A stretch of 33,988 nucleotides of DNA, taken from a virus. The translations under genes and the position numbers were made by a program. Shown here in pieces: positions 1 to 33,988 of this stretch. The stretch is taken from the IMG/VR virus record IMGVR_UViG_3300020172_004323, positions 1 through 33,988 of that record, one strand, 5' to 3'. How positions within the stretch are numbered: position 1 is the stretch's first letter; each line of letters begins with the position of its first letter. The notes below the pieces were generated by a model. The model was not told where the DNA came from. It made no database searches and was given only the letters and a program-made list of their open reading frames with translations.

Positions 1-447
1 CCATGTTGAACTGAAAGCAGGATTGCAGTAAGAGCAAGCGAATTGACAAGTACGGTCAAAACTAATTTCAAGAGTGCGAAGGTTAATATCTTCGGTGTAC
101 GATGTTTTGTATGCACGATCTAAATCCTCCAAGGGATAAATTTTACTTTTGTATACACGATCACTTATGGCATCGCGGTTCATATCTTCAATCTTCCAGC
201 AGTATTCACACCCTGCTGGACGTTCGCCGCGCTGCATCATCGCACGATCTTGTTTCTTTTGATCGGTGTTGTGCAGTAACCGAGGATTGTCGCGTAGTTT
301 ATTGATGTCTACTAAATGTGCCGGAGGATGATGACAACTTGTAGTCATGCCTGATCCTAACCAAATAGTCGCATTGTACCATTTGGCTGCACAAAAACTT
401 GCACTCTTGGTGTCAAGCACCTGTTGTTTAAACTCTAAGTCTGTCAT
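1..447 (-). CDS. Radical SAM protein with N-terminal twitch-like Cys region (partial)
   Basis: The 3' part is cut by the left window edge; 149 N-terminal residues are visible. The radical SAM cluster motif is C134-x3-C138-x2-C141 (CQFACSYC), which should bind a 4Fe-4S cluster and S-adenosylmethionine. Before it lie C19, C38, C80 and C83, the last two in GCEYCW. This spacing (19, 42, 3, about 51) matches that of the complete radical SAM protein at 3338-4696 (C21, C40, C82, C85, C132), so the two are paralogues. The family with cysteines ahead of the core is known as N-terminal twitch-domain radical SAM proteins; the extra cysteines probably bind a second cluster. The start ATG lies 20 nt inside the upstream hydrolase gene, as is usual in this operon, and gives an N terminus of the same length as the paralogue. 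The substrate is unknown; a glycan or a peptide is plausible from the neighbours. Confidence 0.88.
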   Translation of the reverse strand, partial: MTDLEFKQQVLDTKSASFCAAKWYNATIWLGSGMTTSCHHPPAHLVDINKLRDNPRLLHNTDQKKQDRAMMQRGERPAGCEYCWKIEDMNRDAISDRVYKSKIYPLEDLDRAYKTSYTEDINLRTLEISFDRTCQFACSYCNPAFSSTW

Positions 448-1150
448 AGATTTTTATTAATTCATTGGCAATATGTTGATGCCCTTGTACGTTGGGATGA
501 CAATGCCCTGGCCTAACATAAAGTTCTAAAAATTTCTTTTGTAGATCCCATTCAGCGTCAGTTAATGCCGGGCTATCACCATCAACTACTGTGCCTGATT
601 TGTTGTCAACAAGTGGCATAATAAATTGTGCAATACATTGTTCCTTTGGCACTAGCCATGCAGATTTGGGCACTACTGTTAACATAGAGGTTGGTTCAGT
701 AGTGAACAAATTGGCCAGGTAACATTGAACACCTAATTGTTGACACCATAGCCATAATAAACTTATTGTACAATCGTAATTGTACAGCCTTTGTGGCTGC
801 GTGTCAAAGTATTTGTACCATTTATCAGTGTAGGAATGTACATTTTTATTGTAATTTGGTCCAGGGATAATTTGTTCGTGTATCTGGGCATCGTTAAATC
901 TTGAAGTTCGATGACTGGGACTCAAACAAAAAAACACAACATCATCCTGTTGTAACTGATGAACAATGTTGTTAAACTTCCAAGGAATAATATCCGGACT
1001 TGATCCAGATTCTCCCAAATTAACACATTCAACTCCATAGTGGTCACTGAACAACTGTGCAAATACATATTGACTTCGTTGATCATACGGCACTGTGAGC
1101 TCTAACTCATCGCCTACTACCCAGCTGTCGCCAAACCAATAAAATTTCAT
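428..1150 (-). CDS. SGNH/GDSL-like hydrolase, putative carbohydrate esterase
   Basis: A 240-residue protein with the layout of the SGNH hydrolase fold. Block I is FGDSW at residues 6-10 (Ser9 would be the nucleophile), block II is near NLGESGSS (44-51), a beta strand with DDVVFFCLSP (69-78) resembles block III, and block V is HPNVQGH (218-224) close to the C terminus, with His218 as the likely catalytic base. Such enzymes usually add or remove O-acyl groups on sugars. The usual Asp three residues before the His is Gly215 here, so the triad is incomplete or rearranged. The ATG at 1150 overlaps the stop of the upstream gene (TAATG); a longer frame starting at 1252 would lie inside that gene and was not used. 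No signal peptide is seen, so it probably acts in the cytoplasm of the infected cell, on products of the neighbouring transferases. Function is inferred from motifs only. Confidence 0.72.
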   Translation of the reverse strand: MKFYWFGDSWVVGDELELTVPYDQRSQYVFAQLFSDHYGVECVNLGESGSSPDIIPWKFNNIVHQLQQDDVVFFCLSPSHRTSRFNDAQIHEQIIPGPNYNKNVHSYTDKWYKYFDTQPQRLYNYDCTISLLWLWCQQLGVQCYLANLFTTEPTSMLTVVPKSAWLVPKEQCIAQFIMPLVDNKSGTVVDGDSPALTDAEWDLQKKFLELYVRPGHCHPNVQGHQHIANELIKIYDRLRV

Positions 1151-2304
1151 TATGCTACCCCACAACTCTTTAGGAACTCTATGAACTTTTGGGGAAACTC
1201 TTTGCGTACCTGTTCTCGCATATTCCATAAATGCTTTTGATTGTACTCGCACACAGGCCTTGCCGAGTTTAAAAAACTTTTAAGATTGTTTTCGCTACTG
1301 CAAATATCCGCAACAACTGCATTTATTCTTCGGATACGATCTAGGTCGTTGTCTATGGCATCAAAACTTTCATCAATGATTTCGCCAAATGTCCGGAATC
1401 CTATATTCTGCATGTCTCTATAGTACCCAACATTGGCAACCGCTATCCAAGGATGACCAATTGCAATAGGCTTCCAGATTTTTTCAGTTCTGAAACTATA
1501 AGGATAGCTAAAAACAGTTTCTGTGACCACGCTAAAATAAGTGTCAATGTATGGTGTTGGATGTACATAGACTTCACCCCAGTCAAAGCCATTGCCATTG
1601 TTAAATAGGTCTGCCTTGGCAAATTCTCCAACAGGGGTAGTTGTTAGATTGTTTCTATAACGAGGAACTTCATAACAGGCATCAAGATATTTAATTGGCA
1701 TGTCTTGTTGTATCAAGTCTTGCCCTTGATGCATCAAACGAAATGTTTTACTGGGACGGCTTCCTGAATCAAGGTTTGTCCAAATAGCTTGATCTAACAA
1801 GCCACTTATTCTAAAGCTCTGCAGTAAAAACTTTCTATGTGGCCGTAGTCGTCCGTTTAGAAACAAAAATTTATAAGGCTTGTCAACAGTGTCAAAAATA
1901 TCGCTGGTATATGTGTACAAACTACGATTCTCAGGAATGTCAAACATCTTTGGCAAAAAACTTTCGTATTGTAGATAGCGATAACAGGATTCCATGTCTC
2001 CACCACCTATTAACAACATTCGTCCTTGTTTGACAAACTCATCTAAATGTAAATTTACAATTTGTCCTTTGAGTGTATCTGACCCTTCAGTGGGATTACT
2101 GAGAATTATTAACGTTTTACCTTGTGCAACTGTGTCCCTAACCTTTTCAATATTATGGTTGACTTGCGCACGACCAAGAACATATATTGCATTGTCAACT
2201 ACTTCTGTTTTCCCAAAGTCGTAAATTTCTACATCGGTGTATTGACGTATCAAGTCACTGATCTCTGCAAACCCATCAACAAATAACTTTTTGTTACCAA
2301 TCAT
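1150..2304 (-). CDS. GT10/fucosyltransferase-like glycosyltransferase (384 aa)
   Basis: The C-terminal half carries the motif FRTEKIWKPI (271-280), followed by GFRTF (302-306) and DES (311-313), a pattern shared with two other proteins in this operon (4686-5627 and 2301-3341). It resembles the C-terminal sugar-nucleotide binding motif of family GT10 alpha-1,3-fucosyltransferases, where the Glu and Lys contact the nucleotide sugar. A second shared motif, FLFLNGRLRPHR (146-157), precedes it. No membrane segment or signal peptide is visible. The start forms an ATGA overlap with the stop of the upstream gene, and the stop forms a TAATG overlap with the hydrolase gene, so translation is probably coupled. 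The donor sugar cannot be told from sequence; calling it a fucosyltransferase would go beyond the evidence. Confidence 0.68.
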   Translation of the reverse strand: MIGNKKLFVDGFAEISDLIRQYTDVEIYDFGKTEVVDNAIYVLGRAQVNHNIEKVRDTVAQGKTLIILSNPTEGSDTLKGQIVNLHLDEFVKQGRMLLIGGGDMESCYRYLQYESFLPKMFDIPENRSLYTYTSDIFDTVDKPYKFLFLNGRLRPHRKFLLQSFRISGLLDQAIWTNLDSGSRPSKTFRLMHQGQDLIQQDMPIKYLDACYEVPRYRNNLTTTPVGEFAKADLFNNGNGFDWGEVYVHPTPYIDTYFSVVTETVFSYPYSFRTEKIWKPIAIGHPWIAVANVGYYRDMQNIGFRTFGEIIDESFDAIDNDLDRIRRINAVVADICSSENNLKSFLNSARPVCEYNQKHLWNMREQVRKEFPQKFIEFLKSCGVA

Positions 2305-3341
2305 TTGAATAATCTATCTTTAAATAAACGCTGTTCTTCGGCATAGATGTAAAATCTACTTTGGTTATGCAATAAATCTGGCAGCATATCTGTGTATAGT
2401 TGCATGAGTTGATCAGCAGTCAATGTTGTTAGATATTGTATCGCTTGTACAATTGATTGATGAACCTCATCCTCGGTGATGTTTTCAAACTCAATGCCCG
2501 GGAAGTAATGATTGAAAGTTCTAAATCCGTTGTCACGCAACCACTGATATGTTCGAACATTGCCATTGATCAAGAACGGACGTAATCCAATAATTGGCTT
2601 CCATTGTGTTTCGCTTACAAAGATATCATCCCAAGGATAGAACTCTGTGGCACCTATTATGTTTAAAAAGTGCTGTTGCCAGACATTCATGTTGTGCAAA
2701 CTCAACACATCATGTGGGATTCCAAATGTATCTTCGCCGTTGTACCAATGTCCATACTGTTGATAGTCTTCAATGTTTTCACCAATATCAAAATATAAAT
2801 TATTGTCAGTGCTGTGGTCGTACACTTGATTTGGTTTTCCTAGGGTAATCACTCCGTATTGCATCAAGTCAGACTCTATCAAACACTTTACAAAATTTAC
2901 TCTATGTTGCCTTGGTTTGCGATTATAGTTACAGAACAACCATTTTGGAGTTTGTAAAAACAATTCATCATTGCTGTATTTTTTAAAACAATCAACTAGT
3001 ACCGGAGCAAAGAAATTGTAATGGTATTTGGTATCAAAGTTTCCAATTTTATATACAGTTGGGTTGCCTAGCTTTGCTGCCATCTGAGATATCGTATCAA
3101 CGGTGATCATTGCAGGATCTACCGTGGCCAGCAGAAACAAGTTATCAAATGTTTCGTTTAACTTTTTAAACTCCTGCCAGGCATAGTTGTTAAACTGTGG
3201 ACCAAACCATGTGGTGTTGATTACTAGATTGTTTTGTGCTTTGAATTTTTTCTGCACTTGATTCAACAATGAATCAACACACTGTTCCTCATAATGTCGC
3301 CACAACCATGTATCGGGAAAATTTAAGCCTATGTATTTCAT
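2301..3341 (-). CDS. GT10-like glycosyltransferase, divergent motif (346 aa)
   Basis: This protein is related to the 384-aa neighbour: it has KWLFCNYNRKPRQHR (133-147), matching the other's FLFLNGRLRPHR, and a C-terminal block FVSETQWKPI (241-250) followed by PFL (255-257) and GFRTF (272-276). In the other two relatives in the operon the first block reads TEKIW; here it reads SETQW, so the Lys that would contact the nucleotide sugar is lost. Activity may be altered or the residue may be replaced structurally. The ATG at 3341 was chosen because it gives an ATGA overlap with the stop of the radical SAM gene, matching most junctions in the operon; a start at 3404 would add 21 residues inside that gene. 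The role is probably sugar transfer in the same pathway, but substrate and product are unknown. Confidence 0.62.
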   Translation of the reverse strand: MKYIGLNFPDTWLWRHYEEQCVDSLLNQVQKKFKAQNNLVINTTWFGPQFNNYAWQEFKKLNETFDNLFLLATVDPAMITVDTISQMAAKLGNPTVYKIGNFDTKYHYNFFAPVLVDCFKKYSNDELFLQTPKWLFCNYNRKPRQHRVNFVKCLIESDLMQYGVITLGKPNQVYDHSTDNNLYFDIGENIEDYQQYGHWYNGEDTFGIPHDVLSLHNMNVWQQHFLNIIGATEFYPWDDIFVSETQWKPIIGLRPFLINGNVRTYQWLRDNGFRTFNHYFPGIEFENITEDEVHQSIVQAIQYLTTLTADQLMQLYTDMLPDLLHNQSRFYIYAEEQRLFKDRLFK

Positions 3342-4696
3342 CTGGCGTGCATCTCGCATTCTTTCCAGAAAGTCATCATCTCTGGAAAAGAGTTTGAAAA
3401 CCAAGTGCCTCTGCGTTGGTCGTGTTCACTGAAGAAACGATAGAAGTCGGCTCGTGCTGTGCTGATCTCCGCAGGGTCCTGTGGTTCTCGCATCCAATCT
3501 AAGGCACGTTGCATACGCTGTATTTCATAATCCTTGAAGCCCACAAAGCTATTGTCAGGCATGAGATTCTGCTGCATGAATTCTATATGTTGTTCCATGC
3601 GTCGTTGATATGCCACAGGTAGTATTTGTAAACTCTGCCAACGTGGTTGTCTCAACAATGGTGTGTCAAACCATACACGTTGATAGGTCTTACTGTGCCT
3701 GGCACGTAGTTCTAAAATGTAATCCAGCAGTTGATCTAATCCTGTGACACTGAGATTGTTTAGAGTAACAATAAATGTAAGGCTGTTGCGATCGGGAACT
3801 TCAGTGAGATACTCGTTGACATGATCCAGCATCAAATTCATATCAAGTCCGTTCCTGATGTATTCGGCTTGTATCCAATCCCCAGTATCAACGCTGACGT
3901 ATTGCATAAAGTGTTCAATTTGTGTGTTGCATAAACGTTTGACATAATCAAGATAGCGTGAAAATATGTGATGGTCAACACTAAAATTTGATGTGACGTT
4001 TAGGTGCAAGTCCATCTTGGGCAATGCCAACACATAGTCAAACACACGATATGTGTTTTTGTCCAGCAATGGTTCACCGCCGGTCATACGAAAATGTTTT
4101 AGGCGAGGATATAACTGAGGCCACCAACGCCAGAATGCTTCTACATAAGGGTTATCTTCGCGAACAGGTATAGGCTTACGACGCCCGTTAAAATGACTCG
4201 GCTCATTATGAGGGACTCTAGTAGGATAGGCCCCATGTCGGTTAGTTTCGTCGGCCCACGTTGAACTATACTGTGGGCTGCAATAGCTACACTTGAGATT
4301 GCAAACATTACTAAAATTAACTTCCACATAGGTAGGTATAACATCTTCATCTCCAGTTAAATTTGTTAGATCTATATCAGCCCAGGGCTCTCCTGAACGA
4401 TAATGCCGGTCTGATAAGTTGCCCATGTCCTCTTGTGTCCAACAGTAACTACACTCATCTGGACGTTCGTTGCGTAACATAATCTTACGCTGAGATTTTT
4501 TATAAGGTGTATTGTGTAACGCACCAGGGTTGTCAGCCAGCAGTGTAGCATCTATTTCATGCAGCGGTGGATGATAGCAACTGTTGGTCATACCGGTGGT
4601 GAGATGCAGGCTGACTTGTTTCCATTTAGCATAGCAGCGAGCATGCCCAAGGGTGTCCTGCATGTGTTTGGCTGCGTTTAAAAAATCACTGCCCAT
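3338..4696 (-). CDS. Radical SAM protein with N-terminal twitch-like Cys region (452 aa)
   Basis: The radical SAM core is shown by C132-x3-C136-x2-C139 (CNLKCSYC), followed by MTGGEPLL (204-211), the GGE motif that contacts S-adenosylmethionine. Ahead of the core are C21, C40, C82 and C85 (ECSYCW), which fits an N-terminal twitch domain holding an auxiliary iron-sulfur cluster. Members of this family occur in marine phages and bacteria and their substrates are mostly not known; twitch and SPASM domains are best known from enzymes that modify peptides or sugars. The start at 4696 overlaps the upstream transferase by 11 nt. A paralogue with the same cysteine spacing begins at 447. In this glycosyltransferase operon, radical chemistry on a sugar or on a glycosylated protein is plausible but unproved. 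The family call is firm, the reaction is not. Confidence 0.93.
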   Translation of the reverse strand: MGSDFLNAAKHMQDTLGHARCYAKWKQVSLHLTTGMTNSCYHPPLHEIDATLLADNPGALHNTPYKKSQRKIMLRNERPDECSYCWTQEDMGNLSDRHYRSGEPWADIDLTNLTGDEDVIPTYVEVNFSNVCNLKCSYCSPQYSSTWADETNRHGAYPTRVPHNEPSHFNGRRKPIPVREDNPYVEAFWRWWPQLYPRLKHFRMTGGEPLLDKNTYRVFDYVLALPKMDLHLNVTSNFSVDHHIFSRYLDYVKRLCNTQIEHFMQYVSVDTGDWIQAEYIRNGLDMNLMLDHVNEYLTEVPDRNSLTFIVTLNNLSVTGLDQLLDYILELRARHSKTYQRVWFDTPLLRQPRWQSLQILPVAYQRRMEQHIEFMQQNLMPDNSFVGFKDYEIQRMQRALDWMREPQDPAEISTARADFYRFFSEHDQRRGTWFSNSFPEMMTFWKECEMHAR

Positions 4697-5627
4697 GTCT
4701 AACTCTCAAAAAATTATCTTCGGTTAATGACATAAATGTTTGATAGTTGTGTTCTAGGATATCTGTCATTTCAGTGTACATGGTGTGTAATTGCTGTGGG
4801 GTTTTTGATGCAATAGATTTGATGACTTGAATTATTTCAATTGGTTGATAATCTGCAGGATCTTCGCTGTATCCTTCGTCCCACCATTTATCAAATGTTT
4901 TAAACCCCATGAGCTTCAAGTTTGCCAGAAAGTTTTTAGGACCTTGCACGATAAAAGGAGTACGTAATACAATAGGTCTCCAGATCTTTTCAGTGCAAAA
5001 AAATGTCTGTCCTGTAAAATATGTTTCACAAACAACTTCAATAAAAAATCTATTGTAATGTTCTGCAATATCAAGGTGATGATCAAGCAGTATTGGATAC
5101 GATGTTATTTCATCTAAGTGCATTGGCGTACCAAGTAAGAATTTACAGGCTTTTTCAAATGCTGGTTTGCCATAGTTATATAATAAATTTTCTAATCCTA
5201 AGTTGTTACAATGGAACTCATTTGAACAATCAAAGTGAAAAGTTTGCAATGATGAATAGTCAGCTACTACTGATGACAATAAAAGTCTTTCGGCATTACT
5301 GCGCCCTATAAAAATTCCAAATGTCCTAGCATCTTGATCCTTGGTAACAATTTTAGTACCTAATCGTTGTGTACTGTCAACAAAATGCATAGGCGGTTGA
5401 TAACGTACATTTTTCCAACTCTCTTCCAAAGCATTTGAAGTTTGCAGAATCAAATTTTTTGCTTGGGATTGTTCTAACATTTTATCAAGTCCAAGACTTA
5501 CAGCACAAGGCCCTTCGGCTGCTAGATCAACAATGGCATTGTCATCAGCACGTAAAATATCACTGACAACTTCTTTGATATTCCATATGCGACTATCGCT
5601 GGTCCGAACAGTGATAAAATTAGACAT
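4686..5627 (-). CDS. GT10/fucosyltransferase-like glycosyltransferase (313 aa)
   Basis: The C-terminal part has FFCTEKIWRPI (209-219), then TPFIVQGP (223-230) and GFKTF (241-245), the block shared by three proteins in this operon and resembling the nucleotide-sugar site of GT10 transferases. The stretch ENLLYNYGKP (146-155) and the N-terminal 100 residues are not recognised. No membrane segments are seen. The ATG lies 8 nt inside the upstream transferase gene, and a GAAGG element sits just before it at a distance fit for ribosome binding. The stop lies inside the start of the radical SAM gene. Together these suggest coupled production of transferase and radical SAM enzyme. The sugar donor and the acceptor are unknown. 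Confidence 0.68.
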   Translation of the reverse strand: MSNFITVRTSDSRIWNIKEVVSDILRADDNAIVDLAAEGPCAVSLGLDKMLEQSQAKNLILQTSNALEESWKNVRYQPPMHFVDSTQRLGTKIVTKDQDARTFGIFIGRSNAERLLLSSVVADYSSLQTFHFDCSNEFHCNNLGLENLLYNYGKPAFEKACKFLLGTPMHLDEITSYPILLDHHLDIAEHYNRFFIEVVCETYFTGQTFFCTEKIWRPIVLRTPFIVQGPKNFLANLKLMGFKTFDKWWDEGYSEDPADYQPIEIIQVIKSIASKTPQQLHTMYTEMTDILEHNYQTFMSLTEDNFLRVRHGQ

Positions 5628-6525
5628 TACCTTCTCTATTCATTATCCCAAGATTACGCCAATTAGATTGATAGTGGTGTTTAAAGAATTGGCTTTCACC
5701 GGCTTGCGTATAATGCATTGGTAAGTTTAATTGTGTTTGCAACTCTTCGGCCATTCTACCAGCCAGTGTGTTGGGTTCTTGATATTGCACCGACTTCCAG
5801 AGGCCCGCTAACTCGTCAAAATCCTGCACTTTTGTATAGTCCCACTCGGTGAGCATTGTCATATAAGTACCTTGTCTGGCACCAGCAATTGCCCACTCTC
5901 CGTTTTCTACATCGCGACCAATGTTGTGCCAAATAGTTAGATTGTCTAAGTTACGTTGAGCCACACGGTCTTGGAACTCACCAATAGTAGGACGACGTCC
6001 ACGGTCTAAACACATCTTAACTCCTTCACGGAAGCCAGCACGCCATGCTTGAAAATCTATGGCATTGATATGTGTCGTTGAATAGCAATCGTGCATTGCC
6101 CAGTATTGTGGATGAAAACAAAACTCCACAGCAGTTTCATTGCTACCATCTGATGCTTCGTGTGTTTGCATATTCAAGGCAAACTCGCGTGTCCAACAAC
6201 TTACGCCACCATTGCCGTACATTAGTCCATTGACGCTATTCCTGGCACGCCAGCGGAATACACAATCGCGGTTGGTATCATCCAACTCCAATGTACGTGA
6301 AAAAAAGCCGATATCAGGGATATTATCACCATCAACAAGCACAAAGCGATCAGTGACGGAAGCCATCGCTGCCGCTTTGTGGGCAGCGTCTGACCCTTTA
6401 ACACCATCTACTCGTCGTGCCCAGGGTACCATGTTCCGAACATGTGCCCAATTCGTCTCAGCATTTGGTTCATCATAAGTTAAAAATATACAATCTAAAT
6501 CTGCAATATCAATTTTCTGAATCAT
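5620..6525 (-). CDS. GT2-like glycosyltransferase (301 aa)
   Basis: The N terminus has a Rossmann-like strand, IFLTYDEPNAE (13-23), and then VLVDGDN (62-68), a DxD motif that in GT-A enzymes binds the metal and the diphosphate of the donor sugar. GVKGSDAAHKAAA (41-53) and YGNGG (103-107) are also features I recall from similar phage proteins annotated as glycosyltransferases. The length fits a single GT-A domain plus a C-terminal extension. The start overlaps the preceding small gene by 17 nt and the end overlaps the next by 8 nt, so the gene is part of the tightly packed operon. Donor and acceptor cannot be predicted. Family membership beyond GT-A/GT2-like is inference. Confidence 0.75.
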   Translation of the reverse strand: MIQKIDIADLDCIFLTYDEPNAETNWAHVRNMVPWARRVDGVKGSDAAHKAAAMASVTDRFVLVDGDNIPDIGFFSRTLELDDTNRDCVFRWRARNSVNGLMYGNGGVSCWTREFALNMQTHEASDGSNETAVEFCFHPQYWAMHDCYSTTHINAIDFQAWRAGFREGVKMCLDRGRRPTIGEFQDRVAQRNLDNLTIWHNIGRDVENGEWAIAGARQGTYMTMLTEWDYTKVQDFDELAGLWKSVQYQEPNTLAGRMAEELQTQLNLPMHYTQAGESQFFKHHYQSNWRNLGIMNREGNV

Positions 6526-6841
6526 AGTTTTTTACTACCCATCGGTTAAGGGAGGAGTCACTAACTATTGTCACGTCATTGGGATCACACGCAAATCCAA
6601 TGTTGCTGGGTACTAGTTTGCGACTGGTGTTTATGCTGGTGCGTATTAGTTTGCCGTCACGCACTCTTACATAACTGCTGGATTGAAAATAAGTTTCTTT
6701 GTCAATATCAATATAATTACCTGGTAAATCCTCCATACTGTAGAATAAGGGTAACCCTTGATCATCGTAATACAGTCTATAAAATATTGGGTGCGGCTCG
6801 GGCCCAGCGTGTAAGATATTCCAAAATTCTTCAGGTGTCAT
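6509..6841 (-). CDS. Small conserved-looking protein of unknown function (110 aa)
   Basis: I do not recognise a characterised family. The N terminus, MTPEEFWNIL, is followed by PIFYRLYYDDQGLPLFYSME, an aromatic, beta-rich stretch, and the rest is hydrophilic. From memory, similar short proteins occur next to glycosyltransferases in marine phages, but no function is known to me. The start at 6841 gives an ATGA overlap with the upstream transferase stop; a longer frame from 6937 would lie wholly inside that gene and is rejected. Its place between two transferases suggests an accessory role, for example as a partner or adaptor, which is inference. Confidence 0.7.
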   Translation of the reverse strand: MTPEEFWNILHAGPEPHPIFYRLYYDDQGLPLFYSMEDLPGNYIDIDKETYFQSSSYVRVRDGKLIRTSINTSRKLVPSNIGFACDPNDVTIVSDSSLNRWVVKNYDSEN

Positions 6842-7614
6842 GGCTGCCAGTCCTTGATATGATAGTGAAATGCTCCCCACTGCGCCACAGTTTGAATACG
6901 CAAGGGATTGGTTTCCCAAACTAGTTCTTGTGTCCAATTGTCAGTGCGAGTGTTGATGATGTGTTTCTTCATGTGAACTATTCGTGGATAGCTGGCAAAT
7001 GGCATAGTACATCGGTCCACTCCAACAATTTGTGCAGCTATAGCATACACTACATCAGTGCTGGCTTCTTCGTCGGCAAACTTCAACAGTCGGCGATACT
7101 CAGTCCAATGTTCAAATATATCGCGCACCAGTCGAAAAAACTCTTTGGCTGTGTCACTGACCCGCCAATATGTTATAGCATTGTAGACATCAGGCAAGTT
7201 GTTTGTGTCAAACAATTTTCTATAGAATCGAGATTGTGCGGGTTGATCGTAATAATCTCTGCATCCAGTACTGATACAGACGTCACGATGTTGCATCATC
7301 TCCCACCAATGATTAATTGATGATGCAATGATCATGTCAGCTTCAAGTTTTATAGTTTGACGAAATGGTGATGCCTGAAACATTTGCCAGTCGTTGCACT
7401 GTTTGTTATCGCCTGTGCTGCAATCGCCGTGTGGCAAAGGAATCACATAATCAAATACAGAATCTGCACAACGCCGTAATGTCACCACAGCGATTTTTGC
7501 CTCAGGCTCAAACTGTCTTATGCTATGTGCCAGCTGTTGCGCACAGCGCACATAGTCAGTAGATTCGTTGTCAAGCGCCGGTATTAGATAACCACGTTCA
7601 GAGAGGATTGGCAA
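6838..7614 (-). CDS. GT-A type glycosyltransferase-like protein, TTG start (258 aa)
   Basis: This protein appears related to the preceding 271-aa transferase. Its TIKLEADMIIA (87-97) lines up with TLVVDADYVVA in that protein, so the DxD metal site is EAD here (91-93). Both then have an Ile/Phe strand, a segment with W-x-x-Y-R (here EHWTEYRRL) and an acidic block ahead of an alanine-rich helix. The start codon is TTG at 7614, supported by AGGAG at 7621-7625 six bases upstream and by the absence of a better in-frame ATG nearby; the frame overlaps the upstream gene by 17 nt. The N terminus resembles a GT-A fold (YLIPALDNESTDYVRCA). Sugar specificity is unknown, and the EAD variant may or may not bind metal as usual. 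Confidence 0.66.
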   Translation of the reverse strand: MPILSERGYLIPALDNESTDYVRCAQQLAHSIRQFEPEAKIAVVTLRRCADSVFDYVIPLPHGDCSTGDNKQCNDWQMFQASPFRQTIKLEADMIIASSINHWWEMMQHRDVCISTGCRDYYDQPAQSRFYRKLFDTNNLPDVYNAITYWRVSDTAKEFFRLVRDIFEHWTEYRRLLKFADEEASTDVVYAIAAQIVGVDRCTMPFASYPRIVHMKKHIINTRTDNWTQELVWETNPLRIQTVAQWGAFHYHIKDWQP

Positions 7615-8413
7615 CTATGGCTCCTAGATCTCTTTTGCCCATGGCGTGAAAACTAACTCCTCGCAATCGCACATATTTTGGCCCACCGGCAGTTGAAGTA
7701 TAGTTGATCTGATAGTCGTCTTTGCCGGTTTGAATTAGTTGATGATCGGGCATCACTGTTGCCATCCTGTTTCTAAAGGAATCTACTTTCAATGTATGCC
7801 CGGTATAGATTCCCAACGCGATACTCAGTGCAAAGTCATTGCGATACGTGGAACGCTGTATTTTATAGAGATCGCGATAGTGTTGCCAGTTGTCACGTAT
7901 CATTTGCATGGAATCAAATATGTACTGAGCTGCTGTGCTCTTTCTAAAAATCATCACTGTGGCCCACCACATAGGGAAATCGTGTTCGCCAAATATATTG
8001 AGCCTGTCAAAGCCATGTGCCCCAACAGGTTCAAATGCTTCTTTGTAACATTGAAAATCTTTATCGTTTTCCAGATAATCTTTGAAATTATTGTTGGCTA
8101 CAACATAGTCAGCATCAACAACCAAGGTCCGATCGTACGGTGTCAATGTGTAGGCATCCATGCGATTGGTGTTGTACCAGTCTACAGTTTTTTCAATGTC
8201 CTGAAAATGTCGCGTGCCAGCTGGGGGCTTCTCTACTACAATAACACGATCAAACTGATCGTACGCATCTTGAAACTTGGGATTGATTTGATCAGTGACT
8301 AACGATGTTGGTATGTTAAGATGTCGTCGGATATTGCCAGCACTCCATGCGGCCATGGTCACATAGTTTATTTCAGCATTGTTAAATGCAAATATCAACG
8401 CACCAGTGGTCAT
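7598..8413 (-). CDS. GT-A (GT8-like) glycosyltransferase (271 aa)
   Basis: ALIFAFNNAE (5-14) followed by a Thr-x-Asp strand (LVTD, 38-41) and RTLVVDADYVVA (95-106) fit a GT-A fold; Asp100-Ala-Asp102 is the DxD metal site. A later NDFALSIALG stretch is typical of GT8-like and related phage transferases, where the Asp lies near the acceptor site. A C-terminal SFHAMGKRDL carries a His-x-x-Gly-Lys-like element, which in GT8 enzymes binds the donor phosphate; this match is weak. The start overlaps the upstream small gene as ATGA. The next gene encodes a likely paralogue. Role: transfer of one sugar in a glycan made by this operon. Donor unknown. Confidence 0.77.
   Translation of the reverse strand: MTTGALIFAFNNAEINYVTMAAWSAGNIRRHLNIPTSLVTDQINPKFQDAYDQFDRVIVVEKPPAGTRHFQDIEKTVDWYNTNRMDAYTLTPYDRTLVVDADYVVANNNFKDYLENDKDFQCYKEAFEPVGAHGFDRLNIFGEHDFPMWWATVMIFRKSTAAQYIFDSMQMIRDNWQHYRDLYKIQRSTYRNDFALSIALGIYTGHTLKVDSFRNRMATVMPDHQLIQTGKDDYQINYTSTAGGPKYVRLRGVSFHAMGKRDLGAIVANPL
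7621..7625 (-). promoter_or_regulatory. Ribosome binding site deciding a TTG start
   Basis: On the minus strand AGGAG lies six bases before the TTG at 7614. It is one of the clearest Shine-Dalgarno elements in this operon and supports TTG as the start of the 258-aa transferase-like protein. Confidence 0.6.
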
Positions 8414-8715
8414 CGCAGTTGACTCAATTCTTCAAATTCTACCAACCAAGCCGTCATCTGTTCGTTCCAACGTTCCTGACTCATTGGCAGTAATTCTTGT
8501 GTGTTGATCTTGACAGGATTACCATATAAGTCTGGCAATACAACTTCTCCCATACGACCACAGGTGAATATCATATTATTAAGTTCTGGCCCAGCGCTCC
8601 ACATACCGCCGCGATAGGCAAATATCATTTTGGCTTCGTACTTTTCACGAAGTATACGTCGGGCTGCCTCGTGATTAAAACGAGCGCGGCTATGTGATAA
8701 TAAGTCAGTTTCCAT
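8410..8715 (-). CDS. Small conserved-looking protein of unknown function (101 aa)
   Basis: First gene of the modification operon. The sequence is mostly helical with charged residues (RARFNHEAARRILREKY) and ends in ELLPMSQERWNEQM and a helix. I recall similar short proteins in marine T4-like phages but no known function. The start at 8715 is chosen because upstream in-frame codons run through a hairpin terminator (8748-8767) and into the upstream fibre gene. There is no Shine-Dalgarno element, and a TATAATAA box ends four bases before the ATG, so the message may be leaderless or the true promoter may lie elsewhere. Its stop forms an ATGA overlap with the first transferase. It could be a small partner of the transferases; this is inference. 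Confidence 0.72.
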   Translation of the reverse strand: METDLLSHSRARFNHEAARRILREKYEAKMIFAYRGGMWSAGPELNNMIFTCGRMGEVVLPDLYGNPVKINTQELLPMSQERWNEQMTAWLVEFEELSQLR

Positions 8716-8719
8716 CGTG

Positions 8720-8727
8720 TTATTATA
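8720..8727 (-). promoter_or_regulatory. Possible promoter box TATAATAA before the modification operon
   Basis: Minus-strand TATAATAA lies directely between the terminator hairpin and the ATG at 8715. It matches a bacterial -10 box (TATAAT) and is one insertion away from the T4 late box TATAAATA. No convincing -35 box is seen. The box is so near the ATG that a transcript from it would have almost no leader. Confidence 0.35.
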
Positions 8728-8747
8728 CAGGAAGGTTAGATAAAAGT

Positions 8748-8770
8748 AAAGGGCCCTAAGGCCCTTTTTG
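8748..8770. terminator. Bidirectional-looking intrinsic terminator
   Basis: A perfect 8-bp stem (AAAGGGCC at 8748-8755 with GGCCCTTT at 8760-8767) closes a 4-base loop. Read on the minus strand it is followed by TTTACTTTTA, and on the plus strand by a short T run. It sits just after the stop of the 322-aa fibre gene and before the modification operon, so it most likely ends the structural transcript. Confidence 0.72.
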
Positions 8771-8786
8771 TTGCCAAATTGGTATA

Positions 8787-9755
8787 TTAGGTAGTTGTTG
8801 CCGCAACAGTTGGGGTTCCCCAAGCAGCCGAAGTTAGATAAGTTGAACTAGGTGGAAAGTACGTTACAAGAGTTGCTGGACACGTGCCAAAACTAGCTCC
8901 ACTGGGTGCTGTTCCGCCAGTCACTGTGTCGCCTTCGGCGTTGAACCAAGTTGTAGTTAGATCTAAAGTTGTGCCTGTGTTTCCTGTTTTGGCCTGAACT
9001 TGAATATAGTTGCCGGTGTATGGTGATGTATCCCCAAATTGTTTGTAGATAAGTACATTTGATGTTGTGAGTTGATACCAGCCAGTTGTAGTTGTTAAAG
9101 TATTTGGTGTGCCAGTTCCGCCTATTTTAGTTGTGCCTGTGTATGTAACGCCAGCGATTGATTGAGCGCCACTGTTAATTCTTCCAGAAATAAAAATTGA
9201 TCCGCACAAGGTCTGCGCAAGATCGTTGAATTCTGGATCGCCAAAGTTACCGGTTGAGCTTTTACCAAATGCAATTTTAACCAAGCCACCAGCATTGAAA
9301 AAATAACGAGCTGCATTGACCGAAGCAAATGTCACTGTATGAGTAAACGTAATTGAACTACCAACGCCAGTGATATTATTAGTTTGCCCAGAAGTGCCTG
9401 ACCAAGATATGTATTGCGAACCTGATGCAGCAGCATTGCCACGATTAGCAGTAATAGAAGTTAAATCAGTGTTGATATTAGACAATACAGCAATAGTGTT
9501 ACCAGCAACCGGTGCAGTACGACTAGTGATAGTGGTACCAGTCTGACTGCCCATTGCAGAGATCTGATTAACTAAAGTCGCCCATTGCGTTGCAGTAATT
9601 GTTGAAGCAGCCGAAACTGTGGTCAATGCTGATTCTCCCCATCCAAAATCACTACTGCCAGTTGACCAAACCCCATTGATGTTTGCACCACTATTGGTAG
9701 ATATGAAGCCATTGTAATCTGTGGCTTCAATTAATCCGCCTGATGAATATGTCAT
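8787..9755 (-). CDS. Fibre-type virion structural protein (322 aa)
   Basis: A Ser/Thr/Gly-rich, beta-strand-rich protein with few charged residues, as expected for a tail or head fibre component. The N terminus (GGLIEATDYNGF, then GWGES, ATQWATLVNQI and TITSRTAPVAGNTI) resembles a conserved structural protein that I recall from marine T4-like phages. The middle has FFNAGGLVKIAFG and the end is a Thr-rich tail (AATTT). The ATG at 9755 has a TAAGGA element that overlaps the stop of the upstream fibre gene 10 bases away. It is the last gene before a terminator hairpin. Exact position in the virion is unknown; its partner may be the 467-aa protein just upstream. Confidence 0.78.
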   Translation of the reverse strand: MTYSSGGLIEATDYNGFISTNSGANINGVWSTGSSDFGWGESALTTVSAASTITATQWATLVNQISAMGSQTGTTITSRTAPVAGNTIAVLSNINTDLTSITANRGNAAASGSQYISWSGTSGQTNNITGVGSSITFTHTVTFASVNAARYFFNAGGLVKIAFGKSSTGNFGDPEFNDLAQTLCGSIFISGRINSGAQSIAGVTYTGTTKIGGTGTPNTLTTTTGWYQLTTSNVLIYKQFGDTSPYTGNYIQVQAKTGNTGTTLDLTTTWFNAEGDTVTGGTAPSGASFGTCPATLVTYFPPSSTYLTSAAWGTPTVAATTT

Positions 9756-9765
9756 TACTTTGTCC

Positions 9766-11169
9766 TTACTTGATAGTTACTATGGCTTCTACCATACTTT
9801 CATTTGATTCTACCTTGGATACCAAGGCACGACCAATTGTATTAAAGGCTGTGGCTTCACCAGGAAGTGCTGCTCTAGCTAATCCATTTCCGGCGCTGAC
9901 TAACCGATCGCCTTTGTTAACTAATCCAACACAGCGAACTGGCACTCGTCCAGTCATTGCAACGGGTGGATGGGTATCATCTTCACCAGCTCCACCGTTC
10001 ATTAAGAAAGCTGCTCGTGTACTTATGACCCCAAATACGTTTTCGCTTAGTTCATCAAGGGATTTAGTGATTTCTTCAGTACCACCCAGCTCAACCACTG
10101 TACCAGGAGCATACTCAGTATCAGCTGCAAAACGTTCAGCAACGTCAGCATAGAGTGCTGTGGTAGCTGTTGCAAACACACGATTAAAATAACTTGAGCT
10201 TGAGCCAATATTGCCCACCGCATTGGTACCTGTTTTGGTAATACCTGATACGCTAATGTTGCTGAACACCGGAGAAGTATTACCAAAGTTAACTACACCA
10301 TTGGCACCATCTAACACCATGACTGTGGTGGTAACGCCACCGTCATTTACTGTAAAATTAATGTTGGCATCTTGAGTTTGATTTTGCAATGTTACAGTAG
10401 TACCTGCTACTGAAGCTTTAAAATCGCTATTAGACCCAACGGTTATCCCGGTGTTGTTTAAAACACCTAACGATACTGCCATTGTTTGGCCTGACCCAGT
10501 TGTACGAATAAAGCCTGAACTTGCAACACCATTTAGCAACACTGCGTTGGCAGCTGTGCCTTGGAACAATGGAACCTGTGCTCCAACTGTAGTGGCCAAT
10601 GTAATACCAGGTTTGACTGTGGTAAATCCTGGAATGCCTGCACCAGCAGGTGTAAATTCTGCGTCTTGACTTACCATGCCCACCACTGTGTCAGCCACAG
10701 TGAGCTTGATTACTGTGTGAGTAACACCCGCCGGGGTGTCAGTAATCAATGCAGGGATAGCACCAGTGGTGCCTGTACCGGCACTACTCTGGGGGCCAAC
10801 TAGAATAAATGCTGTACCATTGTAAACATTTAATTGTTGGTTAGGAATATCATACCATAGGTCACCAACAACATTGCTAGTAGGCGCGGTATTGGCAGCA
10901 GTGGCAGCAGAAATAGTTTTAAAACTAGTCCCGTTGTAGACTTTTAGTAAGTTGCTACCTTTGTCCCACCAAAGTTGTCCAGTGAGTGGATTTCCTGGCG
11001 CAGTGACGCTGGCAGCATTTTCCAACAAATGGATAAAGTTGCTGTCCAGGAACTCGCCGTAACCTGCATAGTTTTTACCAACTAGCACCATGTTGCTTGA
11101 TGTGTTGATAGTACCATCTGCAATAGTTGCAAACGGGGTACCGTCAGTTAAGTTAATCTGGTAAGCCAT
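9766..11169 (-). CDS. Tail-fibre-type structural protein (467 aa)
   Basis: The N-terminal part has two copies of a short module, GQLWWDKGSNLLKVYNG (64-80) and GDLWYDIPNQQLNVYNG (102-118), each spaced about 38 residues; such modules are common in marine phage fibre proteins. The middle is a long beta-rich Thr/Val/Gly region. The C-terminal domain starts near YADVAERF (about 338-345) and continues with PGTVVELGG and GRVPVRCVG, a domain found at the C termini of many phage fibres. Whether it is an autoproteolytic or trimerisation domain cannot be told here. Upstream lie two NATAAATA motifs and an AAGGACAGG ribosome site 9 bases before the ATG, so it probably has its own late promoter. Confidence 0.82.
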   Translation of the reverse strand: MAYQINLTDGTPFATIADGTINTSSNMVLVGKNYAGYGEFLDSNFIHLLENAASVTAPGNPLTGQLWWDKGSNLLKVYNGTSFKTISAATAANTAPTSNVVGDLWYDIPNQQLNVYNGTAFILVGPQSSAGTGTTGAIPALITDTPAGVTHTVIKLTVADTVVGMVSQDAEFTPAGAGIPGFTTVKPGITLATTVGAQVPLFQGTAANAVLLNGVASSGFIRTTGSGQTMAVSLGVLNNTGITVGSNSDFKASVAGTTVTLQNQTQDANINFTVNDGGVTTTVMVLDGANGVVNFGNTSPVFSNISVSGITKTGTNAVGNIGSSSSYFNRVFATATTALYADVAERFAADTEYAPGTVVELGGTEEITKSLDELSENVFGVISTRAAFLMNGGAGEDDTHPPVAMTGRVPVRCVGLVNKGDRLVSAGNGLARAALPGEATAFNTIGRALVSKVESNESMVEAIVTIK

Positions 11170-11193
11170 TTTTTATAACCTGTCCTTGTCAGT

Positions 11194-11201
11194 TATTTAT
11201 T
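11194..11201 (-). promoter_or_regulatory. Late-promoter-like motif AATAAATA
   Basis: Minus-strand AATAAATA lies 24 bases before the ATG of the 467-aa fibre gene and ahead of its ribosome site. It fits the form NATAAATA, one base from the T4 late consensus TATAAATA, which is read by the gp55/gp33/gp45 system in T4-like phages. Confidence 0.5.
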
Positions 11202-11218
11202 TGCATAAAATCTACCCA

Positions 11219-11226
11219 TATTTATG
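11219..11226 (-). promoter_or_regulatory. Late-promoter-like motif CATAAATA
   Basis: Minus-strand CATAAATA overlaps the stop codon of the 200-aa gene, 49 bases ahead of the fibre gene start. The same octamer lies upstream of gp6 (29660-29667). One of the two motifs in this gap is probably the functional one. Confidence 0.45.
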
Positions 11227-11824
11227 CATTAGTGCTGAGGTTGGTCAGCGTTTGTATGCGCAGGGTATAGTCAATTTGTATCTGTCTGTTTAAGCTTTTT
11301 TGTACCGGGTGAAAAATCACGTGGGTAATCAATCGCAGATCAGTGGCAGATCCATTCCATGTTTTAAGTCCAAGTTCGTCAAACACATATTCACCACTAA
11401 AATTGGTGCTGTTGTCAAACGCGGCTTGTCCAGCTGGTTCTCCGTAATCTAATAAACAAGTTACTAAAATATCAGTGTAGAATTTACCAGGAGTGTGTAA
11501 TACTGTCATTTTGTTATTGATAGGATCAGCATTGTCTACACTGCTATCATCAACAACCTTTTGGTATGTTTGATTGTAAAGTGTGGCATTTTGACCCACT
11601 GTATTTGGAGGCAAGTATGTGATGACCCCAGTTGGATCAACTGAACTACCACCATTGCCAAACGCCATCTGATAGATATATCCGGTGTTTTTATCTGCTA
11701 GGGTTTGAGCCATGCTTACAGATATATTTTCATAGTGAATTGCGTTCTTTTTATCCACAAGCACTTCTTTGGTTTGCGGATCAGTGATTTTAATAAACCC
11801 TTCAATCTGTACAGGTACTTGCAT
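11222..11824 (-). CDS. Virion structural protein of unknown function (200 aa)
   Basis: I do not recognise a named T4 homologue. The N terminus, VQIEGFIKITDPQTKEVLVD (5-24), is a beta hairpin pattern, and the rest is beta-rich with YQMAFGNGG (51-59), ending in an IQIDYTLRIQ strand. Its place among baseplate and fibre genes and the gene order suggest a tail structural or fibre-attachment protein. The 47-aa frame just upstream ends in a sequence that matches residues 3-26 of this protein (see that entry). The start overlaps the upstream stop as TAATG, with GGAGG 10 bases upstream of the ATG. The stop overlaps a late-promoter-like motif for the next gene. Confidence 0.72.
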   Translation of the reverse strand: MQVPVQIEGFIKITDPQTKEVLVDKKNAIHYENISVSMAQTLADKNTGYIYQMAFGNGGSSVDPTGVITYLPPNTVGQNATLYNQTYQKVVDDSSVDNADPINNKMTVLHTPGKFYTDILVTCLLDYGEPAGQAAFDNSTNFSGEYVFDELGLKTWNGSATDLRLITHVIFHPVQKSLNRQIQIDYTLRIQTLTNLSTNA

Positions 11825-11967
11825 TATGCTCGTCCCTCCACAAATATTTCTTTGCTCTTTGGATCAAAAATACGCATAAAAGCATCCACCTGCACTGAGC
11901 CGCTTTCATTGGGGCGTCGTTCAGGGGTTGGTTCAACTTTTTCTTCAGGTTTATTTGGATTTTCCAT
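11824..11967 (-). CDS. Small protein resembling the start of the next structural protein (47 aa)
   Basis: A 47-codon frame between the giant protein and the 200-aa protein. The first half is hydrophilic and Pro/Glu-rich (NPNKPEEKVEPTPERR). The second half, VQVDAFMRIFDPKSKEIF, aligns without gaps with VQIEGFIKITDPQTKEVL of the next gene, with many identical or similar residues, and then ends at a stop just where the next protein continues. The TAA stop overlaps the next ATG (TAATG), and the GGAGG site for the next gene lies inside this frame. It could be a truncated duplicate, or a small real structural peptide. No Shine-Dalgarno element precedes its own ATG, but the codon frame and the conserved sequence favour a translated gene. 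Confidence 0.6.
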   Translation of the reverse strand: MENPNKPEEKVEPTPERRPNESGSVQVDAFMRIFDPKSKEIFVEGRA

Positions 11968-12000
11968 GATGTATTATTTACCTAGTATAAAAGGGGCGGA

Positions 12001-15000
12001 TTAAACCTGTCCTTGCAAGAATCTTGCAGCTGGGGTAAGTTGCACTTGCAACGGAGCACCATTGCTGGCAGTGTCTACACCTGGATTATACCACGACAAT
12101 CCTTGAACTATTCCAATTGTAACTTGTACCCCTTTTGCTGGAGGGTCATAAAAAGTAACAGTGGCCGGATTTGGTGATGTCAATACATATTGGGTTTCAG
12201 GTACCGGTATACCACCCACTAGAACTCTCAATGCTTCGGTGTATTCAGTGCTGTCAATGATCAACAAATCAACATTGGGAGCAGTGAACACAGTTTGAGT
12301 TCCATTTGCAATGATATTTGTATAGACAAATTCATCTTCGTATCCTTGTTCAAGGATACTCTCACGGCCCATAGCAATAACCTTGTCTCCTGCATAATGA
12401 TTTGCTGCTGCGGTACCAGCGGTTCCTCTTAGAAGCCCTGATAATGTATTGTTGCCAAGATCCCTGTATCTGTACATTATACGCTCTCCGTTTATAGTCA
12501 CTACTCCCCAAGCGTTTTGAGTCAATGCTGGTTCGCCACATGCGCTGGCATTTTCAACAAACACAATATCATCATCATACGCTAGATACTCGCGCAATAC
12601 AGTGGTAGTGCTAGGTAAGATTCTGTAAGTTGCCTGCAACCCACGCATATCTTGGAAAATACGGAATGCCATGGCTTCTGGAACTGTAAAATCAGTAAAC
12701 AAAATTGCTACTACTACGTCAGTTGGTGAAATAGTAAAATTAAGTGTTAGAAATGAAACGAACTCAGTGCTAGTAATTGTATAATCAAGCCCATTGAATA
12801 ATCTACGACCGTTGTAGCTGACAATCATCCGTGCTGGATTCTGATTACCTTGGTTTAGATTAAAGTCATTATAACTTAAAATAATGCCTTCGCTGTAGTC
12901 GTAACTTCCTGCTCCACCAGTTGTTGAGCCAAACGAAAATGGAAATTCATCAAATGTTTCAAAATCAGTTCCACCTTCAGAAATTGGCCCATCCCAGACC
13001 AGTTGTACAATATTTTGTTCGCTGGTGTCATTCCAGGTGGTTACAGCTATCTGATCTCCAGGTTGCAACCCAAATGAACCTGATAGTCTAAATGTTATTT
13101 GATCATCTGATATGACATAATCAGCTCTGGTGTTTACACACACCAACACACGGTCGCCAACTACTGGAACATAGCTTAATAAAATTGTTCTTGGGCCAAA
13201 TCCATCCCACGGAACCACTGTAAAATCACTGCCTAGTATCTGTGCCACGTCATTGACGTAGACATGAACTTCGTTGTCAGCTATAAGACCTTGACTGTAT
13301 CCCCCACGCTGAGGCATTAAAAATTCCGCACTTGATCCATCGCCAGTCCATAGAACCCCCTGTGACGGTCTTGCCATTAACCCATTCACTGTAACATAAG
13401 CGTTGTCAATATTTGACCCTTGCAAACTGTTGGTCAACGTATAAGTTAGTTCTGTTGTACTAGATAATGGAACTATTGATGACACTGTAATATACTGAGT
13501 GACAGGCACGCTCCAGCTATTCTGTGGTGTCTCGTATCCCATTACTGTTAGTTCAATGAAATCAAAGCTGGTTAAAATTATCAAGAAGTTAATTTGTGTT
13601 ATTGTGCCAGCCAATTGTTCATAGGTATAATCTGCGCCCTCGGTTAATAAAACACCATTTACAAAAATAACCAATTCATAAATTTCACTGTAGGCGACTT
13701 CAATTTCAAGGCGATTACCAACTTCAGACCCATCGTAGTTGGCACGTAACAGCTGATTTCCTCCGCCCATCTGATATACTGTTATAACAATGATGTCTGA
13801 CAATACTGCACCACTGGAGTATACAGTCACAGTTTGATTGACCCAGTCAATTGTATAATTAGTACCAAGCGTTAAATCACGCCCCACTGTGGCATTGCTC
13901 ACACGAACCGCACTTGGATGCAAGACTTGAATGCTTGAAGACTCCCCAATGCCACTCCAATCAATTGTGGGATCAAGTGGGTTGTATTCTGCTCTGAGTT
14001 GCAAAATACCAAATCCAAACCCCTCCCCACTCCAGTCTGATCCGGGTCTTGTGAACACCTTTAAATCAAGTGTGTCAAATTCTTGTCCAGGAACTAATTC
14101 TTGCGGAGCATGGCTTGAGTAAGTATCAACAAATGCACCACCACTGACATTGACATCATCTGGACGAGTGCCAAGATAGATATCAAGGAAACTGCTCTCG
14201 TATTGCGCATTTAGTATCGTATCGCTGTATGTTGGACGACCTTCTGCACCAAAATCTAAGTTGTCCCAGGGTGTGATATCAAAAGGACCATGGTCAAATC
14301 CAGTATCGTATTCAAACGGTACACCTGCCACCTGCACACCTGGATAGTCAACTCCGTCAATTAACAACGGTAATTCTCGTCCAGGTTGATTGATTCCGGC
14401 AACATAATAGCCCATGGTACGATCAACCCCACTGAGATCGTTGATTGGGACCAAGGTCCAGTCCGCAGGATCAAATGTTGGGGTATTGACCCCAGTGCTG
14501 TCCGGACTATTTGCTGCCCAAATTCTAGCAGCAAATCGCACTAATTGCCCGTTGTCAAATGTAATGTTGGGTTGCCATTGTTCTATATTGGTTTGATATT
14601 CACAACGGTCAAATTTAATAGTAGTAAAGATACTGCGTACCAGACCGTTGGTCATGTATGCCACTGCTTTAGCGCCGGTACCATTACCGCCAGTGATAGT
14701 AACTATGGCTGTGGTTAGGTAACCCAAACCAGGTGTAGCGATCACAACATTAATAACTTCCCCAGCTGAGTTGATGCGGGCAAATGCAGTTGCTTGTGTG
14801 GTTGCTACACCTGTAATTGTCACTGTGGGGATAGATGTATATCCAGAGCCTCCGTCAACAATGACGATTTCTTCAATTGATAATTTATAATTGTCAAACC
14901 ACTGATCATACGGTGTTGTCTGCCAAATAATGTTATTACTGGCTCGGTCACTGGGCCCGGTCTCAGTCTCGCTAAGAATTGGGCTGACATATTGCGGGAC

Positions 15001-18000
15001 TGCCAAATCAGCATCATAGTATGCTGGTAAGTCAAAGTCTGCTATGTCACCAGCAAAGTCATCAAATCCATTGTATTTCAAATTAAATTCTCTAATTTGA
15101 ACATGGTACGGTTTAACTTCATTGAGATAGTCTAGTACAAAATCTTGATTGTCTCGTCTATAAGTTGGGTAAGGCAATAGTTCTCGAATGTTATGTTCAA
15201 CATCAATCAAACTAGTTTTTGTCAACCACTGCGGTGCCAACTGTTCGGTTAAGATGTAATTTAGCATCAATACTGTGATGTTATTTCTATCAACTAATAG
15301 GTCATCAATCAGCAGTTCCTCATTGATGCTTTGTATAATTTTTCTAGTTTCAGTCTGCGGTGTTTGATCAAAATATTGTGCATCAAAAACTTCGCCATCA
15401 AACCCCAATTTGCCCTCGGCATAATTCCAAATTCCGTTGGATATTTGAATGGTACCATCTTGTAACCCAACCCTATTCCAGCCAGTGATGTCAAGCTGGT
15501 AAATCTCAAATTTTCCTTCACCGTTGCTAGTGACCAATACCACAGTGCCTACTGGGACACTGAGCGCAACAAGTGCAGCGTAGCTTGGGACTTCCTGACT
15601 TGGGATAGTGGTACGATTAAATCCTGGCGCATACCAATCAACATAACTCCAATAGGCCTTGGTATCATAACTCTGAACTTTTGTCAATACCAGGTGCCGC
15701 AGCAGTGTTGCTGCAAGCTCAACTGTGTATATTGTCCAGCGTCCACTATTGTTGCTGTCACTTAGAACCAAATACTTGTACCCTAATGGTACAATTTGAA
15801 TATTTTGCCAGCTCAATTCTTCAAGGTTGGCCACCGCTTCGTTCCAATTACCAGCCTGCGACGGAATTGGCTCTTCACTGTTCAACAATGTTAGAGACCG
15901 GCTTTCGGCAATTGGGTACAGTGCTAATATAGCATTGGTGTGTTGTATGTAATTCTGTAATGCAAGATAGCGGTTGACAAACATTGATTGACGAGGACGG
16001 AACTGTACTCCATATCTTTCCGCCGGACTTAATGTCACGTCTGGAACTGCGCTACCCTGAGTGTCAACACCGCAAAAACTATCTTGTAATTTTCTATACA
16101 ATGCGGGAGTAAGGAAACTTGCGGCTCTTCCTTGTGCCAATAATTGAAACTCAGTGTGAACATTGTCATCGTTGATTTGTCTATCAAACTCCACGTGAAT
16201 AATAGTATCAAATGAATTCAAGTAGCTTTTACTATTATAAATGGCAATGCAACTTGGCGTTATTGGTGCCATGAATGGAATACCACTGGCAATTGGTGAT
16301 GCGATGTACTGTGCAATCACCTCAACGCTGAGTGTTTTGTTGGCTGCGGTGTTGACTGACGGAATGTTACGTACCCAATAGAAATATTCAGTAACAAACG
16401 CACCAGAACTGTTTAGCAATGAGCCCACTGAATAACTCAAAATTGACCGTGGGATACCTGGCCCGGTATATTCAGCCGGTGGCACATCGCTCTGAATCCA
16501 TTGATACACATCTACTCTACTGCCCGGGAATATTTGCCCCCAACGTCGACTGGCATAGATAATATCATCTTGCCCTGGATCAACAAATCTCACAGTAGTG
16601 GTATCCCACCATATCTGCCCTACTTTTGATGCTCCCCAGACATTGCCTTGATTGTTTATCAAACCAACATTGTAACCTGCTGGATCAAACGCACTGATAA
16701 AATCAATATTTTGACGAGCAACGCCTAGGATTTTTCCTTGCAGCGGATTGAAGAAATCTAAGAATTCTGTTCTAGCACTTTGTAACCGATCATATAATGT
16801 AACCGAGTTAAGCGAATAGATGTTTACTGCCGGCGCTTGAAAATGCTTTAAAGTCCAGGACTGAGTTTGATTGGGGTTTCTAAAAGCAACCAACGCACCA
16901 TTGTTGTTGACTGTTTCAAATGCAGTGCCTGGTGCGCCCACCATCAATGATGTGCCGGTATAATTGACACTTGTGCCAAATAAACTATTGGTATCTGATT
17001 CATTGTAATATAATTGTTGCCCATACACATAGGCTCCGGGATTCAGCGCCGAATCGTTTGCTGAAGGAAGATACTCAAATTGATAAACTGAGCCAGCCTG
17101 CGGAAGATCTGTGTAAAAGGCTGTGCTTCCTGCATCAAAGAATGTGTCACCACCATCAAAGGTGTCAATGATATGTGGAGTGCCGTGCGGGGCACCAACA
17201 ATGAGATCTAGGCCTTGCGTTGCCAGTGCTGATCCAAATTCTGAACCGTCTTTGACATAGGGATTTGTCAGAGTTTGTGTGTATATGTAAGCGTTGAATC
17301 CCAAGGCATTGTAAACACTGGCAGCGCCGGTTCCAATAGTGCCCGGGGATACCAACAATTTCTGATAGGGAGTAGCCGCTAATTTATTGATCAAATCAAT
17401 GGTCAACAATCCAGTTGATGTTGATGCGGCTGCTATAACGTTTGGAATCTCTGCGCTATTAATAGCCAACACCAGCCCTGCTATGTTATTATTTGGTGAT
17501 GCAGGAACCGCGACCTCGTAGTTATTGATGCGCAGTGTGGCCCCGGCCGTCAGTGCTGGCGAAGCAATTGTACTTGTTATGGTACCATACAAACGTGTTT
17601 GATTAATGTTACTTTGAACACTGCCAGCTTGAGGTAATACTATACTGTCTTCAGGTGCTCCAACAATGGCCGCACAATCAAACAGTCCATACACTGTGCT
17701 TTTGCCAAAATGATCACGCTCCGACACATCGTTTGCTAGAATTTTTTGCACCTGTTGAAACTTATTGGTGTCAATGTCAACGGTATTTCCAATAGTCAAG
17801 GGTTGATTAATCACCAATGTGGTGGCAATGTTGGTATAACTTCCGCCTGGGTAGTTGACTGTGAATGTATTGGTATCGTTAGTGCCCCACTGCGCGGTGT
17901 TATTTAAAAATACTCCATTGACTGCTACAGATGTTGGAAAATTTAAATTACTGTTTAAGGTAAACGTAGGAGTTTCAACCTGTGCGCTGTTGACCTGGAA

Positions 18001-21000
18001 TCTCTGAATACTTCTGTTAAACACATAGGTTGCACCTGCTCTATATATGCCATTGACATTTTCTTGTGGACATCCAATTAATATTTCTGATCCATCAGTG
18101 TTGGTAGACACTGAATGTCCAAATCTTGCATCAACATTCAATCCTGCCACAGTAATTTTTTCCACATAGGCATAGTATGTTGTGGCATCAACAAAAATTT
18201 CTGCTCCAGCTGGTGGCGATGTCACAAACACCAAATCATAATCATTAAGAGAGCTGTCTGGTAAGCTACTATCAGACTTTTCCCATTCATAATCAAGTTT
18301 AGGCCGTTGTATGGTGCCGTTTACTACAACCGTAAATGAATCAATATTTTGTGCTGTAAAGAGGTACTGGCTGATAGAGAATCTATCTTGTGTAGACGGA
18401 CTTGATCCTGTCAGTGTAAATTCTGTAATATTACCAGCAAATGCCACCTCACTTACAGTAATTACACAATCATTGGCAGGGGTTGATCCGCCCAATTGTG
18501 TGCCGTAAATCGTTAAAGTATCACCAATACTGTAGTCCGACCCAGCTGACTCTATCGTAACTGAATATACACCGCGAGTAACATCAACATTAAATTTTGC
18601 ATTTATGCCAATACCAGTTGCAATGTTGGGAGTGATATTGGTATACTGATAAAAGTCAAGCTGTGCCCTTGTACGACGATAAATGACCACTGTCTGGTTT
18701 GTGCCCAATGCCCCGGCAAATGTCACCGAAGTTAAACTAGCAGTGTAATCTACGCCTAACTTCTGTGGTGTATCGTTAAGATATACATCTAATTGTTCAG
18801 GAGTATCATATTGAATTCCAGCAGTGCTGAATATTCGATTTGTGCCAGCTGTGATATAAGTCACGAATTGTATTGGAACTGGGACTTGGCCATACGCATA
18901 CACCGCATTTACAGCCGGTGCGCCAATATAAAGCCAACGCTCATTTCTACTCATAGCTACACTATAGCCAAACTCTGCAGGTCCTGGTTGGTCCATTGCC
19001 AACAGAAGTTGAGAATTTACAAAGGATTGTACTTCGCCATCATAATACAAAACACTTGCGTATCCAATCGCATTGCTAGTAGGCGCACCTGCAGCTCCCC
19101 AGGTATTATTGCCAATTGTAACTGCTGCACCGTATCCGGAAACTGCAGTTGCATTTAAACTTAAAATTGAGCCTTCTGTGAACAATCCAATGGAGTTAAC
19201 ACTGTACTGATATACGGCACCAGTACTTAAAAATGGTGCAGGAATTAGAGCAATAGTATTGTTCTGGGTTTGTGCAATAGAATATGCCCATTTAGATTCT
19301 GCGGTGCGAATTGGCAGCAGATACTGTGTAAATGTCCAAGGTTCTTGTTTTTCTAATACTTCCCAAAAACCATCACCAGCATCGTCGACCCAGATCAAAG
19401 AGTTTTTCTGTAGCTCGTTGATGTATGGCAAATCAATTATGTCACTGGGTTGTGCCACTCTGGCAGATTCTAATTTAAGACCAACACCTGCACCAAGTAC
19501 AGTGGTTTCTGGAGTATTGACAAACTCATAGATGATAGTAATTGTTGTGAGTGACGGCACTGAGAAAATCGTGTATACGCCATTGATACCGCTAGAGAAA
19601 AATTTAATGATGATAAGATCATTTACTTTTAGATTGTGTTGGTCATCAAATGTGACAACTGATGTACCATCAAGATTATCAGCGACTTCAACAATAGCGC
19701 CTGGAACGTGAGTGCAACGGAATACTCCCCAGTCATGATCGTTAATTTTTGCAATCCAAATATTAGTTCCAACCCCAATCGTTGACAGCGAGGCATTGAT
19801 GGCATCTGGATTATTGATATCAAACAGCGTGATTGCAACATCATCAAGATTCACGTAACCAGCACTGGGTAAATTAATATCAGTTACTGGAGTAACTGTA
19901 GTTGGTAAAATATCAGTGCTAGTGATCTTATAACTTTCTCTCCATAAGTCATTTAAAAAGACAGTTTGATCTGCTCGTGAAAACTCAAAAGGTTGTATGA
20001 TTTGTACAGTGCTGGGATTAGATGTCAGCAGGGCTTGATTGAGCCTAATATCAAAGAAACTACGATTGGCCTGCGCACCATACACTCCTTTTAATATTGC
20101 CCAATTCTCATAGACGGTGTATTGCGCTGCTTCTTTACCAAAGTTTGCATCACCAAATAAATCTATAGCAAATTTTGTACCCTTTGACCCTAAGAATTGT
20201 TTGTAGACATTGAGCTGACTGACATCGTCAAGATTCAGTGCTGTCATGTACTGCCGCGGTCTAAATCCAATAAGTCCGTAACTCAACAAGTCTTGATCTC
20301 TTTCAAGATTAGTGCTGATAGTGTTATAACTCTGTTGAATCTGATTGGCTTTGTTGGCTAGATTAGGTAACAGGCCTTTCTGAATTTTAGTATAGTCACT
20401 GATCAACCAATCATTGAAGTCAAACTCTTGTTTTGGCTCTACAATAGTTGCTGCACTGTAATAGTTGTTTTTAAAAGTAACAATCTGTCCTTTGGTGTAC
20501 TTGGCATTTGGCACCCATTCTTTAACATTGTTTTGATTGAGAATAAATCCTTGTGCATCAAGTTGTCCGTTCCAGTCAGTGGTTGTGGCTGCTACCAGCA
20601 ACAAGCGACCTTGTCGAGCTGCTGTGATAGGATTGTAAATCAAGTCACCAAACACACTGACATTTTTAAGAACAATGATGTGTTCGTAGGCGGTGAATTT
20701 TAGATCAATATAATTGATAGTTTGTTCAGTCTGACTGGTTACCTTGAAAGTATTATCGTAACGATCAACTACAAGGTCACGCACTGCCAAACGTTGACGA
20801 TTTTGATCTTGTAACACAGTCTGTACACCGCGCTCAACAATGCTATCAACAATGAGTCCTGGCCGTGTGACCATCAATGTTTGTGCAGTGGGATTTAGAT
20901 TGATAATACTCCCTGTGCCCCAGCCCTGGTTACTCCAGTACAAAAATTCTTGGGCCATTTGCGCCCAGTTTAACGTTAATCCATTTTCAACATCATCAAA

Positions 21001-24000
21001 AATCATACCACGTGCTGACATCAATGCACCGTAGCTGAGAATAAAATCACACACTGCAGTTTCATTAGTGAACACATACCCATAAGGTACTTGCACGATA
21101 TCATTGCTATAGGTCACTGGCACTGTGGCTGTGGTGTTGCCGGCAGAAATTGTGATTCGTGGACCGGTTGGTTTGCTGATTAAAATTTCAAAATATGGGC
21201 GTAATATACCGTACCCAAATACATTGTAACCATCAGGCACACGTTGAACAATTAATGAACTATAGACAATATCATCTGATGGTTGATTTTTGTACAAGAA
21301 CAAGTCATAGCTGTCATCAGGCAACAGCAAACTGGTGTTTAAACTGTTGGGGCTGGGCTTTTCAGTGTAGACTTTGATGTATAGTTTATCTGAAAAGGAA
21401 GCCATGCGATACGCTAACTGTACTCCCAGTCCTTTGAGATTTTGTTTGAGTACTGTGGCTGTGGAAATATTGCCTAGATAGGTGTTGTAGTCAACAATCC
21501 AGTTTACATAACTGGCTTTGCTGACACCATTGCCATATAGCTCAATGGTGTTGGCATCAATTCTATAACGTCCATCATAGAGATATTGTCCAAGTGCAGT
21601 GTCGTATTTGTATAGATCACGGTCAACAAACAATGAAAAGAATTTAGCAGGTTTGGTCAGCGCGAACAACCGCATGACTGCAAATGGGTAACTTGAACTA
21701 GTTCTCCAGGCATTTTCAGCTGGGCCATCGTCGCCAATTTTCCAACTGCGTTGGAATGTGGTACGAGAATACAATCCAACCACACTTTCCAACGGAGGTA
21801 CCAATGCACCCTCGCTGTCAACTGGCAAAACTTCTGTTAATTTAGGTCTAGCATACTGTGGAAGAATGTATGCGCCAGCTGGGTCAGCCACACGTCCTAG
21901 GCTTAGATCATCCCATAACACTAAGTTACCTGATGTGTATGGTGCTGCACCATAACGGTCTTCCCACCAGGTGGGCGGTTCGGTGAATCCCAACATTTCC
22001 CAAGGTGCTTCATTGGGACGGTCTGTGTCATAGAAATACTCGTAAATGCCGCGCCATGCGCCTAGCAAAGGAGTCCCAGTTAGTTTGTTTGAACTTTGGC
22101 TATAATTATAAGTCCAAGGATTGGTTGCAATATACTGTTGTGCCGAATAATCTAATTTGTTAGCACCTACCCAGGTCAGAAAATCAGCACTGAGAATATT
22201 TGTGACTTCACTTAGACTATATTCTGTTGTACGGAATTGACCTGGAATGATATCAACTGTGCTGATAGGTATCGTACTTTGAATTTTTAAATTATTATAG
22301 ATTCGTGTTTCAAAATCCAACAAAATTTCATCGCGAATGTCATCAAACGCCACAGTAATACTACCATCATGACCTTGAATCACAGTGGTAGGCGTAACAT
22401 AGGAGGTATCTAGATAAATCTGTGGACGATACGCAGGATAAAATCCCATCTTAGTGGGAGTATTGGGAACATAGTTACCTACTGTGGTATCAAACTCCTG
22501 AATAACAATTGTATCACCAACTGCAAGTGATGTAGTAATTATAATTGTTGGTGAGTCTGTGACAACAACATATTCAAAATTTAGAGTCAACAGACGACCA
22601 TTTACATACACCAACACTGCATAATAATTGCTGGAAGTAAAATCGTAAACTCTTGAAGTGCTAAACGTATTGGTACTAATAGGAGTATGTGTATACGTCG
22701 TTGATGTATAAACTGTTCGTGCTGGTAACATGTCAGACCAATAGAATGGACTTGACTCTGTGCGACCTGCAGTTAAAAGAGCCACTGCATTGGTTAGAAT
22801 TTGTGCTGAAGTCTGTGTGCCCCAGTCTCTAGCAGCAACAATATCTAGCAGTTGTGTTTTGTATTTTGTATATTCTCTGCTGTTAAACTCCAATGCAGAG
22901 AAAAATTCATAATTTTGATCACGTAGGAAATAGCCAGTTAATGTCAGCGGCGAGCTCTGTTGCAGGATGTTTAATCCATACGGTGCAATGTATCCAAGAT
23001 CTCTGCTGTTGTTTGATCCGTTGATAGTGCCTTGTATGGTGATTAGGTTTTCGCAAATAGTTTCGTAGTGAGTACGCACAGTACCCAATGTAATTGTATT
23101 TGGATTTTGATTTAATGCATTGTTTTCAAGGTTTGTTGGAACTTGATAAAATGCCACAGCACTGACTTGATCACTGAGTGCCAACACAATGATCGTTTCA
23201 CCAATGGCTATTGTTGAGTCAATGTTGATTATCGTTGTAAAATCAGTACGTGTATAGGTGTAAGCACCTGGATCTTGAAACTTAGACCCTATATATAATT
23301 TCAGTACCGGATAAGTTTGAGCAACATATGGATCAGTGATTTGATTGCGCACTTGAACATCCAACAACAAAGGTTGTCCCGTGTAAGTAAATTGAAATTG
23401 TTGGTAGGTAGCATTTTGATAAGGTGCAGTTGCCCATCCAATTTTTCTGTTATAGTTGACTCTATCAATATAACGATGAACAAATCCTTGGCTGACCAAG
23501 TCGGTTACACTCACGCGATTTTCTACATAAACAAAAGTGTCGGTGTAAAAATTGTTATCAAATACAATGTCACCAACGTTGTTAATTGTTAGGTATTTTA
23601 TTGGGAAACCCAAGATAGGATCAACAACACCAGCAGAATCAACTGCGTAAGAAAATAACTTACTACCTCGGAATGTACTGCTACCAAAAAAAGCTGTGTC
23701 TCCAAGGCTATGTCCATTGACAAATACATCAAATAGTGGCGGCTGATTTACGCTGACCTTTTCCTGAGCGTCTTGCCAGACTGTACCATCAAACCAAAAA
23801 CTTTTGCCTTGCAGTGTGGCACCATCAGAGCACACAGTCTGATTATCATAGGCAATATCACCATCGCTGGCTACTGTGAGATTAATGATAGGTTCAGCGA
23901 TCAACGGAAGTACTGTGTCTGGGGATATCAGATTAACTGTATAAATTTTATTGCGTACAGCCGGGTCAGTGTCTGCAGCAAAAATAACTCGCGATCCATT

Positions 24001-26226
24001 GACTAATGTGTACCCATCAATAATATAAGTGTTAAGAACCCCGTTGACATCACTAAATGCGTCTAGTGTGGTAAAATCAATAATGTTTACTGCATTTTTA
24101 CCAGCTGTTCCAGAATTAAAAAGTTTCGTGCCGGCTTGAAATTCAAGAATAGGGCGTCGTGCTCTGGCCGCAAGGTCCAACAATGGTGTGGTGTTATTAT
24201 ACGAGGCTGATTCTTCAAGCACTTGTCTATGAAACCAACGGTTACTGCGTGACCAAGCATTTCTATCCGGGCTGGCACGATTAATTGTAATATAATCTTG
24301 TTGTGCAGGTTGATTGTTACTGACATCATAGTTGCCAATGTCGTAGGGCAAAACATCAAAACTTACTGATACACTTTCAGTATATTTTTCTGGAGTAACC
24401 ATTTCTGTAACCAGTATCAACACAATGGCTTCACCAACCCCTTCAACAAAGTATTCATTGTTGGCATAGGATTCTGGCGTTACGTTGCCGCGGAATTGTA
24501 CTATTAATCCATTGGTAAATTGTACTCCATTGGGACTGGTGTATTGTTTTTTACCTATGATATCTTCAATGTTGAGAGTTGTCTCAAGTGTTGGGTCAAT
24601 CAATCTAATTTCACCAACCAGTGTTGGATCCAGGCTATCTTGGTAGTAAACTGTGTCAAGCACTGCAGTTAACAGTGGGATTTTTTCAAAGTAACTGTCG
24701 TCACTGCGATACCATTGAGTACTTGACCATTGAGTGCCAAATACGATTCTAAATTTTTCAAACTCATTGACTTCTTGTTTAACAGACAACGTCATGTACT
24801 GCCGTCCATCATCGTCAGTATTATACTGTATCTGCCAAACGCTGTAACGTTCGTTTAGGCTAACAATACTTGTGGTCAGATCATACGGTTCTTCGTTGTA
24901 CCCGGGAGTGGGATCAGCTGTGTAGTCAGGACTATAAAAAGTAGTACGCAACCAGCCGCCAGCAATTGCGGTATCAACATCTACACCGGTGCCTTCCAGC
25001 GAAGGAACATCAAACACCAATGTACGTTCTTCAAGATCAGTTACTCCGTCAATACCTGCAGGGTACGCGGCAAGAAAATCATCAACATAGATATTGTTGA
25101 TTTCGTTGAATTTAATTTGACTCAACAAGTCAACTGAATCAATTAATGTTAAATTGTAATAGAAGTTCTGCGCAGTTTTTGATGGAACATTAAATGTTAC
25201 TGTGCCAAGGTCTTCACCATTGTTAACAACTCCCAGCACATCTCTGCTGGAAATGTTGGGAGTGGTAGGCATACTGCCATCAATTCCTGGTTGCGCTTGT
25301 ATATAAAATCCTGGTCCAGTACCTGGCTCTCCACTAATGATATTAAATGTGCCCTGCATCTGACTGCTGGTCTGACTGCTGTAATACAACGTGTTAGGTG
25401 CATTCTGTGGAACTGTAAAAGTAACCGTCCCATCGTATGCACCATTATTGCTGACGCCAGTGTTGTAAGGGTTAATTACACCGGTACTGGCAATTGTTTT
25501 GATCCAGAATGGGTAATCACCATCAATACTCAAAGTAAAGATGTAGGTATTACCGCGCACCAGAGTCAGTGCTGGATTTGGTTGATAATTTATAATATAG
25601 GCTTTGTTGCCTTGGTTTGTGACACGATAGTTGACTGTGTTCTTTTTATTCTGTGCCACAGCAAAGTCATATGATCCGCCACGAACCAATGTTATAACAG
25701 GGTTCTGTCCCTCAATTTCACTGAAGCTGTAAAATCCTGTGTTGCGAGTTACTTCAATGGTATTTTTTACTGGAATAATACCACCAGTAACATTAACGCT
25801 CAGTGGACCAGATGGCAACCAGTAGTATTCAGAAAAGTTAACTAACTTGTCATAGTCAACAAATGGATCCCAGGCATAGTATTGGCTACCATACAAACGA
25901 TCGCTGCGAGTGACATCAGCCCCTTGCAACTTCAACGCATCAGTGATACCAGGATATGTGATAGCATCATATACTGTGTCTGTGTCAGGTAACTTAAAAA
26001 CAACTGCTGGTTCTAATTGATAATTAACACGCTCAGCAGTGGGTTCAATAACATAATCAGCATCTGTGGGGTTGATACCAGGACCAATTTTACGTCCAAT
26101 ATAACCTTGTGTTTTCTTAAACGAAGGTTCTTGCACCAGTTGATCAAGCGTACTGGCTAAAAATTGTCTATTGGTTGAGGTTTGAAAAATCTCAGGTAAA
26201 AATTCTACTGTGCGTACTCGTGCCAT
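12001..26226 (-). CDS. Giant virion structural protein, probably baseplate/tail-fibre (4741 aa)
   Basis: A single uninterrupted frame for a protein of roughly 520 kDa, directly after gp6 (TAATG overlap), the place of gene 7 in T4. The N terminus (RTVEFLPEIFQTSTNRQFL) and a W-rich block around 1400-1560 (FTEPPTWW, RSWKIGDDGP) resemble giant structural proteins I recall from marine T4-like phages. Parts visible in order: cupredoxin-like segments at about 175-360; six FG-GAP repeats between about 2360 and 3100; a helical segment (FVLDYLNEVKPYHVQIRE) near 3700; two GGSGY/GLGY beta repeats at about 3782-3860; at least eight beta modules of the form V-x-VNG...DY, five of them after residue 4100; and an RGTAGT segment near 4600. 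No protease or lysozyme motif was seen. It most likely forms a large tail appendage that binds the cell surface. Whether it replaces gp7 is inference. Confidence 0.85.
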   Translation of the reverse strand: MARVRTVEFLPEIFQTSTNRQFLASTLDQLVQEPSFKKTQGYIGRKIGPGINPTDADYVIEPTAERVNYQLEPAVVFKLPDTDTVYDAITYPGITDALKLQGADVTRSDRLYGSQYYAWDPFVDYDKLVNFSEYYWLPSGPLSVNVTGGIIPVKNTIEVTRNTGFYSFSEIEGQNPVITLVRGGSYDFAVAQNKKNTVNYRVTNQGNKAYIINYQPNPALTLVRGNTYIFTLSIDGDYPFWIKTIASTGVINPYNTGVSNNGAYDGTVTFTVPQNAPNTLYYSSQTSSQMQGTFNIISGEPGTGPGFYIQAQPGIDGSMPTTPNISSRDVLGVVNNGEDLGTVTFNVPSKTAQNFYYNLTLIDSVDLLSQIKFNEINNIYVDDFLAAYPAGIDGVTDLEERTLVFDVPSLEGTGVDVDTAIAGGWLRTTFYSPDYTADPTPGYNEEPYDLTTSIVSLNERYSVWQIQYNTDDDGRQYMTLSVKQEVNEFEKFRIVFGTQWSSTQWYRSDDSYFEKIPLLTAVLDTVYYQDSLDPTLVGEIRLIDPTLETTLNIEDIIGKKQYTSPNGVQFTNGLIVQFRGNVTPESYANNEYFVEGVGEAIVLILVTEMVTPEKYTESVSVSFDVLPYDIGNYDVSNNQPAQQDYITINRASPDRNAWSRSNRWFHRQVLEESASYNNTTPLLDLAARARRPILEFQAGTKLFNSGTAGKNAVNIIDFTTLDAFSDVNGVLNTYIIDGYTLVNGSRVIFAADTDPAVRNKIYTVNLISPDTVLPLIAEPIINLTVASDGDIAYDNQTVCSDGATLQGKSFWFDGTVWQDAQEKVSVNQPPLFDVFVNGHSLGDTAFFGSSTFRGSKLFSYAVDSAGVVDPILGFPIKYLTINNVGDIVFDNNFYTDTFVYVENRVSVTDLVSQGFVHRYIDRVNYNRKIGWATAPYQNATYQQFQFTYTGQPLLLDVQVRNQITDPYVAQTYPVLKLYIGSKFQDPGAYTYTRTDFTTIINIDSTIAIGETIIVLALSDQVSAVAFYQVPTNLENNALNQNPNTITLGTVRTHYETICENLITIQGTINGSNNSRDLGYIAPYGLNILQQSSPLTLTGYFLRDQNYEFFSALEFNSREYTKYKTQLLDIVAARDWGTQTSAQILTNAVALLTAGRTESSPFYWSDMLPARTVYTSTTYTHTPISTNTFSTSRVYDFTSSNYYAVLVYVNGRLLTLNFEYVVVTDSPTIIITTSLAVGDTIVIQEFDTTVGNYVPNTPTKMGFYPAYRPQIYLDTSYVTPTTVIQGHDGSITVAFDDIRDEILLDFETRIYNNLKIQSTIPISTVDIIPGQFRTTEYSLSEVTNILSADFLTWVGANKLDYSAQQYIATNPWTYNYSQSSNKLTGTPLLGAWRGIYEYFYDTDRPNEAPWEMLGFTEPPTWWEDRYGAAPYTSGNLVLWDDLSLGRVADPAGAYILPQYARPKLTEVLPVDSEGALVPPLESVVGLYSRTTFQRSWKIGDDGPAENAWRTSSSYPFAVMRLFALTKPAKFFSLFVDRDLYKYDTALGQYLYDGRYRIDANTIELYGNGVSKASYVNWIVDYNTYLGNISTATVLKQNLKGLGVQLAYRMASFSDKLYIKVYTEKPSPNSLNTSLLLPDDSYDLFLYKNQPSDDIVYSSLIVQRVPDGYNVFGYGILRPYFEILISKPTGPRITISAGNTTATVPVTYSNDIVQVPYGYVFTNETAVCDFILSYGALMSARGMIFDDVENGLTLNWAQMAQEFLYWSNQGWGTGSIINLNPTAQTLMVTRPGLIVDSIVERGVQTVLQDQNRQRLAVRDLVVDRYDNTFKVTSQTEQTINYIDLKFTAYEHIIVLKNVSVFGDLIYNPITAARQGRLLLVAATTTDWNGQLDAQGFILNQNNVKEWVPNAKYTKGQIVTFKNNYYSAATIVEPKQEFDFNDWLISDYTKIQKGLLPNLANKANQIQQSYNTISTNLERDQDLLSYGLIGFRPRQYMTALNLDDVSQLNVYKQFLGSKGTKFAIDLFGDANFGKEAAQYTVYENWAILKGVYGAQANRSFFDIRLNQALLTSNPSTVQIIQPFEFSRADQTVFLNDLWRESYKITSTDILPTTVTPVTDINLPSAGYVNLDDVAITLFDINNPDAINASLSTIGVGTNIWIAKINDHDWGVFRCTHVPGAIVEVADNLDGTSVVTFDDQHNLKVNDLIIIKFFSSGINGVYTIFSVPSLTTITIIYEFVNTPETTVLGAGVGLKLESARVAQPSDIIDLPYINELQKNSLIWVDDAGDGFWEVLEKQEPWTFTQYLLPIRTAESKWAYSIAQTQNNTIALIPAPFLSTGAVYQYSVNSIGLFTEGSILSLNATAVSGYGAAVTIGNNTWGAAGAPTSNAIGYASVLYYDGEVQSFVNSQLLLAMDQPGPAEFGYSVAMSRNERWLYIGAPAVNAVYAYGQVPVPIQFVTYITAGTNRIFSTAGIQYDTPEQLDVYLNDTPQKLGVDYTASLTSVTFAGALGTNQTVVIYRRTRAQLDFYQYTNITPNIATGIGINAKFNVDVTRGVYSVTIESAGSDYSIGDTLTIYGTQLGGSTPANDCVITVSEVAFAGNITEFTLTGSSPSTQDRFSISQYLFTAQNIDSFTVVVNGTIQRPKLDYEWEKSDSSLPDSSLNDYDLVFVTSPPAGAEIFVDATTYYAYVEKITVAGLNVDARFGHSVSTNTDGSEILIGCPQENVNGIYRAGATYVFNRSIQRFQVNSAQVETPTFTLNSNLNFPTSVAVNGVFLNNTAQWGTNDTNTFTVNYPGGSYTNIATTLVINQPLTIGNTVDIDTNKFQQVQKILANDVSERDHFGKSTVYGLFDCAAIVGAPEDSIVLPQAGSVQSNINQTRLYGTITSTIASPALTAGATLRINNYEVAVPASPNNNIAGLVLAINSAEIPNVIAAASTSTGLLTIDLINKLAATPYQKLLVSPGTIGTGAASVYNALGFNAYIYTQTLTNPYVKDGSEFGSALATQGLDLIVGAPHGTPHIIDTFDGGDTFFDAGSTAFYTDLPQAGSVYQFEYLPSANDSALNPGAYVYGQQLYYNESDTNSLFGTSVNYTGTSLMVGAPGTAFETVNNNGALVAFRNPNQTQSWTLKHFQAPAVNIYSLNSVTLYDRLQSARTEFLDFFNPLQGKILGVARQNIDFISAFDPAGYNVGLINNQGNVWGASKVGQIWWDTTTVRFVDPGQDDIIYASRRWGQIFPGSRVDVYQWIQSDVPPAEYTGPGIPRSILSYSVGSLLNSSGAFVTEYFYWVRNIPSVNTAANKTLSVEVIAQYIASPIASGIPFMAPITPSCIAIYNSKSYLNSFDTIIHVEFDRQINDDNVHTEFQLLAQGRAASFLTPALYRKLQDSFCGVDTQGSAVPDVTLSPAERYGVQFRPRQSMFVNRYLALQNYIQHTNAILALYPIAESRSLTLLNSEEPIPSQAGNWNEAVANLEELSWQNIQIVPLGYKYLVLSDSNNSGRWTIYTVELAATLLRHLVLTKVQSYDTKAYWSYVDWYAPGFNRTTIPSQEVPSYAALVALSVPVGTVVLVTSNGEGKFEIYQLDITGWNRVGLQDGTIQISNGIWNYAEGKLGFDGEVFDAQYFDQTPQTETRKIIQSINEELLIDDLLVDRNNITVLMLNYILTEQLAPQWLTKTSLIDVEHNIRELLPYPTYRRDNQDFVLDYLNEVKPYHVQIREFNLKYNGFDDFAGDIADFDLPAYYDADLAVPQYVSPILSETETGPSDRASNNIIWQTTPYDQWFDNYKLSIEEIVIVDGGSGYTSIPTVTITGVATTQATAFARINSAGEVINVVIATPGLGYLTTAIVTITGGNGTGAKAVAYMTNGLVRSIFTTIKFDRCEYQTNIEQWQPNITFDNGQLVRFAARIWAANSPDSTGVNTPTFDPADWTLVPINDLSGVDRTMGYYVAGINQPGRELPLLIDGVDYPGVQVAGVPFEYDTGFDHGPFDITPWDNLDFGAEGRPTYSDTILNAQYESSFLDIYLGTRPDDVNVSGGAFVDTYSSHAPQELVPGQEFDTLDLKVFTRPGSDWSGEGFGFGILQLRAEYNPLDPTIDWSGIGESSSIQVLHPSAVRVSNATVGRDLTLGTNYTIDWVNQTVTVYSSGAVLSDIIVITVYQMGGGNQLLRANYDGSEVGNRLEIEVAYSEIYELVIFVNGVLLTEGADYTYEQLAGTITQINFLIILTSFDFIELTVMGYETPQNSWSVPVTQYITVSSIVPLSSTTELTYTLTNSLQGSNIDNAYVTVNGLMARPSQGVLWTGDGSSAEFLMPQRGGYSQGLIADNEVHVYVNDVAQILGSDFTVVPWDGFGPRTILLSYVPVVGDRVLVCVNTRADYVISDDQITFRLSGSFGLQPGDQIAVTTWNDTSEQNIVQLVWDGPISEGGTDFETFDEFPFSFGSTTGGAGSYDYSEGIILSYNDFNLNQGNQNPARMIVSYNGRRLFNGLDYTITSTEFVSFLTLNFTISPTDVVVAILFTDFTVPEAMAFRIFQDMRGLQATYRILPSTTTVLREYLAYDDDIVFVENASACGEPALTQNAWGVVTINGERIMYRYRDLGNNTLSGLLRGTAGTAAANHYAGDKVIAMGRESILEQGYEDEFVYTNIIANGTQTVFTAPNVDLLIIDSTEYTEALRVLVGGIPVPETQYVLTSPNPATVTFYDPPAKGVQVTIGIVQGLSWYNPGVDTASNGAPLQVQLTPAARFLQGQV
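12150..13910 (-). repeat. Tandem VNG...DY beta modules at the giant protein's C terminus
   Basis: At least five modules share a V-x-V-x-N-G strand, a short loop, a DY or NY, and a later strand ending in a G-D or T-D turn: near residues 4107 (VRVSNATVGRDLTLGTNY), 4182 (VIFVNGVLLTEGADY), 4317 (VHVYVNDVAQILGSDF), 4463 (MIVSYNGRRLFNGLDY) and 4663 (ALRVLVGGIPVPETQY). Three more copies lie further upstream, near 1200, 2477 and 2630. They look like repeated small beta domains that build a fibre shaft. Confidence 0.6.
14640..14883 (-). repeat. Paired Gly-rich beta repeats in the giant protein
   Basis: Residues about 3782-3862 hold two copies of a module: VDGGSGYTSIPTVTITG and ATPGLGYLTTAIVTITG, each followed by an Ala/Thr strand (TQATAFARI and GAKAVAYM). 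Such pairs are common in phage tail appendages. Confidence 0.6.
16915..19145 (-). repeat. Six FG-GAP (integrin-type) repeats in the giant protein
   Basis: Six blades show the pattern FG-x-S-x(8-11)-hydrophobic-GAP: near residues 2363 (GYGAAVTIGNNTWGAAGAP), 2418 (FGYSV ... YIGAP), 2701 (FGHSV ... ILIGCP), 2839 (FGKST ... AIVGAP), 2997 (FGSAL ... LIVGAP) and 3081 (FGTSV ... LMVGAP). FG-GAP repeats build a beta-propeller in integrins and bacterial surface proteins. Gaps of 55 to 283 residues between blades hold inserted modules, including VNG...DY copies. Confidence 0.7.
25336..25581 (-). other. Cupredoxin-like segment in the giant protein (residues 216-297)
   Basis: The segment has the strand order of a cupredoxin-like domain: LTLVRGNTYIFTL, then DYPFWIKT, GVSNNGAYDGTVTFTVP and NTLYYSSQTSSQMQG. 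In relatives as I recall them, the second part reads HPF and the last reads CxxHxxM, holding copper. Here the His is Tyr238, the Cys and His are Ser284 and Ser287, and only Met290 remains, so copper binding is unlikely. A partial copy (ITLVRGGSYDFAV) precedes it and a GTVTFNVP copy follows. Confidence 0.5.
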
Positions 26227-29200
26227 TAAATCACTCCGCTGCCAGGTGCCGTTCTAATATTGGTACTTGTCAATGCATCAATAACTTCGATGTTTGCCAC
26301 AGTGGCAGCATTGACAAAGATCTCATTTGGTGCTGATCTAATTTCATACAAGTCACCAAAACTCTTTTGTGGGTTTACTGGAACCAGTACTACCGAACTT
26401 ACAATAGTTCCAATTTGTGAATGGATATAAGCTGCGAGTTCAGAGAAATAGAATGTATCACCAAAGTCCCATTTATCAATAGTAAAATAAGTGTTGAGAC
26501 TGGCCACAACAAGATTTTTAATTTCACTGACACTGGCAGTACTATTGGATGCTCTGATTACTTTGATAGTAGCACGTAGTTGAGCTGTGGCTTTGGCTCC
26601 AAACAAAGGTTTGAATACCACAGAATTCAAAATTAAATTATCTGAAATCATTTTGTAATCTTGCAACTTTTGGAATTCAGTTGTGAGTTCATCAATAGTG
26701 GGCACCGTAGGTTCAATCACAGTGCCGGTTGAATCTTTAATCCAATTTTGATAGGCAGTATAGTAACTCTGTGTGACCACATACACATCAATGATATTTG
26801 TAATTGACGGGTCAATACGATTGGTCAACAAACTGTTATGTCGGTATTGGTAGTACAGATCTTGGCGACCTATTTTTGCCAGAAACTCAGTGGATTCTGT
26901 CAGCTCTCGAGTACCATCAAGTGTAATGTTTAGTACATAAAATATTTGATCATCGTAGGCATAAAAAACCTGTCCGTCAAGGTACTGAGTTATGTTAGAT
27001 GTAATCTCAGACAACGTGCCATACTGATAATTTACATATCCTTTTTCAGTTAACAAATAACGCTGTAAATTATCAAAATCCACTGTGGCTTCTAAGAATA
27101 CCAACGATCCGCTTTGTCCTGCAGTAGGATCTGAGCCGACTATTTCTGCAAAAAAGTCTGGGTTATCTGCGGCACCGTCAGCATCTGAATCTTGGAAACT
27201 CACGATGACTTGGAAATCATCAACGTACCCATCGCTTTGTTCTGGCTGTCCAATAATTTGCATAGTAGTGTCACCAGTCAATGGTGAATTACTGGCAGGC
27301 TGACTGTTGGTTTTTAGCACACGAATAAAATCTTTAATCACTGTACCTGTGCGAGAATCATAAATGCTGGCACCTGACTCAAAGAAGAAACGTGTTTGTA
27401 GAACTGATGCAAAGTAATATGTCAACTCACGTGCTGTGACAGAATATTGTGTACCATCAGTGACAAAATCAATTAACCAGCTTGAATCGTTGTAAACGCC
27501 TGCATTACTCTGCTGATTGATTAAACTAAATTCACCGGTGGTGTCAAGATTTGTTTGAGTAACTATGTACCAGGTTGAAGTTAGATTATTGTAGCCAAGT
27601 CCAAAATTACGATACAAGCGTATCAATTCAATAACGTTTTGAACAATAGTTGAAGGTAAGTCAGTCAAGAACAACGGTATAACTTGTGTGGCAATAGCGC
27701 CAGTTGGCACATAATTGTTGAGAGCAATAGGGCCAGTGCCATTGTCAAGATTACCTTGACCTTGGTTAGTACCATCCAATACAACACTGGTTACTGTGGC
27801 CCAGATAAAACTTTTGTCAGTGTCGGCAGTGGGTATACCTGCAACTAAATGATTGTATTGATCAAAATAATAGCCGTCGGGTGGAACAAATTTTACTAGA
27901 GAGTTTGGTACAATATATTGTGTATTGCTGCTGGAAAAAGATCCAACTGGATAAGGAAAAAATGGTGATAACAAGCTTCTAAAATATCCAGTACATAAAT
28001 TTGTCAATGCTGTACTTTGACTCCACTCAATATTCAATACTGCTAAATTGGGTCTTGTGAAGTTGGCATAGTAAAATTGTAGTATACCAGGTTGTGTCAG
28101 CAATGGTTGCACTTTGTTTGTGACTGCATCAGCAATATCATTGGTTGTGAACCAGGAAAATTGAAATGTTGGCAATGCGTTGTCTTTATAAAGGCCGCCG
28201 TCGCTGCCAAACACATTGGTACTGGCATACTTGTTGGTGGTATCAACTAATTCAAGATATCTTGAAGTGCCAATTGCACTGCGAGCCAAGGCCTTGGATT
28301 TGATAATTGAGTTGTACAAGGTAAACGGAAACAGATTGTAGTCTTCACCGTTGACCATACGATTCTGTGTGTAGTAACGAGCAGGTGCACGTTGCTTGAT
28401 CTCATCAATGGATTCTCGTGTCTGCGCATTGCTCACTGGTGTTTGTAGATTTACAGTAAATGTCAGTGTTTCAATTCTACCAGTGCGGCTCACATAGCTG
28501 ATTGGTAGAACAATGCTCTGCATCTCTTCAGGATTGATGATGTATTCAAGTCCGTTTGATGATCTAACATACGCACGGAACAGGCCCACTGGAATAGCAG
28601 AGAACACACCATCACCAAATGTCAAAGAAATTTGATCATTAGCGCGACTTTGTGTTGAATAAATTTTACGCAGGCCAGTTGTGCTCTGTTCAGCAGCAGC
28701 AGTGTAAACTGATTCAGTGTACAACCATTCAGACTGAACTGTACCAATGTCATCAAGTTGAAACAACCAACGGTCTTCGTTGTTGATACCGTCAATGTTG
28801 ATGGCAACCACACGATTGCTGACTTTTTCTGCTAGATTAAAATCTGCAGACTGCAACGAACCTTGCTTGAACAAAAAGAAAAACCCAGTGTTGTTGGAAC
28901 CAAATCCCAGTTGATCATTACGATACAAGATATTAAATGCGCCATTGGGCAGAGGAGCAGGCTCATACAAATATGTTTGACCAGTTGATGTGGCATTGAC
29001 AGCTTCAAATGGCATGTTGACACCATCCACTGTGGCAGTGTAAGGAATCACAGGCAAGTATCCTTGCACTAGATTCAAGGTGTATTCTTCTGTTTTGACA
29101 TTGATGATTGTTTGATTGTTTCCTGGATTGCCATAGCGTTGACTGTTGATCAATGCAGCGTTGATGATGGAAGTAAACTGCTCAAACCAGTCGGTGTTTG

Positions 29201-29642
29201 TGGGGTCATTCCAGTTCACAGTGATGTTGGCCAGATTTACCCCGTTGTAATCTGTGATATTTTCTGTGGTAGACACCGCTGTGACTTTGATCAAGCCTTG
29301 CGCTGCGGTGTTGCGTTTGGCAGTGTAACTGACCAAGTTGGCCAGGCGATTGACAGAATCGCGACGCTCGGCTGTGTCCAGGTAGTTTTCACGGGCATTT
29401 AAGTCAGCTCTAAAAGCCAACGATTGCCCCATGAAAGCAATGACATCTAGCAGTGCAATGAATTCTGAACTTTCAATGTAATCATTAAAAGTTTCCGGAT
29501 AGTATAAACGCAAATAGTCTACAAAACTCTTGCGTAGAGTCTCAAAATCGTAGCTTTGAAAATCAGCTTCACGATAGGTCTGATAGATCTGTTTCCAGTC
29601 TTCGACTCCAAAAATAACGGTTTGTCTGGTAGTTTTAGCCAT
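26226..29642 (-). CDS. gp6: gp6-like baseplate wedge protein (1138 aa)
   Basis: The N-terminal 130 residues (FETLRKSFVDYLRLYYPE, FIALLDVIAFMGQSLAFRADLNARE, RLANLVSYTAKR) are typical of T4-like gp6. A block near residue 416, IKQRAPARYYTQNRMVNGEDY, is the conserved part seen in gp6 and gpJ-type wedge proteins. The C-terminal part (about 1000-1138) has a KPLFGAKATAQLRATI stretch, the FTIDKWDFGDTF element and a hydrophobic GTIVSSVVLVPV strand, again as in gp6/gpJ. At 1138 aa it is well above T4 gp6 (660 aa), with extra beta-rich insertions in the middle, as in other marine phages. gp6 dimers tie the wedges into the baseplate ring and control sheath contraction. It is preceded by CATAAATA, has no clear Shine-Dalgarno element, and its stop overlaps the giant protein's start. 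Confidence 0.93.
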   Translation of the reverse strand: MAKTTRQTVIFGVEDWKQIYQTYREADFQSYDFETLRKSFVDYLRLYYPETFNDYIESSEFIALLDVIAFMGQSLAFRADLNARENYLDTAERRDSVNRLANLVSYTAKRNTAAQGLIKVTAVSTTENITDYNGVNLANITVNWNDPTNTDWFEQFTSIINAALINSQRYGNPGNNQTIINVKTEEYTLNLVQGYLPVIPYTATVDGVNMPFEAVNATSTGQTYLYEPAPLPNGAFNILYRNDQLGFGSNNTGFFFLFKQGSLQSADFNLAEKVSNRVVAINIDGINNEDRWLFQLDDIGTVQSEWLYTESVYTAAAEQSTTGLRKIYSTQSRANDQISLTFGDGVFSAIPVGLFRAYVRSSNGLEYIINPEEMQSIVLPISYVSRTGRIETLTFTVNLQTPVSNAQTRESIDEIKQRAPARYYTQNRMVNGEDYNLFPFTLYNSIIKSKALARSAIGTSRYLELVDTTNKYASTNVFGSDGGLYKDNALPTFQFSWFTTNDIADAVTNKVQPLLTQPGILQFYYANFTRPNLAVLNIEWSQSTALTNLCTGYFRSLLSPFFPYPVGSFSSSNTQYIVPNSLVKFVPPDGYYFDQYNHLVAGIPTADTDKSFIWATVTSVVLDGTNQGQGNLDNGTGPIALNNYVPTGAIATQVIPLFLTDLPSTIVQNVIELIRLYRNFGLGYNNLTSTWYIVTQTNLDTTGEFSLINQQSNAGVYNDSSWLIDFVTDGTQYSVTARELTYYFASVLQTRFFFESGASIYDSRTGTVIKDFIRVLKTNSQPASNSPLTGDTTMQIIGQPEQSDGYVDDFQVIVSFQDSDADGAADNPDFFAEIVGSDPTAGQSGSLVFLEATVDFDNLQRYLLTEKGYVNYQYGTLSEITSNITQYLDGQVFYAYDDQIFYVLNITLDGTRELTESTEFLAKIGRQDLYYQYRHNSLLTNRIDPSITNIIDVYVVTQSYYTAYQNWIKDSTGTVIEPTVPTIDELTTEFQKLQDYKMISDNLILNSVVFKPLFGAKATAQLRATIKVIRASNSTASVSEIKNLVVASLNTYFTIDKWDFGDTFYFSELAAYIHSQIGTIVSSVVLVPVNPQKSFGDLYEIRSAPNEIFVNAATVANIEVIDALTSTNIRTAPGSGVI

Positions 29643-29659
29643 AGTAATATATTATTTTG

Positions 29660-29667
29660 TATTTATG
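29660..29667 (-). promoter_or_regulatory. Late-promoter-like motif CATAAATA before gp6
   Basis: The same octamer as at 11219-11226, 17 bases before the gp6 start codon and in a 43-base gap. One base differs from the T4 late consensus TATAAATA. It probably drives gp6 and the giant gene. Confidence 0.5.
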
Positions 29668-29685
29668 GCCCAGAAAACCACGCAG

Positions 29686-30060
29686 TTATATGTAACTGGC
29701 TTGACGGATTTCTTGATCAAAGAATATAGCTAGAATTTCAGCGTTGGAGCTGGGTACTATTTGAATTTGCAGTTCAATTAAAATACCGTTTTCCTGTGGA
29801 TAGGTGTAGATGTTGGCTATTGTGAGCCTGGGGTCGCCGCCGGCCACACGTTGTACTTCGTTTCTAATAGCTATTTCAGTTTCAATGGTCTGTGGTTCAA
29901 ACAAAAAATCCCAAAGTGCAGTACCGTAATCAGGCCTGCCCACCAGCTCGCCCTGACGTATGTTAAAGGCGTTGAGAAGATCACGCTTGATGAGATCCTG
30001 ATCTACCAAGGTAAACTTTTTGAATTGATTGATGGTGTTGTAGCCAATAAATGTTGTCAT
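29686..30060 (-). CDS. gp25: gp25-like baseplate wedge protein (124 aa)
   Basis: Length and sequence fit the GPW/gp25 family: LIKRDLLNAFNIRQGELVGRP followed by DYGTALWDFLFEP and a C-terminal strand pair (GILIELQIQIV). gp25 is a lysozyme-fold, non-enzymatic wedge part that starts sheath polymerisation at the baseplate, and it neighbours gp6 in many contractile-tail phages. Only five bases separate it from the upstream gene stop, and no clear ribosome site is seen; it is probably co-transcribed and reinitiated. The family match is strong. Confidence 0.92.
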   Translation of the reverse strand: MTTFIGYNTINQFKKFTLVDQDLIKRDLLNAFNIRQGELVGRPDYGTALWDFLFEPQTIETEIAIRNEVQRVAGGDPRLTIANIYTYPQENGILIELQIQIVPSSNAEILAIFFDQEIRQASYI

Positions 30061-30065
30061 ATTTT

Positions 30066-31700
30066 TTAGTAATAGAGTAAAGCAGGATACTTATCCACCA
30101 ATGCGTTCAACGTGTTAATCACTGCTCTATACTTATTTAAATCTGCTTCCCACTTGTCTCTAGCAGCAATGACCTGTAGATCATCGCGCCCATATATGCT
30201 TCGTAGGCGATTGTACTCTTGATCGTCAAAGTCAACCTGTCTGCCCAATGTTGCTTTTTCTTCTGTGAGTCGTTTAAATTCAGCTCGATCAGATGCCGAC
30301 GGTTCATCAAGGACTCCGGTGCTGACCACAGACGGAGTTGCTGTTGGCGCCGCTGCAGCGACTGGTTGTCCATAATCTATTGAGGGTACCTTGGCATCGC
30401 CAATAAATGCCACCACTGATTGATTCAATACTTTGCGGTTCACAGTGTTTGTTACACCAGTGGCTATTTGTTCACCTGATGCGCCAGCGGGCAATTTAAA
30501 ATCTGTAAAATTCACTGCAGTAAGTCCCTGCTTGGCCAAATTGTTGATTGCATCAACTGCGCCAGCTGGTGCTGTGCCTTTGCTCCAGGCAGCAGTCAAT
30601 GCAGCTCCAACCTTTCCAGCTGATTGTACCAAGCCACCTATGGCATCTTTGGCAGTGCCAGCGGTAATAACTCCAGCTTTCTCCAACGATTTATATCCGG
30701 TTTCCATTATGTTGGACTGCACTGACAGTTGTTTAGTGGCATCGCCTACTAGCGAAGTCAAATTACTAACACCGCCTTTGCCAGTCCAAACACCGCTGAC
30801 ATTCAACACATCTTTGATTTTGCGATTTGAAGCAATAAGTTCTGGTGTTGTGCTGCCACCTGATGCATTGACTCTTTGAGCTTCGTCAATGTCGGCCTGT
30901 GTAACCTGAGCATTCTTGGTGTACTGTGCCAAGGTTCCGGGTTTCAAATATCCTGTTTGTTCCAACTGTGCCGGGTTGATGCCAAACTGCCCTATGCCTT
31001 TGTCTAGGCTATAATCTGAAACTAATTGTTTGGTGCTGGCAGCTGCCTGTCCCAAAAGACCTTGTACTTGTGTGCTGCTTAGTGCACCAATTTCTTTAAC
31101 AGATCCAACTCCAACTTTGACAAAGTCAGCAACATTCATGGGATTCTTGATGGGCACACCAGTGAGTCTTGACGCAGCTCCTAGAGCAGCACTGGTTATT
31201 CCTCCAGTTGTGCCTCCGGTGAGCCGTGTCACAGCGCCTAACGCACTGCTTATGCCACCGCCTATCCCACTGGTTAATCCACTTAGGCCACTGGCCAATT
31301 GCGAAACATTGAGTTGGCTGGCTGCTGCGAGCAACCCTCCGGCAAATTGTTTGGCAGCGTCCAACGTCTGTCCGGATTTTAAACCAGTAAGGCTTCCGGT
31401 ACTGGCCTGCTGATCAAAAATTGCCCGTGCTTGTGCCTCGGTGGTGCCAACAGGTGCATTCACTGTAAAATTTTCTCCACCAAAATTAAAAGTAAACTTA
31501 GATCCTGATCCCGTGGCTGCACTGGTCGTAGGAGTGTACTGCGAATAAGGACTGTAGGATTTACTATCATTTGCAGGTCTTGGGAGGCCTATATCAGCTA
31601 GTCCTGGTAATCCTTGTTCTAATCGTAGCTTATTGACCCGATTCCAGACAATGGGGTCGTCTCCGGTGTAAACCAATTTGTTATCAGCTGTGTTGGCCAT
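30066..31700 (-). CDS. Gly/Ala/Ser-rich virion-associated protein of unknown function (544 aa)
   Basis: Lies between gp5 and gp25, two bases after gp5. I do not recognise a T4 homologue. The N terminus (1-60) is disordered; a short domain follows at about 68-105 (FTFNFGGENFTVNAPVGTTEAQARAIF), with a pattern of a small alpha/beta fold. Residues 130-185 are Gly/Ala-rich with GxxxG spacing and a tandem repeat, SSALGAVTRLTG and SAALGAASRLTG, about 20 residues apart. The C terminus (about 460-544) is a charged coiled coil (RLTEEKATLGRQ, DKWEADLNKYRAVINTL). Composition suggests a flexible structural protein or one that touches a membrane. It could be a hub or tape-like part; this is open. Confidence 0.75.
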   Translation of the reverse strand: MANTADNKLVYTGDDPIVWNRVNKLRLEQGLPGLADIGLPRPANDSKSYSPYSQYTPTTSAATGSGSKFTFNFGGENFTVNAPVGTTEAQARAIFDQQASTGSLTGLKSGQTLDAAKQFAGGLLAAASQLNVSQLASGLSGLTSGIGGGISSALGAVTRLTGGTTGGITSAALGAASRLTGVPIKNPMNVADFVKVGVGSVKEIGALSSTQVQGLLGQAAASTKQLVSDYSLDKGIGQFGINPAQLEQTGYLKPGTLAQYTKNAQVTQADIDEAQRVNASGGSTTPELIASNRKIKDVLNVSGVWTGKGGVSNLTSLVGDATKQLSVQSNIMETGYKSLEKAGVITAGTAKDAIGGLVQSAGKVGAALTAAWSKGTAPAGAVDAINNLAKQGLTAVNFTDFKLPAGASGEQIATGVTNTVNRKVLNQSVVAFIGDAKVPSIDYGQPVAAAAPTATPSVVSTGVLDEPSASDRAEFKRLTEEKATLGRQVDFDDQEYNRLRSIYGRDDLQVIAARDKWEADLNKYRAVINTLNALVDKYPALLYY

Positions 31701-31702
31701 GA

Positions 31703-33208
31703 TTAATTCTTTGTAATAGTAACGTCCTTGGCCACTGGCACAGCAGCCGGGGGAGGACTCTCGCCCTCGCCAATGGTCACTGCCACAGCCACCCCTTTGT
31801 TATGATAAGGCCAAGGTTCGTGCGACGGGGCTCGTGTCACAACACTTTGTAATTTATTGGTTTCCACTTGCCACCCAGTTGACGCATCAAACTTTGTGTC
31901 GTCCATGATGTACTTTGTCATGACTTTGACTGGTGCCACATCATCTGCACCGCCACCATTGAGATCAATGCGGCCACCTTTGAGTTTCAGTGCGCCACCA
32001 CCATCAAAACTTCCACCTGCACCTTTGAGTGCCAGCGAGCCATCGGCTCGTATGCCCAATTGAGCTTTGCTGTACAAGGTAGTTTTGCCTTGACTGAACG
32101 TGGTAATGGTTTGATCACTTTCCAGCCCAACATTGACTTTTGCTTTGATATTGATCTTTTCTCCGGCAAACATGTTGATGTCTTTGTCAGCGTGTAGGTT
32201 AATGGTACCTTGTGTTCTAATGTTTACAGAGTTGGTGCTGAACATGTCTACAGTGCCTTCTACACCCAGCTCAATCCATGTCAAGCCATTGGCATGCACA
32301 ATGTAAAAGAAGTTGCCGTCGTCGCTCATTGTGATCTGGTGACCTTTGCTGGTGCGCAGGCGAATCATGGCATTTTGATTTTCCAAGTCGCCGTCGTCCA
32401 TGACAAGAGTATGTCCACCTTGACGTGCAATCACAGTTACATCTGCTGGACTGAGTTTATTTTCCATCAAGGCTTTGCGAATTTGATTTGGGCCAACTCC
32501 GCTTTGATATACTGGTCGACCCGGTGTTGAAATTCCGTATACTGCGCTGGGACTTTCACGCTGTGAGCTGCTGTTAGTTGGGCCACGTTCGGTATCTTTG
32601 TCAAGTCCTTGTTGAAAAAATGTGCCGGCTATCACAGCATGAACAGGCTTTGGTGAATCAAAGAATCTAGGATTGCTGATGATTGAATTACTCTTGGCGT
32701 TGATTTCTGTCACTGGCTGCTGTGGCGAAGTTTCAGTGTATTTGGCCTGTGTTTTGTTGCCAGGAATATATTGGCCCTTGGGTGCAGACCCTATGGCCGG
32801 AATCATATGACTCACGCCTGGTTCAGGGATACATCCAAGATAATATCCTTGCGACGGATCACCTGCTACAAAAAAGCACATCACTCTTACCCCAATATCT
32901 GGTGGTGTGAACCACATCCCATAGGTGTGTTGATTGCTGGTGTAGGTACCATCACCGGCAGCGCCGCCGTTGGGTTTTTGTGTTATTCCATAGAATGGCG
33001 GCAAGTATCGCACTGTACGCCAGAGTTTGCTGTTGGTTTTGTCGCCTCCAGAAAACTGTTCGATGTAAACCTGTAAGCGGCCTGAACGAATGCTGTCAAC
33101 ATTGTTCATTACTTCGCCAACATACGGCCCCATCTCCGCTGGCACGCCGCCGCGGTCAAATTTATATCCCTTGGGTCTGCCATGTGTGGTGTAAACGTTA
33201 TCTGCCAT
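31703..33208 (-). CDS. gp5: gp5-like baseplate spike protein without lysozyme domain (501 aa)
   Basis: The N-terminal part (about 28-132) has the OB-fold pattern of gp5: GRLQVYIEQFSGG, YGMWFTPPDIGVRVMCFFVAGDP and GYYLGCIPEP. A VgrG/gp5 type segment, GHTLVMDDGD (265-274) and GHQITMSDDGN (289-299), follows. Residues about 318-416 carry short alternating strands (VNIRTQGTINLHADKDINM, INIKAKVNV), the start of a trimeric beta-helix needle. T4 gp5 has a lysozyme domain between these parts; here that region (about 140-255) shows no lysozyme motif, as in cyanophage homologues. It pierces the outer membrane at the tip of the tube. AAGGAT, five bases before the ATG, is a clear ribosome site. The C terminus (AAVPVAKDVTITKN) ends in Pro/Ala/Val-rich sequence. 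Confidence 0.92.
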   Translation of the reverse strand: MADNVYTTHGRPKGYKFDRGGVPAEMGPYVGEVMNNVDSIRSGRLQVYIEQFSGGDKTNSKLWRTVRYLPPFYGITQKPNGGAAGDGTYTSNQHTYGMWFTPPDIGVRVMCFFVAGDPSQGYYLGCIPEPGVSHMIPAIGSAPKGQYIPGNKTQAKYTETSPQQPVTEINAKSNSIISNPRFFDSPKPVHAVIAGTFFQQGLDKDTERGPTNSSSQRESPSAVYGISTPGRPVYQSGVGPNQIRKALMENKLSPADVTVIARQGGHTLVMDDGDLENQNAMIRLRTSKGHQITMSDDGNFFYIVHANGLTWIELGVEGTVDMFSTNSVNIRTQGTINLHADKDINMFAGEKINIKAKVNVGLESDQTITTFSQGKTTLYSKAQLGIRADGSLALKGAGGSFDGGGALKLKGGRIDLNGGGADDVAPVKVMTKYIMDDTKFDASTGWQVETNKLQSVVTRAPSHEPWPYHNKGVAVAVTIGEGESPPPAAVPVAKDVTITKN

Positions 33209-33232
33209 GTTATCCTTTATGCACTAAATCTG

Positions 33233-33988
33233 TTAAAAACCAAAAAATCTAGAATCTGGGGTATTGTCTGGTGCAGTGACCCGTGTGTTTGTGGGCGAAG
33301 CCCCTACACCTTTAAGAGGAAATGTCTGACTGGCTATAGTGGCTTTTCTTACATCCTGTGCTGAGGCTACTTTTTTCTTGGTTGGATTGACCCGAGGTGT
33401 ATTGTTATTGGGATTCAATCCAAAACTTTGGCTACCAAGGTCAGCGGCTCTAACTGGAGGGTCTGCAACTTGTGAGGTCTTTGGTCTTGGGAATATGTAA
33501 AGACACCCCTCTAACGTTTGCTCAAATCGTCCTTGACGGAACTCGCTGGTTATTTCTGTGGCATAAAATACATAACTCTGTTTGGTAGAGCGGTCGGTTC
33601 CTTGCCGGTTGGCGTCTGTAAAAGATTCAGGTTGTACTTTTTGTTGACCCACTGCTTCTTCAGCATTGGTTTGTGTTGTAGCGGCAGTGGCGTCCGGGCT
33701 AGGACTAGGACTAGTGCCAATAGCAGGTGTGTTGCTGTTGGATACAGCTACCACTGGGTCAGGTTGTGTGGCAGTGGTGGTGGCAGCATCTGGACTGGTA
33801 AAAGTCTGTGTGGGCTGTGCTGGATTTGTGACACTAGCATCACCGCTTTGTGCGACTTGTTGTCCAGCACTTTGTGTGTTGTTTTGTTGTGTTGTCTTGC
33901 CATCAATTTGACTTTGAAGCAGAGCTTGTTGCTCATTTAAACTGACTAGTCTAGCATCTACCTCCTGTAGCTCTCTTTCTCTTGTTGC
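33233..33988 (-). CDS. Coiled-coil, Gln/Thr-rich protein of unknown function (partial, 251 aa visible)
   Basis: The frame is open to the right window edge, so the N terminus is missing; the GTG at 33754 is not a credible start because the same frame continues upstream to the edge. The visible start (ATRERELQEVDARLVSLNEQ and QALLQSQ) has heptad spacing, so a coiled coil is likely. It is followed by a Gln/Ser/Thr/Ala/Pro-rich linker (DAATTTATQPDP, PSPSPDATAATTQ) and a C-terminal part with SYVFYATEITSEFRQG and EGCLYIFPRP, ending in DSRFFGF. It lies 24 bases before gp5 and is probably a structural or assembly protein of the tail. No named homologue is recognised. Confidence 0.6.
   Translation of the reverse strand, partial: ATRERELQEVDARLVSLNEQQALLQSQIDGKTTQQNNTQSAGQQVAQSGDASVTNPAQPTQTFTSPDAATTTATQPDPVVAVSNSNTPAIGTSPSPSPDATAATTQTNAEEAVGQQKVQPESFTDANRQGTDRSTKQSYVFYATEITSEFRQGRFEQTLEGCLYIFPRPKTSQVADPPVRAADLGSQSFGLNPNNNTPRVNPTKKKVASAQDVRKATIASQTFPLKGVGASPTNTRVTAPDNTPDSRFFGF

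Follow-up and report, generated by a model that had tools for sequence, protein, structure and literature searches.

The window, by which is meant the whole stretch of 33,988 nucleotides analysed here, carries radical SAM genes among glycosyltransferase-like genes on the same strand as fibre genes, and this raises the question of what radical SAM enzymes contribute to such a locus and on which molecule they act. An earlier sequence-only reading had described two paralogous N-twitch radical SAM genes of the same cysteine layout, separated by two GT10-like genes and an SGNH-like gene, all of them overlapping. The cysteines of rSAM2 are arranged as C21-x18-C40-x41-C82-x2-C85, followed by C132xxxC136xxC139, the spacing in rSAM1 is identical, and both proteins match the NCBIfam model NF033640 (N_Twi_rSAM), rSAM2 above the curated cut-off and rSAM1 as a fragment truncated at the window edge (Table 1), so that the description of the pair was borne out. 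The three intervening genes are present as well, and nearly all junctions between cassette genes overlap, by 4-100 nt when the longest-ORF starts are used.

Table 1. Annotated features of the window, with the evidence for each and its occurrence in related loci
Feature	Positions	Strand	Evidence and occurrence
rSAM1, array member II (RS2)	1..447	-	N-terminal 149 aa of ~445, gene cut by window edge; NF033640 113.7 bits (cut-off 170), model 2-136
SGNH/GDSL-like hydrolase or acyltransferase, cargo	428..1144	-	ORF extendable to 1252; PF13472 17.3 bits, below cut-off 32.9; counterpart in L003
GTa, GT-B fold, GT10-like, cargo	1150..2304	-	AlphaFold pLDDT 92; 2nzx top match; TEK motif
GTb, GT10-like, cargo	2301..3404	-	aligns with GTa and GTc, motif region in common; start codon uncertain; 5/58 loci
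rSAM2, array member I (RS1)	3338..4696	-	complete, 452 aa; N-twitch radical SAM; NF033640 302.1 bits (cut-off 170)
GTc, GT10-like, cargo	4686..5627	-	upstream of rSAM2; third GT10-like gene; aligned with GTa/GTb
GTd, GT-A-like glycosyltransferase, core	5620..6525	-	DGDN motif only; 72/72 RS1-anchored loci
o142, short conserved cassette protein	6509..6937	-	start uncertain; 72/72 loci
GTe, GT8-like (glycogenin-like), core	6838..7614	-	weak glycogenin profile matches, best E 0.05; phrog_1903; GT8 in 72/72 loci
GTf, GT8-like GTe paralogue, core	7598..8413	-	weak profile matches
o137, short conserved protein between virion-like protein and GTs	8410..8823	-	start uncertain; 68/72 loci
f322, Ser/Thr/Gly-rich virion-like protein, core	8787..9755	-	71/72 loci; aligns with marine relatives
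fib467, fibre-like	9766..11169	-	phrog_14394 virion structural protein, 5.5e-8; PF11962 18.4 bits, sub-threshold
o200, conserved phage protein	11222..11824	-	phrog_11259 237 bits
Virion structural protein, 4741 aa	12001..26226	-	phrog_10938 926 bits
Baseplate wedge protein, gp6-like	26226..29642	-	phrog_10646 942 bits; ~35% identity to jumbo myoviruses, e.g. GAP32, 121Q, Atu_ph07

Judged from sequence comparisons with related loci, in which complete orthologues of rSAM1 were found, rSAM2 and rSAM1 occupy the first two places (members I and II) in an ordered array of five paralogues in T4-superfamily jumbo phages. The interpretation as a two-gene operon was dropped, as three more members belong to the array and the window stops within member II. 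All 31 array members scanned matched NF033640 (best E 2e-123), a model whose name says nothing on function, on the array, on the partner gene c8 or on a glycan cassette. The N-terminal twitch domain with its four cysteines before the CxxxCxxC motif is conserved in 369 array proteins, and the seven cluster cysteines are kept in all 369 full-length members with a single exception at one position (368/369); since these cysteines are retained, the idea that the array members are degenerate radical SAM enzymes was rejected. A SPASM Pfam match was obtained for 10 of 18 N-terminal pieces of array proteins.

Within phage loci the five array clades (I-V) keep a fixed order, and the cassette as a whole, which follows the fibre genes, runs from a virion-like protein through two GT8-like genes and one GT-A-like gene to the five-member array, c8 and a carbamoyltransferase gene (PF02543, 97.6 bits) 3' of the array. 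Because the related contigs have a common ancestry, the following co-conservation counts do not represent independent events: among 58 RS1-anchored loci, RS2 and RS3 were found in all 58, and RS5 and c8 in 56 each; among 72 RS1-anchored loci, GTd and GT8 occurred in all 72 and f322 in 71; 55 of 57 GTd-anchored loci contained RS1; and loci anchored on c8 contained RS5 (62/62) and the carbamoyltransferase (58/61). Gene fusions of RS1 with RS2 and of RS3 with RS4 were observed. Inserts are mostly lacking between RS2 and RS3, between RS3 and RS4 and between RS5 and c8, whereas varied cargo lies in the intervals GTd-RS1, RS1-RS2 and RS4-RS5. Marine relatives maintain the order, except that RS4 and RS5 are swapped. 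Among 50,697 phage records, the cultured-phage relatives were only the Vibrio phages K566, in which N-twitch radical SAM genes are interleaved with GT8 genes, and K567, together with one marine single-cell fragment, and neither GTd nor c8 had a match in these records. The proposed link of the radical SAM genes to glycosyltransferases thus held, with the qualification that the pair is part of a larger array. Occurrence of radical SAM genes apart from transferases, which the sequence-only reading had named as evidence against this link, was encountered in part: cassette copies are linked to glycosyltransferases, and most non-cassette copies in the same phages, situated mostly among replication and other genes, lack such neighbours, as do the bacterial groups described below, in which no GTd was detected.

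The GT10-like and SGNH-like genes, on which the sequence-only reading had laid stress, turned out to belong to the variable part of the cassette. In the phage L002, RS1 is 91% identical, yet the counterpart of GTc is only 37% identical, GTa is diverged (54%), and GTb and the SGNH gene are absent. GT10-like genes were dropped as candidates for the cassette core, since they occur in 32 of 58 loci and have diverged among closely related phages. None of 24 members of the GT10-like family had a match to a glycosyltransferase family in Pfam or NCBIfam, and PDB profile searches with the GT-B family, GTd or c8 were uninformative. For the predicted model of GTa, the alpha-1,3-fucosyltransferase 2nzx ranked first (Z 12.7, 4.1 A, 269 aligned; VIA comparison), tied with T4 beta-glucosyltransferase and other GT-B enzymes, and the label GT10-like may be valid at the level of the predicted fold. 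Foldseek returned EXT1/EXT2 as best match. The SGNH label corresponds to a sub-threshold match in the window (Table 1), and the SGNH-type cassette family c3 reached 27.5 bits with PF13472 (cut-off 32.9) and 38.1 bits with DUF6071 (cut-off 27). As T4 beta-glucosyltransferase and a glycosyltransferase of phage HY126 match the GT-B model equally well, and as some non-cassette N-twitch radical SAM genes adjoin replication genes, the enzymes might be thought to make modified bases on phage DNA; however, the cassette lies within a run of baseplate and fibre genes and contains no recognised base-precursor enzyme, and we consider DNA hypermodification very improbable.

In this run, gp5-like and gp6-like baseplate genes, fibre genes and cassette genes lie on one strand, with overlaps between genes, and the window contains the 5' part of a modification cassette, probably expressed late, that adjoins the fibre genes of a T4-superfamily jumbo phage on their 3' side. 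Counts of promoter-like sites (43 against 34.4 expected, sd 5.2) and terminator-like sites (10 against 9.5 expected) in the window were judged uninformative, and neither Rfam families nor tRNAs were found in it. The GT8 and GTd assignments are putative and correspond to weak profile matches and motifs, and f322 would be a virion protein and a candidate acceptor. The explanation that we favour as a whole, albeit tentatively, is that the cassette modifies fibre or baseplate proteins of the phage itself with a decorated glycan and that the radical SAM enzymes act on a component of the product. Glycosyltransferases, carbamoyltransferase and SGNH enzymes would build and decorate the glycan on these proteins, and the variable enzymes would alter its outer residues in a serotype-like manner. 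The five radical SAM enzymes, with c8 as a presumptive partner, would work in sequence or as complexes and by hydrogen abstraction cause epimerisation, dehydrogenation or bond formation in a sugar or in the acceptor protein. The earlier suggestion of an unusual sugar or a peptide-glycan crosslink, perhaps on the phage's own fibres, is supported in part, in that the radical SAM genes are tied to glycosyltransferase and fibre genes; the crosslink is hypothetical, the findings speaking neither for nor against it, and it is gene order alone that points to the virion as the putative target.

The same enzymes might instead change the O-chain or capsule of the infected cell and so block superinfection by competing phages. 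The variable cargo genes resemble genes of O-antigen loci, and in a pelagimyophage survey the glycosyltransferases of a similar island, in GT8-rich host recognition clusters that also carry radical-SAM cassettes, are read as modifying the host O-chain (PMC7029224). Such remodelling of the host surface is in our view unlikely, given that the cassette forms a collinear run with the fibre genes, that f322 is nearly always part of it and that a general annotation of the clustered cassette families, as distinct from a dedicated search, recognised neither a flippase nor a polymerase.

Genomes of Bacteriovoracia hold the same radical SAM groups, and in one of them all of I-V occur in a single chromosomal array of the order RS2-RS5-RS6-RS3-RS4-RS1-RS2. 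With a statistic that ignores phylogeny, RS2 and RS5 co-occurred in bacterial genomes (P=4.6e-6), and all 17 c8-bearing genomes were among the 58 of 116 that contain N_Twi_rSAM (P=1.9e-6); within these 58, the association of c8 with RS1-type genes was not significant (P=0.24). The bacterial radical SAM genes are flanked by a nucleotidyltransferase-like protein, and the arrays have no glycosyltransferase neighbours. A search for GTd in eight array-bearing genomes or records gave no match, a result of little weight as the search had no positive control. Since glycosyltransferases are missing from the surroundings of the bacterial arrays and of most non-cassette phage copies, the radical SAM chemistry need not concern glycans, and the radical SAM set, in many cases together with c8, appears to be a separate unit, kept also by Bacteriovoracia, that phages couple to glycan genes.

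The model of rSAM2 (pLDDT 92) resembles in its core SkfB (Z 14.3), DesII (13.8) and BlsE (13.7). The peptide enzymes SkfB and SuiB and the sugar enzymes DesII and BlsE are tied matches (Z 13.5-14.3 over 218-246 residues) that cover the core only and cannot tell peptide from sugar substrates, and the N-terminal domain and the array context are absent from these systems. BtrN, a radical SAM dehydrogenase of an aminoglycoside pathway, was absent from the listed fold matches; its twitch domain aligns with the N-terminal domain of the array proteins with the cysteines in register (E ~0.005), but is located at the C-terminus. The matches to peptide maturases, the RS1-RS5 arrays of Bacteriovoracia, some with c8 and none with a detected GTd gene, the flanking nucleotidyltransferase-like protein and the non-cassette phage copies among replication and other genes would all suit a self-contained pathway of the radical SAM set and c8 on a peptide, protein or small molecule, merely co-located with glycan genes in a host-recognition island. 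This appears doubtful to us, as GTd-GT8-f322 and the array occur together in nearly all phage loci, K566 likewise pairs radical SAM genes with glycosyltransferases, and the sugar enzymes match the fold equally well. Within the favoured explanation of a glycan on the phage's own virion proteins, it seems possible, though far from assured, that the five N-twitch radical SAM enzymes and c8 form an undescribed biosynthetic unit common to aquatic jumbo phages and Bacteriovoracia, which introduces a radical-derived modification and is coupled by phages to virion glycans. It is unusual for a virus to invest in five intact radical SAM paralogues, here with an order kept across many uncultured phages. 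Should they make up a single pathway, undescribed radical chemistry would be implied; the matching bacterial array makes the function of the set testable outside an uncultured phage.

Among known systems, mycobacteriophages have glycosylated capsid and tail tube subunits (Freeman 2023, cited in PMC12619734). Modification of the virion by the present cassette is putative. To our knowledge, no radical SAM array takes part in mycobacteriophage virion glycosylation. No account of the five-member array was found in the literature consulted, including work on large aquatic phages and marine viromes, and the available description of the pelagimyophage host recognition cluster has none either, presenting its radical SAM genes as cassette additions to one genome of a compared pair and the freshwater members as devoid of them (PMC7029224). 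It does already describe, in T4-like phages, a variable island that unites tail-fibre genes, GT8 glycosyltransferase genes (GT8-like in the present cassette) and radical-SAM cassettes, as is found here.

Relatives of rSAM2, one of the two radical SAM genes of the window, are encoded in 158 viral stretches, and 80 loci were retained. Gene clustering gave a core order of fibre, f322 (Ser/Thr/Gly-rich and virion-like), o137, two GT8 glycosyltransferase (GT) genes, o142, the GT-A-like GTd, the radical SAM genes RS1 to RS5, the conserved c8, SGNH and carbamoyltransferase, o137 and o142 being short conserved proteins. RS1 to RS5 are five clades of paralogues in fixed order, with rSAM2 as RS1 and rSAM1 as RS2, and seven cluster cysteines are kept across the five paralogues (one cysteine in 368 of 369). 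Marine relatives in metagenome bins have the same arrangement, but with RS4 and RS5 exchanged.

RS1-anchored counts were limited to the 58 loci with enough flank, all of which carry RS2 and RS3, whereas RS5 and c8 are each present in 56 and RS4 in 49, several of the remainder having RS3 and RS4 fused. To obtain counts that do not use the array as anchor, loci anchored on GTd were taken as well; RS1 is present in 55 of these 57, and both exceptions contain other N-twitch radical SAMs. All 62 c8-anchored loci carry RS5. In some phages (L077, L165, L146, L065, L011 and others) RS1-RS2 and RS3-RS4 fusions form single proteins of about 840-900 aa. The motifs HxHF, HxxE and HxxQxGK are invariant in phage and bacterial copies of c8 and are suggestive of metal binding.

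Location of features in the window and in related loci
Feature	Location	Strand	Remark
rSAM1	1-447	minus	start only, cut by window edge; matches NF033640 N_Twi_rSAM
GTa	1150-2304		GT10-like
GTb	2301-3404		GT10-like
rSAM2	3338-4696	minus	matches NF033640 N_Twi_rSAM
GTc	4686-5627		GT10-like
Virion protein, 4741 aa	12001-26226		similar to phrog_10938; FG-GAP repeat match
c8 (example)	L004:15439-16515		conserved protein
Vibrio phage K566 locus	L082:23543-31342		GT8 and radical SAM genes
Bacterial array L370	G072:C41:60000-79900		chromosomal
Bacterial bin L353	G012:C7:85000-104900		seven radical SAM genes
Nucleotidyltransferase-like flanking protein	L355, L358-L362, L364-L366, L370, L372, L374, L095, L096

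In the window, a virus record of 33,988 bases, an SGNH-like gene and two GT10-like genes lie between rSAM2 and rSAM1, and the cysteine layout that the sequence-only reading had given for both proteins was confirmed. The N-terminal domain of the array proteins is a twitch/SPASM domain: Pfam SPASM matches it in 10 of 18 members, and in a profile alignment its cysteines are in register with those of the twitch domain of BtrN. The predicted structure of rSAM2 (pLDDT 92) matches SkfB, DesII, BlsE and SuiB about equally well, and therefore its fold does not tell a peptide from a sugar substrate.

Cargo varies at GTd-RS1, RS1-RS2 and RS4-RS5, where none, GT10-like, GTb, SGNH, extra radical SAM or sulfotransferase-like genes (the last by eye) were found, whereas RS2-RS3, RS3-RS4 and RS5-c8 are mostly empty. 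Although RS1 of L002 is 91% identical to that of the window, its GTc and GTa are only 37% and 54% identical and the GTb and SGNH genes are absent from it. GTa is predicted with confidence to adopt a GT-B fold, for which a GT10 fucosyltransferase is the top structural match, on a par with T4 beta-glucosyltransferase; the GT8-like assignment is based on weak glycogenin matches and that of GTd as a GT on a DGDN motif alone.

Upstream of the cassette, in the same direction, the window encodes a gp5-like hub, gp25-like and gp6-like baseplate proteins (the latter about 35% identical to its counterpart in jumbo myoviruses, among them GAP32, 121Q and Atu_ph07), the 4741-aa protein and fibre-like proteins. 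From f322 through rSAM1, neighbouring genes overlap or almost touch, several start codons being uncertain. This position and collinearity suggest that the cassette may modify fibre or baseplate proteins of the phage itself; the radical SAMs would work sequentially, and the variable enzymes might diversify the product. For a similar island, a published survey (PMC7029224) instead interprets the GTs as modifying the host O-chain. The cassette may act on the virion or on the host O-chain, and the radical SAM substrate may be a sugar or a peptide.

The N-twitch family also occurs in Bacteriovoracaceae, and 58 of 116 sampled genomes of the class Bacteriovoracia (NCBI lineage) carry it. Bacterial sequences adjoin each phage clade in the tree; support for this is moderate at RS1, RS2, RS3 and RS5 but negligible at RS4. 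In L370, RS2-RS5-RS6-RS3-RS4-x-RS1-RS2 form an array on the chromosome, with a nucleotidyltransferase-like gene after it; genes nearby resemble obgE and rlmH, judging by the starts of their proteins. RS2 is present in 5 of 6 RS5-bearing genomes versus 9 of 116 overall (P=4.6e-6; P=1.5e-4 inside the 58 family-bearing genomes), and the family is present in every one of the 17 genomes with c8 (P=1.9e-6); these P values ignore genome relatedness. Flanking the bacterial N-twitch genes is a conserved protein, about 310 aa long, that carries a nucleotidyltransferase motif of the pol-beta type (RNS...SD[ILV]D); the three members tested had no Pfam match, and no copy was found among the phage loci. GTd had no match in eight array-bearing genomes or records, in a search without positive control. 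In L353, seven N-twitch genes stand consecutively, 3' of ATP-synthase-like genes.

Each of eleven jumbo phage records, 320-364 kb in size, has 11-19 NF033640 matches. This count takes in weak matches to other radical SAMs; over the curated cut-off there are fewer, yet most records clearly have more than five. In the fetched regions (jumbo phages, L341-L352), non-cassette copies are scattered between genes for replication and other functions, and most of them have no GT as neighbour.

The N-twitch family itself is known, and phage host-recognition islands that contain radical-SAM cassettes have already been described (PMC7029224); in the open-access literature, mostly titles and abstracts, no description of the five-member array, the c8 partner or the bacterial counterpart was found. 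Among cultured phages, where the family is almost absent, Vibrio phages K566 and K567 encode N-twitch radical SAMs, and K566, which belongs to the annotated collection, shows an arrangement related to that of the cassette, with its radical SAM genes interspersed with GT8 genes.
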